From an uncultured Bacteroidia bacterium (GTDB taxonomy: Bacteria > Bacteroidota > Bacteroidia > Bacteroidales > UBA932): DNA of 64,000 nucleotides. Within the stretch, counting starts at the first letter, position 1; every line of letters starts with the position of its first letter. Below are positions 1-64,000 of the stretch, piece by piece. Location: NCBI GenBank assembly GCA_902792815.1, contig CADBAY010000008.1:1-64000 (forward strand), given 5' to 3'. Below the pieces are notes generated by a model. It did not search any database. It worked only from the letters and a program-made list of their open reading frames with translations, and was not told the origin of the DNA. Made by a program: the position numbers and the translations under genes.

Positions 1-77
1 GCTTCCGCAAATGCTGCCGCAGGAGACGCCATCAACCCTGCGAGCAAAAGACCCGTCATTGCTTTTTTCCAAGCCAC
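1..77 (-). CDS. Partial exported protein (signal peptide only)
   Basis: A GTG at 77 opens a frame that reads to the window edge and encodes about 25 residues: a short Lys-Lys start, a run of Leu, Gly and Ala, and an Ala-rich end ending in Ala-Phe-Ala-Glu, as in a cleavable signal peptide. A purine-rich GGAGAG lies just upstream on the minus strand. The mature protein is outside the window, so its function cannot be told. It lies 32 bases downstream of the frameshifted gene at 110-390 and may share its transcript. An internal ATG at 59 is the alternative start. Confidence 0.4.
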   Translation of the reverse strand, partial: MAWKKAMTGLLLAGLMASPAAAFAE

Positions 78-109
78 TTCTCTCCACCCTTTCTACCAAG
101 AATTGCCGT

Positions 110-390
110 TCAATCTCCATGTACACACCCTTCCTCCATTTCAAAGGACTCCTCACCTTCATACAGCAAGGAGAAGTACTGCTGGGCAGAAACATAGGAC
201 ACGCTGTCTTCCCCTGCCACATTGTAGACCCGCATGGTGGCGTATGTATCAAGCCGGCTTTGATACACCCGGGAGTCAAAGGTGCCGGTCACCTCTGCAG
301 CCTCGCCAGGGGCCGGGCCCCGGACAAGAGCAGCCAGCCTGTCAGCAGGCCGCAAAGCAATCTTTTCGTCAGTTTTTTCCTGTGCATCAT
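110..390 (-). pseudogene. Small secreted protein with a frameshift
   Basis: An ATG at 390 follows a good GGAGG ribosome binding site and encodes a signal peptide (Lys-rich start, then a Leu-rich core), but that frame stops after about 33 residues. A second frame, open from about 355 down to 110, encodes a compact acidic domain rich in Tyr, Ser and Glu of about 75 residues that looks like the mature part. The two frames meet in a GC run (GGGGCCCGGCCCC), so one base gained or lost there would join them. This may be a real frameshift or a sequencing error. I do not recognise the family. It follows budA on the same strand. Confidence 0.4.
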
Positions 391-462
391 TCGTTCCTCC
401 AACCTTCAGCCTTCACACCGTCAAAGCGGCAGAGAATTATCCCAGGGAAAATCCACCTGTTT

Positions 463-1308
463 TCAATTTTCTCCCTGCAATTTTCCCTTGGTATCCTGCT
501 CTGCGCTTCTGATGTCTTCCTTCATGTCCTTGGCCAGATTGAGTTCATGGAACTTCTTGTCATCATGCAGGATCAGGGTGAACTTGTCCGTCTGGTCAAG
601 ATATGCCGTGGCGTTTTGCAGAGAAAGCTCCAGGATATGTCCGCCCTTCTTTTTGTCAGCCGAAAGGAAATGGAAATGCCAGCCGACAGAGTTGAGTTCT
701 CCCATATAGCTGGGGCAGTACAGGCCCACCAAGGTGCCCTTGATGTTTTGCTCGGTAAACTCCGTCTGCTTGCCTTTCAGCGCCTCTACCAGGGTGGGAT
801 AAGGTTCCTGGCTGCCGTATTCGCTGCGAAACAGGATAGAGGAGAATTCGGCGGGGAGTTTCACCATGTAAAAGCTGTTGGCGCCGTGCTGCCGAACAGC
901 CTCGTTCAAGGCGTTCTCCAAAGCCGCCTTATCCTTGACATTTTCCAGCTTGACGGCAATATCCTTATCAAAAAAAGTCACATTGGAAAAGGGGATAATC
1001 GTTTCGTCGGGGCACACAATCACGCGCCCATCCCCCAAGGCCTGATAAACAGTGCCGTCCAGCACGATCATCTCGCCGTTTAGCCCCTCGAAAGTTCCAA
1101 TCCCCGTATCGCCAAAGGTGCGGAGCTGCCCGGCCGTAACCGTGCCGCCGAAGTATCCCTGCGCCAGAGACTGCAAGAGCGCCACCTGGGCAATGCTCTC
1201 CCGGTCTGCCCTAGCAGCATAAGCAGACGAGGCCCCCATCCCTGCGCCGATTGCCACCGTACCGGCCAAAACAGCTGCCATAAGTTTCTTTTTGAAGTCA
1301 AATTTCAT
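463..1308 (-). CDS. budA: Acetolactate decarboxylase with signal peptide
   Basis: This enzyme decarboxylates alpha-acetolactate to acetoin, a pH-neutral fermentation branch. The 281-residue protein has the family's zinc site: His-x-His in GWHFHF near residues 209-211 and a third His in GGHIL eleven residues later, the usual spacing. The start at 1308 was chosen over upstream in-frame codons because AAAGGAG sits ten bases before it and the first 32 residues form a signal peptide ending in Ala-Tyr-Ala-Ala. An exported form of this enzyme is less common than the cytoplasmic one. The strong ribosome binding site and style of the protein point to a Firmicute rather than the Bacteroidales of the rest of the window. 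Confidence 0.9.
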   Translation of the reverse strand: MKFDFKKKLMAAVLAGTVAIGAGMGASSAYAARADRESIAQVALLQSLAQGYFGGTVTAGQLRTFGDTGIGTFEGLNGEMIVLDGTVYQALGDGRVIVCPDETIIPFSNVTFFDKDIAVKLENVKDKAALENALNEAVRQHGANSFYMVKLPAEFSSILFRSEYGSQEPYPTLVEALKGKQTEFTEQNIKGTLVGLYCPSYMGELNSVGWHFHFLSADKKKGGHILELSLQNATAYLDQTDKFTLILHDDKKFHELNLAKDMKEDIRSAEQDTKGKLQGEN

Positions 1309-1433
1309 GTCTATCATTCTCCTTTCATAGCAAACCTCAAAAGCTGTATCATGCCCACATATTCGACTTTGATGAAGTAAAATCCTGTCTGCGCCCCATT
1401 TCCCTGCCGCCATGCAGTTTGTTCATGGCATCA

Positions 1434-1491
1434 TAAAATAAAAGAGCGCAAGGAAAAAGGCGATTGGCAGACCGCCTGATTCCTTGCGCTC
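1434..1491 (-). terminator. Hairpin terminator after the STAS gene remnant
   Basis: A perfect 12-base inverted repeat (1444-1455 with 1480-1491) encloses a second short stem (AGGCG with CGCCT). On the minus strand it is followed by a T-rich run at 1434-1443. It lies between the STAS remnant and budA, both on the minus strand, so it would end the upstream transcript before budA. A weaker hairpin lies at about 1512-1533. Confidence 0.65.
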
Positions 1492-1562
1492 AAAATTGTT
1501 GTATTTTGCCGCCCTCACTTATAGAAGCGAGGGACCTCTTGTACTCGTTATGATGGAAAGGG

Positions 1563-1664
1563 TCAGGTTTTTGAACCCTCCACAATGTGGATGATGCGGT
1601 CAAAGTTCGTCATCTCAAAGACTTCCATCACCGTTTCCTGGGGATAGAGCATTTTTAGTTTAGC
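1563..1664 (-). pseudogene. C-terminal fragment of a STAS-domain (anti-sigma antagonist-like) protein
   Basis: The minus-strand frame ending with TGA at 1563 encodes about 33 residues with the pattern KMLYPQETVMEVFEMTNF followed by a hydrophobic strand and a short tail. This matches the last helix and strand of STAS proteins of the SpoIIAA type. The rest of the domain is missing: the frame meets a stop at about 1701-1703 and the sequence upstream of about 1664 does not look like STAS. The gene is therefore truncated at its 5' end, and the break may be another DNA junction. Identification rests on this short match. Confidence 0.45.
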
Positions 1665-1736
1665 AGGAATTACGGCTATGAGCGAAGAATATAAATAGCT
1701 TTAAGAAGATATGATGTAAAGCTGGGTGAGCGTATT

Positions 1737-1898
1737 ATGAGCAGAAAATTCACTTTTGATTTTATACAAAAATTTCATAGCCCCATTTGTGTGAACGCTT
1801 TTCTGAAGGGACTGGACGAAAACGGCATTTCCTATGATTTTCAAGATGGGGTATTGGAGGAACCTTCGAATATGAGGGATATATCATCGTTATGCTGA
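1737..1898 (+). CDS. Small ORF of unknown function
   Basis: An ATG at 1737 opens 53 codons with a plausible residue mix (an aromatic-rich front, then acidic residues). I do not recognise it. Near its end, shifting the frame by one base gives a continued reading that runs through the symporter's ribosome binding site, so this could be the broken tail of a longer gene. The stop lies 15 bases before the symporter start. It may be a remnant and is reported with low confidence. Confidence 0.22.
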   Translation: MSRKFTFDFIQKFHSPICVNAFLKGLDENGISYDFQDGVLEEPSNMRDISSLC

Positions 1899-1905
1899 AA
1901 GGAGG
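1898..1905 (+). promoter_or_regulatory. Strong Shine-Dalgarno site setting a TTG start
   Basis: AAAGGAGG ends eight bases before the TTG at 1914, a textbook Firmicute spacing. No ATG in the symporter frame lies in a suitable place, so this site decides the start. Sites of this strength are absent from the Bacteroidales part of the window. Confidence 0.7.
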
Positions 1906-1913
1906 AATTTTGC

Positions 1914-3161
1914 TTGCAAGACAAACAACAACCCAAATATAGTTTATCTACCAAAATTTTGCTTTCGTTACTACTGGCCTTGATATTGGGCTTTATAGCG
2001 GATCCCGCTTGTCTGCCTTTCGTAAATCAGTGGATCGCTCCTTTGGGAATTATGTTTATAAATCTCATCAAAATGATGATTGTTCCCTTGATATTTTCAT
2101 CTATCATAGCCGCTGTGACCAGTTTGCATGAGCCGCAAAAATTAAAACGCATAGGACTCTCCACAATCGGTCTTTACCTTCTTACAACACTCGCAGCCAT
2201 CGCTATAGGTCTATTCGTGGCAAATATCATAAAACCGGGAATCGGCGTTTCACTCCCGGGAGATGCGCAAATATCCGAAAAATCAGCGCCTGCCCTTATG
2301 GATACATTGGTAGGTCTTATCCCGGCAAATCCGGTGGCGGCTATGGCAAACGGGGAAATATTGCCACTCATCGTTTTTTCGTTGTTTTTAGGTATGAGTA
2401 TCTTAAAAATGGGAGGCGAGAAGGGGAAGCTCCTTGCAAATTTCTTTGCGGCTTGCGCCGAAACATCCTATACATTGATAGGGATTATAATGAAATTTAC
2501 ACCTATAGGAGTTTTCGCTCTGCTTTTTCCCATCATTGTGCAAAGCGGCGTTGACATTGTCCTGCCGCTTATATCGCTTATCGGCTCCGTAGCGCTTGGC
2601 TGTCTTTTGCATGGACTCGTTACTTACGGAGCGTTGCTCAAATTTTTGAGTAAAATGAGTCCGCTTAGATTTTTCAGAAACATATTTGAAGCCATGACGG
2701 TTGCCTTTACCACCGTGTCCAGTGCAGCCACGCTTCCAATCAATATGAAAAACTGTCAGGACAATTTGAAGCTTCGTCCCGAAATCGTCAGCTTCGTTTT
2801 GCCTCTGGGCGCCAATATCAATATGGACGGCACAGCGATATACATCGGAGTAAGTACGATTTTTGCGGCAAACTTATATGGAGTGGATTTTTCTTGGGGG
2901 CAAATGCTTATCATAGTTTTAACCGGCACCCTAGGTTCCATTGGCGCTGCCAGCGTACCTGGGACAGCCGTTATCATGCTGGCTACTGTTTTGCAGTCGG
3001 TGGGATTGCCTCTTGAAGCGATTGCCATTATTGCCGGCGTGGTCAGGGGGAGTGATTCGTTTATCGCGGTGGGCGATACGCGCATAGAGGATTACGACAG
3101 GGTGGCTATCTTCGCCCTGCCGCAGACCATCAAAGAGATAGACAAATTCTTTAAGATATAG
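1914..3161 (+). CDS. Chimeric ORF: dicarboxylate/amino acid:cation symporter joined to TrkA tail
   Basis: Residues 1 to about 376 are a DAACS-family (GltP/DctA-like) sodium or proton symporter: N-terminal membrane helices, a Ser-rich re-entrant loop (TVSSAATLP), the conserved ANINMDGTA helix and the second hairpin (GAASVPGTA). The family then needs a last helix (DRxxDMxRTxxNVTGD) that binds cation and substrate. Here it is absent. From about base 3043 the frame encodes instead the end of a TrkA RCK_C domain (GDTRIEDYDRVAIFALP and a Lys-Phe-Phe end). The 415-residue product cannot be a working symporter. The TTG start is set by a strong ribosome binding site. The front half is richer in A and T than the genes that follow and looks Firmicute. 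Confidence 0.85.
   Translation: MQDKQQPKYSLSTKILLSLLLALILGFIADPACLPFVNQWIAPLGIMFINLIKMMIVPLIFSSIIAAVTSLHEPQKLKRIGLSTIGLYLLTTLAAIAIGLFVANIIKPGIGVSLPGDAQISEKSAPALMDTLVGLIPANPVAAMANGEILPLIVFSLFLGMSILKMGGEKGKLLANFFAACAETSYTLIGIIMKFTPIGVFALLFPIIVQSGVDIVLPLISLIGSVALGCLLHGLVTYGALLKFLSKMSPLRFFRNIFEAMTVAFTTVSSAATLPINMKNCQDNLKLRPEIVSFVLPLGANINMDGTAIYIGVSTIFAANLYGVDFSWGQMLIIVLTGTLGSIGAASVPGTAVIMLATVLQSVGLPLEAIAIIAGVVRGSDSFIAVGDTRIEDYDRVAIFALPQTIKEIDKFFKI
3043..3161 (+). pseudogene. trkA: C-terminal end of a Trk potassium uptake regulator
   Basis: The last 39 codons of the chimeric ORF match the final strands of the TrkA C-terminal (RCK_C) domain, which ends TrkA proteins of the Trk potassium uptake system on the inner face of the membrane. 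The stop overlaps the 3' end of the convergent flavoprotein gene by 11 bases, a tight natural-looking arrangement, so this tail probably belongs to the Bacteroidales chromosome. The remaining ~400 residues of TrkA, and any trkH, are missing to the left. Confidence 0.7.
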
Positions 3162-4533
3162 AAGCCGCTGCGCTCTGTCCCGCAAGGTAGCCGGTGCAGA
3201 AGGCCAGCTGAAGGTTGTAGCCTCCGGTGTCGGCATCTATGTCAACGGTCTCCCCGCAAAAATACAGGCCGCTAATCTTGCGCGACTCCAGGGTCTTGGG
3301 AACAAGGTCGTCGGTGGCCACTCCGCCGGCTGTTACTACAGCCCTTTCCCAGCCGACGAAGCCTGTGATTTTGAAGCGCCAGCATTTCAGCGCCTTGGCT
3401 ATGCTTACGAGGTTAACCCAGACTTTTGTGTCGGTGCGGCTGCGTCTCTCCAAAGTTATTACCTCGGGGTGAGCCGCCATGAACGCAGGAATCAGTTCCC
3501 AGGGAATAAGCTTGCCGAGCAGTATGCGGCAGCGCTCTTTCTCACGCAGGCGGGCCGATCGCGGGTCACGGCCAATCTGCTCCCAGAGTTCTTTAATGCG
3601 TGTAGAGAGTTCGGTCAGGGAGACTCCGCTCTTAAGGTCCAGTTCCAGAGATACTTTTGATCCTCCGAGCAAAGATTTGACTGCCTTGCGGCTGAGCTGG
3701 AAGCCGACGGGACCTTCTATGCCTCCGTCGGTAAAGTCAATGTCGCCGAACTCGTCTCCCGCCAGGGTATCCTGCACCAGAAGGCGAGCCCCGATATTCT
3801 TTAGCGATACTCCGCATAGTTTCTGGCCGAACTCGGAGAGGGGAGTCTCGCGCGGAATGTGGTGCGGCATCGTGGGATTGACAGGGGCACCGTCTTTATA
3901 GCCTTCAGGGACGAGCGCCGTGAGTGAAGGGAAAGTGGGCGTGATGTGGTGAGACAGAGCTTCGGCCCATCGCAGCCCGTCACCGGTCGATCCTGTGCCC
4001 GGATAAGTGAGGCCGCCGGTGGCTATGATTAGGCGGGAACACTTGTGGACGGTGCCGTCGGCGAGTTCGACACTGAATGACGGTGCGTCTCCTGAAGCCG
4101 ACCGGGCGATTGCCGATACTTCCGCTTCGGTCTCGATTTTCACTCCCGCACCAAGGCATTCGCGCACGAGAGTGTCCACCACATCCGATGAACGGTATGA
4201 TGCCGGGAAGGCCCTGTCGCCGCGTTCTACGACAGTGGGCATTCCGGCCGACTCAAAAAAGTCTATTACCCTCTGCGGTGGAAAACTCCGCCATGCGGGG
4301 CGGACGAACTGTGCGCCGCTGCGTATGTGGGCGGCGAATGCTTCCCAGTCTTTCAAGTTGGTGAAGTTGCACCGTCCTTTGCCTGTAATCATTATTTTGC
4401 GCCCTGCCCGTGGCATCTTCTCTATCAAGCAGATACGGGCGTAAAGCCCTTTTCGCGCAGCTGTAGATGCGGCCGACCAGGCTGCCATCAGACCCGAGGC
4501 TCCGCCTCCTATGACTATGATGTCGTACTTCAT
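3151..4533 (-). CDS. BaiN/HI0933-family FAD-dependent oxidoreductase
   Basis: This 460-residue flavoprotein has an N-terminal Rossmann motif (IVIGGGASGLMAA, near residues 6-18), the KMPRAGRKIMITGKGRCNFTN region typical of the YhiN/HI0933 family, and a C-terminal FCGETVDIDADTGGYNLQ segment that closes the FAD site. The family includes BaiN-type reductases of unsaturated steroids, but most members have no proven substrate, so only the flavin-dependent oxidoreductase role is secure. It is transcribed alone from a promoter at 4552-4559. Its 3' end overlaps the trkA tail by 11 bases. Length is normal for the family. Confidence 0.85.
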   Translation of the reverse strand: MKYDIIVIGGGASGLMAAWSAASTAARKGLYARICLIEKMPRAGRKIMITGKGRCNFTNLKDWEAFAAHIRSGAQFVRPAWRSFPPQRVIDFFESAGMPTVVERGDRAFPASYRSSDVVDTLVRECLGAGVKIETEAEVSAIARSASGDAPSFSVELADGTVHKCSRLIIATGGLTYPGTGSTGDGLRWAEALSHHITPTFPSLTALVPEGYKDGAPVNPTMPHHIPRETPLSEFGQKLCGVSLKNIGARLLVQDTLAGDEFGDIDFTDGGIEGPVGFQLSRKAVKSLLGGSKVSLELDLKSGVSLTELSTRIKELWEQIGRDPRSARLREKERCRILLGKLIPWELIPAFMAAHPEVITLERRSRTDTKVWVNLVSIAKALKCWRFKITGFVGWERAVVTAGGVATDDLVPKTLESRKISGLYFCGETVDIDADTGGYNLQLAFCTGYLAGQSAAASIS

Positions 4534-4551
4534 TTGTTAATAAAATGTTGA

Positions 4552-4559
4552 CAAATATA
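4552..4559 (-). promoter_or_regulatory. Bacteroidota -7 box for the flavoprotein gene
   Basis: The minus strand reads TATATTTG, a perfect TAnnTTTG box, 18 bases before the ATG of the flavoprotein gene. No clear -33 TTTG was found at the expected distance. It lies back to back with the promoter at 4569-4600. Confidence 0.55.
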
Positions 4560-4568
4560 GTCATTCTT

Positions 4569-4600
4569 TTTGGTCGCGAGGGGATTTGTACTTAACTTTG
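4569..4600 (+). promoter_or_regulatory. Bacteroidota promoter for the small ORF and lipoprotein
   Basis: TTTG at 4569-4572 and TAACTTTG at 4593-4600 are separated by 20 bases, matching the Bacteroidota consensus in both boxes and spacing. The small ORF at 4635 starts 34 bases after the -7 box. Confidence 0.7.
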
Positions 4601-4634
4601 TAGGTTGTGGAAATAATAATACCAATTTTATATT

Positions 4635-4775
4635 ATGTCAATTAAAAACAAATCATTTGACGCTGCGGTTTATACCGCACCTGACTGTGACGTCTGCGCA
4701 CTCCTCTCAGACGTCATAATCTGCCAAAGTGCTACTACAGAGGACTGGGTTATTGATGAAGGCGGTAATTTCTAG
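4635..4775 (+). CDS. Small peptide (46 aa) coupled to a surface lipoprotein
   Basis: The 46-codon frame has a promoter of its own and ends four bases before the lipoprotein ATG at 4780. The peptide has no signal sequence. It contains a Tyr-Thr-Ala-Pro block followed by Cys-Asp-Val, a hydrophobic middle with two further Cys, and an acidic Asp/Glu tail with Trp. The separate ORF at 33468-33617 has the same plan in the same position before a related lipoprotein, which supports it being real. Short peptides with this plan occur widely before surface lipoproteins in Bacteroidales as far as I know, but I know of no proven function. A leader peptide, chaperone-like partner or secreted peptide are all possible. 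Confidence 0.6.
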   Translation: MSIKNKSFDAAVYTAPDCDVCALLSDVIICQSATTEDWVIDEGGNF

Positions 4776-4779
4776 AGCT

Positions 4780-7455
4780 ATGAAAAAGTTTTTTGCCGCC
4801 ATGGGATTGATGATGGCAGCCATCGTCTCCCTCGTCAGTTGCCAGCCCAAGGAGATATTCTCCGAGACCCGCACCATGACAATCACCGCATCTTCCGACC
4901 TTACCAAAACCACCAATGACGGTATGAGTACTTTATGGGCGGAAGGTGACCAGCTTCATGTTTTCTACAGCAACGGCTCTACCTATGAAAAGGCCGGTGT
5001 GTTTACTCTGAGTGAGGGAAATGGTTCTGTCTCTGCTACTTTTACCTGCGAGAGTGCCAAGACTCCTTCCGGCTCTGCCACCTGGTATGCTATCTATTCT
5101 GGCGCGTCAACTGCCGTTCCTGCCACTCCTGCCGGCTCCGTCGACGGTGACGGATATGTTTTCTTGGGCCGCAGTAACGGAATCGACCAGCCTGTTTATG
5201 GCGATATGAGCAAGGTAGCTGCTTCTCACTGCCCTATGTACGGTGTGGCACAGAATGTATCCTCTGGAGCTACTCCTGCTTTCAGCATGAAGCAGATTGC
5301 ATCTGTCATCGAATTCAATGTGGTCAACAATACTTCCGGTACCCTCGTGGTCAATTCCCTGCAACTTGTTGAGACTGTGGACATTGCTGGACAGTATTAC
5401 CTTGATGTGACTTCAAGTGAACCTGTGCTGACAGGTGTGAGCGGCAAGACCATCAACAATCCACTTGTCCGTATAAAGACTCCTACTGAGCTTGCGGCAG
5501 GTGCAAGTGCAAAGATATACATGCCGGTCAAGCCTTTCAAACACGCTCTTACTGCCGGCATGGAGGTTGTGGTCAGCGGCTCGATCGGCGGTAAAGTGGG
5601 TAGCAAGACATTCTCTCTTACCCCTTCGAATGACGCCCAGGCGACCTTCGCCCCCGGCAAGATCAAAACCGTCACTGTTAATGTTACCGGGCTTGACGTA
5701 GCGACGGAAAGTAATACTGTTAAAGAAGTTCTAAACGGTGATCCTAATACCGACTATCTGGTTGAGAACGCACTTGTTACTTTGGTCTATGCCAAGGGCT
5801 TCTTCGTGACCGACGGCACAGGAACCATCCTGGTATTCACAAACGATGCTCCTGCCGTCAAGAAGGGCGACAAGGTTTCCATTTCCGGACAAATCTCAAC
5901 CTATAGTGGCATGACTCAGTTTAACAGGCCTGCTGTTACTGTGCTGTCTTCCAACAATAATGTCTCTTTGAGTGCCGTTGCATGGTCCAAGGAAGAAATC
6001 GACGAAGCTTCGACCGACGCTACCTGCGAGTATGTTTCCCTTGAAGCCGCTGCTTTCTCAAGCGCAACTTCAGCTGTGTTAAAAGATGCAGCCGGCAACA
6101 ACAGTGCTACTATCTCTATGACTGCTGCCACCGATCCTGCCGTTACCCTTGCCAAAGGCACTTTTGACGTAACCGGATACGTGTATGGCTGCTATAAAGA
6201 TAAGGTGTATATGTATGTCGATAGTGCTGTAGAGCATCAGGACACACCTCCGGTGGTTGAAGGGACCGAGGTTTCCATGACTATGAAGCAGTATCAAGAG
6301 GGACATAACTGCACCCTTTCTGCCGGAACTGAAGTAGTCAAGTACAAAGTTCTTGACCTTTCTTCGGCAGTCCGTATGATGACCAACGGAGTGAGCTCCA
6401 ACGGCGGTTCTTTCTGGACTTCAGGCGATAATGTCCAGTGGCGGCTCTATCAGGGCGGTCCCGACAATCTGACCGTCAAGGTTGCCAGCGGCTGCCAACT
6501 TAAATCGGTTAAGATTACCTATGCTTCTCAGAATGGTGGAGTCCTTGTGGATGGCGCTGGTAGTAAAGTAGAAAGCAATAATGAGGTAAGTGCTTCAGGC
6601 ACCTCGGTCGTGTTTGTTGTTGGCAATACTACTGAAGGAGGTGCAAACGGCCAGGTTAGGGTTACAGCTGTTACGATAGTCTACACCGGCAGCGGAACTC
6701 TCCCTCCCGAGCCTGATGAACCGGCCGAAGAAATTGAAACCAAGATTACCATGGCCGGCAACATGACGGTTTACATCGGTGAGACCGGGGAGTTGAACGC
6801 TACATCCAATGTTTCGGGCGCAACCATTAACTATAGCAGTGAGGATACGTCAATTGCCACAGTATCTTCTTCTGGCGTTGTTACAGGCGTAGCTGAAGGT
6901 ACCGTTAAGGTTTATGCTCGCATTACCGGTGTCTCCGGTCAGTATACCGATGCAGAGCGTTACTGCAACGTCACTGTCTCCGCCAAGCCGACTCCTACCA
7001 CAGGAACTTGGATAGAAACATCCTTAGCCAGCATTTCAGATGGCGCTCAGATAGTAATTGTGGGCAAAGCCGGTGAAACTCTTTATGCAATGGCTAATGA
7101 TAAGGGAACAGGATCCGCTCCAACTGCAGTCGTGGTAAGTGTGAGTGGTACAAAACTCGCCTCTGCTCCGGCCTCAAATCTTGTTTGGACTTTGAAAAAA
7201 GATACTGCCGGGTATAAGTTCAACGCCTCTAATGACAACTATCTGTATGCAACAGACTCGAATAATGGGTTGCGAGTGGGTACTAACACCAACAATGTTT
7301 TCTCACTTGATAGCACTGGCTATCTGGCTATCAAGATTAATGAAACTACTACTAGGTACGTGGGTGTTTATACCACTAATCCCGATTGGCGTTGCTATAC
7401 CAGTACTACCACAAATATCAAGGAGCAGACCTTCACTTTCTATGTAAAGCAGTAA
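4780..7455 (+). CDS. Large multidomain surface lipoprotein (fimbrillin-like, Big_2)
   Basis: The 891-residue protein starts with a lipoprotein signal peptide with Cys at about residue 21 (SLVSC), placing it on the outer membrane and probably the cell surface. About residues 30-310 form a fimbrillin-like beta domain (TKT near the start, then a WAEGDQLHVFY pattern shared with the lipoproteins at 31931 and 33619). About 320-500 look like OB-fold strands (GFFVTDGTGTILVF). A jelly-roll-like region follows, then a bacterial Ig-like Big_2 domain near 660-745 and a C-terminal beta domain. A start at 4780 was chosen because it gives the signal peptide. Role is probably adhesion or glycan binding, which is inference. 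A strong terminator follows. Confidence 0.75.
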   Translation: MKKFFAAMGLMMAAIVSLVSCQPKEIFSETRTMTITASSDLTKTTNDGMSTLWAEGDQLHVFYSNGSTYEKAGVFTLSEGNGSVSATFTCESAKTPSGSATWYAIYSGASTAVPATPAGSVDGDGYVFLGRSNGIDQPVYGDMSKVAASHCPMYGVAQNVSSGATPAFSMKQIASVIEFNVVNNTSGTLVVNSLQLVETVDIAGQYYLDVTSSEPVLTGVSGKTINNPLVRIKTPTELAAGASAKIYMPVKPFKHALTAGMEVVVSGSIGGKVGSKTFSLTPSNDAQATFAPGKIKTVTVNVTGLDVATESNTVKEVLNGDPNTDYLVENALVTLVYAKGFFVTDGTGTILVFTNDAPAVKKGDKVSISGQISTYSGMTQFNRPAVTVLSSNNNVSLSAVAWSKEEIDEASTDATCEYVSLEAAAFSSATSAVLKDAAGNNSATISMTAATDPAVTLAKGTFDVTGYVYGCYKDKVYMYVDSAVEHQDTPPVVEGTEVSMTMKQYQEGHNCTLSAGTEVVKYKVLDLSSAVRMMTNGVSSNGGSFWTSGDNVQWRLYQGGPDNLTVKVASGCQLKSVKITYASQNGGVLVDGAGSKVESNNEVSASGTSVVFVVGNTTEGGANGQVRVTAVTIVYTGSGTLPPEPDEPAEEIETKITMAGNMTVYIGETGELNATSNVSGATINYSSEDTSIATVSSSGVVTGVAEGTVKVYARITGVSGQYTDAERYCNVTVSAKPTPTTGTWIETSLASISDGAQIVIVGKAGETLYAMANDKGTGSAPTAVVVSVSGTKLASAPASNLVWTLKKDTAGYKFNASNDNYLYATDSNNGLRVGTNTNNVFSLDSTGYLAIKINETTTRYVGVYTTNPDWRCYTSTTTNIKEQTFTFYVKQ

Positions 7456-7477
7456 AGTTCTGAATCGTATTCCTTTC

Positions 7478-7508
7478 GGCGGCCTCCTTTGTGAGGCCGC
7501 CTTTTTTT
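7478..7508 (+). terminator. Rho-independent terminator
   Basis: A perfect nine-base stem (GGCGGCCTC with GAGGCCGCC) with a six-base loop is followed by seven Ts. It ends the lipoprotein transcript 22 bases after its stop codon. Confidence 0.9.
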
Positions 7509-7551
7509 GCTTATTTACAGTTGTATAGTAGTGGATTTCGCAAAAAATATC

Positions 7552-7559
7552 TATATTTG
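7552..7559 (+). promoter_or_regulatory. Bacteroidota -7 box for the TMEM43-like gene
   Basis: TATATTTG matches the TAnnTTTG consensus and lies 38 bases before the ATG at 7598. No convincing -33 TTTG is seen at the usual distance. Confidence 0.5.
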
Positions 7560-7597
7560 TGAATACGGTTTGCAACAATTCCTAATTCTTTAATATT

Positions 7598-8986
7598 ATG
7601 GCCTATCAAAAAGTAACTACAACCTCCTATGGCGGCCGTCTCAAAAATGCCCTCTCGGGCGTTGGGATGGGATTCGTTATGCTGATTGCCGGTACCGTTC
7701 TTCTGTTCTGGAACGAGGGCCGTACCGTCAAGACTACCAAGATGCTCAAGGAGGCCCAGGGCGTTTGCGTCGAACTGGGCGACATCGAGCAGGTCAATGC
7801 CGACATGAACGGTAAGATGATCCACGCCAGCGGCCTTGCCGCAACCGAGGAAGTTCTCACCGACGGTATGTTCGACATCTCCCTTAATGCCATCAAGCTT
7901 ATCCGCAGCACTGAGTATTATCAGTGGGTTGAGCACCAGAAGTCGGAGACCAGAGACAAAGTCGGCGGCGGTCAGGAGACCATTACCACTTACACCTACA
8001 GCAAGGAATGGGTCAGCAGCCCGGTCAGCTCATCTTCTTTCGAGGATCCTCAGTACAGGGGCATCAACAACGACGTCCTCCTCAAGGTGGAACCTCAGAC
8101 CTGGCAGGCCCAGAACGTATCTTTCGGCGCTTACACCTTCCCTGAGGGCCTCATCTCCCAGATGAACAACAGCGAGCCCCTCACCGTGGAGCTTAAGCCC
8201 GAGGTTACCGAGTTCTTCGAGAAAGAGTTCCACAGAGTATATGATGTGTCCGCAAGCGACAGTTTTGTGCATCCTAACGGCAATGTCCTCTATCTGGGAC
8301 TTAATCCCAACAACCCCAAGGTGGGTGATGTAAGAGTTACTTACAAGAAGGTCCTCCCCGGTGAGGTGTCTATCCTTGCCAAGGTTAACGGCAACACCTT
8401 CGAGAAGTTCACTGCCAAGAACGGTTACAGCATGATGACCCTCGAGGACGGTACCGTGAGCATGGACGAGATGTTCGCCACTGAGCACGCTTCCAACAAG
8501 ACCATGGCCTGGATCCTTCGTCTGATCGGATTCCTGCTCATCTTCTTTGGTTTCAAGAACATCTTCAACATCATTACCCAGCTTCTCAAGGTGCTCCCGT
8601 TCCTTGCCAATATCGCCGACCTTGGTATCAACCTGGTAGCAGGTGTTCTGGCAATTGTATGGACCCTGGTTGTCATTGCTGTCGCATGGCTGTTCTACAG
8701 GCCTGTGCTCGGCATTATCCTGCTGGTTATCGCCGGTGCTCTTATCTGGTTCCTGGGTAAGAAGAGTAAAGAGAAGAAGGCTCAGCTTGACGCTCAGGCA
8801 GCAGCCGCTCCCGCAGCACCTGCAGCAGCACCCGTTCAGCCTGCGGCTCCTGTACAGCAGGCTCCTCCTGCAGCAGCACCCGTACCTCCGGCCGCTCCTG
8901 CACCCGAGTATCCCGAGCCTCCGGCACCGGATTTCTCCGATGCTCCCGCTCCTCCGCCCGAATTCCCGGACGCTCCCGTTGAGTAA
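7598..8986 (+). CDS. TMEM43 family membrane protein with Pro/Ala-rich tail
   Basis: The 462-residue protein has the layout of TMEM43 (LUMA) proteins: one N-terminal membrane helix (about residues 22-40, ending in LLFWNEGR, a family signature), a large non-cytoplasmic domain of about 270 residues, and three closely spaced C-terminal helices (about 305-385). The last 70 residues are Pro and Ala rich with repeated PAAP-like units and an acidic end, probably a flexible cytoplasmic tail. The family is known from eukaryotic nuclear envelope and ER membranes and is scattered in bacteria, where its role is not established. It is transcribed alone and flanked by terminators on both sides. Confidence 0.8.
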   Translation: MAYQKVTTTSYGGRLKNALSGVGMGFVMLIAGTVLLFWNEGRTVKTTKMLKEAQGVCVELGDIEQVNADMNGKMIHASGLAATEEVLTDGMFDISLNAIKLIRSTEYYQWVEHQKSETRDKVGGGQETITTYTYSKEWVSSPVSSSSFEDPQYRGINNDVLLKVEPQTWQAQNVSFGAYTFPEGLISQMNNSEPLTVELKPEVTEFFEKEFHRVYDVSASDSFVHPNGNVLYLGLNPNNPKVGDVRVTYKKVLPGEVSILAKVNGNTFEKFTAKNGYSMMTLEDGTVSMDEMFATEHASNKTMAWILRLIGFLLIFFGFKNIFNIITQLLKVLPFLANIADLGINLVAGVLAIVWTLVVIAVAWLFYRPVLGIILLVIAGALIWFLGKKSKEKKAQLDAQAAAAPAAPAAAPVQPAAPVQQAPPAAAPVPPAAPAPEYPEPPAPDFSDAPAPPPEFPDAPVE

Positions 8987-9006
8987 TTCATTTACTTGAT
9001 CATATA

Positions 9007-9038
9007 CCGGAGGCCCCGTCGCGGGCTTCCGGTTTTTT
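9007..9038 (+). terminator. Rho-independent terminator
   Basis: A ten-base stem (CCGGAGGCCC with GGGCTTCCGG, one G-U pair) is followed by six Ts. It lies 20 bases after the TMEM43-like gene, and its T-run abuts the next promoter. Confidence 0.88.
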
Positions 9039-9040
9039 AT

Positions 9041-9048
9041 TATATTTG
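9041..9048 (+). promoter_or_regulatory. -7 box very close to a start codon
   Basis: TATATTTG ends eight bases before the ATG at 9057, so the transcript would start within a few bases of the start codon. The -33 region is occupied by the terminator stem and matches the consensus poorly. Confidence 0.5.
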
Positions 9049-9056
9049 TTGCCGTA

Positions 9057-9962
9057 ATGATCAATACCGTGCATCAGAACAAAGCATTCGGATTCGTCGT
9101 ACTGCATTATCTTGCATACGGTATGACCCGCCGCTGCGTGGATGTGCTGCTGAGTACATTCAAGGATGAGCCTATAAGGATTGTAGTGGTGGACAACGCT
9201 TCTCCTGACGGCAGCGGCGACAAGTTGGAAGAAGATTATGCAGAATCGTCAAACGTAACTGTTCTGCGCAATTCATCCAACCTGGGTTTTGCCCGCGGTA
9301 ATAACGAAGGCTATAACTATCTGCTCAAGGAAGGGGAGTGCAGGTTCATTGCTGTAATAAACAATGATGTACTCATTCAGGACTCCGGATTCATATCCAG
9401 GGTAAGTGCTGTTTATTCCGAGACCGGTTTCGCCGTGCTGGGGCCGGATATAGTGAACCCCTCCGACGGACGGCACCAGAACCCGGCGCACCTTGAGGGT
9501 TTTACCCGTGAGGATCTGACTGCCCTCCGCGACAAGCTGACCGATGATCTGGATCATTTCCGGTGGAAGCGTTTCAAATGGAATATAAAGTGCCGCTTTT
9601 TCCCGTTCCTTATCCGCCGTAAGGCTGTGGAAACGCCGCCTGTGGTGGACCGCAGGGAAGGGGTTGTACTGCATGGAGCCTGTTACGTGTTCTCGCCGCT
9701 TTTTCTGTCGGCAAGGAGGGAGTGTTTCAATCCGTCGACTTTCTTATATCTGGAGGAGGACATCCTGCATTATGAATGTATGCGGGACGGGCTGAAGATG
9801 CTTTATGAGCCATCGCTGCAGGTGCTGCATCTTGAAGACGTATCGTCACGCGAGGCCTTCGGATCGAAGGATGCGATAGATGCCTTCAAGTTCAAAGAAT
9901 CATTGAAGTCAATTGAAGTGCTGCTCGCGCTGATGGAGGGGAATAAAAAAAGAGCAGGATAA
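9057..9962 (+). CDS. Family 2 glycosyltransferase
   Basis: The 301-residue protein has a GT2 (GT-A fold) domain: a VVVDNASPDGS nucleotide-binding segment near residues 42-52, an NLGFARGNN motif near 75-83, and an Asn-Asn-Asp metal site (VINNDV) near 99-104. It transfers a sugar from a nucleotide donor, probably rhamnose-like, to a growing surface glycan at the inner membrane. The acceptor is unknown. Its last three codons lie inside the tRNA-Gly gene on the other strand. It is separated by that tRNA from the flippase, so the surface glycan genes here are not one operon. Confidence 0.85.
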   Translation: MINTVHQNKAFGFVVLHYLAYGMTRRCVDVLLSTFKDEPIRIVVVDNASPDGSGDKLEEDYAESSNVTVLRNSSNLGFARGNNEGYNYLLKEGECRFIAVINNDVLIQDSGFISRVSAVYSETGFAVLGPDIVNPSDGRHQNPAHLEGFTREDLTALRDKLTDDLDHFRWKRFKWNIKCRFFPFLIRRKAVETPPVVDRREGVVLHGACYVFSPLFLSARRECFNPSTFLYLEEDILHYECMRDGLKMLYEPSLQVLHLEDVSSREAFGSKDAIDAFKFKESLKSIEVLLALMEGNKKRAG

Positions 9963-10023
9963 GGGAGTCGAACCCTCCTCCTTGGCTTGGGAAGCCAATG
10001 CACTACCGATGTGCTAATCCTGC
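9953..10023 (-). tRNA. tRNA-Gly (anticodon CCC)
   Basis: The minus strand folds into a 71-base cloverleaf. The acceptor stem pairs GCAGGAT (from 10023) with ATCCTGC (9954-9960). The anticodon stem is TTGGC/GCCAA with loop TTCCCAA, giving CCC at 9991-9989, which reads GGG glycine codons. A T-arm with GTTCGACT is present. CCA is not encoded. The 3' acceptor strand overlaps the end of the glycosyltransferase gene. A promoter lies directly upstream. Confidence 0.95.
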
Positions 10024-10033
10024 TTGTGGGATG

Positions 10034-10064
10034 CAAATATACGAATTTTTTGTATCTTCGCAAG
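10034..10064 (-). promoter_or_regulatory. Promoter for tRNA-Gly
   Basis: On the minus strand CTTG (10061-10064) and a perfect TATATTTG (10034-10041) are 19 bases apart, and the tRNA 5' end lies ten bases further on. The region overlaps the promoter of the divergent flippase gene. Confidence 0.65.
10053..10060 (+). promoter_or_regulatory. -7 box next to the flippase start
   Basis: TATCTTCG (one base off TAnnTTTG) ends seven bases before the ATG at 10068, which would give an almost leaderless message. Its position inside the divergent tRNA promoter means the two probably compete. Confidence 0.4.
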
Positions 10065-10067
10065 GTC

Positions 10068-11624
10068 ATGCCCGAGATTTCTGAAAACAGCCGCCGCATA
10101 GCGCGAAATACAGTCTTGCTATACTTCAGGATGCTGCTCCTGATGTGCATCGGCCTTTTCACTTCGCGGGTGGTGCTGAATTCTCTTGGGGTGGAAGACT
10201 ATGGCATCTATGGTGCCGTGGGCGGTGTGGTGATGCTGTTTACCATTGTCACAAACTCCGTCTCCCAGTCGGTCAGCCGTTACATAACCTGGAATCTGGG
10301 CCGTTGCCCTGCCGATGATATGTCCGCCAAAGACTCGGTGCTCCATCGGGTATTCTCTACAGCAGTGCTGATGCAGCTTATTTTCTGCGGCCTGCTGCTG
10401 GTGCTTACCGAAACGGCCGGCCTGTGGTGGGTCAATACCAAAATGAACATCCCCCCTGACCGTTATCCCGCCGCTAACTGGGTGCTTCAATGCTCAATGG
10501 GCGTTCTGATGGTGAATCTTTTGAGCGTTCCGTTCAATTCATCTATCATCTCTCATGAGCGTATGGACATCTTTGCCTTGGTTAGCCTGGGCGAGGCATT
10601 GCTAAAGCTGGGAGTAGCCCTGTTGATCTTTTTCTCTCCGGTCGACAAACTCAAGTTGTACGCCACATTGATGCTTGCGGTTGCCATTCTTGTGCGTATG
10701 TGCTACGGGCTTATTTGCCACCGCCTCTTCCCGGAAACCCGGGGGAAGGTAGTGTTTGACCGGAAACTCTTGCACGAAATGACCGGTTTTGCCGGATGGG
10801 CCGTCCTGGGCAGCAGCACTTACGTTGTCAATACGCAGGGCGTCACCCAGCTGGTGAATGTCTTTTTCGGCGTCGCCGTCAATGCCGCCCGCAGCGTGGC
10901 GATGCAGGTGGAGAATATTGTCAAGCAGTTCTCCAACAACATCATCACAGCACTTAATCCGCAGATTACCAAGTCTCTGGCCTCCGCCGACAAAGGCTAT
11001 TGCTTCGAGCTTGCCGGAAAGGGAATCAAGTACACGGGACTGATTCTGCTCCTTCTTGGCATACCTCTCTTCCTGGAAGCTCCTGAACTGCTTCGCTTGT
11101 GGCTGAAAAACGTTCCTGAAGGTAGCATCGTATTTACCCGTCTTACCGTTATCTGCATATTTGTGGATACACTTTTCAATCCGCTGGTTACCATTATTCA
11201 GGCGGACGGACGCATTAAGGGCTTCTATATTATTACGGCTCTGGTGTCGCTGCTGTGCTTTTCGCTTTCGTGGGTGGCTTTCGCCGCCGGCGCGCCTGCA
11301 TACGTGTCATATATCTTCTATGCCCTTGTGTATCTGCTGCTGGATATACTCCGTATCATTTACGCCAGGAGGCTTGCCGGCATGCCGTTTTTGCCTTTGC
11401 TCAAAGACTCGTTGCTGCCGGTGATGCTGGCCGGCCTGCTGGGCGCATCCCTCCCGGTGCTGCTGCATTTCACCTTGCCTGTGGGTGCGTGGAGGGTGCT
11501 TGCCGTGCTGATGGCCACACTTCTGTGTTTCCTTCCCGCGTGTTGGTTTATCGCGCTTACCGGCGGCGAGAGACAATTCGCCTTGCGCGCAATCTGCCGC
11601 AATAAATCCCGTTCGGACGAATGA
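10068..11624 (+). CDS. Polysaccharide flippase (MOP superfamily, Wzx-like)
   Basis: The 518-residue protein is almost all membrane helices (about 12 to 14) in the arrangement of the polysaccharide transporter branch of the MOP superfamily. It opens with RNTVLLYFRMLL and has the conserved SRVVLNSLGVEDYGIY segment near residues 31-46. It would flip lipid-linked oligosaccharide units across the inner membrane. The start at 10068 was chosen over an upstream in-frame start at 9987 because the upstream codons lie inside the tRNA-Gly gene. Its stop overlaps the next gene by four bases (ATGA), so the two are translationally coupled. Confidence 0.85.
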   Translation: MPEISENSRRIARNTVLLYFRMLLLMCIGLFTSRVVLNSLGVEDYGIYGAVGGVVMLFTIVTNSVSQSVSRYITWNLGRCPADDMSAKDSVLHRVFSTAVLMQLIFCGLLLVLTETAGLWWVNTKMNIPPDRYPAANWVLQCSMGVLMVNLLSVPFNSSIISHERMDIFALVSLGEALLKLGVALLIFFSPVDKLKLYATLMLAVAILVRMCYGLICHRLFPETRGKVVFDRKLLHEMTGFAGWAVLGSSTYVVNTQGVTQLVNVFFGVAVNAARSVAMQVENIVKQFSNNIITALNPQITKSLASADKGYCFELAGKGIKYTGLILLLLGIPLFLEAPELLRLWLKNVPEGSIVFTRLTVICIFVDTLFNPLVTIIQADGRIKGFYIITALVSLLCFSLSWVAFAAGAPAYVSYIFYALVYLLLDILRIIYARRLAGMPFLPLLKDSLLPVMLAGLLGASLPVLLHFTLPVGAWRVLAVLMATLLCFLPACWFIALTGGERQFALRAICRNKSRSDE

Positions 11625-12385
11625 AAGACAGGGTGATATATACTGCTGTAATCGGTGGCCTGGACGGACTGCTGCAGCCGATTGTGCCAAGCTCTGAATA
11701 TGACTACGTGTGCTTTGTGCGTAAGGGCTGTGCGGCCGGATTGGAAGGCGGCTTGTGGCAGATACGGGAGCTTCCGGTGGATATTCCGGACGACCGTCTG
11801 CTTGCCCGTTACGCAAAGGCCCACCCGGAGTTGACGGGAGGCTATGAGTGGAGCGTCTGGATGGATGGCAATATATCAATCAAGAGCGAATCTTTTTATG
11901 ATTTACTTGAGCGCAAGATCGCTTCCGGAGTTCCGGTATCTGTGATGAAGCATCCAAAGAGGGACTGCGCCTACGATGAGGCTTATGCCGTGCTCTCTGC
12001 AGGAAAGGCGGGCTATGGGGAACTGTCCCGTATTGTGGACTTCCTTGCAAGAGAAGGGTTTCCGCGTCACGCCGGGCTTTTTGAGAGCGGCATACTGCTC
12101 AGGCATAACACTTTGCCATCTGTTCGGAAGATGGATGGCCTGTGGTGGGAATGCCTTTCCGGACTTTCAGGCAGGGACCAGCTGTCCCTGGTGTATTGCG
12201 CACGCAAGGCCGGGATTGAAATCGATCCTCTTTTCCCTTCGGTGGTGAATATCCGTGACTGCGAGTGGGTGAAGTACGTTTACCACGACCGAACACCTGA
12301 GAGAAGCTTTTTTGTCAAGAAATGGAACGGCTTGCGTCAGGCAGTCTCCAAGTGGCTGCTCAAGAGGCGGATAGCCCGGATATAG
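11621..12385 (+). CDS. TOD1/MUCI70-like (former DUF616) glycosyltransferase-like protein
   Basis: The 254-residue protein shows the motif order of the TOD1/MUCI70 domain: YTAVIGGLD at the N-terminus, YDYVCFV near residue 26, a YAKAHPEL segment near 65, the SVWMDGNISI block near 78-87, MKHPKRDCAYDEA near 107-119, an ESGILLRHN segment and a GRDQLSLVY block near 185-193. The family was defined in plant Golgi proteins and also occurs in bacterial polysaccharide loci. Coupling to the flippase gene supports a role in surface glycan assembly. The reaction is not known. It ends three bases from the convergent glycosyltransferase gene with no clear terminator between. Confidence 0.75.
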   Translation: MKDRVIYTAVIGGLDGLLQPIVPSSEYDYVCFVRKGCAAGLEGGLWQIRELPVDIPDDRLLARYAKAHPELTGGYEWSVWMDGNISIKSESFYDLLERKIASGVPVSVMKHPKRDCAYDEAYAVLSAGKAGYGELSRIVDFLAREGFPRHAGLFESGILLRHNTLPSVRKMDGLWWECLSGLSGRDQLSLVYCARKAGIEIDPLFPSVVNIRDCEWVKYVYHDRTPERSFFVKKWNGLRQAVSKWLLKRRIARI

Positions 12386-12388
12386 CTA

Positions 12389-13267
12389 TTATTTTTTCTT
12401 CTTTTCCGGAATCAGGAACGCCCCGGCCTTGCGGCTCTTGCGACGCAGTTTCAGAAGCTCGGGATAGCGCTTTATGAGCTTTCCGATAAACTTGAACGGG
12501 GTTCCGTCGAAGTAAAGGCAACCTATCGCCGCAAGGCGCAGCGGCTCTCCGATAAGCCTGAGCAGTTCCCATCCTGCCGGGTTGCTTACGTGGACTATCG
12601 AAGCGTTGCATTTCAAGAACATGCGCTGGTCTTTGTTTGAAGGCCTGTCGGCCCTGTCGTGTACCGCGCTGGCAGCGGGCACGACCCCGCAGAGATAACC
12701 GTTCCAACGGGCTCGGTCGATATAGTTGTCGTCCTCTCCGTACATTATGAAGGCGGGGGAGAAGCCGCCCACCTTTTGCAGACAGCCCCGGCTTATCATC
12801 CAGTGTGAGGCCATCACGAAGGGAACCTCAACTATCTTTTCGTCCTTTTGTTTGCGCAGATAGCTCTTGCACCGTTTTGCAAACTGGCGGTCCATCTTCT
12901 TGCCGCTTCCGTCGAGCTGGACCGGACTGAGAATCCCATAGCGGCCGTCTTCCATTGCTTCGGTCAGCAGGCGGAAGGTGCCGGGCTCCACCCAGGCGTC
13001 CTGATTGAGCAGGTAAACGTAGCTGTAGCCCTCTTCCAGGGCCCTTCGCATACCCAAGTTGTTGGCGGCTCCGAACCCCAGGTTATTGCGCTGGGCGAGT
13101 ACTTCTATGTTGTGTCTCTGCAGCCACTCTACCGTACCGTCTGTCGAACCGTTGTCGATGACGAGCAAATCGGCAGGGAGGTCGGAAGAGAGTACGGATG
13201 AAACGCATTTGTCAATCCATTTCATTCCGTTGAAAGTCACTACTATAACCAGGATTTCAGATTTCAT
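12389..13267 (-). CDS. Family 2 glycosyltransferase
   Basis: The 292-residue protein has GT2 motifs: a VIVVTFNGMKWI start, LLVIDNGSTDGT near residues 34-45, NNLGFGAANN near 61-70, and an NQD metal site (LLNQDAW). The GEDDNYIDR segment is like rhamnosyltransferases of the WsbH/RfbF type. The protein ends in a very basic Lys-rich tail, which may hold it to the membrane. Its start overlaps the end of the upstream glycosyltransferase gene by 11 bases, so the pair forms an operon read from the secA-side promoter region. Confidence 0.85.
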   Translation of the reverse strand: MKSEILVIVVTFNGMKWIDKCVSSVLSSDLPADLLVIDNGSTDGTVEWLQRHNIEVLAQRNNLGFGAANNLGMRRALEEGYSYVYLLNQDAWVEPGTFRLLTEAMEDGRYGILSPVQLDGSGKKMDRQFAKRCKSYLRKQKDEKIVEVPFVMASHWMISRGCLQKVGGFSPAFIMYGEDDNYIDRARWNGYLCGVVPAASAVHDRADRPSNKDQRMFLKCNASIVHVSNPAGWELLRLIGEPLRLAAIGCLYFDGTPFKFIGKLIKRYPELLKLRRKSRKAGAFLIPEKKKK

Positions 13268-14162
13268 TGAAGTACTTTATGAAGATTTGCTTGGGAGTGC
13301 GGTGGGTAAAGATGCTCCGGGTATTGTGCTTGTATGTGAGGTAATCCTGCCTGCGCCCCTGTATGAGTGCCTTGATGCGCTTTACCATTTCGGCCGCCCA
13401 GACTCCCGCCCCCAGCACCAGGTAGCGGAGCGAACTGCCGTCGGAAAAGAAAATAAGGCTGCCTCTTATGGAAGCGGGACGCAAAGCGGGGGCGAGACGT
13501 GATGCGGTGGTCCTCCATTTGTGTATCACTTCGGCGTCGGAATCGCACCAGACCGAATAGCCCCTGCGCCTGGCAAGAGTAGAGAGGGCTATGTCTTCGG
13601 GGGTGAAGAAATAGCGCTCGTCGAACCAGCCTAACTCTTTGAAAATGGCAGTTTTAATAAGGAATGCAGCGCCGCTTACGTTGAACGTGCGGAACAGTCC
13701 TTTGCCGTTGTCGGTAGGCTCGCTGTACAGGTGCCATTGCTGCAGTACATAGCGGAATGGGGGATAGTCGGGGCGTCCGCAAAGTTGCAGCGAACCATCG
13801 GCATTGAGCAGCTTGGCTGCCACTATGGCGGCGTCCGGAGGAAGGGCGCTGAAGTCTGCGATGAGCCTGTCGATTGTGGGGCCGGGAAGCTCGGTATCGT
13901 CGTTGAGGATGAAGCAGTACTCGCTTTTGACCTCTTTGAGGGCGAGGTTGTTGTTTTCCGAAAAACCGCTTATCGAATTGTTTATGATGAAGTTGACCCA
14001 GGGATAAGCCGCCTTCATGGCTGACAGATTGTCAGTGGAAAAGCGGTATGCAACCACATACACTTCATATTCCGACGTGGTATGCTGTTTGATGCTGTCC
14101 AGGCACGGTCCGAGATTGTCGGGCCGGTTCATACAAACAATTACAATACTTACTGCGGGCAT
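13257..14162 (-). CDS. Family 2 glycosyltransferase
   Basis: This 301-residue GT2 enzyme has an SIVIVCMNRPDNL start, an NNSISGFSENNN segment near residues 70-81 and an Asn-Asp-Asp metal site (FILNDDTE) near 96. A second acidic motif (TPEDIALS) lies near residue 188. It is first in a two-gene minus-strand operon with the enzyme at 12389. The sugar and acceptor are unknown. A -7 box (TACATTTG on the minus strand) lies seven bases before its start codon. Confidence 0.85.
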   Translation of the reverse strand: MPAVSIVIVCMNRPDNLGPCLDSIKQHTTSEYEVYVVAYRFSTDNLSAMKAAYPWVNFIINNSISGFSENNNLALKEVKSEYCFILNDDTELPGPTIDRLIADFSALPPDAAIVAAKLLNADGSLQLCGRPDYPPFRYVLQQWHLYSEPTDNGKGLFRTFNVSGAAFLIKTAIFKELGWFDERYFFTPEDIALSTLARRRGYSVWCDSDAEVIHKWRTTASRLAPALRPASIRGSLIFFSDGSSLRYLVLGAGVWAAEMVKRIKALIQGRRQDYLTYKHNTRSIFTHRTPKQIFIKYFNEI

Positions 14163-14168
14163 AGTTCA

Positions 14169-14196
14169 CAAATGTACGATATTTTTACTAAATTTG
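14169..14196. promoter_or_regulatory. Divergent promoters between a glycosyltransferase operon and secA
   Basis: The minus strand carries TACATTTG (14169-14176), seven bases from the glycosyltransferase start. The plus strand carries TAAATTTG (14189-14196), 25 bases from the secA start. Both fit the Bacteroidota -7 consensus; -33 boxes are weak. Confidence 0.6.
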
Positions 14197-14221
14197 CCCG
14201 ATTTAGTACTTATTAACAACA

Positions 14222-17200
14222 ATGGCATTAGCTGACATTATTAAAAAGATCTTCGGCTCCAAGGCAGACCGCGATTACAAAGCCGTAAAGCCGACACTCC
14301 AGAAAATACTTGCTGTATATCCCGAGATAGACGCTCTTTCCAACGACGACCTCCGTTCCCGCAGCGCCGCACTCCGCGAGCGTCTGCGCGAGGTTGAAAA
14401 GCCTTTCGAGGACCGTATCGCCCAGATAACGGAAGAGCTTGGTAAAGATATTCCCATTTCCGATAAGGAAAAACTCGCCACCGAATCGGACAAGCTGGTC
14501 AAAGACGAGGACGAGGCCATCGAGAAGTGCCTTACTGAAATACTCCCCGAGGCATTCGCCATAATGAAGAGCACTGCCCGCCGACTGAAGGAGAACGAGT
14601 ATATCGAGGTAACAGCCAACCAGTTTGACCGCGACATAAGCGTCAACCACGATTTTGTCAAGATAGACGGCGACAAGGCCATTTACTGCAATCATTGGGT
14701 GGCCGGCGGTAACGAGGTGACCTGGGACATGGTACATTACGACGTCCAGCTCATAGGCGGTATCGCTTTGCATCAGGGAAAGATAGCCGAGATGGCGACC
14801 GGTGAAGGCAAGACCCTCGTGGCAACCTTGCCGGTGTTCCTTAACGCTCTTGCCGGAAAAGGCGTGCACGTGGTTACCGTTAACGATTACCTCTCCAAGC
14901 GAGACTCCGAGTGGATGGGCCCTCTGTACATGTTCCACGGCCTGAGCGTCGACTGTATCGACAAGCACCAGCCTAATTCCGACGCACGCAAGAGGGCATA
15001 CGACTGCGACATTACTTTCGGTACCAACAACGAGTTCGGTTTCGACTACCTTCGTGACAACATGGCCGTCACCAAGGAAGACCTGGTGCAGCGCAAGCAT
15101 CACTATGCGATTGTGGACGAGGTTGACTCGGTGCTCATCGACGATGCCCGTACTCCTCTCATCATTTCCGGTCCCGTGCAGAAGAGCACCGACGACGATG
15201 CCCAATACACTGAGTACAAGCCCTATGTGGAGCGGATGTATCTGGCTCAGAGGCAGTTGGTCAATCAGTGCCTGAACGAGGCCAAGAAGCTTATCGCCGC
15301 GGGCGACGAGCGCGAGGGCGGAAAACTCCTTCTGCGTGCCCATAAGGGTCTTCCCAAGTACCAGCCGCTTATCAAATACTTGTCGGAGCCGGGAATCAAA
15401 GTCATTCTCCAGAAGACCGAGAACTATTATATCCAGGACAACGAAAAAGAGATGCCCGTCATTACGGATCCTCTGTATTTCGTTATCAACGAGCAGCTTA
15501 ACTCCGTCGTCAAGACTGACAAGGGCGATGCGATGCTCTCGTCGGCAGTGGGCAACGAAGACTTCTTCGTGCTTCCCGACGTGGGCGCACGTACCGCCGA
15601 GATCATGCAGGGAGAGGGGACTCCCGCGCAGAAGCAGGAGCGCAAGGACGCCCTGATGGAGGAGTTCTCCCTCAAGAGCGAGCGCGTGCATGTGGTTGAG
15701 CAGCTGCTCAAGGCATATGCAATGTTCGAGAAGGATGTGGACTACATCATTTCCGAGGACGGCAAGATCAAGATAGTTGACGAGAGTACCGGCCGTATCA
15801 TGGAAGGACGCCGCTGGAGCGACGGACTGCACCAGGCCGTAGAAGCCAAGGAAAGCGTAAAGGTGGAGGCGGCCACGCAGACCTTCGCCACCATCACTCT
15901 CCAGAACTATTTCCGTATGTACCATAAGCTTGCCGGTATGACCGGTACTGCCGAAACGGAAGCGGGCGAGTTCTGGAGCATCTACAAGCTCGACGTGATG
16001 GTCATCCCGACCAACCGTCCGGTAATCCGTGACGACCAGGACGACCGCATCTATAAGACCAAGAAGGCCAAGTATGCAGCCGTCATCGACAGGGTGGCGG
16101 AACTTTCTGCCGCAGGACGCCCTGTGCTTGTGGGTACTACGGACGTTGAAACTTCCGAGCTCTTGTCGAGAATGCTCCGTATGAGGGGTATCCGTCACAA
16201 TGTGCTGAATGCCAAGGAGCACGCACGCGAGGCCGAGATAGTTGGGCAGGCCGGACAGAGTTCCACGGTTACCATTGCCACTAACATGGCAGGACGTGGT
16301 ACCGATATCAAGCTCTCCAACGAGGTCAAGGCCGCCGGCGGTCTTGCTATTATCGGTACCGAGCGCCACGACTCCAGGCGTGTTGACCGTCAGCTCAGGG
16401 GACGTGCCGGAAGGCAGGGTGACCCGGGTTCTTCGACTTTCTATATCTCGCTGGAAGATAAGCTCATGCGCCTCTTCGGCTCGGAGCGTATAGCGGGAAT
16501 GGTCGATAAGATGGGTATGCGTGACGACGAGGCCCTGGTGAGTTCGATGTTGTCGGGCGCCATCGAGAACGCGCAGAAAAAGGTCGAAGAGAACAACTTC
16601 GGTATCCGTAAGCGCCTGCTCGAGTACGACGACGTGATGAACTATCAGCGTGAGGCCATTTACTCGCGCCGTCGCAATGCTATTTCCGGCGAGAAGGTTG
16701 AGATCGACCTTCAGAACATGATGGTAGATACCGCAACCCTTTATGTGGACAAGTGCTCGGGATATACTTGTGACGACTTCCGCGAGAGCCTGATGGCCCG
16801 TTTCTCCATCGACCTCCAGATAACTCCCGAAGAATACGACAAGGCAAAGGATTCCGAGCTTGTGAACCGCATTTGCGAGGAGATGCGCCAGACTTACCGT
16901 CGCCGTATGGATGCCCTTGACGAGAAGCTTTATCCTATCATCAAGGAAGTGTATGAGAAGCAGGGATCGATGTATCAGAACATTGCCATTCCCGTATCCG
17001 ACGGCCGCAAGACTCTTAACCTGTCGGTCAATCTTCAGAAGGCTTATGAGAGCGAGGGCCGCGAGATATCCAAGACCCTCAGCAAGAACATAATACTGTA
17101 TCAGATCGACGAGCACTGGAAGGAGCACCTCAGGGATATGGACGACCTCAAGCAGAGCGTCCAGAACGCCGCATACGAGCAGAAAGATCCTATCGTGGTT

Positions 17201-17500
17201 TACAAGCTCGAGAGCTACAACCTGTTCTCGGAGATGCTGGAATCGCTTAACCAGGATGTGCTTTCATTCCTGTTCAGGGCATTTGTTCCTCTGACCGACC
17301 GCAACCAGCCTCCTCAGAGGGCAATGCAGCGCCGGACCGATATGTCGCAGATGCAGACTCAGCACAGTGACCTGAGCACCAATGGCGAGACCAAGGCCAA
17401 TACTCCTGTGAAAGTTGAAAAACACGTCGGCAGAAATGACCCGTGCCCTTGCGGCAGCGGCAAAAAATATAAGAATTGTCATGGAAAAGGGATTGTTTAA
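14222..17500 (+). CDS. secA: Protein translocase ATPase SecA
   Basis: SecA drives preproteins through the SecYEG channel using ATP. The 1092-residue protein has the DEAD-type motifs in order: Walker A GEGKT near residue 195, the VDEVDSVLID Walker B near 297, the substrate crosslinking region between them and the second ATPase lobe, a GRGTDI motif near 694, and the helicase arginine motif QLRGRAGRQGDPG near 725. The C-terminus carries the SEC-C zinc motif CPCGSGKKYKNCH near 1073-1085, which binds SecB or ribosomes in other bacteria. The length is larger than the ~900 of E. coli and fits Bacteroidota. It is followed with overlap by a bactofilin gene. Confidence 0.98.
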   Translation: MALADIIKKIFGSKADRDYKAVKPTLQKILAVYPEIDALSNDDLRSRSAALRERLREVEKPFEDRIAQITEELGKDIPISDKEKLATESDKLVKDEDEAIEKCLTEILPEAFAIMKSTARRLKENEYIEVTANQFDRDISVNHDFVKIDGDKAIYCNHWVAGGNEVTWDMVHYDVQLIGGIALHQGKIAEMATGEGKTLVATLPVFLNALAGKGVHVVTVNDYLSKRDSEWMGPLYMFHGLSVDCIDKHQPNSDARKRAYDCDITFGTNNEFGFDYLRDNMAVTKEDLVQRKHHYAIVDEVDSVLIDDARTPLIISGPVQKSTDDDAQYTEYKPYVERMYLAQRQLVNQCLNEAKKLIAAGDEREGGKLLLRAHKGLPKYQPLIKYLSEPGIKVILQKTENYYIQDNEKEMPVITDPLYFVINEQLNSVVKTDKGDAMLSSAVGNEDFFVLPDVGARTAEIMQGEGTPAQKQERKDALMEEFSLKSERVHVVEQLLKAYAMFEKDVDYIISEDGKIKIVDESTGRIMEGRRWSDGLHQAVEAKESVKVEAATQTFATITLQNYFRMYHKLAGMTGTAETEAGEFWSIYKLDVMVIPTNRPVIRDDQDDRIYKTKKAKYAAVIDRVAELSAAGRPVLVGTTDVETSELLSRMLRMRGIRHNVLNAKEHAREAEIVGQAGQSSTVTIATNMAGRGTDIKLSNEVKAAGGLAIIGTERHDSRRVDRQLRGRAGRQGDPGSSTFYISLEDKLMRLFGSERIAGMVDKMGMRDDEALVSSMLSGAIENAQKKVEENNFGIRKRLLEYDDVMNYQREAIYSRRRNAISGEKVEIDLQNMMVDTATLYVDKCSGYTCDDFRESLMARFSIDLQITPEEYDKAKDSELVNRICEEMRQTYRRRMDALDEKLYPIIKEVYEKQGSMYQNIAIPVSDGRKTLNLSVNLQKAYESEGREISKTLSKNIILYQIDEHWKEHLRDMDDLKQSVQNAAYEQKDPIVVYKLESYNLFSEMLESLNQDVLSFLFRAFVPLTDRNQPPQRAMQRRTDMSQMQTQHSDLSTNGETKANTPVKVEKHVGRNDPCPCGSGKKYKNCHGKGIV

Positions 17501-17915
17501 CAAAATCAAAAGTATGACCAAAATATCAGAATCCGTGGATGTAAACTCCGTCAGCAGGATTTCCGACGGAACCCTTATCAAGGGCGAGATTTCTTCTCAC
17601 AGTGATATTCGCGTGGATGGACAGGTTGAGGGCCGCCTGTACTCGGAAGGTCGTGTGGTGGTAGGCGAGAACGCGTCCGTCAAAGGCACCATTCTATGCG
17701 GCGACCTCGACTTGTGGGGCAGTGTAGAGGGTGAGATTTTTGTGCGTAACGTTCTGTCTCTCAAGGGTACGGCATCAGTACTCGGAGACCTTCACGTGCG
17801 TAAGCTCCAGGTTGAAATGGGTGCTTCGGTAAACGGCACCTGCAAAATGATTTCGGAAGAGGATTTCGATGCCAATCTCGGCGTTTCCTCATCTGAGGCG
17901 CCGGAGGTTGAATAA
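17481..17915 (+). CDS. Bactofilin
   Basis: The 144-residue protein has the bactofilin core (about residues 32-125): repeated short beta strands with Gly and Val every few residues (GTLIKGEI, DGQVEGRLYSEGRVVVGE, GSVEGEI), which fold as a right-handed beta-helix and polymerise into filaments used for cell shape and polarity. An ATG at 17481 overlaps the secA end by 20 bases; a second ATG at 17514 is possible. The secA-bactofilin pair ends at a terminator that lies inside the opposite-strand gene. Pairing with secA is likely only transcriptional. Confidence 0.85.
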   Translation: MEKGLFNKIKSMTKISESVDVNSVSRISDGTLIKGEISSHSDIRVDGQVEGRLYSEGRVVVGENASVKGTILCGDLDLWGSVEGEIFVRNVLSLKGTASVLGDLHVRKLQVEMGASVNGTCKMISEEDFDANLGVSSSEAPEVE

Positions 17916-18248
17916 TCGGCCGGCCCCCATATTGTAAGCGAAGTCGAAGCACCTGTATTCCAGGTGCTTCCCTTTTTTTGTGACCTGAGTGACGTATTCT
18001 TTCCTGAAACCCATTTCTTCGAGTGTGGCAAGGGGACAACGGCCCGTCGTCAGGTTGAGTATCGTCTCCAGGATCGAGTAGTTCTTGGCGAGGGCGTTCA
18101 GCTCCGAATCCTGGACTTTCTTGGCAATGTAGCGCAGATGGCCGTGGTACCGGCTCTTGCATTCGCAGGAACAGAATTTTTTGTCGGTCCTGCCATAGAG
18201 TCTTTCTCCGCATTCGAGGCAGTGGGGCTCTTGTTCTTTCTTGTACAT
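17889..18248 (-). CDS. Small zinc-ribbon protein, conserved unknown
   Basis: The 119-residue protein begins with a four-cysteine zinc ribbon: a CLEC pair near residue 10 and a Cys-Ser-Cys-Glu-Cys cluster near residue 25. About 85 residues of mainly helical sequence follow, with a basic patch (TKKGKHLEYRC). I do not recognise a named family. A nucleic-acid-binding role is a guess from the ribbon. The gene converges on the bactofilin gene and overlaps its end by 27 bases. Its own coding DNA contains the terminator for that operon. The ATG at 18248 was chosen; a GTG three codons upstream is possible. Confidence 0.7.
   Translation of the reverse strand: MYKKEQEPHCLECGERLYGRTDKKFCSCECKSRYHGHLRYIAKKVQDSELNALAKNYSILETILNLTTGRCPLATLEEMGFRKEYVTQVTKKGKHLEYRCFDFAYNMGAGRLFNLRRLR
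17946..17979 (+). terminator. Terminator for secA-bactofilin, inside the opposite gene
   Basis: A perfect ten-base stem (GAAGCACCTG with CAGGTGCTTC) with a five-base loop is followed by CC and seven Ts. It lies 31 bases after the bactofilin stop and wholly inside the coding region of the minus-strand zinc-ribbon gene. Confidence 0.85.
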
Positions 18249-18540
18249 TTCGGGCACTTTCCCTCAAATATCGTAGTATAGTTCCGCTGATACAAGGAAC
18301 CGAAAGAAACGTAAATCAAGATTTGCGAAATTTTTTGGTGGTATGATTTTTTTCGGTTAAAGGATCGGCGTATCATTTTTTAAAGGTTGCTCCTCGTTCT
18401 TTAAAAAACGTAAATAAATAGCCTGTAGGGCCGTTTTTCTGCCGAAGATAGGGATAAATGCTTTTCCTTTGCAAACGGAACGAAGGCGCCCGGGCGACGC
18501 CGGGAAGTCCGGATATCCAATTTTAAATTATGAGAAACGT
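18249..18540. other. Intergenic region upstream of ssb-fimbrial operon
   Basis: No gene is seen. The stretch is A/T rich with two copies of AAACGTAAAT in the same direction (in 18308-18318 and 18407-18417). TTCCTTTG at 18464-18471 is an imperfect -7 box. A small GC-rich hairpin (CCCGG/CCGGG near 18489-18505) lies in the probable leader of ssb. No inverted repeats of the kind that flank invertible promoters were found. Confidence 0.4.
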
Positions 18541-18888
18541 ATGGAGCAAATCAACAAGATTGAACTGCGTGGAATTGTGGGGAGCGTCCGCCTCCAGCAC
18601 ATCAACGACAAAGAGATGGCTAAGTTCACCGTGGTGACCAACCGCGCGTATAAGAACAAGGAGGGCGCTCCTGTCATCGAAACCCAGTGGCACAATGTGA
18701 CGGCATTCGAAGGCAAGAATGTGCAGGACCTCGACAAGATTGTCAAGGGTTGCGCTGTGCATCTGACCGGCCGTCTGCAGGTGCAGCGCTACAATGGAAT
18801 TGACGGGATAGAGAGAACAGCGGTCGATGTTATCTGTTCGCGTCTGACACTTCTTCCTTCCGATACAGAAATGCAATATGAAATGTAA
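18541..18888 (+). CDS. ssb: Short single-stranded DNA-binding protein
   Basis: The 115-residue protein is an OB-fold SSB: it opens with IELRGIVGSVRL, has an FTVVTNRAYKNKEG segment near residues 28-41 and a GRLQVQRY strand near 78-85. It lacks the Gly/Pro-rich linker and the acidic Asp-Ile-Pro-Phe tip by which normal SSBs recruit repair and replication proteins, ending instead soon after the OB fold. It is therefore probably a second, specialised SSB. It ends six bases before the fimbrillin gene, so it seems to be the first gene of that operon, an unusual neighbour. Confidence 0.85.
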   Translation: MEQINKIELRGIVGSVRLQHINDKEMAKFTVVTNRAYKNKEGAPVIETQWHNVTAFEGKNVQDLDKIVKGCAVHLTGRLQVQRYNGIDGIERTAVDVICSRLTLLPSDTEMQYEM

Positions 18889-18894
18889 AACACT

Positions 18895-19920
18895 ATGAAA
18901 ACCTTAATCAAATTCGTTACCGCTGCTTGCGCAGCCGTTCTTGCAATCTCTTGCACCAAAGACATCGATTTTATCGAGCCTCAGCCTCAGACAGTTCCTC
19001 TCACGGTTAACGTGGGCACGGTCATTACCAGGGCCAAAGTCAACGGCACCGAAGATATGACACTCAAAAACGTTCAGGTTATTGTGTTTAACGACAAGGG
19101 TAAACTGGAAAAATCATCAAATCTTGCCTCTAACACTACGTCTCTGACCCTCGACGTGCTGCCCGGAAAGAAGACGGTGTGGGCGGTTGCCAACATTGCC
19201 TCGAAGATTAACGAATCTGCCATTCCCTCGATAGCCGACTTGAGTTCCAAGATATACGATCTGGAGAACAATGCCATTGACAAACTTTCGATGAGCGGCT
19301 TTGCCGAAAAAACGGTAAGCATAGAAAACTGTTCGATGGAACTGCTTGTCAAGCATATGGCGTGCAAGGTCGTGCTTGATGGGGTAAAGCGCAGCTTCAC
19401 CAATCCTGACTACTCGGTTATTCCATTGACAATCAAGAAGATTTTCCTAAGTAACGTAGCTGGTAAATGCAGCTTTGGATGTGAGGGGGAGGTACCTTCC
19501 CTGTGGTACAACCAGCTTGGCATAATCCCTTCAAGCCTTCCTGCTGCGGTTAAGGCACTTACTGTCGATGACGCGCTTAGCATATCTCTTCCCGAAGGTG
19601 AAAGCTATAACTCCACGCATACATTCTATGCATTCCCCAACCCCTGTACCGATCTTGTATTTGGAGGCAGCTGGAGTCCCAGGCCGACCAGGCTGGTGCT
19701 GGAGTGCGACTATGGCGGAAATACCTGCTATTATCCGATTACTATAACGGGCCCGCTGGTGCGCAATAAAGTTTACCACATCAGTATGCTTACGCTCAAA
19801 AAGCCCGGCAGCACTTCTCCTGACGATCCTAATACCGAAGTGTCTTCAACCATCAGCTTTGTGGTTCAGATCAGAGTGGCTGACTGGGAAGGCGACAACG
19901 CGTACGCAGAGGAATTCTAG
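18895..19920 (+). CDS. Fimbrillin (FimA/Mfa1-like) lipoprotein
   Basis: This 341-residue protein has a lipoprotein signal with Cys at residue 20 (LAISC). Its mature part resembles P. gingivalis-type fimbrillins: an N-terminal strand set (VPLTVNVGTVITRA), the KNVQVIVFN strand, a middle segment with a conserved LVKHMACKVVLD block near residue 150, and a C-terminal VQIRVADWEGD strand usual at fimbrillin ends. In type V pili, an Arg-rich protease site lets the last strand swap into the next subunit; the ITRA segment near residue 43 could serve. It is followed by a Mfa2-like anchor and a DUF4906 protein, which together make a pilus operon. Confidence 0.8.
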   Translation: MKTLIKFVTAACAAVLAISCTKDIDFIEPQPQTVPLTVNVGTVITRAKVNGTEDMTLKNVQVIVFNDKGKLEKSSNLASNTTSLTLDVLPGKKTVWAVANIASKINESAIPSIADLSSKIYDLENNAIDKLSMSGFAEKTVSIENCSMELLVKHMACKVVLDGVKRSFTNPDYSVIPLTIKKIFLSNVAGKCSFGCEGEVPSLWYNQLGIIPSSLPAAVKALTVDDALSISLPEGESYNSTHTFYAFPNPCTDLVFGGSWSPRPTRLVLECDYGGNTCYYPITITGPLVRNKVYHISMLTLKKPGSTSPDDPNTEVSSTISFVVQIRVADWEGDNAYAEEF

Positions 19921-19923
19921 GAT

Positions 19924-20697
19924 ATGCGTAAGATTCTCTGCTTCATCGCCCTGCTGCTCCCTTGGGCTTGCAGCGTCAAGGAAGACCGTTCCGGATGCCC
20001 CTGCGAACTTGTGGTCCGTTGTGAGGAACCTCTTAAGACGGAAGGAAGCGTGCTGGTCAGCGTCATCCAGAATAATATGGTGGTCAAGCAGGGGATGATG
20101 AGCCGCGAGGACTTTGATGCGGGACGGTGTTCTTTATCCGTCCCGCGCAGGCCCTCGACGGTAACGGTTTTTTCCGGTATCACCGAAATGAACACCATAG
20201 ACGGAAGGTGGCTGGACATAACATACGATCATCAATGCGATGCAGTGTACAGTTGCAGTGCGTTCGCGCCGTTGAGCGGAGAGAGCTATGAGTGCGTGGT
20301 GAGCCCGCACAAGAATTTCGCCCGCTTGTTCCTTACGGTGATAGGTATGCCCGATGGAGCCTACGCCACTGTGACCGGTCCGGTCCAGGGCTATGATTTG
20401 CTGGACCAGAAGCCGATACAGGGTTTCTTTTCCTGCTCTCCGTTTATAGATTCAATTGGCGAAGAGTATTGCATGAGGCTGCCCCGTCAGGTAGATGATG
20501 CCCTGACACTGAATATAATCCAAGCCGGTAAACCTTCCATCAAGATAGATATAGGCAGAATAATAGCTCAGTCGGGGTATCGTTACGACGATCCTGACTT
20601 GCTGGACATCTCGATGCTGATTGACCTTTACAAGTCAAGTGCTATGGTGATAGTAGCCAATTGGGAAGTGGGAAGTTTTTCATTATTAGAGTATTAA
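19924..20697 (+). CDS. FimB/Mfa2-like fimbrial anchor lipoprotein
   Basis: The 257-residue protein has a lipoprotein Cys at 16 followed by SVKEDRSGCPC, the hallmark Lys-Glu-Asp-Arg and paired Cys near the mature start of FimB/Mfa2 anchors. Two beta domains follow. In type V pili this protein sits at the outer membrane, ends pilus growth and holds the rod in place. It starts three bases after the fimbrillin stop and ends four before the next gene, so the three are one transcript. Confidence 0.8.
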   Translation: MRKILCFIALLLPWACSVKEDRSGCPCELVVRCEEPLKTEGSVLVSVIQNNMVVKQGMMSREDFDAGRCSLSVPRRPSTVTVFSGITEMNTIDGRWLDITYDHQCDAVYSCSAFAPLSGESYECVVSPHKNFARLFLTVIGMPDGAYATVTGPVQGYDLLDQKPIQGFFSCSPFIDSIGEEYCMRLPRQVDDALTLNIIQAGKPSIKIDIGRIIAQSGYRYDDPDLLDISMLIDLYKSSAMVIVANWEVGSFSLLEY

Positions 20698-20701
20698 TGG
20701 T

Positions 20702-23389
20702 ATGAAACGAATCGCCGCCGCATTTGCGGCTATATTATGCGCGGCTGCTTGCCGGCAGGCGCCGGAATTGCCGGAAGCCCCCAGGGAGATGCCGATGCGT
20801 GAAGTAACTATCGTAATCTCAGGCGGGGGGCTTCCGGCCGCAGGCACGCGCAGCAGTGTGACCGCTCCTGAAGATGGAATACGAAGCGTTAATATATTCT
20901 TCTATTCCGACGACAATCTTGAAAGCAGTCTGACCCAGAGTATGAGTTTTTCCGGTGACGGAGTGAACACTTGCTCCCGCACGGTCAATCTTTACGCCGG
21001 AAAAAACTACGAAGTGCTGGTGATCGCCAACGGAGGGAACGTGAATCCGCCCCGCAGGCTGGAAGATGCAATTGCTTCGCTCTCTTACGAGACTACGGGT
21101 TTTGCCCGCTGGAGCAGGGAAGGCTTGCCGATGGCCGGAAGGAAGCGTTTTTGTGTGTCTCCATCCAGCCGGGTGGTTGAAGTAGCTCTGGTGCGGCTTG
21201 TGGCGAAAGTGAATTTTACGGTAAGGACATCTTCGCTTAAGCATGGGAGCATCAAGTTTAATTCCATCGCTGTAAGGCAGATGAATACTTGCTGCCCGTA
21301 TTTCTCCGATGGCGCGGCCGAGACTCAATGCTGTGACGGCGATCTGGCTTCCGCAACCGATTTGCAACGCATAAACTCATCGCCGGAAGGTTACAGTACG
21401 AGTTTTTACTTGCTGGAGAACCTCCAGGGGGATATTTTGAGCGGCAATAAAGACCCGGATGCAAAAATACCCGAGAACGTCGAAGACGTGGGAGGGGATC
21501 CAGGCTTGTGCACTTATCTGGAACTTAAAGGATCGTACAGCGGAAGTTCGGGGCAGCTCAAAAGCGAGAGCCTCCAGGCCCGCCTGTTCCTGGGAGAGGA
21601 TGCTTGCGAGAATTTTGACATTATGCGTAACCGGCAGTATAATATCGACTTGACAATTACCGACGAAGGATGCCTCAGAACCGACTGGAAGATAGACGCT
21701 CACCTCAGGGATACCCGAGAGCTTCGTTTCAACTCCGCTTCCGCTACTCTTGAAGCCGGGGAAGACGAAGAGATAGAACTGCTTACCAATCTCAGCTGGG
21801 CGGCCGGCGATTATTCATATGTCATTGCAGGTGACCTGATGTGCTTTGACGTGGATGTTTCTTCGGATGCCACTACTTTTAATGTAAGCAGCCTTTCGTC
21901 GGCACCTCAAGGTGCCCGGCTTGAGATAACCGCCTCCAGTTGGGACGGACGCCTTGTATCCAAGCATACGGCCGTAGTGTCGGGTGGCGGCACTTCGAAC
22001 TACGAGATAAACTGGCGCAGCGGCTCCGGAGTAATCTATATTGCGCAGCGCGGATATATCGACATAAAGGACAAAAGCACCGGCGCATATCCACGGGGAA
22101 ATGTGTCAGTGAGCAGTACTGCAGGTGTCGCGGATATTAACCGCTCGGGTAACGAGTGGTATGCAGACGCGTTAAAAGAAGGCGAGGACGAAATAATTGT
22201 CAAGGTTGACGGGCGGGTGGTAGCAAGGCTTCCGTTTATAGCCGCAGCACCTCTGCTGACCTTCCCTTCGGACAGGATTTTCCTCCCTCTCGACGGCGCG
22301 GTGGTGGATTGCGGCCCGACTTACCGGCGGATAGACGGTACCGTATTGAACTACAGCGACTTTGTGCCTGAACTGTATGAAGAATTGCTGGATATTGCGG
22401 TAGAGAGGAACATGGAATCGTCGATGAGCGGCCGCTGGTGGACCAGGTCTTACACTGGCGGTAATCCCATCGTTAACAGTATGAATATGTCCAGCACCCA
22501 TACGCATTTCGGATTCTATATCGCCGCGCTCAGCGCGCAGGGACACGGAATCTCGGATAACTATTCAATGCAGAGCGGCGCGGTGACACTTGAGAGGATT
22601 ACGGCATATCCTAATGACCGCGAATGCGGAGTGCAGCCAGTGAGCGCTGAATTATATACCTCAGAGCCGTTTACGGGCTCAAAGCACCTTGGTGAGCGCG
22701 AGAGCTGGGCTCTGTGCCGATGGAGTGCAAGCAACAGCCACGATGAAGTGTATAGTTTCGTTATTAACAATATGATCCATCCTGGGAATGATTATCAGTG
22801 CGCCACAGCAGTGTATCCATTCTCGTCGGAGAACAAGTATTCATTCCGGTATCTTAATGGCCGTACGTTGGAGATGACGATACTTTATGCCGACAATAAA
22901 GAAACAGCCATGCCGGAACACTATTTTTCGTTCGCCCCATCTATGCGTAACAGGCATTCAGGAGAAGAGTACGTATCGGATTACCGCTATTCGGTCGATT
23001 TTACCGTCAATCTTTCGATGGGCGGAGTGGCCCGGGCAAACAACGCCGGCGGATGCGATATCAGTGTTGAATGGACATTCCCCAGGCTTGACGAAGGAAG
23101 GCTGCGGTTCATAGAAGACAATGTGGTAACCGCCATTTCCGACCGCGGAATCGTTACAAAAGGAATGTACACTCAGCTATACACTATCCACGGATACAGT
23201 CAGGGCTATGTTCACGAAAACTATTTGCCGGAATACAGTTTTGCCGACCTTTCACTGGCGCCGGGCACTGTAAGGCCGTTGTCGGGAGACAGTTATCATG
23301 TGGCTCTGGAATATGGCAACGGATACGACCTGGTGTTGTGGAAACTCGACTCTGTTTATCCCGATACCAACGGGTGGCTGGATAGATAA
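20702..23389 (+). CDS. Large DUF4906-type fimbrial accessory or tip lipoprotein
   Basis: The 895-residue protein has a lipoprotein signal with Cys at 17. The N-terminal 330 residues resemble fimbrillins (VTIVISGGG, a SVNIFFYSDD strand, VALVRLVAKVNFTV near 160). The middle (about 350-540) reads as Ig-like beta repeats, and the C-terminal ~350 residues resemble DUF4906 regions found in large proteins of Bacteroidales pilus operons. Its place as third gene suggests a tip adhesin. Many Trp, Tyr and Ser residues in the C-terminal part fit a binding domain, which is inference. Its 3' end overlaps the convergent arginase-family gene by 34 bases. Confidence 0.65.
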   Translation: MKRIAAAFAAILCAAACRQAPELPEAPREMPMREVTIVISGGGLPAAGTRSSVTAPEDGIRSVNIFFYSDDNLESSLTQSMSFSGDGVNTCSRTVNLYAGKNYEVLVIANGGNVNPPRRLEDAIASLSYETTGFARWSREGLPMAGRKRFCVSPSSRVVEVALVRLVAKVNFTVRTSSLKHGSIKFNSIAVRQMNTCCPYFSDGAAETQCCDGDLASATDLQRINSSPEGYSTSFYLLENLQGDILSGNKDPDAKIPENVEDVGGDPGLCTYLELKGSYSGSSGQLKSESLQARLFLGEDACENFDIMRNRQYNIDLTITDEGCLRTDWKIDAHLRDTRELRFNSASATLEAGEDEEIELLTNLSWAAGDYSYVIAGDLMCFDVDVSSDATTFNVSSLSSAPQGARLEITASSWDGRLVSKHTAVVSGGGTSNYEINWRSGSGVIYIAQRGYIDIKDKSTGAYPRGNVSVSSTAGVADINRSGNEWYADALKEGEDEIIVKVDGRVVARLPFIAAAPLLTFPSDRIFLPLDGAVVDCGPTYRRIDGTVLNYSDFVPELYEELLDIAVERNMESSMSGRWWTRSYTGGNPIVNSMNMSSTHTHFGFYIAALSAQGHGISDNYSMQSGAVTLERITAYPNDRECGVQPVSAELYTSEPFTGSKHLGERESWALCRWSASNSHDEVYSFVINNMIHPGNDYQCATAVYPFSSENKYSFRYLNGRTLEMTILYADNKETAMPEHYFSFAPSMRNRHSGEEYVSDYRYSVDFTVNLSMGGVARANNAGGCDISVEWTFPRLDEGRLRFIEDNVVTAISDRGIVTKGMYTQLYTIHGYSQGYVHENYLPEYSFADLSLAPGTVRPLSGDSYHVALEYGNGYDLVLWKLDSVYPDTNGWLDR

Positions 23390-24003
23390 TCTGTAAGGAG
23401 CATCCGCGTACGGACGTTTATGCTCAGGTCTGCTGGCCTTGCTCCCTTGGCAACGGTGAGCCCTCCGCATATGTCAACGCCCAGAACGCGGTGCTCTTTT
23501 GATATAGCGTCAATGGCTTGTAACAGCTCGGGAAGCGACATTTCCCCCTGGCTCCAGTCGGTCCTTGCCCATTGCGGGGAGAGGACGTCGAGGTCGATTG
23601 ATAAATAAACCGGAAGCGACCGGGGCAGGGAAGCGGTATTGCGGAAGCTCCCTCTCATGAGCGGGAGCTTGTCCTTGCAAGCAGCTACCCAGTTCCCGCA
23701 ACTTAGCAGTCCTCCACCCAGACTGTCCTGTCCGTCGTCGGGATGATTGTCGAATAACGAAAGCAAAAAGGGCTCCCCGAGCCGTTCCAGCCAGAACTTT
23801 GTGATATAATGATAATCGCCGGTGTCTATCCAGTGGACACCGGCTGTTTGCGCTCCGGAGATGGCTGCTTTGATGCTTTCTTCGGCCTCCGGGTCGCAGT
23901 AACAGCAGCACCCTTCCAGGGAACGAAGGTCTATTGTCAAAGCTCCAGGTATGCTCCAGGATTCATCATCGTAGAGCGAGCTAAGTTTCAGAATTGTGTT
24001 CAT
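23356..24003 (-). CDS. Short arginase-family (ureohydrolase) protein
   Basis: The 215-residue protein keeps metal motifs of the arginase/agmatinase fold: GDYH near residue 62, DNHPD at 85-89 (Asp-x-His-x-Asp) and SIDLD near 135-139, but the last motif lacks the usual final Asp-Pro (it reads LSP). It is much shorter than the ~300-residue enzymes, with little sequence between the second and third motifs. The substrate cannot be told. Formiminoglutamase belongs to this family, but the organism has FtcD for that step. It has a divergent promoter with the gene at 24072 and overlaps the fimbrial gene end by 34 bases. Confidence 0.65.
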   Translation of the reverse strand: MNTILKLSSLYDDESWSIPGALTIDLRSLEGCCCYCDPEAEESIKAAISGAQTAGVHWIDTGDYHYITKFWLERLGEPFLLSLFDNHPDDGQDSLGGGLLSCGNWVAACKDKLPLMRGSFRNTASLPRSLPVYLSIDLDVLSPQWARTDWSQGEMSLPELLQAIDAISKEHRVLGVDICGGLTVAKGARPADLSINVRTRMLLTDYLSSHPLVSG

Positions 24004-24011
24004 ATCTTGTT

Positions 24012-24043
24012 CAAATCTAAAAAAAAATTTATAAATTTGCCAA
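24012..24043. promoter_or_regulatory. Divergent promoters for the arginase-like gene and the lplA-gcv operon
   Basis: Minus strand: TTGG (24040-24043) and TAGATTTG (24012-24019), 20 bases apart, eight bases before the arginase-like start. Plus strand: TAAATTTG (24032-24039), 32 bases before the ATG at 24072. The boxes interleave, so the two transcripts may exclude each other. Confidence 0.6.
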
Positions 24044-24071
24044 CTGGTACACTTGTATTGACGTTTTTTTA

Positions 24072-24536
24072 ATGGCCGCTGAACAACTGTTCCCACTTGA
24101 TCCGTCGAAGATTTATTATTCGATGGATGAGCTGACTCTCGATACTGACGAGGGCCCAGTGACTCTTAAGGTGGGAGCATGGCTTAATGCCGACCCTGTC
24201 CGGATTCACCGTATGATAGTGAAAGACAAGGTGTTACAAGTTGACAACTTCGAGGTTCTCAATCCTCTCGTAAGCAAACTCCGCCGTGCCGACCCCGAGT
24301 ATTACAAACGCTTCATGGGCCTCCAGCTGGTAATTGACTATCCCGGCTACAGTTCCGGTATCGTGGCCAAGATCCCCTACGAAAACGACCCTGTGGGTTT
24401 TTACAAATGGTGGCGCAAAGGCAAGCACGAAGATAAAGTGTATCTTTCCTTGGGGCATCGCATCCGCCTGTTTGAGAAGGTTTCTATGATGGACCCCAAA
24501 ATGATTCTCAAAAAAGACCTGAAGATTCTTCAGTAA
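24072..24536 (+). CDS. Conserved unknown protein leading the lipoate/glycine cleavage operon
   Basis: The 154-residue protein has no signal peptide or membrane helix and an even mix of charged and aromatic residues (KIYYSMDELTLDTDEG near residue 14, FYKWWRKGKHEDK near 116). I do not recognise it. Its stop and the lplA start share one base (TAATG), so the two are coupled, and lplA leads into gcvT. A function linked to lipoylation or the glycine cleavage system is possible from context only. Confidence 0.65.
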   Translation: MAAEQLFPLDPSKIYYSMDELTLDTDEGPVTLKVGAWLNADPVRIHRMIVKDKVLQVDNFEVLNPLVSKLRRADPEYYKRFMGLQLVIDYPGYSSGIVAKIPYENDPVGFYKWWRKGKHEDKVYLSLGHRIRLFEKVSMMDPKMILKKDLKILQ

Positions 24537-25246
24537 TGGACTACATTTCCCTCCCGGACGAGCAGACAAGACCGCTGTCTTTCTATTTGGCTATGGAGGA
24601 GTATGTGGCAGAAGTTTACGGTTCCGGTTTTTTTGTATGGCAGGTCGATCCGACTGTCATAATCGGCCGTAACCAGGACCTGGAGACGGAAGTCAACCTG
24701 CCTTTTTGCCTGGAACACGCCGTAAGGGTCGTGCGCCGCAAGAGCGGCGGGGGATGCGTATATGCCGACAAGGGCAACCTGATGGTATCGTTCATCACCC
24801 CCGAGAGGGGTGTTGACTCGGTTTTCCCTGCGTTCATGCGCCGTTTAAGCGCGGTGCTGCAGAGCCTGGGCGCCAATGCCTTCGTGAGCGGGCATAACGA
24901 TGTCCTGGTGGGAGGACGGAAAGTCTCCGGTAGCGCTTTTTTCGTCCATCCTTCTTCGAGCATAGTCCATTGTACCCTGATGCATTCTGTCGATCTGGAC
25001 ATGCTTCAGAACGCAATAACCCCACCGGCGGCAAAACTGGCCAGGCATTCGGTGCAGTCGGTCAGGCAGCGCGTAGCCAATCTCACGGAGTTCCTGCCCA
25101 AGCTGGAAACCGGGGCACTTAAAGACGCACTCAGAGCTGCATTCTGCTCTGGTGAACGCCCTTTGTCGGCAGCCGAACTTGAGGCGATAGAAGAATTGGA
25201 AAAAAGCTATGACGATCCTTCGTTTATTCTTGGAAAAGCGGCATAA
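24536..25246 (+). CDS. lplA: Lipoate-protein ligase A family
   Basis: This 236-residue enzyme attaches lipoate to the lysine of carrier domains such as GcvH. It has the family motif RRKSGGGCVYAD near residues 64-75 (the Arg-Arg-x-Ser-Gly-Gly-Gly loop), VGGRKVSGSA near 123-132 with the catalytic Lys, and an HCTLMHSVD block near 144. It is shorter than E. coli LplA and lacks most of the C-terminal domain, as in many Bacteroidota. Its target GcvH lies two genes downstream. Confidence 0.88.
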   Translation: MDYISLPDEQTRPLSFYLAMEEYVAEVYGSGFFVWQVDPTVIIGRNQDLETEVNLPFCLEHAVRVVRRKSGGGCVYADKGNLMVSFITPERGVDSVFPAFMRRLSAVLQSLGANAFVSGHNDVLVGGRKVSGSAFFVHPSSSIVHCTLMHSVDLDMLQNAITPPAAKLARHSVQSVRQRVANLTEFLPKLETGALKDALRAAFCSGERPLSAAELEAIEELEKSYDDPSFILGKAA

Positions 25247-25260
25247 AACACGTATATTTG
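25230..25260 (+). promoter_or_regulatory. Internal promoter before gcvT
   Basis: TTGG (25230-25233) and a perfect TATATTTG (25253-25260) lie 19 bases apart. The gcvT ATG follows seven bases after the -7 box, so this would give a nearly leaderless gcvT message independent of lplA. Confidence 0.6.
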
Positions 25261-25267
25261 ACACACT

Positions 25268-26371
25268 ATGGACCAATCGCTGAAAACAACCTGCCTGCAT
25301 GAGGAGCACATAGCTCTCGGGGCCAAAATGAGCCCGTTCGCAGGCTTCGATATGCCGATACAGTACAGCGGCATCATTCAGGAACACAATGCTGTGCGTC
25401 AAGCCGTCGGAATGTTCGACGTCTCCCACATGGGAGAGATTTTTATTGACGGTCCCGATGCGCAAGCTTTTGTAAACCACATCTTTACCAATGACGTCAG
25501 GGAGCTTGCCCCAGGTGGCATACTCTACGGCATGATGTGCTATCCCGACGGGGGAGTCGTGGACGACCTCCTCGTGTACAAAGAGTTCGAAGCCGGTTAT
25601 CTGCTGGTGGTAAATGCCGCCAATGTAGATAAAGACTATAAGTGGATGCTGGAGCAGTCGGAAGGCTGGCAAGTGGAGATTTTCAATGACTCCGACTCCT
25701 GGGGGCAGATTGCTCTCCAGGGCCCCAAGTCAGAGGACGCCCTGGTCAAGCTTATGGGGCTCGAGGAGCTTCGCGAGCTTGAGTTCTATACCTTCTATGA
25801 CCTGGAAGACGAAGAGGGCGGCCGTGTGATCGTGAGCCGTACCGGCTATACCGGCGAGGACGGTTTTGAGATTTATGCTTCTCCAGACAATATCCGTGAT
25901 ATTTGGGCTGCGCTGCTTGAAGATGGGGTAACCCCTTGTGGCCTTGGCTGTCGCGATACCCTCCGCTTCGAAGCCGGTCTGCCTCTTTATGGCGACGAGC
26001 TCAGCCCCGAAATCAGCCCTGTCATGGCTGGCCTGTCGATGTTCTGCAAGTTTGACAAACCCGAGTTTATCGGCAAAGAGGCCCTCGAAAAGCAAAAAGC
26101 CGAAGGCGTTGCCCGCAAGATAGTGGGTATAGAAATCAACGACAATGCCATTCCGCGCACCGGCTATCCCGTGGAGCTGGAAGACGGCACCCAGGTGGGC
26201 GTGGTCACCACAGGCTATCACTCCATATCATTGGATAAAAGCATTTGCTTCGCCTTGGTTGAATCTGCCCACGCGGCACTCGGGACTCCGCTCTTCGTGC
26301 GCATACGCAAGAGAGTTTTCCCCGGACAAGTTATCAAAAAGAGGTTTTACAAGACAAACTATAAGAAATGA
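25268..26371 (+). CDS. gcvT: Aminomethyltransferase (glycine cleavage T protein)
   Basis: GcvT passes the methylene group from the aminomethyl-lipoyl GcvH to tetrahydrofolate, giving methylene-THF and ammonia. The 367-residue protein has the HMGEI segment, NDVRELAPGGILYGMMCYPDGG near residues 75-95 that binds folate (shown here by its start and end), a GYTGEDGFEIY block near 193-203 and LGCRDTLRFEAGLPLYG near 226-242. Its stop overlaps the gcvH start (ATGA). Confidence 0.95.
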   Translation: MDQSLKTTCLHEEHIALGAKMSPFAGFDMPIQYSGIIQEHNAVRQAVGMFDVSHMGEIFIDGPDAQAFVNHIFTNDVRELAPGGILYGMMCYPDGGVVDDLLVYKEFEAGYLLVVNAANVDKDYKWMLEQSEGWQVEIFNDSDSWGQIALQGPKSEDALVKLMGLEELRELEFYTFYDLEDEEGGRVIVSRTGYTGEDGFEIYASPDNIRDIWAALLEDGVTPCGLGCRDTLRFEAGLPLYGDELSPEISPVMAGLSMFCKFDKPEFIGKEALEKQKAEGVARKIVGIEINDNAIPRTGYPVELEDGTQVGVVTTGYHSISLDKSICFALVESAHAALGTPLFVRIRKRVFPGQVIKKRFYKTNYKK

Positions 26372-26745
26372 GTAAAGTAATTGAAGGACTCCTTTACAGC
26401 GAGTCACACGAATGGGTGAAGGTCGAGGGCGACCTTGCCATCATCGGAGTTTCCGATTTTGCACAGGCAGAAATGGGTGACATTACCTATGTCGACCTTC
26501 CATCTGAAGGTGACGAGGTGGCGGCCGGCGAGGAATTCGGCGCACTTGAGAGCGTCAAGGCCTCTAGTGAACTTTACTCTCCGGTGAGCGGTACGGTAGA
26601 GGCTGTCAACGAAGAGCTCGAGTCGGCTCCCGAGAAAGTTAACGAAGACGCATACGGCGCCTGGATTATCAAAGTTCGCATGAGCGATCCCTCGGAGCTC
26701 GAGGCCCTCATGGACGCTGCCGCTTACGCAAAAATAGCTGAATAG
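26368..26745 (+). CDS. gcvH: Glycine cleavage H protein
   Basis: The 125-residue lipoyl carrier shuttles the aminomethyl group between the P, T and L proteins. It starts with the usual SESHEWVKVEGD segment and has the lipoylated Lys at residue 64 in ESVKASSELYSP. Length is normal. It lies between gcvT and gcvPA with a four-base overlap and a one-base gap. Confidence 0.96.
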   Translation: MSKVIEGLLYSESHEWVKVEGDLAIIGVSDFAQAEMGDITYVDLPSEGDEVAAGEEFGALESVKASSELYSPVSGTVEAVNEELESAPEKVNEDAYGAWIIKVRMSDPSELEALMDAAAYAKIAE

Positions 26746-26746
26746 C

Positions 26747-28060
26747 ATGGGTACATTCGCCTATTTCCCCCATACCGAGGAGGATATTAAGGTGATGTTG
26801 GAAAGGGTAGGCGTGAGCTCTGTCGATGAGCTTTATGCCGATGTCCCTCAGGAATTCATACATAAAGGAGAATATGACCTTCCTTCCGCTATGAGCGAGG
26901 AGGAGGTCAGGGTGTGGTTTGAGTCGCTCGCTGCCAAGAATACCCGTCTCAAGGTGTTTGCCGGCGCCGGTGCGTACGACCATTATACTCCTTCAGTCAT
27001 TCCCTACATCACATCCCGCTCGGAATTCCTTACTGCTTATACTCCATATCAGTGTGAGATTTCGCAGGGTACTCTCCGTTACATTTTCGAATGGCAGACC
27101 ATGATCTGTTCCCTTACTGGGATGGATGTGGCCAACGCTTCCATGTACGACGGCCCCACCGCCGCTGCTGAAGCTATGCGCATGTGCGTAGCCTGTACGC
27201 GCAAGCGCAACACCGTAGTGGCATCTTCGGCCCTTCTGCCCAGCGTGCTTGCCACTCTCCGTACCTATGCAAGCTATTCCGGAATCAATCTGGTAGAGAC
27301 CTGGGACGTGGCAGAGGCTGTGGCAGAAGGCACGCTCGACCTGGCCGGTGTGATAGTCCCTTCAATCAACCGTTTCGGCATAGTCGAAAGCCATATGGGG
27401 CTTTCTTCATTGGTGCACGAGATGGGCGGACTGCTGGTGGAATATTGTGACCCTTCTGCTCTGGCGGTAGTCAAGACACCTGCCGAGTGGGGCGCAGATA
27501 TAGCGGTCGGCGACGGTCAGAGCCTGGGCATTCCCCTGTGTTACGGAGGTCCGTACGTAGGCTTTATGGCTTGCCGCAACGAGTGGATGCGAAAGCTCCC
27601 CGGACGCATAGTAGGGCAGACTTCCGACGCTGACGGGCGCCGTGCTTTCGTGCTTACACTTCAGGCTCGCGAGCAGCATATACGCCGCGAAAAAGCCACT
27701 TCCAACATTTGCTCCAACGAGTCGTTGATGGCTCTCTGGTGCACTGTCTATCTCTCCGTGATGGGGCCTGAGGGCATGCGCAAGCTCAATGCAATATGCT
27801 ACGAGCGTTCCCATTACCTTCAGTCGCAGCTCCTTGCCACCGGCAAGTTTACCGATCCTTTCGAGGGCCGTCCTTTCCTGAAGGAGTTCGCGCTTAAGCC
27901 TCTGTGCGATGTGGCCAGGCTCCAGCAGGTGTTGCTGGACAACGGTTTCTTCGGAGCTCTTTCCACCGAGGAAGGCTATGTTACGTTCTGCGTCACCGAG
28001 CGCCGTACGCGTGAGGATATAGACGCTCTTGTGAAAGTTATAAAGGAGGCGGAGCTATGA
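26747..28060 (+). CDS. gcvPA: Glycine dehydrogenase (decarboxylating) subunit 1
   Basis: This 437-residue protein is the N-terminal half of the P protein in its split form. It begins with [13 protein letters not shown], has the [13 protein letters not shown] block near residue 71-83 and an [18 protein letters not shown] segment near 307-324. With GcvPB it decarboxylates glycine and loads the aminomethyl group on GcvH. The stop overlaps gcvPB by four bases. Confidence 0.95.
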
Positions 28061-29430
28061 AATACTACGATAAATTGATTTTCGAGCTTTCGCGTCCCGG
28101 ACGTTCAGCCTATTCGCTGCCGGAAGCCGGCGATTTTAAGCCTGCCGGGAGCGGTGTATGGCGTGAGACACCTCTCGACCTTCCCGAAGTCAGCGAGAGC
28201 GATGTGGTGCGTCATTACACCAACCTTTCGCAGATGAATTTCGGTGTAGATACCGGGTTCTATCCTCTGGGCTCGTGTACCATGAAGTACAATCCCAAGA
28301 TCAACGAAGAGGTGGTGTCGCTTTTCAACGGCATTCATCCTCTGCAGCCTCAGAGCAGCACCCCGGGCGTGAAGGCGGTCTATGATTTTATGGACAAGGC
28401 CCTTGCCGAAATCACAGGGATGAAGCATTTTACCTTCCTTCCTTGTGCCGGCGCTCACGGCGAACTTACCGGCCTGATGCTCATACGCGAGTATCATCGC
28501 AGCAGGGGAGATGCAGCCCGTACCAAAATAATAGTCCCCGACAGCGCCCACGGCACCAACCCTGCCAGCGCGGCAGTATGCGGGCTCGACGTGGTGGTCG
28601 TGAAGTCCAGGCCTGACGGACTTGTTGACGTCGAAGACCTTAAGCCTCTGCTTGGTCCCGACATTGCGGGTATTATGCTTACCAACCCTAATACCCTCGG
28701 CCTTTTCGAGCGGGACATCAAACAGATAGCCGCTCTTGTCCACGAGTGCGGCGGCCTGCTTTATTACGACGGGGCCAATATGAATCCTCTTCTGGGTGTG
28801 GTCCGTCCCGGCGACATGGGCTTCGACGTGATGCATCTTAATCTGCACAAGACTTTTTCGACCCCTCACGGCGGAGGCGGTCCCGGCAGCGGTCCTGTGG
28901 GTGTGGCCGAGCGTCTGGTGCCCTTCCTCGACAAGGTCCATGTGAGCGGCTTCCACGGTAACTTCGGCGTTATTGTCCGTGCCTGCGCGTATATCCTCAG
29001 CCTCGGGCGGGAGAATATCAAGCTCGCCGGCCGTTTGTCCACCCTCGCTGCCAATTACATAAAGGAATCTCTCAAAGATTGCTATAAATTGCCCATCGAG
29101 TCGGTTTGCAAGCACGAGTTTGTGTTCGACGGCTTGCTGGAGCCCAATGGCGCCACTACCCTGGACGTTGCAAAGCGTCTGCTTGATTACGGCTTCCATG
29201 CGCCCACCATCTATTTCCCTCTCCTTTTCCATCAGGCCCTTATGATAGAACCTACCGAAACGGAGTCGCTTCAGACGCTGGACGCTTTTATCGAGGTTAT
29301 GCGCACTATAGCGCGCGAGGCCGCGGAAGATCCCGAAATACTCAAGGGCGCACCTCATAACGCCCCTATAGGCCGTCCGGACGAGACACTGGCGGCGCGT
29401 CAACCCGTACTTAAGTATTCGAAGCAATGA
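28057..29430 (+). CDS. gcvPB: Glycine dehydrogenase (decarboxylating) subunit 2
   Basis: The PLP-binding half of the split P protein. The PLP lysine lies in [18 protein letters not shown] near residue 264. Also seen are [12 protein letters not shown] near 68-79 and [12 protein letters not shown] near 165-176. The 457-residue length is a little under the ~480 of many homologues. Its stop overlaps the phosphoesterase start (ATGA). Confidence 0.95.
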
Positions 29431-31055
29431 GAAAGCTATTGTTGATCGCAGCCGTCCTGGCTCTCCCGCTTGTGTTGCAGGCGGGCGTCGTCAAGGGCAA
29501 AGTTACTTGCGGCAAAAAGCCGGTTGCGGGAGTGCAGGTGTCCGACGGACGCCAGATTGTCCTCACCGATGCAAAAGGCCGCTACACGCTCAAAACCGAC
29601 AAGGCGGACAGTATAGTGTTCATCACCACTCCCAGCGGGTACAAGGCTCAGATGATAGATCCTATACGTCCCGGTTTCTGGCAGCTGTTGACCGAGGCTC
29701 CTTCCAAGACAGAGGTCCACAACTTCAAGCTCGTTCCCCAGGACCAGAGCAACTACAGCGTCATTTTCATTACCGACACGCATTTTGCCGCCGATCCTTC
29801 GCGAAACGACCTGAAGCGCTTTAAGAGTACCGTGATGCCGGTTATCCGCCGCGAATACAAGGCAGCGGCTGCCAAGGGAGCCGTGTATTCGGTCAATCTT
29901 GGCGACTTCGCACACGACAGGTACTGGTATGACTTCGGACTCAATGAATACGCTGCCGAGCGTTTCCTCGACATGGCCGGATATCCTGCTCCCATCTATT
30001 CAGTCTGCGGCAACCACGACAATGACGGTGCCGTAGCGTCGCGGGGCAGCCGTACCGATTTTGAATCTGCCTGGAATTACCGCCATACCTGGGGTCCTGC
30101 CTGCTATTCGGTGAACATAGGCTCCGACCACTGGATTTTTATGGACAGCGTGGAGTATATCAACGACGGAGCTCCCGATGCTAAGCATAAGAACATCAAC
30201 GGCAGGCGCAACTACAATTGCCGGTTCCTCAATCAGTACATCGAGTGGCTCAAGAAAGACCTTGCCTACGTGCCTACGGACACACGCATTTTCCTTTGCT
30301 GCCATGTGCCTCTGTTCAACGATGCCAGCAAGAGCGAAGTGATGGTGCCCGGGCAGGCGGAGATTCTCGACCAGGTGTTCACCGATTTCCCCAATGTTTA
30401 CGTGTTCTCCGGGCATACCCACAAGTACATTCATACTACTACAGGCGATTTCCCCCGCTTCAAGCAGTTTATCTTCGGGGCGACCTCCGGTAGTATGTGG
30501 CAGCATCCAGTCGGATACCAGGCCATTGGCTCCGACTCAAGTGAGCAGGCAATCAACGTCCTGGATTGCAGCGAGGCCGATCCCTCACCGCGTTTTGTGC
30601 CCATAAGCGGCAATCCCGAGATGATGCGTGTATATGATCTGAACGCAGTCGGAGACTTTTACCGCAACGATGAGGGGTGCCGGATATTCCACGAGTTGTA
30701 TCCCGAGCGCAGCTGGTATGCCGACCCGGCCTTCGAGAATATGATATATGTCAACTACTGGGCTTATGCTCCCGGTCAGAAAGTTGAAATATTCGAAGAC
30801 GGAAAACCCCTGGCTGTCAAGCAGTCCGGCCTGGACGAGCCGCTCTACGTTATAACTTATGTGACTCCCGGGCTTACCCGTAGCAGTACTCCTTCCAAAA
30901 GTGCGATGAAAGACCGCAAGACTCCTCACAGTTTTGTCGCTACAGCTACTACAGCTACGGCTCCCATACTTGTGAGGGTTAGCGATGCTGACGGCAAAGT
31001 ACTTTATGAACAAAGCGTTATCAGACCTAAGAAATTCGATAAACTAACCAAATAA
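29427..31055 (+). CDS. Exported calcineurin-like phosphoesterase with flanking beta domains
   Basis: The 542-residue protein has a signal peptide (about residues 1-19). An N-terminal carboxypeptidase-regulatory-like beta domain (about 20-105) precedes the metallophosphoesterase core: [12 protein letters not shown] near 117-128, [10 protein letters not shown] near 156-165, CGNHDND near 194-200 and SGHTHKYIH near 330-338, the five metal-binding blocks of the fold. A C-terminal beta domain follows. Bacteroidales have many such proteins, thought to act on surface or periplasmic phosphate esters. It is coupled to gcvPB by a four-base overlap, but no functional link to glycine cleavage is evident. 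Confidence 0.85.
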
Positions 31056-31072
31056 ACATATTCTATTTCATT

Positions 31073-31843
31073 ATGAAAAATTATTTTGATCTTACCGGCC
31101 GTGTCGCCGTTGTGACCGGTGCCTCCACAGGACTTGGACTTCAGATGGCAAAGGCTTTTGCGAGCCAGGGAGCCAATCTCGTTCTCCTGGCCAGGCGTAT
31201 GAACTTGCTTGAGGAGAATGCAAAGGCTATTACTGAAGAATTTGGCGTGGAAGTGCTTCCTTTTGCATGTGATATTACCGATACCGAAAGGGTAAAAGCC
31301 GCTGTAGCCGCCACTATAGAGAAGTTCGGCCGTGTTGACATCCTTATGAACAATGCCGGCACCGGCGCCGTCGCCCCCGCAGAGGAAATCACCGACGAGC
31401 AGTTCAAGAAAGAGCTTGATATCGACCTTTTCGGTACCTTTGTCTGCTCCCGCGAGTTCGGCAAGGAGATGATCAAGGCGGGCTTCGGCCGTATCATCAA
31501 CATCGCATCGATGTACGGTCTGGTAGGTAACCTTATCTGCGGCAGTTCTCCCTATCATGCAGCCAAGGGCGGCGTGGTCAACCTGACCCGTGCACTTGCA
31601 GCCGAGTGGGGTAAGTACGGCATTACCGTCAACAGCATCTGCCCCGGCTATTTCTATACAGATCTCACCACCGCAACCCTCGACTCCGATTACTTCCAGG
31701 CCATCGCCAAGCAGAGCATCCCTATGGGCCGCTACGGAAAGTCCGGCGAGCTTGACACTTGCGCTCTGTTCCTCGCATCGCCTCAGAGCACTTATGTTAA
31801 CGGCCAGAATATCGCCGTTGACGGTGGCTATACCTGTATCTAG
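31073..31843 (+). CDS. Short-chain dehydrogenase/reductase (gluconate 5-dehydrogenase/KduD-like)
   Basis: The 256-residue classical SDR has the cofactor motif TGASTGLG near residues 14-21, NNAG near 92-95, and the catalytic Tyr-x-x-x-Lys in SPYHAAKGG near 160-168. An Arg after the second strand (LARRM) suggests NADP use. The closest families are gluconate 5-dehydrogenases and 2-deoxy-D-gluconate 3-dehydrogenases (KduD), which act in hexuronate and gluconate breakdown. A KDPG aldolase tail lies elsewhere in this window, but no linked pathway genes are adjacent. A terminator follows. Confidence 0.8.
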   Translation: MKNYFDLTGRVAVVTGASTGLGLQMAKAFASQGANLVLLARRMNLLEENAKAITEEFGVEVLPFACDITDTERVKAAVAATIEKFGRVDILMNNAGTGAVAPAEEITDEQFKKELDIDLFGTFVCSREFGKEMIKAGFGRIINIASMYGLVGNLICGSSPYHAAKGGVVNLTRALAAEWGKYGITVNSICPGYFYTDLTTATLDSDYFQAIAKQSIPMGRYGKSGELDTCALFLASPQSTYVNGQNIAVDGGYTCI

Positions 31844-31862
31844 TTTTTGCTTCTGACAATCT

Positions 31863-31897
31863 GGAGCCGCAATTCTTGTGATTGTGGCTCCTTTTTT
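31863..31897 (+). terminator. Rho-independent terminator
   Basis: An 11-base stem (GGAGCCGCAAT with ATTGTGGCTCC, one G-U pair) is followed by six Ts, 19 bases after the SDR stop. Confidence 0.88.
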
Positions 31898-31930
31898 GCT
31901 GTAACTTTAACGAATCAAGATGATCGGAGT

Positions 31931-33379
31931 ATGAAAAAGACAATTTGTTTGCTGGCGATAGCTATAATTACCCTCAGTTGTAACCGTAACCATGGCCCTG
32001 AAGGGGCCCAGAAAGACATTTTTGCGACCATCGAGAACATTGGCACCAAAACATACCTTGCCAATGGCACAAACGTGTTCTGGTCACGCGGTGATTCGTT
32101 GAGCATTTTTTATAAAGATAACTACAATAGTCCGGCCCTCTATACAGGCAATGGGGGAGAGAACGAAGGTCAGTTCCGCATTTTGTCTTCGTCCCAGAGG
32201 GCTGCGTCTGCCGATTATGTTTATGGAGTGTATCCATACAGCCGTTCTGTTAGACTTAACTCCGACGGCAGTATAGGGCTCTGGTTCCCAACGGTCCAGT
32301 ATTACGAGAGGGAAAGCTTCGGTGATGGTGCGAGCCCGATGGTTGCCGTTTCCGACAACGAGAATCTCAAGTTCCGTCACATCGGCAGCTTTGTGCGCTT
32401 CAGACTGTATGGAAAGGGAATAAAGGTCGCCCTCTTGGAGGTTGATTCTAATTTGGAAGAGCCCCTTTCCGGAGCCGGCACAGTGCGGTTCAACCGCAAC
32501 GGGAATCCGGAATTCAGTTTTGAGAGGTCAAATACCGAGAGTTTCGTGTATATGGATTGTATCGCCAATCCTGTACCTTTGGGAGCTGATGAGGACCATA
32601 TCACGGAGTTTACCCTTGTGCTTCCTCCGGTAGTGCTCGATAATGGGTTTACCGCTTACGTGGTAGATGAGAACGACAGGGAGTTTGCAATCGAAGCTGC
32701 TTCAAGCTTGACTCTGCAGCGCAACGGCCGTTTTAATGTCAGCCCGGTCGAGATTGACTTCCCAGTGGCCGGACGCGAGGACATTGATGCATATCTTACA
32801 GGTACTTATACGTTCAATTCCACTTCTTATTACGCTGCCGAAGGGCTTGGCCCTTATAGCGACGAGATACGTATATCTCCTTCCGATAACCCTAAAGACG
32901 GTCCTGTGACTCTCAAGGGAAATCTGGCCATATCGGAAGACGTCGTTCTGAGCGGAGACTTTGATTTGAGCGGTATGAAGTTGGTCTTGCCCGCCGGCCA
33001 GGTGCTCTCGGGCTTCTATACCGACGATACCAAGACTAAGATCTGCTGGCTCAAAATGTACCTGTGCGACGATGACTATTACTATACGGAGGATATACCC
33101 TTCGCTGTGAAAGGCCCTCACCAGCTTGACTTTGCCTATGCCTCACAGGGCCTTGACATACTGTTCCTCGGCTTTATCGACAATCAGGTTGACGGAGCAT
33201 ATGAGCGTATCCGCATCAAGTCTATTGAATATAAGCCGTCCTCAGGAATCGCTGCTCAAGCGGCCGCCCGCGGATATGATGTGAACCGCGGACTGAAAGG
33301 GAATTTCCATCCCAGAATGGGGCGCATAATGGGAATGGAACCTGCCGGAAAGATGTCCGATTTGGTGGTAAAACGCTAA
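31931..33379 (+). CDS. Fimbrillin-like surface lipoprotein, paralogue A
   Basis: The 482-residue protein has a lipoprotein Cys at 17 (ITLSC). The N-terminal domain (about 30-270) carries the pattern TKTY then FWSRGDSLSIFY, a YVYGVYPYSRS strand, LWFPTVQYYERESF, and the MVAVSDNENLKFRHIGSF block, all shared with the next lipoprotein. The C-terminal domain (about 290-480) is also shared and ends with an SIEYKPSSGIAAQAAARGYDV-like segment (only its start and end are typical). The ATG at 31931 was chosen because it gives the signal peptide. It probably sits on the cell surface; the ligand is unknown. Confidence 0.75.
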   Translation: MKKTICLLAIAIITLSCNRNHGPEGAQKDIFATIENIGTKTYLANGTNVFWSRGDSLSIFYKDNYNSPALYTGNGGENEGQFRILSSSQRAASADYVYGVYPYSRSVRLNSDGSIGLWFPTVQYYERESFGDGASPMVAVSDNENLKFRHIGSFVRFRLYGKGIKVALLEVDSNLEEPLSGAGTVRFNRNGNPEFSFERSNTESFVYMDCIANPVPLGADEDHITEFTLVLPPVVLDNGFTAYVVDENDREFAIEAASSLTLQRNGRFNVSPVEIDFPVAGREDIDAYLTGTYTFNSTSYYAAEGLGPYSDEIRISPSDNPKDGPVTLKGNLAISEDVVLSGDFDLSGMKLVLPAGQVLSGFYTDDTKTKICWLKMYLCDDDYYYTEDIPFAVKGPHQLDFAYASQGLDILFLGFIDNQVDGAYERIRIKSIEYKPSSGIAAQAAARGYDVNRGLKGNFHPRMGRIMGMEPAGKMSDLVVKR

Positions 33380-33428
33380 ATCATTCATTTTTTGCCGTTT
33401 AGAGGCTCACTTTAAAAATCTTTTTTCA

Positions 33429-33436
33429 TATATTTG
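33429..33436 (+). promoter_or_regulatory. -7 box for the second small ORF and lipoprotein
   Basis: TATATTTG lies 31 bases before the small ORF at 33468, nearly the same distance as in the promoter of the matching small ORF at 4635. No clear -33 TTTG was found. Confidence 0.5.
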
Positions 33437-33467
33437 CGAATGTAGTGTAATAATTATTGTTCGCCTT

Positions 33468-33617
33468 ATGAAAAAGATTTACTCAGGCGGCAGCCCTTTG
33501 TGCTATGCCGCCCCGCTCTGCGAGTTGCTTCCGTACTCTCTTACGGATGCGTTACTGGAAGCTTCGGGGAACACCGAGCCCATCAATGATGATCCTAACC
33601 TTTATCCCTGGGGCTAA
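33468..33617 (+). CDS. Small peptide (49 aa) coupled to fimbrillin-like lipoprotein
   Basis: The 49-codon frame ends with TAA one base before the lipoprotein ATG, so the two are translationally coupled. The peptide has Lys-Lys at the start, a Tyr-Ala-Ala-Pro block followed by Cys-Glu-Leu, a hydrophobic middle, then a Thr-Glu and Asp-Asp acidic tail with a Trp near the end. This is the same plan and order as the peptide at 4635-4775, though the sequences have diverged. There is no signal peptide. The function is unknown. Confidence 0.62.
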   Translation: MKKIYSGGSPLCYAAPLCELLPYSLTDALLEASGNTEPINDDPNLYPWG

Positions 33618-33618
33618 T

Positions 33619-35100
33619 ATGAAAAAGTATAGTTTGCTTTTTGCCGTCGCGTTGCTGGCAGCAGCGTGCAGCACCAAAATTGAGCAGGGCGTTTCATTCC
33701 CCGTTTTTCACGCTTCAATTGAAGGAAACGAAAACACCAAGCTTTATGCCGGAGAGGACCTGAATATTTACTGGAATGCTCAGGATGCCATAAGCTTGTT
33801 CAACAAGACGAATGCAAATTCGAAGGCTACATTTACCGGAGCAGATGGAGCAAGTTCAGGTGATTTCCAGGTTACCTCTGCCGGTTCCGGAAGCACTGCA
33901 CTGGATTATGTTTACGCTGTGTACCCCTATAACGAAGCTTATGCTGTATCAAGCAGTGGTATATCACTTACTTTCCCTACAGTGCAGAGCTATGGCGGTA
34001 ATTCATTCGGTCCGGACTCGAATATAATGGTCTCCGTATCCGAAGATGAGAATCTCTTCTTCCGGAATGTGGGCGGTTACATACATCTCAAGCTCTACGG
34101 CGAAGATATCAGCGTGGCAATTATAGAGATTGATTCCAACAATAATGAACCTCTTTCAGGCACCGGTACCGTCACCATGGCTCCCGGCGGAGAGCCTTCG
34201 ATTCGTTTTACCAAGACCGGGGCTAAGGATTATGTGTATGTTGATATGTCCTATGCCCCCGTTAAGCTTGGCTCTACGCCCGATACCGCCACCGATTTCT
34301 GGATTTCCGTTGCACCTGTCAGTTTCAAGGCTGGCTTCACTCTGTATGTTGTGACTGACGCCGGTAAGGAGATTGCCATCGAGATGAATTCCGCTCTGAC
34401 AATTCCCCGCAACACACGTATTAACATGGCTCCCGCTAAAGTTGAGTATGTGCCGGCATCAGAAGACGCTATTGATGCTCTCTTGAGCGGCAACTATATC
34501 ATCCATTCCTCATCATTATTTGAGAGTGAAGGATATGGCCCTTATGATGATGTCGTCACTTTCGGCCCTTCGGATGAGCCTAATTTTGGTTCCGTTATGA
34601 TGGGTGGATATTTGGCCGGCGAACAGATGATCAGCAATCTTTACGGTGACCTTAACACCGACAGCGGAGCCGTGAATTTCCCTGCCGGACAAGTAGTGGA
34701 TCGCTTCTATGCCGATGACAAGCAAACTTCGATTGTTTGGCTCTGCCTCTATATGGGTGCTTATAACTCATCCACAGATCGTTTCTCATACTATAGTGAT
34801 GATATTCTCTTTGCTCTCACTGCACCGCATGACCTTCACTATTATTACGGGGAACAATATGGCTTAGGACTTATATTCATCGGATACGTCGATGACAATG
34901 AAGACCCCGATGGCGTTTATGAGTATATTACCGTCAATTCCATCGAATACGTCGCATCATCGTCGATTGCCGCCCGTGCAGCCGCCAGCGGATACAATGT
35001 CAAGAACGGTGTAAAGGGCTTCTTTACTCCGCAGTATGACAGGATTCTCGGACTTAAACTTGTGGGTGAGGCTCCTGCTACTGCCGCACACCGTCGATAA
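33619..35100 (+). CDS. Fimbrillin-like surface lipoprotein, paralogue B
   Basis: The 493-residue protein has a lipoprotein Cys at 17 (LLAAAC) and is a clear paralogue of the upstream lipoprotein along its whole length: TKLYAGEDLNIYW, YVYAVYPYNEAY, LTFPTVQSYGGNSFG, MVSVSEDENLFFRNVGGY, and a C-terminal SIEYVASSSIAARAAASGY end. The first domain also resembles the start of the large lipoprotein at 4780. The start at 33619 follows directly on the small ORF. The 3' end overlaps the convergent hutI gene by 23 bases. Binding or structural role on the surface is inferred. Confidence 0.75.
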   Translation: MKKYSLLFAVALLAAACSTKIEQGVSFPVFHASIEGNENTKLYAGEDLNIYWNAQDAISLFNKTNANSKATFTGADGASSGDFQVTSAGSGSTALDYVYAVYPYNEAYAVSSSGISLTFPTVQSYGGNSFGPDSNIMVSVSEDENLFFRNVGGYIHLKLYGEDISVAIIEIDSNNNEPLSGTGTVTMAPGGEPSIRFTKTGAKDYVYVDMSYAPVKLGSTPDTATDFWISVAPVSFKAGFTLYVVTDAGKEIAIEMNSALTIPRNTRINMAPAKVEYVPASEDAIDALLSGNYIIHSSSLFESEGYGPYDDVVTFGPSDEPNFGSVMMGGYLAGEQMISNLYGDLNTDSGAVNFPAGQVVDRFYADDKQTSIVWLCLYMGAYNSSTDRFSYYSDDILFALTAPHDLHYYYGEQYGLGLIFIGYVDDNEDPDGVYEYITVNSIEYVASSSIAARAAASGYNVKNGVKGFFTPQYDRILGLKLVGEAPATAAHRR

Positions 35101-36310
35101 ACACACTGCGAATGAACGGTGTCTGGAATGTGTAGGGGATACGAGTAAGGGTCCAGCCCGGTTCGGATAGTATCAGATCGGCTCTTTTACCAACGGTAAT
35201 TGAGCCGGTCTCTTTGTTTGCCCCCATCGCGTATGCTCCGTTGAGAGTGACGGCGTTCAGAGCCTGGGTGGGAGTCAGGCGCATCTTGATGCAGCCGAGC
35301 GCCATTACAAAGCGCATATCGCCCATAGGGGAGGATCCGGGGTTGTAGTCCGAGGCAAGCGCCACTCCCAGGCCGGCCGATATGAATTCTTTGGCCCTGG
35401 CGAATGGGATGCCGAGGAAGAAAGAGGACCCCGGGAGCATGGTTGGCATAGTGGCACTGCCTTTGAGCGCTTCTATTTCTTCGTCGCCGGTGCGCTCAAG
35501 ATGATCGACAGACAAGGCGGAGTGCTTTACTCCAACTTGGACCCCGCCGCTTACGGCTAGCTCGTTGGCGTGTATCTTCGGCCTTAGTCCGTAGCGGGCA
35601 CCTTGCTCGAGAATACGATCTGTGTCGGCCGGAGAGAAGAAGCCTTCGTCGCAGAATACGTCAACGAAATCTGCGTATTCTGCGGCCTGCGGCATCATAT
35701 CGATTACTTCTTGGACATAGCTTTGGCGGGTATAGCCTCTGCCTACGGCGTGGGCGCCGAGGAAGGTGCTGCGTATGAGGGCGGGGACGTTTTGCTTTAT
35801 GCGGTGTATTACCCGGAGCATTTTAAGTTCGTCCTCGGGGTTGAGTCCGTAGCCGCTTTTGATTTCTATGGCGGCGCTGCCTTTGGCCATCATTTCGTTT
35901 ACGCGGGAGAGCGCCTGGGCGTAAAGCTCATCTTCGGAAGTGCGGTGGAGGAGGTCGGAGGAGTTGAGTATTCCGCCTCCGCGGGCTGCTATTTGTTCGT
36001 AGCTGAGGCCGTTGATTTTGTCGAGGAATTCGCCTTCGCGGCTGCCGGCATATACGATATGGGTGTGGCTGTCGCAGAACGCAGGCATCAGCAGGCCGCC
36101 TTCAGCATCGATAACAGTATCTGCTGTGGGAACGCCCGGATCCAGAGGACATTCGGACATCGGGCCGAAGCTGAGGATGGTGCCGTTGTCGGCAATGCGG
36201 AGCCAGGCGTCGGTGAGGACTCCCAGTTCTGACATTTCGGCGCCTTGCTTACGCTCGACCCCTTCGGGCACTATGCCAAGCAATTCTCCGATGTTGATGA
36301 TGGTTGTCAT
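35078..36310 (-). CDS. hutI: Imidazolonepropionase
   Basis: HutI hydrolyses 4-imidazolone-5-propionate to N-formimino-L-glutamate. The 410-residue metal-dependent amidohydrolase has the FCDSHTHIVYAGSRE metal block near residues 77-91, a KSGYGL segment near 152, HANELAVSGG near 241-250 and ASDYNPGSSP near 316-325. It is last of four coupled hut genes; its ATG overlaps the hutH stop. Length is normal. Confidence 0.95.
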   Translation of the reverse strand: MTTIINIGELLGIVPEGVERKQGAEMSELGVLTDAWLRIADNGTILSFGPMSECPLDPGVPTADTVIDAEGGLLMPAFCDSHTHIVYAGSREGEFLDKINGLSYEQIAARGGGILNSSDLLHRTSEDELYAQALSRVNEMMAKGSAAIEIKSGYGLNPEDELKMLRVIHRIKQNVPALIRSTFLGAHAVGRGYTRQSYVQEVIDMMPQAAEYADFVDVFCDEGFFSPADTDRILEQGARYGLRPKIHANELAVSGGVQVGVKHSALSVDHLERTGDEEIEALKGSATMPTMLPGSSFFLGIPFARAKEFISAGLGVALASDYNPGSSPMGDMRFVMALGCIKMRLTPTQALNAVTLNGAYAMGANKETGSITVGKRADLILSEPGWTLTRIPYTFQTPFIRSVFIDGVRQ

Positions 36311-37794
36311 AGGTATTGTTCCTGGCGGATGAACTGTATGGCGCTTTCGATGTAGGGATGCATGTAGGAGTCGTTGTCGAGGAAGGGTACGACTTTGCGG
36401 AAGTCGTTGAACACTCTTTCGACGGGCTCGGATGAGCGGGCGGGGCGGCGGAACTCGAGGGCTTGGGCGGCGTTGAAGAGTTCTATCGCAAGTACTGTCT
36501 CCACATTGTCCACTATCCTCACAAGTTTGGTGGCGGAGTTGGATCCCATGCTCACGTGGTCTTCCTGCCCCTGGGAGGAGGGGATTGAGTCGCAGGACGC
36601 AGGCCAGCAGAGTCCCTTGTTCTGGCTTACTATCGAAGCTGCAGTATATTGCGGAATCATGAATCCGCTGTTGAGCCCCGGGTTGGCAACCAGATACTTG
36701 GGCAGGCCGCGAAGACCGTGGATCAGCTGGTAGGTACGCCTTTCGGATATGCTGGCCAGTTCCGACATGGCTATGGACAGAGCGTCCATGGGAATTGCGA
36801 TGGGCTCGCCGTGGAAATTGCCCGCCGATATTACCATATCTTCGTCGGGGAAGATGTTGGGGTTGTCGGTGGCCGAGTTTATCTCATTCTCAATAACCGA
36901 TTTGACATAAAGGATATTGTCTTTGACCGCACCGTGCACCTGGGGGATGCACCGGAAACTGTAAGGGTCCTGCACGTGCTCTTTGGGCCGGTTAATAAGT
37001 TCGCTGCCCTTAAGGATTTCGCAGAAGCGTTCGCCTGTAAGGATCTGTCCTTTGTGGGGGCGGAGATGATGTGTAAGGGGCAGGAAAGGCTCGATTCGTC
37101 CGTCGTAGGCATCGAGCGACATTGCACCAATCAGGTCGGCCCAGCGCGACAGGCGCATGCTCTTGAGCAGCGACCATACCGCGTGTGCACTCATGAACTG
37201 CGTGCCGTTGAGCAGCGCGAGGCCTTCTTTGGACTGCAGAACGATGGGCTCCCATCCTTTTTCGGCCCATACTTCGGAGGCTTGACGTATCTTGCCCTGA
37301 TACAATACTTCACCAAGGCCCAGCAGCGGCAGGCTCAAGTGGGCCAGAGGAGCCAGGTCTCCCGATGCACCGAGCGAGCCCTGCTGGTACACCACCGGGA
37401 GAATGTCCTCGTTGAACATGTCTATCAGCCTCTGTACAGTTTTCAGCTGCGCCCCGGAGTGTCCGTATGAAAGGCTCTGCGCCTTGAGGAAGAGCATGAG
37501 CTTGACTATCTTGGGGCGTACCGTAGGGCCGGCTCCGCATGCGTGCGACACTACCAGATTGTACTGTAGCTGCGAGAGTTCGTCAGAGGGGATGGTTACG
37601 TTGCACAGTGAGCCGAATCCGGTGGTAATGCCGTACAACGGCCTGTTGATGTCTTCCATCTTGCTGTCAAGGTACTTGCGGCACTTGACTATGGCATCGA
37701 CGGCTTCATCGGATAGCGCAAGAGTATATTTTCCGTCAATTATTTCTTTCAGTCGCTCCAGCGAGATATGCTTGGTTGAAATGTAGTGTATCAT
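36307..37794 (-). CDS. hutH: Histidine ammonia-lyase
   Basis: HutH removes ammonia from histidine to give urocanate. The 495-residue protein has the Ala-Ser-Gly triplet (residues 143-145 in GSLGASGDLAPLAHLSL) that cyclises to the MIO cofactor, TTGFGSL near 57-63 and the QDHVSMG-type segment (QEDHVSMGSNSA) near 412. The start overlaps the hutU stop by four bases. Confidence 0.96.
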   Translation of the reverse strand: MIHYISTKHISLERLKEIIDGKYTLALSDEAVDAIVKCRKYLDSKMEDINRPLYGITTGFGSLCNVTIPSDELSQLQYNLVVSHACGAGPTVRPKIVKLMLFLKAQSLSYGHSGAQLKTVQRLIDMFNEDILPVVYQQGSLGASGDLAPLAHLSLPLLGLGEVLYQGKIRQASEVWAEKGWEPIVLQSKEGLALLNGTQFMSAHAVWSLLKSMRLSRWADLIGAMSLDAYDGRIEPFLPLTHHLRPHKGQILTGERFCEILKGSELINRPKEHVQDPYSFRCIPQVHGAVKDNILYVKSVIENEINSATDNPNIFPDEDMVISAGNFHGEPIAIPMDALSIAMSELASISERRTYQLIHGLRGLPKYLVANPGLNSGFMIPQYTAASIVSQNKGLCWPASCDSIPSSQGQEDHVSMGSNSATKLVRIVDNVETVLAIELFNAAQALEFRRPARSSEPVERVFNDFRKVVPFLDNDSYMHPYIESAIQFIRQEQYL

Positions 37795-39812
37795 ATTTTT
37801 TTCAAAGTTTTAAGTATCAAAGAATCGTCTGCCGCGTTTGGAAGGGTGACGCGGAGCAGGGGAGTGCGGGCCATCTCCCTCTCGATTGCCGTGCGTGCGC
37901 CGTCGTTGCGGGCCCAGCTGCGGCGGGCTATACCGTTGTTAACATCCCAGAAGAGCATCTCGCGAATATGCCTGTCGCTGTCGGCACTGCCGTCGATGAG
38001 CATACCGAATCCGCCGTTGATAACTTCTCCCCAGCCAACGCCTCCTCCGTTGTGGATAGAGACCCAGGTGGCACCGCGGAATGAATCACCTATGACATTT
38101 TGCACCGCCATGTCGGCTGTGAACTGAGAGCCGTCGTAGATGTTGGAAGTCTCGCGGAAGGGGGAATCGGTGCCGGAGACGTCGTGATGGTCGCGGCCCA
38201 GGACGATGGGGCCCTTGATTTGGCCTTTGCGGATGGCGTCGTTGAACGCAAGCGCTATTTTGGTGCGTCCTTCGCAGTCGGCGTAGAGGATGCGTGCCTG
38301 TGAGCCTACCACCAGATGGTTGCGGCCTGCTTCACGTATCCAGCGTATATTGTCGCGCATTTGCGGGGCGATATCCTCGGGGGCGTTTGCTGCAATCTGA
38401 GTCAGCACTTCTACGGCAAGCTCGTCGCTCTTCTCCAAGTCGGCGGGATCTTCGCTCATGCATACCCAGCGGAACGGACCGAAGCCGAAGTCGAAATAGA
38501 GAGGCCCCATAATATCCTGTACATAAGAAGGATAACGGAACCGTCCATCGGGCAGCACTACGTCCGCTCCGGCTCGGGAACTCTCGAGCAGGAAAGCGTT
38601 GCCATAGTCGAAGAAGTACATTCCGCGGGCGGACAGGGAGTTGATAGCCGCTACCTGCCTTCGCAGTGAAGCGCGAACCGCCTCTTTGAAACGCTCCGGC
38701 TCTTCGGCCATCATGCGTTTTGACTCGTCGAGGCTGTAACCGGCGGGGTAGTATCCACCTGCCCAGGGGTTGTGAAGCGATGTCTGGTCGGAGCCAAGAT
38801 CGACGTTGACGCCTTCGGCCGCCAGTCTCTCCCAAAGGTCAACTACGTTGCCCACGTATGCGAGCGATACGGTTTCTTTACTTTCGACGGCCTTGCGGAT
38901 GCGGGGGATGAGCTCGTCCAGGTCATCGTGCAGTTCATCTACCCATCCTTGCTCGTAGCGCTTGCGGGCGGCCTTCGGATTGATTTCCGCCGTTACGCTC
39001 ACCACACCGGCGATGTTGCCCGCCTTAGGCTGGGCGCCCGACATTCCTCCCAGGCCGGCCGTCACAAAGAGCATCCCGCTTCTGTCGTCCCCGCTTATGC
39101 CTCTCTTTTTGAGCTGTTTGCGGGCTGCGTTCATAACGGTAATGGTAGTGCCGTGCACAATGCCCTGGGGGCCGATGTACATGTAAGATCCGGCGGTCAT
39201 CTGCCCGTACTGGCTCACTCCGAGGGCGTTGAATATCTCCCAATGGTCCTGCGAGGAGTAATTGGGGATGACCATGCCGTTGGTGACTATAACACGGGGT
39301 GCATCCTTATGCGAGGGGAATAGTCCCAGTGGATGCCCGGAGTACATGGCCAGGGTCTGCTCTTCGGTCATGGTGGCAAGGTACTGCATGGTCAGGCGGT
39401 ACTGCGCCCAGTTCTGGAAGATGGCTCCGTTGCCTCCGTAAATGATGAGTTCGTGCGGGTGCTGGGCGACGCGGGGATCCAGGTTGTTTTGGATCATGGC
39501 CATGATGGCAGCCGCCTGAGCGCACTTTGCCGGATACTCGTCAATCGGCCTGGCGTACATGTCGTATGACGGGCGGAACCGGTACATATAGATGCGGCCG
39601 TAACGATGCAACTCCTCTGCAAACTCAGGCGCAAGGACTGCATGGTGCTTTGAGGGGAAATAGCGCAGGGCATTGCGAAGGGCCAGCGCTTTTTCTTTCT
39701 CGGACAGTATATCTTTGCGGCGGGGTGCGTGGTTAATTGATGTGTCGTATGGGCGGGGCTGGGGCAGAATGTCGGGAATGCCCGCAAGGATTTCTTCCTG
39801 GAATGCGTTCAT
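37791..39812 (-). CDS. hutU: Urocanate hydratase
   Basis: HutU adds water to urocanate using NAD as a bound electrophile. The 673-residue protein has the YGGNGAIFQNWAQYRLTMQYL-type segment near residue 127 and SGHPLGLFPS near 157, GLGGMSGAQPKA near 252-263, and RDHHDVSGTDSPFRETSNIYDGS near 563 (first and last parts typical). It is larger than the ~560 of the Pseudomonas enzyme and fits the long form found in Bacteroidota. It lies between ftcD and hutH with one- and four-base overlaps. Confidence 0.95.
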   Translation of the reverse strand: MNAFQEEILAGIPDILPQPRPYDTSINHAPRRKDILSEKEKALALRNALRYFPSKHHAVLAPEFAEELHRYGRIYMYRFRPSYDMYARPIDEYPAKCAQAAAIMAMIQNNLDPRVAQHPHELIIYGGNGAIFQNWAQYRLTMQYLATMTEEQTLAMYSGHPLGLFPSHKDAPRVIVTNGMVIPNYSSQDHWEIFNALGVSQYGQMTAGSYMYIGPQGIVHGTTITVMNAARKQLKKRGISGDDRSGMLFVTAGLGGMSGAQPKAGNIAGVVSVTAEINPKAARKRYEQGWVDELHDDLDELIPRIRKAVESKETVSLAYVGNVVDLWERLAAEGVNVDLGSDQTSLHNPWAGGYYPAGYSLDESKRMMAEEPERFKEAVRASLRRQVAAINSLSARGMYFFDYGNAFLLESSRAGADVVLPDGRFRYPSYVQDIMGPLYFDFGFGPFRWVCMSEDPADLEKSDELAVEVLTQIAANAPEDIAPQMRDNIRWIREAGRNHLVVGSQARILYADCEGRTKIALAFNDAIRKGQIKGPIVLGRDHHDVSGTDSPFRETSNIYDGSQFTADMAVQNVIGDSFRGATWVSIHNGGGVGWGEVINGGFGMLIDGSADSDRHIREMLFWDVNNGIARRSWARNDGARTAIEREMARTPLLRVTLPNAADDSLILKTLKKI

Positions 39813-41518
39813 TATAAGTCGATATTGCTGTTAACTGCATCAAGAACTTGGGCTTCGAGTTTGAGCGCCTCGGCTTCGATCTGGTCGGCGCGCTTCAGAA
39901 GGGGCTCCGCAGAGCTTTTATCTTTCAGGCCTGCTGAATTGATGCGTACATTGAGCCTGGCGCCACGGATACCTGCCACTGCGGCGAGTGCGGCGACTCC
40001 GGCATCGGAAGCCGAGGCGGGATTGCCGGTGCGTGCCATGGCAAGAGAGAGAGGAAGTGCTTTCAGCGATGCCTCCATGGTGCGCAGGGGAACCGATGCG
40101 GCATAAAGGGTGGCCTCTTCGAGCGCTGCTGCGCGGATGGCCTTTTCTTCGTCGGTGCCTTTGGGCAGTGAGAGGGCGTCCATTATGCGGTTGAATGCAG
40201 CAGTGTCTTCATCTACCAGCGAGAGCAGCTCGTCGATGAGTGCCTGTCCCTTCTCGGCAACATCGGAGAATTCTTTCCACCGCTCGTCCCAGCCTCTTTT
40301 GTGCGACGAGAGGTTGGCTACCATTGTGGCCAGAGCAGCGCCCAGGGCTCCCATGGCAGCCGAAACGCTGCCGCCGCCAGGTGCCGCCGACTCGGAGGCT
40401 GTCTCGCGGGTGAAGTCTTTGACGCTCATCCTCACGAGCCTTTCACGTGCGGCGGCCTCTTCGGGGCTCTCCATCAGGTATTCGATAACCTTCTGGCGCG
40501 GATCGAAAGGTTTAAGGTCGTCCAGGGACATGGATTTTACCGCTATCTTGATTATTTCATCTTCACTGATTCCGAGGGAGCGCTGTTGCTTTGCAAGATA
40601 GAACTTGCCGGCGTCGATGAGGACTTTTTTAGGCACCAGGCCTACAATTTCCGCCCCCGTAACCCTGAGCCCGCGTGCTGCGGCTGCGCGGCTCACTTCT
40701 TCAAATGCTATGTGCAGGGGTGTAGCGGCTATGTCGGTGATGTTCATCGATACCTGGGCAATGCCGTATTCATCGATGTACCAGCCGATTGCTTTACATC
40801 CCTTGAGGGTGCCGGGAATCCATATCTGCTGCCCGTTCTCGTCTTTGAGAAGCTTGCCGGTGAGGGAGCCGCCCTCGCGCGCTTTGCGCCCCTTTTCGCG
40901 CACATCGAAGGCTATGGCCATGGCGCGGCGGGTAGATGTGGTGTTGAGGTTGTAGTTTACAGCTATAAGGAAATTGCGGGCGCCCACGTTGGTGGCTCCG
41001 GTGCGCTCCGCGGTTTCGTTCCAAGTATCACAAAAGTCGGGCTTGCGGGCCGGATCGGCCATTTTTTCGGGGAGAGCTTCATACTCGCCGGCGCGGCATA
41101 CCGCCAGGTTGCGCCTTTCGGGTTTCAAAGCGGCCGCTTCGTAGCAATAGCAGGGGATGCCCAGTTCTTTAAACAGACGTTCGGCAAGGCCGCGTGCAAG
41201 CTCTGCACATTCTTCAAGGGTGATTCCGGCCACGGGGATAAGCGGAAGCACGTCGGTGGCGCCGCTGCGCGGATGGGCCCCGTGATGGGTGCGCATGTCG
41301 ATGAGTTCTGCCGCCTTTGCGGCTCCGCGGAAGGCGGCTTCCAGTACGTAATCCGGTTCTCCCACGAACGTCACTACGGTGCGGTTGGTGGCCTCGCCGG
41401 GATCGACGTCCAGTACTTTTACTTCCTTTACCGATGCAATTGCTTGAACTATACGGTCTATGACCGAACGGTCGCGTCCCTCGCTGAAATTAGGCACGCA
41501 TTCGATGATTCTTTTCAT
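39812..41518 (-). CDS. ftcD: Bifunctional glutamate formimidoyltransferase / formimidoyl-THF cyclodeaminase
   Basis: The 568-residue protein joins two enzymes. Residues 1 to about 330 are the formimidoyltransferase (CVPNFSEGRD near 7-16, HHGAHPRSGATDVLPLIPV near 79-97), which moves the formimino group from formiminoglutamate to THF. Residues about 360-560 are the cyclodeaminase (SAAPGGGSVSAAMGALGAAL near 385-404), which yields methenyl-THF and ammonia. This shows that histidine is broken down by the folate route rather than by a formiminoglutamase. It is first in the hut operon. Confidence 0.95.
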   Translation of the reverse strand: MKRIIECVPNFSEGRDRSVIDRIVQAIASVKEVKVLDVDPGEATNRTVVTFVGEPDYVLEAAFRGAAKAAELIDMRTHHGAHPRSGATDVLPLIPVAGITLEECAELARGLAERLFKELGIPCYCYEAAALKPERRNLAVCRAGEYEALPEKMADPARKPDFCDTWNETAERTGATNVGARNFLIAVNYNLNTTSTRRAMAIAFDVREKGRKAREGGSLTGKLLKDENGQQIWIPGTLKGCKAIGWYIDEYGIAQVSMNITDIAATPLHIAFEEVSRAAAARGLRVTGAEIVGLVPKKVLIDAGKFYLAKQQRSLGISEDEIIKIAVKSMSLDDLKPFDPRQKVIEYLMESPEEAAARERLVRMSVKDFTRETASESAAPGGGSVSAAMGALGAALATMVANLSSHKRGWDERWKEFSDVAEKGQALIDELLSLVDEDTAAFNRIMDALSLPKGTDEEKAIRAAALEEATLYAASVPLRTMEASLKALPLSLAMARTGNPASASDAGVAALAAVAGIRGARLNVRINSAGLKDKSSAEPLLKRADQIEAEALKLEAQVLDAVNSNIDL

Positions 41519-41543
41519 TATTTGTGGTTATCAGTTTTATTCC

Positions 41544-41574
41544 CAAATATAGAGAGTTTTTTGCTCATTCAAAA
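41544..41574 (-). promoter_or_regulatory. Promoter of the hut operon
   Basis: On the minus strand TTTTG (41570-41574) and a perfect TATATTTG (41544-41551) are 18 bases apart, with 25 bases between the -7 box and the ftcD start. No repressor gene or obvious operator repeat is adjacent. Confidence 0.65.
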
Positions 41575-41615
41575 CAATTTCTTGCTATATTTACGGAGTA
41601 AAACTAACCGCATAA

Positions 41616-42545
41616 ATGAAAGACATACTTCGATATTTAACTACTTTCAAATTCTGGAAGGAGTTATTTATTATGACCCTTGGCATGATGATAGCTGCCG
41701 CTGCAGTGTATTATTTCATGATACCCAGCAAGTTGGTTCTGGGCTCCATCTCCGGCTTGTCAATCGTTATCTCCAATCTTTTCGGCCTGGCCGGCATTAC
41801 TGTCAAAGTTTCGGTGGTGGTTATGGTCATAAATGCCATACTCCTTATAATGGCCTGGATACTTATCGGCAAGGAGTTCGGCGCCAAAACGGTTTATACG
41901 GCCATGATTCTCGGCCCGCTTCTGGAATTCTGGGAGAAGGTTCTTCCTTATGAGAAGCTCATAGAGCCCGGAATGAACTCAGTTATGGGGGAGCCGCTGC
42001 TTGACCTTCTGTGCTTCGTTCTTGTGGTGAGTATTTCGCAGACCATACTCTTCCATATCAATGCCTCCACCGGAGGGCTTGACATACTTGCCAAGATTGT
42101 TAACAAGTACCTGCATTTCGATATTGGAGTGTCGGTTACGGTGGCGGGAGCTATTATATGCTGTACGGCATTCACTATCAATCCTTTCCGTATGGTGGTA
42201 ACTGGTCTGGTGGGTACTTGGATGAACGGGCTGGCAATCGATTATTTCACCGCCAGTATCAACAAGCGCAAGCGTGTGTGCATAATCTCAAGTGAACACG
42301 AGCGTCTCCGTAAGTACATAATAGAAACGCTCCACCGCGGCTGCAGCTTATATCAAGTCAAGGGCGGATACAGCCAGGAAGTGAACATCGAAATCCAGGC
42401 CCTGCTTACGCAGGAAGAGTTTTCGAGCTTGATGAATCTTATCCGTAACGAGAAGATCCAAGCCTTCATAACCGCCGGAAACGTGAGCGAAGTTTACGGC
42501 CTTTGGAATAACGAAAAGCACCACAAGCGTTTAAAGGGCTCTTGA
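41616..42545 (+). CDS. YitT family membrane protein (DUF161 + DUF2179)
   Basis: The 309-residue protein has about six membrane helices in the first 210 residues, arranged as a repeated YitT unit (LGSISGLSIVISNLFG near residue 41; NASTGGLDILAKI near 149-161), then a cytoplasmic DUF2179 domain with an ALLTQEEFSSLMNLI helix and a final AFITAGNVSEVYG strand. The family is widespread; a transport role has been suggested but no substrate is established. A weak -7 box (TATATTTA) lies at 41586-41593. Confidence 0.85.
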   Translation: MKDILRYLTTFKFWKELFIMTLGMMIAAAAVYYFMIPSKLVLGSISGLSIVISNLFGLAGITVKVSVVVMVINAILLIMAWILIGKEFGAKTVYTAMILGPLLEFWEKVLPYEKLIEPGMNSVMGEPLLDLLCFVLVVSISQTILFHINASTGGLDILAKIVNKYLHFDIGVSVTVAGAIICCTAFTINPFRMVVTGLVGTWMNGLAIDYFTASINKRKRVCIISSEHERLRKYIIETLHRGCSLYQVKGGYSQEVNIEIQALLTQEEFSSLMNLIRNEKIQAFITAGNVSEVYGLWNNEKHHKRLKGS

Positions 42546-42548
42546 GCG

Positions 42549-42580
42549 TTTGTATTTTTGTTCTAAAATGTTTATTTTTG
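42549..42580 (+). promoter_or_regulatory. Bacteroidota promoter for the repeat lipoprotein
   Basis: TTTG (42549-42552) and TATTTTTG (42573-42580) are 20 bases apart, a full match to the Bacteroidota consensus. The ATG lies 23 bases after the -7 box. Confidence 0.7.
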
Positions 42581-42603
42581 AAGGTTATTCAATTACACAG
42601 ACG

Positions 42604-43518
42604 ATGAAAAGAACGCTTATGATTGTAGCGGCTGTTGCCGCCTTGTTTGCAACTTCTTGCAAGAAACCCGTCAATCCCGACCTTCCTACCATTAACTGGG
42701 CTTCCAATCCCGGTTTCGCCCAGCAGGAACTTGCTCCCGGCCTTGACGGCGCTATAGCTGTCTCTGCTCCCGGAAAGATCGATATGCTTACCATTACGCT
42801 CGGCCTTGGCGATTATGCTATCCTGGCCAATCCTTACATTGGAGTCTCTTCCAACAAGGGTTCCGGTTCCAAAACCAGCCCGGTGTTCGATGTGGTGGAT
42901 GACAGTACGGTGGCTTCGTTCCTCCAGAGTCTGGGCATGTCTGCCGGATCGTCGCTCAGGGGCAAGACTCTTACCAATCTTGACCTTGTGAAGATTCTCG
43001 AGACTCTCATCAAGGGACAGCCGGTGGCCAACAATACCAGCTTCACCATGAAGATTGACCTCAAGGACCAGGCCGGCAATGCCAAGACCGCAACCGCCAA
43101 GTTCCACTTTACTTCCGCTCCTTCGTTTGTGTGGGACAACAATGCCAGCTTTGCGATTGTCGATCTCAACGAGGCCCAGACACCTGCCAAGATCAAGCTC
43201 TCCGCTCCCGGAAAGGTTGACAAGTTTACCATCACCCTCGAGAATGGTGCCGACTCCAAGCTCGTCGATTACATAAAGAACCGCACAACAGGCGGCAAAA
43301 CCGTTATCGACCTGATCGGAGACGCAACGGTGGCATCTTCTTTCAAGAAGTATTTCCCTGCCGGAGATGCAATCGCCGGCAAGACCGAGGCTCTTCTGGA
43401 CTTCTCGTTCATGTATGACCTTAAGTACGACATGGGTGCTTCGACCAACGTGTTTACCTTGTCAGTCACCGACAAGAACGGTAAGAATACGGTAACGCAA
43501 GTCAAGTTCAAAAAGTAA
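42604..43518 (+). CDS. Lipoprotein with two tandem repeats of one domain
   Basis: The 304-residue protein has a lipoprotein Cys at 19. The mature part is two copies of one ~135-residue beta-rich domain. Matching blocks are AVSAPGKIDMLTITLG / KLSAPGKVDKFTITLE, VFDVVDDSTVASFLQSLG / VIDLIGDATVASSFKKYF, GSSLRGKTLTNLDLVKILETL / GDAIAGKTEALLDFSFMYDL, and KIDLKDQAGNAKTATAKFHF / TLSVTDKNGKNTVTQVKFKK. I do not recognise the family. The ATG at 42604 gives the signal peptide and follows a good promoter. It is transcribed alone and ends at a strong terminator. Confidence 0.7.
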   Translation: MKRTLMIVAAVAALFATSCKKPVNPDLPTINWASNPGFAQQELAPGLDGAIAVSAPGKIDMLTITLGLGDYAILANPYIGVSSNKGSGSKTSPVFDVVDDSTVASFLQSLGMSAGSSLRGKTLTNLDLVKILETLIKGQPVANNTSFTMKIDLKDQAGNAKTATAKFHFTSAPSFVWDNNASFAIVDLNEAQTPAKIKLSAPGKVDKFTITLENGADSKLVDYIKNRTTGGKTVIDLIGDATVASSFKKYFPAGDAIAGKTEALLDFSFMYDLKYDMGASTNVFTLSVTDKNGKNTVTQVKFKK

Positions 43519-43520
43519 TA

Positions 43521-43550
43521 AAAAAGGCTCCGAGCGATCGGAGCCTTTTT
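43521..43550. terminator. Two-way terminator
   Basis: AAAAAGGCTCCGA pairs with TCGGAGCCTTTTT across a four-base loop, with a T-run at each end depending on strand. It ends the lipoprotein gene on the plus strand and the KDPG aldolase tail on the minus strand, three bases from each stop codon. Confidence 0.9.
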
Positions 43551-43553
43551 CGT

Positions 43554-43652
43554 TTATTTGCTGAACCATTGCAGCGATTGCCGGCATAGTTCGCTGACCG
43601 CTGCCCAGTCGCCTGCGGCAATTACGGCCTTAGGGAACAGTTTGGAGCCCCA
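43554..43652 (-). pseudogene. C-terminal tail of a KDPG aldolase
   Basis: The minus strand, in a frame shifted from the GH43 ORF, encodes about 32 residues with GSKLFPK, AVIAAGDWAAVSEL and a final LQWFSK before TAA at 43554. This matches the last strand and helix of 2-keto-3-deoxy-6-phosphogluconate aldolase, whose ends read as a phosphate-binding Gly-Ser segment, Pro-Lys, and IAAGDW. The stop is followed at once by a terminator, as expected for a natural gene end. The other ~180 residues are absent; upstream sequence is GH43. Confidence 0.7.
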
Positions 43653-44364
43653 TCACTATCCTTTCTTCCCAAGGTCCGAGGGGAGTCTCGCTCCTTAGCA
43701 CGGTCTGCCAGCCTGTGGCAACACCGCCCGCGGGGGCGAAGATGTAGTATTTCCCGTCACGCTTGTAAAACTTGGTGCCTTCTATCGTGGGCTGGTTGTC
43801 GTGACCGTCATAGACTATCCTTGAAGGCGCCAGCAAGCGTGAGCCGTCAGGGGCCATGTGAGCAACGAGTATTACGCTTTTAAGTCCGGCTCTGGAACCC
43901 GCCAGGGCGTGCGACAGCCAGGCGTTTCCGTCATCGTCCCAGAGAGGGCAGGGGTCTATGAATCCTTTGCCGCGCACCAGCCATACGGGGTCTTCCCACC
44001 GGCTCCTTGGGTCTTGCGTGCGCACCATGAAGATTCCGCGGTCGGGATCCCCTACGAATATGTAGAACCATCCTTCGTGGTAACGGATAGCCGGTGCCCA
44101 CACACCCTCGCCATGCTGGAGGGGCTGATCGTAACAGGTTAGCGCATAGTTGTTTAGCGTCCAGTGAACCAGGTCACGTGAATGCAGTATGGGCAGCCCT
44201 GGGAAGCAGTTGAACGACGAAGCGGTCATCCAGTAATCCTCCCCGACCCTGCACACGTCCGGATCGCTGTAGTCCATGTGGAGGACGGGGTTGGTATAAT
44301 ACTGCTGCGCCCGGCCGTTGATTGAGATGGCCAGGAAAGCTACAAAGGCAAGGAGGCGTCTCAT
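43630..44364 (-). pseudogene. GH43 glycoside hydrolase, truncated by fusion
   Basis: About 237 residues of an exported family 43 glycosidase (xylosidase or arabinofuranosidase type). A signal peptide (residues 1-19) leads to the five-bladed propeller. All three acidic catalytic residues are present: Asp in MDYSDPDV near 31, Asp in GFIDPCPLWDDDG near 135-147 and Glu in PTIEGTKFYKRDG near 193-205. After ERIVM the sequence changes: seven codons later the frame stops, and another frame continues as a KDPG aldolase tail. The last blade and any C-terminal domain are lost, against ~320 to 520 residues normally. It starts ten bases after the nicotinamidase gene and shares its operon. Confidence 0.8.
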
Positions 44365-44374
44365 CGCCCCCGGA

Positions 44375-44920
44375 TTACCAGGCGAGGATGCCGTTCTCGG
44401 CCATAAAAGCGACCACGCTCTCGTGGCTCTCGAACTTTGCGGTTCCGCCGAGGAAAACCTTTACGGTAAAACCGATCTGCTGGCTTATTTCGTAAAGCTT
44501 CTTGAGGGTTTCGAGCACGCAGTACTCTGCAGCGATACCGCATACCACAACCTCGTCGCCGGGCTCGAACAGATCTTGATTCTCAGGATCGAAACCTACG
44601 AAGGCTCCATATTCCTCCCTCTCGGGCAGACGCCCTTTGAGAATGAAACGCATGCGGCTCTCGTCCAGACCCTCGAACACGTTGTCCGGAATGGAAGCTC
44701 CGGCGGTGTGATGAACGCAGTGCACGGGCCAGGGGCCGCCCTGCTCCTTGAAAGAGCAGTGATTCACCGGATGCCAGTCGAGGGTGAAATACACAAGGTC
44801 GAAATCGTTCTTTACTTTGTTGATTTCGGGGATTACCAGATATGCTCCGGGCACTGTGAGAGTGCCGTCTATAAAGTCTTTCTGCAGATCAACTGCAAGC
44901 AAAATCTTTCTGTTGGCCAT
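44375..44920 (-). CDS. pncA: Nicotinamidase (isochorismatase fold)
   Basis: PncA hydrolyses nicotinamide to nicotinate for NAD salvage. The 181-residue protein has the catalytic triad Asp11 (AVDLQKDF), Lys95 (LKGRLPE) and Cys134 (GIAAEYCVL), and the metal-binding Asp48, His50 and His54 in LDWHPVNH, which mark nicotinamidases within the family. It has a divergent neighbour, the ABC exporter, and leads into the truncated GH43 gene. Confidence 0.9.
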   Translation of the reverse strand: MANRKILLAVDLQKDFIDGTLTVPGAYLVIPEINKVKNDFDLVYFTLDWHPVNHCSFKEQGGPWPVHCVHHTAGASIPDNVFEGLDESRMRFILKGRLPEREEYGAFVGFDPENQDLFEPGDEVVVCGIAAEYCVLETLKKLYEISQQIGFTVKVFLGGTAKFESHESVVAFMAENGILAW

Positions 44921-44957
44921 AGTAAATAATTTAATCGCGTAAATATACGAAAAATTG

Positions 44958-44965
44958 TATATTTG
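44958..44965 (+). promoter_or_regulatory. -7 box next to a GTG start
   Basis: TATATTTG ends six bases before the GTG at 44972, predicting a leaderless or nearly leaderless message for the first ABC subunit. An imperfect box for pncA (TATATTTA) lies on the minus strand at 44940-44947. Confidence 0.5.
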
Positions 44966-44971
44966 TAGTCC

Positions 44972-46708
44972 GTGTTCAAGACATTAATACGCAATGTGGG
45001 CCAGTTCAGACGCTCCGCCATTATGGCGCCGGTTTGGACCGCGCTTGAAGTCGTTATGGGCGTGCTGATACCCTATGTCACTGCGTCCCTGATCGATAAG
45101 GGCTTGATGGCCGGAGACATAGATGCGGTATGGAAATACGGCGGAATGATGGTCGGGATTGCAGCCGTCAGCCTTTTCTTCGGCATTATGTCAGGCCGCG
45201 AGGCGGCCCGCAGTTCAGCCGGTTTTGCGATGAATCTGCGCGGAGCTATGTTCGACAAAATCCAGACATTCTCATTTGCCGACATAGACTCTTTCAGCAC
45301 GGCGGGCCTTGTGACGCGTATGACCACCGACGTGGCCAATATCCAGAATGCTTTCCAGATGCTGCTGCGCATCAGCGTTCGCGCTCCGCTCAATGTGCTT
45401 GCCGGCATGTTCATGAGCTTTTTCATCAACTTGCGCCTGAGCCTGGTATTCGTTGCCGCTATGGTTTTCCTGACCGTGGCCCTGTATTTCATAGTGAGCC
45501 GCTCAATGCGTGTATTTGCCGAACTGATGCGCAAATACGACGACCTTAACAATGTGGTCCGCGAGGGCGTGGCGGGAATAAGGGTCATCAAATCGTTTGT
45601 GCGTGAAAAACACGAGAGCCTGCGGTTCAGGGCTGCCGTTGACGTTATCTACAGGCTGAACGTCACAGCGGAAGTGATAGTGAACTTCAACCAGCCGGTG
45701 ATGAACATAGTGACCTATGCTTCAATGATCGCCCTCTCTTGGTTCGGCGCCCGGTTCATCGTGAACGGGACACTTACCACCGGTCAGCTTACCTCGCTCT
45801 TTACTTATCAGATGCAGATTCTCAGTTCGCTGATGATGCTTTCCATGATCTTTGTGATGATAACGCAGAGCGTGGCAAGCGGCAAGCGTATCGCCGAGGT
45901 TCTTGACAGGGAAAGCGCGATGAAAGAACCGGACAATCCGCTTACCGAGGTGGCCGATGGTAGTATCGATTTCGAGAACGTCAGTTTCTCCTATGCTCCC
46001 GGCGGCAATCCGGCTCTTGAGGGTGCCACTCTGCATATCCGAGCCGGCGAGCGTATCGGCATAATAGGAGGTACGGGCAGCGGTAAGTCAACACTGGTAA
46101 ATCTTATCAGCCGTCTGTATGATGCTTCCGGCGGAACTGTAAAGGTCGGAGGGCGCGACGTAAAAGAATACTCATTCGATGCTATACGAGGGGCCGTGGG
46201 CGTTGTTCTTCAGAAGAATACACTCTTCAGCGGCACCGTGTTGGAAAATTTGCGCTGGGGTAATGAGAATGCAAGTGAGCAGGAGTGCCTGGACGCTTGC
46301 AGGCTTGCTGCGGCCGACTTTGTAACGGAGCTTCCGCAAGGGCTCGGGACCGTTATCGACCAGGGTGGCGTAAACCTTTCCGGCGGCCAGCGTCAAAGGC
46401 TTTGCATTGCCAGAGCCCTGCTCCGTCATCCTAAAGTCCTGGTGCTGGACGACTCAACGAGCGCCGTGGATACGGCTACCGATGCCCGCATAAGGCAGAC
46501 TTTTGCCAACCGCATTCCCGATACCACCCTGCTTATTATCTCGCAGCGTATTCTCAGCATCAAAGATGCCGACCGGATCGTGGTTATGGACGACGGCCGT
46601 ATCTGCGCGGTCGGAACGCATGAGCAGCTGCTCGCCGGCGGCGGCATCTACAAAGAAATATACGATATGCAGACATCCGGAGGGGAGGCGGATTTCGACC
46701 AGCAATGA
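44972..46708 (+). CDS. ABC exporter subunit with degenerate ATP site
   Basis: The 578-residue half transporter has six membrane helices (about residues 1-320) and an ATPase domain. Walker A is GGTGSGKST near 366 and the signature LSGGQRQR near 468 is normal. The residue after Walker B is Asp not Glu (VLDDSTSAVD near 490), and the switch His is Gln (ISQR near 523). This is the pattern of the degenerate half of heterodimeric exporters such as TM287/288. The partner is the next gene, overlapping by four bases. GTG is the likely start; Met18 is the next choice. The substrate (drug, lipid or peptide) is unknown. Confidence 0.88.
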   Translation: MFKTLIRNVGQFRRSAIMAPVWTALEVVMGVLIPYVTASLIDKGLMAGDIDAVWKYGGMMVGIAAVSLFFGIMSGREAARSSAGFAMNLRGAMFDKIQTFSFADIDSFSTAGLVTRMTTDVANIQNAFQMLLRISVRAPLNVLAGMFMSFFINLRLSLVFVAAMVFLTVALYFIVSRSMRVFAELMRKYDDLNNVVREGVAGIRVIKSFVREKHESLRFRAAVDVIYRLNVTAEVIVNFNQPVMNIVTYASMIALSWFGARFIVNGTLTTGQLTSLFTYQMQILSSLMMLSMIFVMITQSVASGKRIAEVLDRESAMKEPDNPLTEVADGSIDFENVSFSYAPGGNPALEGATLHIRAGERIGIIGGTGSGKSTLVNLISRLYDASGGTVKVGGRDVKEYSFDAIRGAVGVVLQKNTLFSGTVLENLRWGNENASEQECLDACRLAAADFVTELPQGLGTVIDQGGVNLSGGQRQRLCIARALLRHPKVLVLDDSTSAVDTATDARIRQTFANRIPDTTLLIISQRILSIKDADRIVVMDDGRICAVGTHEQLLAGGGIYKEIYDMQTSGGEADFDQQ

Positions 46709-48486
46709 AACGCCTGCTCAAACATATGTTCCGGAACTGGAAATGGACTCTGCTGAGCGTCGCGCTGCTGATAGTGGTCTCTACGCTCTGTACGCTGGCC
46801 ATGACCCTGTTTACCCGCACTCTGATAGACGGTTATATCCTGCCTCTTTCGGAACAGGCCGATCCGGATTTCAACCCTCTGGGCATAGCGCTGATCAAAC
46901 TGTCTGCGGTCCTGCTTGTGGGCACGCTTGCTTCATTCCTGTTTAACTTCCTGATGATCAAAGTGGAGCAGGGAATAATCCGGCAGCTCCGTACCGACTC
47001 TTTCGATCATCTCCAGAGCCTTCCGCTGCGCTATTTTGACTCCCACTCGCACGGTGCCATTATGTCGGTGTTTACAAATGATATGGACACTTTCCGGCAG
47101 ATGGTCGGCCGTACGCTTCCGCACCTTTTCAGCTCCGCCATAACGCTTGTCTCGACCTTCGTGAGCATGGTGGTGCTGAATATACCTTTGACCTGCCTGT
47201 CGCTGTTGTGCGCCGCCGGAGCAATGATAGTCGCGGTCACTATGTCCAAGTTCTCGAGACGCTATTTTAAAGGGCGCCAGGAAAATATGGCCCGTGTGAA
47301 CGGTTACATCGAGGAGATGGTGTCGGGCCAGAAAGTGGTTAAAGTTTTCAGCCATGAGGCAAAGGCTTCGGCCGGATTTGCATCTATCAACCGCGACCTC
47401 TTCCAGAGCGTTTTCAAGGCCAACAGGGTAGCCAACACGGTAATGCCGATAAATGCCGGAATAGCCAATCTGGGATACGTGCTCATTGCCATTGCAGGCG
47501 CTTATATTTCACTGCGTTACGGAGCCTCTGCGCTCACTGTGGGAACGCTCGTGTCGTTCCTTACCCTGCACAAGAACTTCTCGCGCCCCATCGCCCAGAT
47601 CAGCCAGGAAGTCAATAACATAGCCATGGCTTCCGCGGGTGCTGACAGGGTGTACGGATTGCTTGATGAACAAAGCGAGACTGATAACGGTCACGTAACT
47701 CTGGTGCCGTCTGGCTCCGGGGCGTGGGCTTGGAAGGACGGTGAACAACTGCACCCCCAGGAAGGTCTTGTGAGCCTCAAGGACGTTGACTTCGGCTATG
47801 TCAGCGAGAAACAGGTGCTGTACGATATAACTCTTACCGCATATCCTGGCCAGAAGATAGCGTTTGTAGGAGGTACCGGAGCGGGCAAGACTACCATTAC
47901 CAATCTTATCAACCGCTTCTACGACATTTCGGACGGCAGTATATGCGTTGACGGATTCAACGTATCAGATATCGAAAAACCGTCGCTCCGCCGCTCTCTC
48001 GGAGTGGTGCTTCAAGAGACCAACCTTTTCAGCGGTACGGTGATGGAAAACATTCGCTTCGGCCGGCTCGACGCTACCGACGAGGAATGCATAGCCGCCG
48101 CCAAACTGGTATGCGCCCACTCGTTCATTCACCGTCTGCCCGACGGATACAATACATATATCGACGGAGACGGCGGGGCGCTGAGCGCCGGTGAGAGGCA
48201 GTTGCTGAGCATCGCCCGCACGGCCGTAGCCGATCCTCCGGTACTGGTGCTGGACGAGGCTACTTCGTCCATCGATACCCGTACCGAAAAGCTGATTCAG
48301 AAGAGCATGGACAGTATCATGAAGGGGCGTACGAGTTTCGTCATTGCCCACAGGCTCTCTACGGTACGCGATGCAGATTACATTATAGTGCTCGAAAAAG
48401 GCCATATCATCGAGGCCGGCAAGCACTTCGAACTGCTTGAGAGGAAAGGCAAATATTGGGAATTATTTACAGGAGGACAATTATGA
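46705..48486 (+). CDS. ABC exporter subunit with catalytic ATP site
   Basis: The 593-residue partner has six membrane helices and an ATPase domain with Walker A GGTGAGKTT near 389, a normal Walker B with Glu (VLDEATSSID near 514) and switch His (IAHRLS near 547), but a non-standard signature LSAGERQ near 492. Each ATP site uses the Walker motifs of one subunit and the signature of the other. The intact Walker set here therefore pairs with the normal signature of subunit one, and the altered signature sits over its degenerate site. This agrees with one active and one regulatory site. Confidence 0.9.
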   Translation: MKRLLKHMFRNWKWTLLSVALLIVVSTLCTLAMTLFTRTLIDGYILPLSEQADPDFNPLGIALIKLSAVLLVGTLASFLFNFLMIKVEQGIIRQLRTDSFDHLQSLPLRYFDSHSHGAIMSVFTNDMDTFRQMVGRTLPHLFSSAITLVSTFVSMVVLNIPLTCLSLLCAAGAMIVAVTMSKFSRRYFKGRQENMARVNGYIEEMVSGQKVVKVFSHEAKASAGFASINRDLFQSVFKANRVANTVMPINAGIANLGYVLIAIAGAYISLRYGASALTVGTLVSFLTLHKNFSRPIAQISQEVNNIAMASAGADRVYGLLDEQSETDNGHVTLVPSGSGAWAWKDGEQLHPQEGLVSLKDVDFGYVSEKQVLYDITLTAYPGQKIAFVGGTGAGKTTITNLINRFYDISDGSICVDGFNVSDIEKPSLRRSLGVVLQETNLFSGTVMENIRFGRLDATDEECIAAAKLVCAHSFIHRLPDGYNTYIDGDGGALSAGERQLLSIARTAVADPPVLVLDEATSSIDTRTEKLIQKSMDSIMKGRTSFVIAHRLSTVRDADYIIVLEKGHIIEAGKHFELLERKGKYWELFTGGQL

Positions 48487-48899
48487 CAAAAGTTGAACCT
48501 TACAAGCACGAGGTAAAGTATTATGAATGCGACGGGATGGGCGTGACCCATCATTCCAACTATATCCGCTTTATGGAAGAGGCTCGCATATACTGGATGG
48601 ATGTGCTGGGCTATGGATATGAACGTATGGAGGCGGAGGGAATAGTATCGCCGGTAGTGGCTGTAAGTTGCAACTATAAGCATACTACTACTTTCAAGGA
48701 TATTATAGAGATTGAAGTTAAGGTTGCCGAAATGTCTGCCTTGAAGCTTGGTTTTTCTTATACAATGCGAGTGGGAGGCAAGGTGGTATGCACGGCTTCC
48801 AGTACCCACTGCTTCATCGAAAACGGCCGCCCCGTGGCTCTCTCGGAACGCTTCCCTCAGCTTTACGAGGCCATCAAAAGCACCGTAGAACTATTGTAA
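48483..48899 (+). CDS. Acyl-CoA thioesterase (YbgC/FadM hotdog family)
   Basis: The 138-residue single hotdog-domain protein has the family motif YYECDGMGVTHHSNYIRFME near residues 13-32, with the catalytic Asp17 and the His and Asn that follow. It hydrolyses acyl-CoA or acyl-ACP thioesters; the chain length is unknown. The ATG at 48483 overlaps the ABC subunit stop by four bases, so it is coupled to the exporter, which hints at a lipid-linked job for the set. This is inference from context. Confidence 0.82.
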   Translation: MTKVEPYKHEVKYYECDGMGVTHHSNYIRFMEEARIYWMDVLGYGYERMEAEGIVSPVVAVSCNYKHTTTFKDIIEIEVKVAEMSALKLGFSYTMRVGGKVVCTASSTHCFIENGRPVALSERFPQLYEAIKSTVELL

Positions 48900-48923
48900 A
48901 CTGCATTAATTTGTCTATCTTTG
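48894..48923 (+). promoter_or_regulatory. Promoter of the yhhQ-queF operon
   Basis: TTG (48894-48896) and TATCTTTG (48916-48923) are 19 bases apart. The leader RNA that follows holds a hairpin (48930-48950) and a probable preQ1 riboswitch. Confidence 0.6.
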
Positions 48924-48951
48924 CGGCGAGATTCCGCACGGTGCGGAATCA

Positions 48952-48980
48952 AGTGTAACAGGTACCACTATAAAAACTGC
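48952..48980 (+). promoter_or_regulatory. Probable preQ1-I riboswitch
   Basis: The sequence fits the compact class I preQ1 pseudoknot. P1 pairs AGTG (48952-48955) with CACT (48966-48969). The first loop holds CAG (48959-48961), which can pair with CTG (48977-48979) to form the pseudoknot. Between P1 and that CTG lies the A-rich third loop ATAAAAA (48970-48976), nearly the same as in the B. subtilis queC aptamer. A C directly before the 3' P1 strand could face the ligand. The yhhQ ATG begins four bases after the pseudoknot, so ligand binding would hide the start. An independent stem with perfect ten-base arms (48930-48939, 48941-48950) lies just upstream. The genes downstream are queuosine genes, which supports the call. 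P1 is short (four pairs). Confidence 0.72.
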
Positions 48981-48982
48981 AA

Positions 48983-49660
48983 ATGAAAGACAAGTTTTCC
49001 ATCACATTTCTGCTGATGGCAGTACTGTTCACAGTCTGCCTTATCACATCCAATCTTTTTGCTACCAAGGTTATAAGCCTCTGGGGAATCAACCTCCCGG
49101 GAGCAGTGATCATTTTCCCCCTCTCTTACATCCTGAACGACTGTATTTCCGAGGTCTGGGGTTACAGGAAGGCCCGTTTGGTGATTTGGACGGCCTTCGC
49201 CATGAACCTGCTGGTAGTCGTGCTCGGTCAGCTGCTGGTGTGGCTGCCGGCAGCATCTTTCTGGGACGGAGCTCCGCATTTTGACTATATGTTCAATATG
49301 GCTCCCAGGGTGGCGGGTGCTTCGCTGCTCGCATTCCTTGCCGGATCTCATCTTAACTCAATGGTACTCAGCAAGATGAAGATTGCCGACGGTGGGCGTC
49401 GTTTTGGCATCCGCGCCATCCTTTCTTCGGTAGCTGGCGAGCTGCTCGACTCTTTGATTTTCATGCCCATAGCTTTCTGGGGAACCCCTGTCAAGGTGCT
49501 TGCCGGAATGATGCTTGCCCAGGTGAGTTTCAAAGTGTGCTATGAGATTATAATCCTCCCCGTGACCGCTGCTGTGGTGCGCAAAGTCAAAGCTTCCGAG
49601 CAAGTGGACACTTTCGACAACAACATTTCTTATAATCCGTTTAAACTTAGCGATATTTAA
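48983..49660 (+). CDS. yhhQ: Queuosine precursor transporter YhhQ
   Basis: The 225-residue membrane protein has about six helices and the family motifs [12 protein letters not shown] near residues 20-31, [21 protein letters not shown] near 46-66 (central part typical) and [16 protein letters not shown] near 152-167. Members import queuosine precursors such as preQ0 or preQ1. Its stop shares bases with the queF start (TAATG). A preQ1 riboswitch in front suggests control by the pathway product. Confidence 0.92.
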
Positions 49661-50118
49661 TGGAAGAGCGTAAAAACGAGGGCCTCAGGTCTTTGGGCCA
49701 CAAAACCGAATACAAGAGCACTTACGATCCGTCTGTGCTCGAGACTTTCGAGAACAATCATCCTGGCAACGACTACTGGGTGCGTTTCAATTGCCCCGAA
49801 TTCACCAGCCTTTGCCCCATTACGGGGCAGCCCGATTTTGCAGAGATTCGTATCGCCTATATCCCCGATAAGCGTATGGTGGAGAGCAAGAGCCTCAAAC
49901 TCTATCTTTTCAGTTTCCGCGACCAAGGTGCTTTCCACGAAGACTGCGTGAACGTCATTATGAAGGACCTGGTCAAGCTGATGGATCCGAAGTATATCGA
50001 GGTCACCGGCCTGTTTGTCCCGAGAGGCGGTATAAGTATTTATCCTTATGCTAATTACGGCCGTCCTGGCACTCCTTACGAGGGCCTTGCCCAAAGACGG
50101 TTCGAAACACACGAATAA
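49660..50118 (+). CDS. queF: preQ0 reductase (NADPH-dependent 7-cyano-7-deazaguanine reductase)
   Basis: QueF reduces the nitrile of preQ0 to the aminomethyl of preQ1. The 152-residue unimodular (YkvM-type) enzyme has the catalytic Cys52 and Asp59 in [14 protein letters not shown], the QueF motif [20 protein letters not shown] near 75-94, and a final [13 protein letters not shown] segment. With YhhQ it suggests import of preQ0 and reduction to preQ1. queC, queD and queE are not in this window. Confidence 0.95.
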
Positions 50119-50119
50119 T

Positions 50120-50767
50120 ATGGCTTCACTGCGAATTCCTCTCCTGCAGAATCTTGAAGAGCAGGATCTTGACACCGCCCTCGAACTTGGCGGAGAACGT
50201 TTCAGCGTCAATCAGGTCAACTGGCCGGACGAGTATCCTTACGCTCCTCTTTGCGGGGGACGTATAGCCCGTACCGAAGAAGCTCTGGTGGTAGATTTCC
50301 GAGTCAGCGGACTTGATCTGCGCATCCAGAACCTTTTCGACAAGGGTCGTATATGGGAAGACAGCGCCTGTGAATTCTTTGTCCAGGTCAACGGCGAGGC
50401 GGAGTATTTCAATTTTGAGGTCAATCCGGCAGGACGGCTTGTGGCTTCCCGCGGAACCGGCCGTGCCGACCGTAAGCCTCTCGACGACGAGGCCTTCGGG
50501 AAGATTGTCCGCATTACCTCTGTGGAAGGGCTCCCTCTGGTAAAGGAACCCGTTTGTTACGAAGGAGGAGTATGGAACTGGAGGGTAATGCTTATCATCC
50601 CCTTCGAGGTGCTCGGACTTGACGAGGCTCCCGCCCTTCTCAAGGGTAATATTTATAAATGCGGAGACCTTACGGCTCATCCGCACTATGTTACATGGGC
50701 TCCTGTGGGCACTCCCTCACCTGATTTTCACAGGCCGGAATTCTTCGGGGAGTTTGTACTGGACTAG
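50120..50767 (+). CDS. CBM9/DOMON-like beta-sandwich protein
   Basis: The 215-residue protein has no signal peptide and reads as a beta sandwich of the carbohydrate-binding family 9 type: an acidic WEDSACEFFVQVNG block near residues 89-102 followed by FNFEVNPAGRLVASRG near 107-122, and WNWRVMLIIPFEVLG near 153-167. Such domains occur alone in many Bacteroidales, with no proven role. The start at 50120, one base after the queF stop, was preferred to an in-frame codon at 50048 inside queF. It may be in the queF transcript. Confidence 0.65.
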   Translation: MASLRIPLLQNLEEQDLDTALELGGERFSVNQVNWPDEYPYAPLCGGRIARTEEALVVDFRVSGLDLRIQNLFDKGRIWEDSACEFFVQVNGEAEYFNFEVNPAGRLVASRGTGRADRKPLDDEAFGKIVRITSVEGLPLVKEPVCYEGGVWNWRVMLIIPFEVLGLDEAPALLKGNIYKCGDLTAHPHYVTWAPVGTPSPDFHRPEFFGEFVLD

Positions 50768-50809
50768 GGCTTTAAGCATAGGCTGATACGGCCGCAGTAT
50801 CGTTGCCGC

Positions 50810-52087
50810 ATGAAAAAGATTCTTTTCATTCTGCTGTGCTGCTCGGCCCTCTCTTGCACTCGCTCCGCGGGTGTCGTACTGGGCGACGAGCGCACTGATG
50901 TTTATTTGCCTTTGCTGGAAGGCAAAAGAGTTGCCGTACTGAGCAACCAGAGCGGTATAGTGGGGGACAAGGTTTACAATTGGTGCCTTGAAGGCGGCCA
51001 GGAAGTAACTCCCCGGAGCGCCGGTGTAGCATTCGGCCAGGCTCAGGACCCTGCCCGCCCTGTGGAATACGGGCCCCATCTGGTGGATGTCCTTATTGAT
51101 AAAGGCGTTGACCTGAAGCTCATTTTTTCTCCCGAACACGGCTTCCGAGGCATTGCCGATGCGGGTGAGATGGTTGATTCAGGGGTCGATCCATCAACCG
51201 GAGTTTCAATCGCATCGCTTTACAAAAATCACGGTGATGACTACGTCTCTCCTGAAGAGATGGCGGCGTTTGACGTCCTTGTGGTGGACTTGCAGGATGT
51301 AGGACTTCGTTATTACACTTACTACGTCACCATGCTCCATATGATGGACATGTGTGCCCGGTATGATAAGGAAGTGATAGTTCTGGACCGCCCGAATCCC
51401 AACGGATTCTACGTTGGCGGCCCCGTTCTGGATATGAAGCACAAGTCTGGCATAGGGGCTCTTCCGATTGCTATGGTGCACGGTATGACGCTAGGTGAAC
51501 TTGCCCTCATGATAAACGGAGAGGGATGGCTTAAGGATTCTCTGTCTTGCCGCCTGACGGTGGTTCCGTGCCTTAATTACTCTCACGGGATGCACTGCAC
51601 CTTGGTAAAGGCTCCATCGCCCAATCTCAAGGATATGCGGTCCATCTATCTGTACAGTTCGACTTGTTTCTTCGAAGGAACGATTGTCACGGCCGGCAGG
51701 GGGACTCTTTTCCCGTTTGAAGTTTACGGGCATCCGGACATGACTGACAGAGGCTTTTCGTTTACTCCCCAGAGCATAGAGGGAGCGAAAAATCCGCGAT
51801 ACAAAGGTCAGGAATGCAGGGGAGTCGATCTAAGGGGGAAGCCTTTGGAGGATATTTGGAAGGAGCAGGTTAACCTGGAGTATCTGCTTGATGCATACAG
51901 GAATACGCCGACTGACGGCGACTTTTTCCTCCCCGGCCATCACTTTGAAAAGCAGATTGGAGTTGATTACGTCCGGGAGATGATTCTTTCGGGTGCTCCG
52001 GCCGATTCTATCAAGGCTTGCTGGTCGGCAGATGTAGCAGCTTTCAAAGCCCGCCGCCGCCCCTACCTCCTTTACCCCGAAAGGTAA
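50810..52087 (+). CDS. Exo-beta-N-acetylmuramidase NamZ-like lipoprotein (DUF1343)
   Basis: The 425-residue protein has a lipoprotein Cys at 16. The DUF1343 core has VAVLSNQSG near residues 43-51, LIFSPEHGFRG near 105-115, VDLQDVGLRYYTYYVTM near 158-174, VLDRPNPNG near 191-199, and a C-terminal GVDLRG segment. NamZ of B. subtilis cuts N-acetylmuramic acid from cell wall fragments, so this is likely a wall recycling or foraging enzyme. About 35 residues between SNQSG and the HLVDVL strand look like an insertion relative to the family. A possible -7 box (TATCGTTG, 50798-50805) lies four bases before the ATG. Confidence 0.85.
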   Translation: MKKILFILLCCSALSCTRSAGVVLGDERTDVYLPLLEGKRVAVLSNQSGIVGDKVYNWCLEGGQEVTPRSAGVAFGQAQDPARPVEYGPHLVDVLIDKGVDLKLIFSPEHGFRGIADAGEMVDSGVDPSTGVSIASLYKNHGDDYVSPEEMAAFDVLVVDLQDVGLRYYTYYVTMLHMMDMCARYDKEVIVLDRPNPNGFYVGGPVLDMKHKSGIGALPIAMVHGMTLGELALMINGEGWLKDSLSCRLTVVPCLNYSHGMHCTLVKAPSPNLKDMRSIYLYSSTCFFEGTIVTAGRGTLFPFEVYGHPDMTDRGFSFTPQSIEGAKNPRYKGQECRGVDLRGKPLEDIWKEQVNLEYLLDAYRNTPTDGDFFLPGHHFEKQIGVDYVREMILSGAPADSIKACWSADVAAFKARRRPYLLYPER

Positions 52088-52216
52088 CAGCTTTCCCTTT
52101 TTACAAAAAGTAACCGGAGCGAAGCGACTAAGCCCCGCCCCCGAGGGGAGGGGTTTGGGGCGGGGGTAACGTAGGCCCTACCAGCTTTCCCTTTTTACAC
52201 AAAAAAAGGGAAAGCT
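52088..52216. repeat. Hairpin-rich repeat element between namZ and the SRP RNA
   Basis: CAGCTTTCCCTTTTTACA occurs twice in direct orientation (52088-52105 and 52182-52199), and its first part occurs a third time inverted (52203-52216) as the 3' arm of the SRP RNA. Between the direct copies lies a GC-rich palindrome (CCCCGCCCC near 52131 with GGGGCGGGG near 52157) around a G-rich loop. The second and third copies form a 13-base hairpin. The segment looks like a short non-coding interspersed repeat that shares sequence with the RNA terminator. Confidence 0.6.
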
Positions 52217-52305
52217 ATGTACATCGCACCGCTACAACCTCATACCCTTGCTGCCTTCCGGCCCTGGGGGAATTTTGAGGGAGCTGGTCGTGTACGACTT
52301 TCCCT
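52201..52305 (-). ncRNA. ffs: Small signal recognition particle RNA
   Basis: The minus strand carries the conserved tip of bacterial SRP RNA: CAGGGCCGGAAGGCAGCA (around 52248-52266), where the GGAA tetraloop and asymmetric loop bind Ffh. The ends pair: AAAGGGAAAG at the 5' side with CTTTCCCTTT at the 3' side, plus GTACA with TGTAC, giving the long helix. A run of Ts (52201-52207) ends it. A promoter box lies at 52309-52316. The RNA, with Ffh, targets membrane proteins to the Sec channel. Exact ends are estimated to within a few bases. Confidence 0.88.
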
Positions 52306-52308
52306 TTG

Positions 52309-52316
52309 CAAAGATA
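52309..52316 (-). promoter_or_regulatory. -7 box of the SRP RNA gene
   Basis: The minus strand reads TATCTTTG, matching TAnnTTTG, about seven bases before the probable RNA start. It lies directly after the stop codon of cdd. Confidence 0.6.
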
Positions 52317-52324
52317 TAAAAAAA

Positions 52325-52798
52325 TCAGATACTGTCGAAAATCAACGGCAGAATATCATCAACTTTTTCAAATTTCCACACTTTTTTACCGCCGACCATA
52401 ATAACCGACATAGGCTTTCCCGACTTGGCCTGATACTGTGCCATAACCTGGCGGCAAGCCCCGCATGGCGTAGCCGGCTCATCAGTAATATGCCCGTACA
52501 CACCGCCCGCCAGGGCAATGCTGAGCATATCTTTATCGGGATACTTGGCGCCGGCCGCAAACATAGCGGTACGCTCGGCACAAAGGCCCGAAGGAAATGC
52601 CGCATTCTCCTGGTTGGCTCCACGGACTATCTGGCCGTTGCTCAAGCGCACTGCGGCGCCCACATTGAAGTGGGAGTAGGGGGCATATGACCCCCTCATC
52701 CCCTCAATGGCTGCCTGGGCAAGTTCACGGTCTTCGGCGTTAAGCTCTTCGATGGAAGCAAACTCCTGAAATTCAATACTTATCTGCTGGTTCTTCAT
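52325..52798 (-). CDS. cdd: Cytidine deaminase
   Basis: Cdd deaminates cytidine and deoxycytidine in pyrimidine salvage. The 157-residue protein has the zinc site in order: Cys73 and Glu75 in LCAERTAMF and Cys112/Cys115 in TPCGACRQVM, with the substrate-binding FNVGAAV near 44-50 and QENAAFPSG near 63-71. It is downstream of the phosphoglucomutase gene by six bases. Confidence 0.95.
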   Translation of the reverse strand: MKNQQISIEFQEFASIEELNAEDRELAQAAIEGMRGSYAPYSHFNVGAAVRLSNGQIVRGANQENAAFPSGLCAERTAMFAAGAKYPDKDMLSIALAGGVYGHITDEPATPCGACRQVMAQYQAKSGKPMSVIMVGGKKVWKFEKVDDILPLIFDSI

Positions 52799-52804
52799 TA
52801 CTGA

Positions 52805-54466
52805 TTATGTGAATTGCTGTTTAAGCTGCTCAATTTTGGCGTCTGCATCTTCACCCTTGGCACCAAAGTAGAACTTGATCTTGGGCTCGGTGCCAGAAGG
52901 CCTCACCGATACCACGTCTCCGGCCTCGTCGAAGAACTGAAGCACGTTGGATGAAGGCTGCCCTGTCTTTTCGGGCTCCAGATAGTCCACCACTCTGGTA
53001 ACCGCCGATCCGCAAAGCTCTGCGGGAGGATTGCTCCTCATTCCGGCCATGATGGCCTGAATCTCCTGGGCGCCGCTGATGCCTTTGCGCACAAGGCTCA
53101 CAAGACCTTCTTTGCGGTATCCGAACTCCTTGTAGATGTGCTGCATAAGTTGGTAGAGAGTCATGCCTTTGGATGCTGCCCATGCGGCGCATTCGGCAAT
53201 CATCATACAGGTCACGGGAGCGTCTTTGTCACGGACGAATTCGCCCACGTTGAAGCCGTAACTCTCCTCGCCTCCGCAGATGAATTCCCATCCCTCGGCC
53301 TCTTTGCGCTTTATCACGGCGGCAATGTACTTGAAGCCGGTGAGCACGTTGTAAACGGGAACTCCGAAGCTCTTGCAGATGTCGGTGATAAGCTCGGTGG
53401 TAACGATGGTCTTGACCACATATTTCTTGCCGTCCAGCTTGCCCAGTTCCTTCCAGCGGGTGAGGATGTAATAAGTAAGCATGGAGGCGGTCTGGTTGCC
53501 GTTGAACAGCACTATCTTTCCCTGCTCGTCACGAACTGCTATACCCACGCGGTCGGCGTCGGGATCGGTCCCGATCACGAGGTCGGCGCCGGTCTGTTCG
53601 GCCTTCTCGATGGCGAGTTTAAGAGCGGCGGGCTCCTCGGGGTTGGGCGAAATGACGGTGGGGAAGTTGCCGTCGGAAATGTCCTGCTCGGGCACGTGGA
53701 TTATGTTCTTGAAACCGCTGCGCTGCAGAATTTCGGGCACCAGGCGGACACCGCAGCCGTGCAGAGGAGTATAGACAATTTTAAAATCGGAGTGCTTCTC
53801 GCATGCCTCGGGGCTCAGCCTGAGCGAGAGAAGGTCCTTAAGATACAGTTCATCCACTTCGGCTCCCATGGCTTCAATCTCGCCGCATCGCAGGTCGGAG
53901 GTGAACTTGACCTGGGAAGGGTCTGTGATTTTGGCAACTTCTTCAACTATGGCCTTATCGACCGGAGAAGTGACCTGGCCGCCATCGGACCATGATACTT
54001 TGTAGCCGTTGTACTCTTTGGGGTTGTGGGAAGCGGTGATCATGATTCCGGCCACGGCTCCCTTGAGGCGCACTGCATAGCTCATTTCGGGTGTGGGACG
54101 GATGTTGTCGAATATGAAGACGTGGATGCCGTTGGCGGACAGGACCTCGGCGGCAATCTTTGCAAAATCTTTACTTGACAGGCGGGAGTCGTAAGAAATC
54201 ACGACCTTCAGGTCATCTCCGCTGCAGTTCTTAAGAATGTAGTTCGCAAGTCCCTGGGTGGCCATTCCCACCGTGTACTTGTTCATTCGGTTGGTGCCCA
54301 CGCCCATGATGCCGCGCAGGCCGCCGGTGCCGAATTCCAGGTTCTTGTAGAAAGCGTCTTCAAGTGCCGCGGGATCTTCGTTGCGGAGCTTGAGGATTTG
54401 CATTTTGGTGGCCTGGTCGAAGTCTCCTTCGAGCCAACTCTGTACTTTTGCTTCAAATTCTTTCAT
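52805..54466 (-). CDS. Phosphoglucomutase/phosphomannomutase family
   Basis: The 553-residue protein of the alpha-D-phosphohexomutase superfamily has the phosphoserine loop TASHNPKEYNGYK near residues 135-147, the metal loop GTDPDADRVGIA near 295-306, the sugar-binding GGEESYGF near 386-393 and the phosphate-binding RPSGTEPKIKFY near 523-534. It interconverts hexose 1- and 6-phosphates; some homologues of this length act on pentose phosphates or bisphosphates. The ATG at 54466 overlaps the ftsE stop. Confidence 0.9.
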   Translation of the reverse strand: MKEFEAKVQSWLEGDFDQATKMQILKLRNEDPAALEDAFYKNLEFGTGGLRGIMGVGTNRMNKYTVGMATQGLANYILKNCSGDDLKVVISYDSRLSSKDFAKIAAEVLSANGIHVFIFDNIRPTPEMSYAVRLKGAVAGIMITASHNPKEYNGYKVSWSDGGQVTSPVDKAIVEEVAKITDPSQVKFTSDLRCGEIEAMGAEVDELYLKDLLSLRLSPEACEKHSDFKIVYTPLHGCGVRLVPEILQRSGFKNIIHVPEQDISDGNFPTVISPNPEEPAALKLAIEKAEQTGADLVIGTDPDADRVGIAVRDEQGKIVLFNGNQTASMLTYYILTRWKELGKLDGKKYVVKTIVTTELITDICKSFGVPVYNVLTGFKYIAAVIKRKEAEGWEFICGGEESYGFNVGEFVRDKDAPVTCMMIAECAAWAASKGMTLYQLMQHIYKEFGYRKEGLVSLVRKGISGAQEIQAIMAGMRSNPPAELCGSAVTRVVDYLEPEKTGQPSSNVLQFFDEAGDVVSVRPSGTEPKIKFYFGAKGEDADAKIEQLKQQFT

Positions 54467-55131
54467 ATTTCGTAACAAGTTTCATTTTTGGTTTCGAATA
54501 CGCGGCCCGGATATTTTTCGATGATGCTCCGGTTGTGGGTTATCATTACTATTGCAGTGCCCCTCTCCTTGTTGATCTGGAGAAGCAGGCGGAGAATCCC
54601 GTCGGCGGTTTCGGCGTCGAGGTTGCCGGTGGGCTCGTCTGCAATGATGACTTCGGGTTCGTTGAGGATGGCGCGGGCAATTGCAACTCTCTGCTGCTCT
54701 CCGCCCGAAAGCTGATGGGGCATTTTGTGCGCCTTTGTCTGCATACCCACGGCTTCAAGTGCCTCGGCGATACGCTTGTCCATGGCCTCCCGGTCTTTCC
54801 ATCCGGTCGATTTGAGAACAAAGTCCAGATTGGCTTCAACGCTGCGGTCCATCAGCAGCTGGAAGTCTTGGAACACCACTCCGAGGCGCCTTCGCAGCAT
54901 GGGTATGTCTTTGCTGCGAAGCTTGGTAAGATCGAATCCGCACACCTCTCCGCTGCCCTTTTCGAGGGGGTTCTCGGCTATCATGGTGCGTATGATGGAT
55001 GTCTTTCCGGTACCGACCTTTCCCACGATATAGACCAGATCGCCCTCGTTGACTGCCATGTTCAGTCCGTACACGACGATACTCTCGCCGCTTGTGATGT
55101 CCGCATCTTTAAAAATTATGACATTTTTCAT
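54463..55131 (-). CDS. ftsE: Cell division ATP-binding protein FtsE
   Basis: The 222-residue ABC ATPase has Walker [10 protein letters not shown] near residues 37-45, a Q-loop (VFQDFQLL near 85-92), signature LSGGEQQR near 140-147, Walker [12 protein letters not shown] near 161-171 and switch His in MITHNRS near 195. The [21 protein letters not shown] region is typical of FtsE, which with FtsX controls cell wall hydrolases at the septum. No ftsX is adjacent, as is common in Bacteroidota. The LolD family is the other possibility. Confidence 0.85.
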
Positions 55132-55154
55132 AAAAAAACTGCCCTTAGATTCTG

Positions 55155-55182
55155 CAAATATAACTTAAATTGAGTAAATTTG
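55155..55182. promoter_or_regulatory. Divergent promoters for ftsE and the TPR gene
   Basis: The minus strand has TATATTTG (55155-55162), 23 bases before the ftsE start; the plus strand has TAAATTTG (55175-55182), 20 bases before the TPR gene start. -33 boxes are weak. Confidence 0.6.
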
Positions 55183-55202
55183 TAAGTTAAAAAAGTAATT
55201 TT

Positions 55203-58151
55203 ATGCGAGTGAGACTAATTCTGGCCGCCGTGCTGCTGTCCGCAGCAGTTTATGCGGCGCCTGACGAGCGTACTGAAATCTACCGGCAAGCCGTTAATTT
55301 GTACGAACACGGTATGTACGAAAGGGCGGCGAACCTGCTGGATAAAATTCAGGGAGACCCTATGAGCGACGGTTATGCCGTGCTTTGCGCCATCAAGATG
55401 CAGAGCGAAGGTTTCGAAGACCGGCTCCACGAGTATGAGCGCACCTGGTGCAGGTCTTCCATCTCCAACCAGATCGACTATGAGTACGCCCTGGTGCTGT
55501 TCGACCGCGGCCGCTACGACGAGGCGTCGAAGCGCTTCGCTGAGGTTGAAAGACGATATCTGAACGAGAAGTATTACCCCGAGCTTGCTTTCAAGACAGG
55601 CTATGCCGACTTTATCCGCGGCAATTATGCCAAGGCGCGTCCCCAGTTCATGGAGGTGGAGGCTCTGCCCATGTCGGATTTCAAGGCTCCTGCGCGTTAT
55701 GCCCTGGGTTACATGGCATATTGCGAAAAAGATTTCCCCGAGGCTCAGAAATGGCTTGAGCTTTCTGTGACCGACCCGCGCTTCGAGGCGCTTTCGTCGT
55801 TCTATCTGGTCGACTGCCGGTTCATGCAGAAAGATTACGACTATGTAATCACCAAGGGCGTCCCCCTGTACAAAGAGGAGCCCGGCGTGCGCAAGGCCCA
55901 CCTGGCGCGTATCATCTCAGAGTCGTATCTTGTTAAAGGCGACAAGGCCAAGGCTAAGGAATACTATGCCGCCACGTCCAAAGACAATATGTCCCGTTCC
56001 GACTATTTCTACGCCGGATCGGTGCTGTATGCCGTGGATGATTTCAAGGGCGCCATCGCCAATTATGAGAAAATGTCCGACCGTGCCGACTCTCTTGGCC
56101 AGATAGCCAACTACCAGCTGGCCAACGCGTATATGAAGACCGGCAACAATGTGGCCGCAATGAATGCTTTCAAGGCCGCTTCGGAGCAGAAGTGGAACCA
56201 GGCCATGCAGGAAGACGCTATGTTCAATTACGCCAAGCTCTCATTCGACCTCAATAAAGACACGGCTCCTTTCTCGGCATACATCGACCGTTACAACACT
56301 TCCAAGAGGGGAGACGAGATTTACGGCTACATGGCTCTCGTATCGTTGTACAACCGTGACTACGCGGCTGCCGTGGAGGCATACGACAAGATTGACGAGC
56401 TTGACGCCGCCCAGCAGAGCAACTATGTCAAGGCGTATTATCTGCGCGGCGAGCAGCTTATGTCCAGCGGCGCTTATACCGATGCAGCAGCGTGCATGAG
56501 GGCTGCTGCATATTATCTTCCCAAGCAAGATCCGCTCGGCCAGCTCGCACGTTACTGGCAGGCCGAAGCGAACTACCGCAGTGAAAACTATGACGAGGCC
56601 GCCAGGCTTTTCGCCGACTTGTACAATATCTCCGCCCTGGACGGTATGGAGGAAGGGGAGATCCTGCCTTACAATGTTGCGTTCTCGCATTTCAAGGCCG
56701 GAGACTATGCTTCAGCGTCCCGCTGGTTTGATATTTATCTTTCCGAAGGAGGCAAGACCTGCCGCAAAGATGCCCTTGTGAGGCGCGGCGACTGCGATTT
56801 TGCCGTCCGCAACTATCAGGGCGCCATCGAGTCTTACCGCACCGCCACCAAGGAGATAGGTGTTAAGGACGACCTCTATCCTTACTGCCAGCTTGCTATG
56901 GCATACGGTCTTTCGGGCGACAAGAACGCCAAGGCCGACGTGCTCGGCGCCGTGCTCAAGTCCGCTCCCGGCACCCCTATGTATGAGGAGGGCCTGTACG
57001 AGCTTGGACGCGCCAACATGGACATATCTGACAACCGCAAGGCCCTGGAAGCGTTTACCATCCTGAAAGACTCCACCAACGACCGTGAGACCCAGGCCAA
57101 GGCCCTTATCGGTATGGGTATGGTTTACCGCAACATCACCGATTACGACAGGGCTCTGGCCAGCTACAAGGAGGTCGTAAAGCTCCTTCCCGGCTCTCAG
57201 TACTCCGACGATGCGCTGTTCGCCATAGAGTCTATCTATCAGGCCCGCCAGCAGCCGGAGAAATATCTTGAGTATATCGAGCAAAACGGCCTGGCCGCTG
57301 GCAAGTCCGACTCCGACAAGGAAGAGTTGTACTTCAATACCGCCGAGCAGGTGTTCCTGTCGGGCAATTATGTGCAGGCCGCTTCTTCGCTCCAAAAGTA
57401 CATCGACACTTATCCCAACGGTGTCCACCTCACCAACGCCCTCTTCTATCTTGCCGAGTCGTATTCGGCCCTGGGTAACAAAGAGAAGGCGTGCGAGTAT
57501 TACTCACGTGTGGCCGACAGCGGCAGCGGCAGTTCCTTCGTGGAGGCCTCGCTCCTGCACCTGGCAGAACTGTCCTACAGTCTTGAGCGCTACAGCCAGG
57601 CCTACGTTGCCTATTCCAAGCTGCGCCGTGAGGGCAAGATGGAAGAGAACCGCAAGGAGGCTCTCTACGGAATGATGCGCTCGGCCTACAAGGCTCACGA
57701 CTATGACGCTGCGGCTTCCGCTGCAAGCGAGGTGAGTGCTTCTTCCGGCACCAGCGCCGCCCTCAAGAGGGAAGCCGACTACATCAAGGCCAAGTCTTAT
57801 ATGGCCACCAGCCGCAGGGACGAGGCTCTTGCCCTGTTCCGCTCCCTGTCTTCGCAGCCCGCCACCGCCGAAGGCGCGGAGGCCCGCTACATCATCATCC
57901 AGGATGCATTCGACAGGGCCGACTATGATGCAGTGCAGAAGGCAGTATTCGACTTCTCCGACAAGTCGGGAGGCCAGAACTACTGGCTTGCCCGTGCTTA
58001 CCTGACCCTGGCCGATACCTTTGTGCAGATCGGCAAGACCGAGCAGGCAAAGGCCACCCTTGAGAGTATCCGTGACGGCTATACGCCCGAGCGTCCCGAC
58101 GATGATATCCAGGATCTTGTGCAGTCGAGGCTTTACAAACTAAACAACTAA
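55203..58151 (+). CDS. Large exported TPR-repeat protein
   Basis: The 982-residue protein has a signal peptide (about residues 1-19) and then an almost unbroken row of tetratricopeptide repeats: pairs of helices with Ala, Gly, Tyr and Ala at fixed positions (for example YEHGMYERAANLLDKI near 33-48, AESYSALGNKEKACEYYSRV near 747-766). It is a periplasmic or outer-membrane scaffold. It is followed seven bases later by a beta-barrel gene, and the pair forms an operon, so it probably works with that barrel. The exact role is unknown. Confidence 0.8.
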   Translation: MRVRLILAAVLLSAAVYAAPDERTEIYRQAVNLYEHGMYERAANLLDKIQGDPMSDGYAVLCAIKMQSEGFEDRLHEYERTWCRSSISNQIDYEYALVLFDRGRYDEASKRFAEVERRYLNEKYYPELAFKTGYADFIRGNYAKARPQFMEVEALPMSDFKAPARYALGYMAYCEKDFPEAQKWLELSVTDPRFEALSSFYLVDCRFMQKDYDYVITKGVPLYKEEPGVRKAHLARIISESYLVKGDKAKAKEYYAATSKDNMSRSDYFYAGSVLYAVDDFKGAIANYEKMSDRADSLGQIANYQLANAYMKTGNNVAAMNAFKAASEQKWNQAMQEDAMFNYAKLSFDLNKDTAPFSAYIDRYNTSKRGDEIYGYMALVSLYNRDYAAAVEAYDKIDELDAAQQSNYVKAYYLRGEQLMSSGAYTDAAACMRAAAYYLPKQDPLGQLARYWQAEANYRSENYDEAARLFADLYNISALDGMEEGEILPYNVAFSHFKAGDYASASRWFDIYLSEGGKTCRKDALVRRGDCDFAVRNYQGAIESYRTATKEIGVKDDLYPYCQLAMAYGLSGDKNAKADVLGAVLKSAPGTPMYEEGLYELGRANMDISDNRKALEAFTILKDSTNDRETQAKALIGMGMVYRNITDYDRALASYKEVVKLLPGSQYSDDALFAIESIYQARQQPEKYLEYIEQNGLAAGKSDSDKEELYFNTAEQVFLSGNYVQAASSLQKYIDTYPNGVHLTNALFYLAESYSALGNKEKACEYYSRVADSGSGSSFVEASLLHLAELSYSLERYSQAYVAYSKLRREGKMEENRKEALYGMMRSAYKAHDYDAAASAASEVSASSGTSAALKREADYIKAKSYMATSRRDEALALFRSLSSQPATAEGAEARYIIIQDAFDRADYDAVQKAVFDFSDKSGGQNYWLARAYLTLADTFVQIGKTEQAKATLESIRDGYTPERPDDDIQDLVQSRLYKLNN

Positions 58152-58158
58152 TGGGAGT

Positions 58159-59745
58159 ATGAAAAATCACATTATAATTCTTGCCGCAGTGCTGCTTCCC
58201 CTGGGCCTCGGAGGCCAGAACCTTAACCCCGAGGTGCAGGTGACGAACGAGTATCAGACCCGTATGGGGGATGCTTCGAAGCAGGGTCCCGCTATGCGGA
58301 TTCCTGATTCGCTGCTGCGTTTCGATTATCATTTCGATTATTCGGTGTTCGACTCTCCGTACAAAGGAGCCTATGAATTCTCGCCCTATTCTGTGACCAT
58401 CACCCCCGATCCCAGGCCATATGACGGCCACAAGCTTTATCTGCGCGGCGGTGCAGGCTACACTTTCCGCCCCGAACTCGACGTAGTCTGGGCGGCTCTC
58501 GACCGTAAGCGCAGCGCCGTCAACGTCTTCGCTTCAGGCAAGGGCTTCTGGGGGAACTATCGCCGTATCGTCCCCGATTCTTTTGAGCTCATGAAGGACA
58601 CTTTCGACAAAGGCTGGGACTTTGCTACCGCAGTGGGAGTTGACGCCCGTTTCAATATCAACAAATTCGTCATCCGTGCCGAGGGCGGCTATGACGGCAT
58701 TTACACCGGCCATGAGATTTATCGCCGTGACAATTGTCACGCGCCTTATATCTCCGCCCGCGTGGATTACGGCAGGCCCGACTCCTTCTCGCTGTCTTTG
58801 GGAGCCCAGTACCGCTATGTGTACGACTGGCTTAACGGCAAAGATCCGGTGAATGACCACGAGATTAAGCTGGACGGTAACATCACTCCTTTTGTGTCCA
58901 ATGAGTATAACCTGATGACCGATTTTACCTTCCTCTACACATCGTTCTACTCGGCGTTCGAGCTCCATCCTCACGCCCTGTTCCGTCTGTGGAAGGTCAA
59001 TTTCGACGCCGGTGCACGCCTAGGCTGGTTCACCGGCCAGGTGACCGCACATCCTGCCATCAATGCTTCCGTGCATCTGTTCAAGGATTATCTCGACCTT
59101 TATGCAGGAGCTGACGGCCGTGACCATATGATGACATATTGGGACTACAAGAACAGGGCGCACCGCTACTACGTCCATTACGGCAGCCCCCGTCCCGTGC
59201 GTGAAATCGCCGACCTGTTCCTGGGCCTCAGGGGACACGCCGACTTCGGTCTTCAGTATGACCTTAAAGGCGGTTACCGCTTCATGAAGGACGCTCCGTT
59301 CTGGGCAGTGTCGGCCACCGGTTTGGAGGCCCTCTATTTCCAGGATTGCAATATCCTTCACGCCGACCTGTTGCTCTCCTGGGCTTCTGAGAGCTTCAAC
59401 CTTGACGGCGGTATCCATTACACCAACATACCTGCCGGTATCGACGAAGGCGTATTCGCACCTGCCGCCGTCACCGGAGGCATCAAGGCTACTTACAACT
59501 GGAACAAGCGTATCTACGCCGGCCTTTCCGTGGACATGAGTTCTGCCCGTAAGGCCACGGTGGGTATCACCCACCCCAAGATCCCCGGGTTCGTCAACCT
59601 GGGCATCTCCGGCGAGTACAAACTTAACCGTAAAGTCAGCCTGTGGCTCGAGGGTGACAACCTGCTGAACCACGATATACGTATCAGCCCTCTTATCAGT
59701 GAGTGCGGCCCGTCCGTCATCGTGGGCGCAAGTTTGACGTTGTAG
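58159..59745 (+). CDS. Outer-membrane beta-barrel protein (TonB-receptor-like barrel)
   Basis: The 528-residue protein has a signal peptide (about 1-19) and many alternating strands with aromatic belts, ending in SVIVGASLTL, the C-terminal strand type used by the BAM machinery, although its last residue is Leu rather than Phe. The LWLEGDNLLNHD segment near residue 495 is typical of the last strands of TonB-dependent receptors. No plug domain or TonB box is visible, so it is a barrel only. It pairs with the TPR gene upstream. Confidence 0.7.
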   Translation: MKNHIIILAAVLLPLGLGGQNLNPEVQVTNEYQTRMGDASKQGPAMRIPDSLLRFDYHFDYSVFDSPYKGAYEFSPYSVTITPDPRPYDGHKLYLRGGAGYTFRPELDVVWAALDRKRSAVNVFASGKGFWGNYRRIVPDSFELMKDTFDKGWDFATAVGVDARFNINKFVIRAEGGYDGIYTGHEIYRRDNCHAPYISARVDYGRPDSFSLSLGAQYRYVYDWLNGKDPVNDHEIKLDGNITPFVSNEYNLMTDFTFLYTSFYSAFELHPHALFRLWKVNFDAGARLGWFTGQVTAHPAINASVHLFKDYLDLYAGADGRDHMMTYWDYKNRAHRYYVHYGSPRPVREIADLFLGLRGHADFGLQYDLKGGYRFMKDAPFWAVSATGLEALYFQDCNILHADLLLSWASESFNLDGGIHYTNIPAGIDEGVFAPAAVTGGIKATYNWNKRIYAGLSVDMSSARKATVGITHPKIPGFVNLGISGEYKLNRKVSLWLEGDNLLNHDIRISPLISECGPSVIVGASLTL

Positions 59746-59774
59746 TATTTGAATTAATTTGTGAGTTATAATAA

Positions 59775-61787
<2,013 letters not shown>

Positions 61788-61791
61788 GTTT

Positions 61792-61815
61792 GTCATTTCG
61801 AGCGAAGTCGAGAAT
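61792..61815. repeat. Short intergenic repeat-like sequence
   Basis: Just after gyrB lies GTCATTTCGAGCGAAGTCGA followed by GAAT. Near-identical sequences are seen between genes across many bacterial genomes as dispersed short repeats. A related piece (GGAGCGAAGCGAC) lies in the repeat region near 52114. Only one full copy is seen in this window, so repeat status rests on general knowledge. Confidence 0.4.
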
Positions 61816-61825
61816 TCTTTAAGCT

Positions 61826-63091
61826 ATGTTAGACATTTTTGAAAGAATAGAACGCGATTCCGGCGGCCCTATAGGCCAGTATTTCGAACAGGGCTTCGGC
61901 TATTATATGTATCCCCGTCTGGAAGGGGAGCTGGGCCCGCATATGTTTTTCAACGGTGTTCCGGTCCTTAACTGGAGCCTGAACAATTATCTTGGCCTTG
62001 CCAATCATCCCGAGATCCGTAAGGTGGAGACTCAGGCCGTGGCAGAATGGGGACTCAGCGCCCCTATGGGCAGCCGTATGCTTTCAGGTCATACTAAGTA
62101 TCACGAGAAGTTGGAGAAGATGTTCGCCGACTTCGAGTGTAAAGAGGATGCATTCCTTTTCAACTTCGGCTATCAGGGCATTGTGTCCACCATCGACTGT
62201 CTCACCGCGAGGCACGACGTGATAGTGTACGACAATGAGGCTCACGCCTGCCTGCTCGACGGAATTCGCCTGCACACCGGCAGCAAGTACAAATACCGCC
62301 ACAACAACATGGCCGACTGCGAGAGGGTCCTTGCCCGTGCTTGCAAAGAGGCTGACGAGAGCGGCGGCGGTGTGCTGCTCATTACCGAGGGCGTTTACGG
62401 CATGACCGGAGCCCTGGGCAAGCTGGACGAAATAGTTGCCCTCAAGGCCAAGTATCCTTTCCGCATCCTTATCGACGACGCACACGGCTTCGGCCTTCTT
62501 GGAGAGCACGGAAGGGGCACTTCCGAGCACTTTGGCGTTATGGACGGCGTGGATATCTACATCGGCGCTTTTGCCAAGAGCATGGCCTCCATAGGCGGCT
62601 TCGTGGCTGGCCCCCGCAAGATTATCAACTATCTTCGCCTGAACATGCGTTCGCAAATGTATGCCAAGAGCCAGCCTATGGCTTTTGTGATAAGCAACAT
62701 CAAGCGCCTTGAGGTCATAATGTCGCCGGAAGGCGATGAGAGGCGCCGTAAGTGCATGGAAATCACGCACGCCCTCCAGAAGGGCTTCCGTGAGCAGGGA
62801 TTCGACATCGGTGAGGCCGAGGCCTGCGTTACCCCTATCCACATCGACGGCGGCGGAATAGCGCAGGCTACGAAGATAGCCAAAGACCTTCGGGAGAATT
62901 ACAAGATTTTCTGTTCCATGGTCATTTATCCGGTGATTCCGAAGGGAATGATTATCTTCCGTATAGTGTCCACCGCGGCGCATACTATGGAAGACGTGGA
63001 ATACACCCTCAATGCTTTCAAGGAGATAAAGGCCAAACTGGATGCCGGCTTGTATGACGGCGACGACATCGCCTCCATGAAGATAGACTAA
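61826..63091 (+). CDS. Serine palmitoyltransferase (alpha-oxoamine synthase family)
   Basis: The 421-residue PLP enzyme has the PLP Lys251 in GAFAKSMASIGGF, LIDDAHGFGLLGEHGRGT near 215-232 with the PLP-binding Asp and His, and LNWSLNNYLGLANHPEI near 48-64. The family includes glycine C-acetyltransferase, BioF and serine palmitoyltransferase. The call as SPT rests on resemblance to Bacteroides SPT and on the next gene, a reductase fit for the second sphingolipid step. It would condense serine with an acyl-CoA or acyl-ACP to give 3-ketosphinganine. Confidence 0.8.
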   Translation: MLDIFERIERDSGGPIGQYFEQGFGYYMYPRLEGELGPHMFFNGVPVLNWSLNNYLGLANHPEIRKVETQAVAEWGLSAPMGSRMLSGHTKYHEKLEKMFADFECKEDAFLFNFGYQGIVSTIDCLTARHDVIVYDNEAHACLLDGIRLHTGSKYKYRHNNMADCERVLARACKEADESGGGVLLITEGVYGMTGALGKLDEIVALKAKYPFRILIDDAHGFGLLGEHGRGTSEHFGVMDGVDIYIGAFAKSMASIGGFVAGPRKIINYLRLNMRSQMYAKSQPMAFVISNIKRLEVIMSPEGDERRRKCMEITHALQKGFREQGFDIGEAEACVTPIHIDGGGIAQATKIAKDLRENYKIFCSMVIYPVIPKGMIIFRIVSTAAHTMEDVEYTLNAFKEIKAKLDAGLYDGDDIASMKID

Positions 63092-63912
63092 TGCAGGTAA
63101 ACGAATACTTTAAAGACAAAGTGGTGATAGTTACCGGTGCCAGTTCGGGCATCGGCCTGGCATCGGCGCGTCTTTTCGGAAGCCTTGGGGCGTATGTTGT
63201 AATGGCAGCCCGCTCTTACGACAAATTATGCTCCCTTGCTCCGTCTGTGGGAGCGTCCGATCATGTTCTTCCGGTACGTTGCGACGTGTCTTCCGAGGAG
63301 GATTGCAAAGCTCTTGTGGAGGCTGCGGTCCAGTGGTTCGGCGGCATAGACATCCTGGTCAACAATGCAGGCCTTTCCATGCGCGCCATGTTCAAAGACC
63401 TTGACCTCCAGGTCATCCATCGCTTGATGGACGTCAATTTCTGGGGGACCGTCAACTGCACCAAATATGCATTGCCTTATCTGCTGGAGAGTAAAGGCCA
63501 GGTAGTCGGCGTAGTGAGCATCGCTGCTTATTCCGCCCTGCCTGCCCGTACGGGTTACAGCGCGTCAAAATATGCCATCCGGGGCTTCCTTGATACGATT
63601 CGCATAGAGCACCTCAAAGACGGGCTCGGAGTACTTGTATTCGCTCCCGGATACACTTCTTCAAACGTCCGCAATGCCGCCCTTACAGCCGATGGCAGCG
63701 CGCAGGGAGAGACTCCTCTCGACGAAGACAAGCTGATGAGTGCCGAAAAGTGCGCCCAATACCTTGCCAAGGGACTTGCAGAACGCAAATCCGAAGTAAT
63801 CCTTACTCCTCTGGGCAAGGCTACCGTATGGGCTCACCGCCTTTTTCCCCGTCTTACCGACAAACTGACTTATAAATATATAGCACGTGAAACCGACAGT
63901 CCGTTTAAGTAA
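63091..63912 (+). CDS. SDR reductase, possible 3-ketosphinganine reductase
   Basis: The 273-residue classical SDR has TGASSGIG near residues 15-22, NNAG near 91-94, Ser in VVSIAAYSALP near 139-149 and the catalytic YSASKYA near 153-159. Its start overlaps the serine palmitoyltransferase stop by one base (TAATG). The C-terminal part with a long PGYTSSNVRNAALTADG segment and an HRLFPRLTDKL amphipathic stretch resembles membrane-associated ketosphinganine reductases. The assignment is an inference from this and the neighbour. Confidence 0.65.
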   Translation: MQVNEYFKDKVVIVTGASSGIGLASARLFGSLGAYVVMAARSYDKLCSLAPSVGASDHVLPVRCDVSSEEDCKALVEAAVQWFGGIDILVNNAGLSMRAMFKDLDLQVIHRLMDVNFWGTVNCTKYALPYLLESKGQVVGVVSIAAYSALPARTGYSASKYAIRGFLDTIRIEHLKDGLGVLVFAPGYTSSNVRNAALTADGSAQGETPLDEDKLMSAEKCAQYLAKGLAERKSEVILTPLGKATVWAHRLFPRLTDKLTYKYIARETDSPFK

Positions 63913-64000
63913 AGTTTTACCGCCCCTTATTGTGGTCCTGCTGTTGACGGCTGTCGCTCCGCGACTGGCCCGGTTCGACTACGAATACAAGAAGGGAAGT
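63887..64000 (+). CDS. Start of a 7TM HD-domain (PgpH-like) protein, partial
   Basis: A GTG at 63887 opens 38 codons to the window edge, overlapping the SDR end by 26 bases. It encodes a basic start, one membrane helix (LPPLIVVLLLTAVAP) and then FDYEYKKGS, the stretch that follows the first helix in Bacteroidota 7TMR-HDED/HDIG proteins, which hydrolyse cyclic di-AMP. The identification rests on this short piece. Confidence 0.45.
   Translation, partial: MKPTVRLSKVLPPLIVVLLLTAVAPRLARFDYEYKKGS

Follow-up and report, generated by a model that had tools for sequence, protein, structure and literature searches.

TrkA is the NAD-binding subunit of Trk potassium uptake. A full-length TrkA has about 450 residues with two TrkA_N domains; the protein of G070, the closest relative of the host found in this analysis, has 454 aa with two TrkA_N and two TrkA_C stretches. 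Functional symporters of the DAACS/SDF family (PF00375) end in a helix with the conserved residues D..D..N...D, which we take, from GltPh, to bind the cation and the substrate. Parts of both proteins are combined in one ORF at the locus described here, and the closest described counterpart of this combination is a class of assembly error. The most common error in the CAMI data, according to PMC9661791, is inter-genome translocation, which MEGAHIT produces more often than IDBA_UD does. The locus resembles this class in having different genomes on one contig, a short shared word, and a position near contig ends. It differs only in that the join happens to keep the reading frame, and in that the two halves of the broken gene are both wrongly continued and traceable.

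The window, i.e., the whole stretch of DNA analyzed, corresponds to the initial 64 kb of contig C8 (100,580 bp) from a host genome of 2,370,477 bases in 48 contigs. The hybrid ORF (1914-3161, + strand) is 415 aa long. Pfam search assigned the SDF domain (PF00375) to residues 11-383 with 369.1 bits, and a TrkA_C match to residues 370-413 (profile positions 27-70 of 71) with 22.5 bits, which falls below the cut-off of 27 bits. An earlier reading of the sequence alone had proposed an in-frame join between a symporter (residues 1-376) and the end of TrkA (residues 377-415), with the final symporter helix missing. All three points were borne out. The frame is open across the join, and the identity to Selenomonas ends at base 3042, with 3043 as the first differing base. 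The intact symporter of G177, a genome of the genus Selenomonas, has 410 residues, and the window ORF lacks the last 34, which hold DRFTDMFATCLNITGD. At positions 377-392, the Selenomonas symporter reads DRFTDMFATCLNITGD and the window ORF reads VRGSDSFIAVGDTRIE, and the D..D..N...D helix is absent from the latter.

Residues 1-376 (symporter gene, 1914-3042, + strand, cut 34 codons before its end) represent a Selenomonas member of the DAACS/SDF family in which other sequence stands in place of the last 34 residues, including the final helix. The C-terminal part of TrkA from the host genus is matched by residues 377-415, with identities of 62.5-90.7% among the seven loci compared; the highest value, over 43 residues, is with the TrkA of the relative G026. 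The corresponding DNA (3043-3161, + strand) is nt 1247-1365 of the host trkA, or starts from nt 1227 when the shared word is counted. The ORF differs from TrkA in holding only about 39 TrkA_C residues, while the remainder of the gene (nt 1-1194) sits on contig C17.

The left side (1-3042) is a foreign stretch of Selenomonas chromosome. It reaches a contig end, since the window starts at the start of C8. The sequence-only reading had described the ribosome binding sites on this side as Firmicute-style; matches to G177, L009, and L010 narrow the origin to Selenomonas. When contigs were scanned with residues 1-376, two loci were found, both from named Selenomonas MAGs: L009 from S. ruminantium RUG12626 and L010 from Selenomonas sp. 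RGIG9219 ("Water_deer_Rumen"). L009 matches the window at 625-1386, 1316-1441, and 1757-2909, and L010 at 1496-2229 and 2221-3042; the five pieces show 97.6-100% identity, and four of them 99.47% or more. Matches to the left piece were present in all six Selenomonas-genus genomes searched. G177 is collinear over the whole of 1-3042 on a contig of 2,141,647 bases (G177:C8:244547-247579), with identities of 100% for 1-161, 99.5% for 236-1386, and 99.5% for 1316-3042. There are two length differences: G177 lacks window 162-235 (74 nt), and it has the stretch 1316-1386 (about 71 nt) in duplicate. With a query extended to 3080, no match past 3042 was listed in the six genomes, in four of which the best 40 of 45-78 first-look candidates were scored. 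From base 3043, the symporter genes of L010 and G177 run on with DRFTDMFATCLNITGDATVAAVI and a normal last helix. The foreign piece also includes an acetolactate decarboxylase gene (463-1320, - strand; PF03306, 227 bits; TIGR01252, 190.8 bits against a cut-off of 180.65). In tetranucleotide composition, block 1-3000 is at a distance of 0.131 from the Selenomonas locus L056 versus 0.289 from the C8 mean. Composition on its own is weak, as this block is just the third most deviant of 33 C8 blocks, and 69001-75000 deviates more.

Several features of the Selenomonas loci were observed in passing. Of the six Selenomonas-genus genomes, four (G175-G178) contain many copies of a repeat of about 55 bp (window 1497-1551), at 79-92% identity. 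In Selenomonas RGIG9219, an insertion of about 240 bp (L010:734-975) with inverted-repeat-like ends and repeated CAAATATCA interrupts the symporter gene, and looks like a small non-coding mobile element. In S. ruminantium RUG12626, about 3.96 kb (L009:884-4843) with inverted CACTTTACAACTTTT-type ends replaces window 1442-1756. It holds a transposase-like ORF with a weak match to DDE_5, and further ORFs read like a putative amino-acid ABC transporter. The symporter gene of the same genome is broken by an internal deletion that starts at the position of window base 2910 (L009:5996-6020). The gene is thus disrupted in two of the three Selenomonas loci read closely (L009 and L010), and intact in G177.

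To the right of the join, starting at base 3023, the window shows collinearity with G070. Five window pieces over 300 nt, all within 3023-36109, are found in order on G070:C84 from about 34090 down to 27: 3023-5706 (79.7%), 7540-8970 (90.0%), 9950-11425 (72.9%), 12422-18133 (89.2%), and 18133-36109 (86.9%). SusC/RagA and SusD-like genes are present on contig C8, together with a SecA whose best match is PRK12901, a gene content that presumably fits Bacteroidota. The convergent neighbor of trkA is an HI0933-like flavoprotein gene (3151-4533, - strand; PF03486, 256 bits), with 92% aa identity in G070, where it also adjoins trkA. The proposal that the TrkA stop overlaps the next gene naturally holds for the overlap itself, and the adjacency behind it is found in some relatives only. 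A complete trkA adjoins the flavoprotein gene in G070, G071, G026, G004, and G011. Among the loci of six relatives compared, three show the adjacency, and the other three lack a flavoprotein match in the vicinity of trkA; G128 and G172 have the two genes on different contigs. This neighborhood is not universal in the genus, and that is counted against the explanation preferred below.

The two sides overlap at 3023-3042 (+ strand), where they have a word of at most 20 nt in common. L010 and G177 agree with the window as far as 3042, and the G070 alignment starts at 3023. The sequence-only reading had noted a shared sequence at the join; it exists, and is longer than the ten or so bases given for it. 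Three relatives read AATGCC, AATGCT, or AACGCC where the window and Selenomonas read ATTGCC, and this mismatch limits the word common to the host trkA to at most 20 nt. The figure is an upper bound, since the bases of the host itself to the left of 3043 are not visible. Sixteen nucleotides of the word are identical in the trkA of G026. As a control, 24,816 bp of Selenomonas DNA and 199,658 bp of DNA from the host genus (11 sequence sets), excluding window 1-3042, were compared. The longest common word was a single 16-mer, located at the join site in the trkA of G026. Words of 10-16 nt were common to both sets at about the chance rate (e.g., 42 observed vs. 37 expected for 14 nt, 1 vs. 2.3 for 16 nt). 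Such a join thus does not require the genes to be related.

The decisive evidence is on contig C17, which holds the remaining part of the host trkA. Searching the host genome with the TrkA of G026 gave two hits, a full-length one (C17:81429-82787) and the C8 fragment. The host gene is divided between the two contigs, with nt 1-1194 close to the C17 end, nt 1227-1365 at the start of C8, and only 32 nt missing. G070 carries the whole trkA region on one contig, C84, which matches C17 and then C8. C17:58001-82755 aligns to G070:C84 from 57790 to 33991 in five ordered gapped pieces (65.7-89.3%) plus one off-diagonal piece. The C17 gene stays with G070 no further than nt 1194, with 88.0% identity over the 4.6 kb that precede the switch. 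Starting at nt 1174, its sequence equals that of a third genome, G097, for 335 nt without a mismatch, with 97.0% identity over 2018 bp. This is a second chimera in the same genome, in which the switch falls within a 21-nt word (L017:4603-4623; G000:C17:82602-82622). No ungapped identity between the two trkA genes is longer than this word, and G070 has 18 of its 21 bases. Past the switch, C17 runs into an ABC ATPase gene (PF00005), which is the trkA neighbor in G097 and G086. The last ~550 nt of C17 have no match in the compared loci of G097 and G086; the continuation into G097-type DNA is therefore not fully explained, which also counts against the explanation preferred below. A second natural trkA copy, as the full-length hit might suggest, was rejected: C17 switches to G097-type DNA within the gene. 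All nine relatives searched, comprising those with the best DNA matches and some others, gave a single trkA match each, which makes two natural copies unexpected. Mis-binning of C8 as a whole is also unlikely, as C8 3023-36109 and C17 are collinear with one G070 contig.

These comparisons make it almost certain that the fusion is an inter-genome assembly chimera, in which Selenomonas was joined to Bacteroidota, here an unrelated rumen-type bacterium. Of microhomology-mediated rearrangement, transfer, and assembly chimera, the sequence-only reading had favored the last, and the Selenomonas left side, the G070-collinear right side, and the other half of trkA on C17 support it. The two sides come from different genomes, and each keeps the order of its parent as far as the join (G177 to 3042, G070 from 3023); the shared words have the length of about k-1 bases expected of a chimera (at most 20 nt here and 21 nt in C17), and the true continuation, trkA nt 1-1194, is elsewhere in the assembly. 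Both parents of each join are demonstrated, as is the placement of the C17 and C8 regions on one contig in G070. The metagenome assembly would have lost the path through the host trkA over about 32 nt. Each side would then have been continued through a word of ~20-21 nt that a different organism in the sample also has. C8 would have run into the Selenomonas symporter gene, with 3.0 kb of foreign DNA reaching the end of the contig, and C17 into the trkA-ABC locus of a second species of the genus, which accounts for about 2.0 kb of its final 2.5 kb. The open frame across the join would be luck, at about one in three. Two facing wrong continuations across 32 nt, at words of about 20 nt and each within 2.5-3.0 kb of a contig end, fit a short-k assembly graph at a site that it resolves poorly, and hardly fit natural transfer. 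A small-k assembler presumably made the joins; k = 21, which is suggested by the word length, would need a 20-nt overlap. We infer that all three organisms were present in one sample.

Real recent transfer, in which Selenomonas DNA was joined to trkA through microhomology-mediated illegitimate recombination, is very improbable. Such joining would also leave a shared word like the one of up to 20 nt, and the near-identity to living Selenomonas would suit a very recent event. However, transfer needs a second, independent natural join of the other trkA half to a third genome 32 nt away, and two independent natural insertions at trkA are very unlikely; both joins also lie near contig ends. In the search of the genus, 119 of 151 genomes were matched with the best three first-look candidates per genome scored, and among the matches listed in the 150 members other than the host, none spans the join or starts before window 3019 (query base 279). 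A variant is rated slightly lower still, in which a subpopulation would have taken up the Selenomonas DNA by microhomology-mediated joining at a broken trkA, and this spot would be prone to natural breakage and would have undergone recombination with a sister species as well. A working fusion of the symporter with the RCK end, kept by selection, has the open frame in its favor and is nevertheless close to inconceivable, as the protein would be without the last symporter helix and with only ~39 TrkA residues, and the join is spanned by no match in 60 relatives, nor by any match listed in the 150 genus members or the six Selenomonas-genus genomes.

The same 415-aa ORF in relatives, which had been named as evidence against a chimera, was not found in the 60 relatives or among the matches listed in the 150 genus members. 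No match in the 60 relatives extends from the symporter part beyond residue 387. A true fusion family, looked for in the same two sets, was likewise not found. Among viral contigs, with the symporter part as query, 21 stretches fitted a pattern and none was a relative.

The fused gene is almost certainly not real, and the class of error is already well known. Annotation of the 415-residue ORF as a gene is not warranted, and bases 1-3042 should be excluded from the host genome. The host genome bin is 97.44% complete with 0.65% contamination, and the locus is a traced example of a good bin carrying an in-frame chimeric gene at a contig end. Annotation would take the chimeric gene for intact, and it could be read as a gene fusion or a cross-phylum transfer. 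Here the chimera was diagnosed from relatives alone, without reads. Elsewhere on the same contig and beyond the window, C8:89515-100580 (L035) is 98.4% identical to G070:C82:1-11066, compared with 73-90% over 3023-36109. These last 11 kb of C8 may represent either a recent exchange or another genome mixture.
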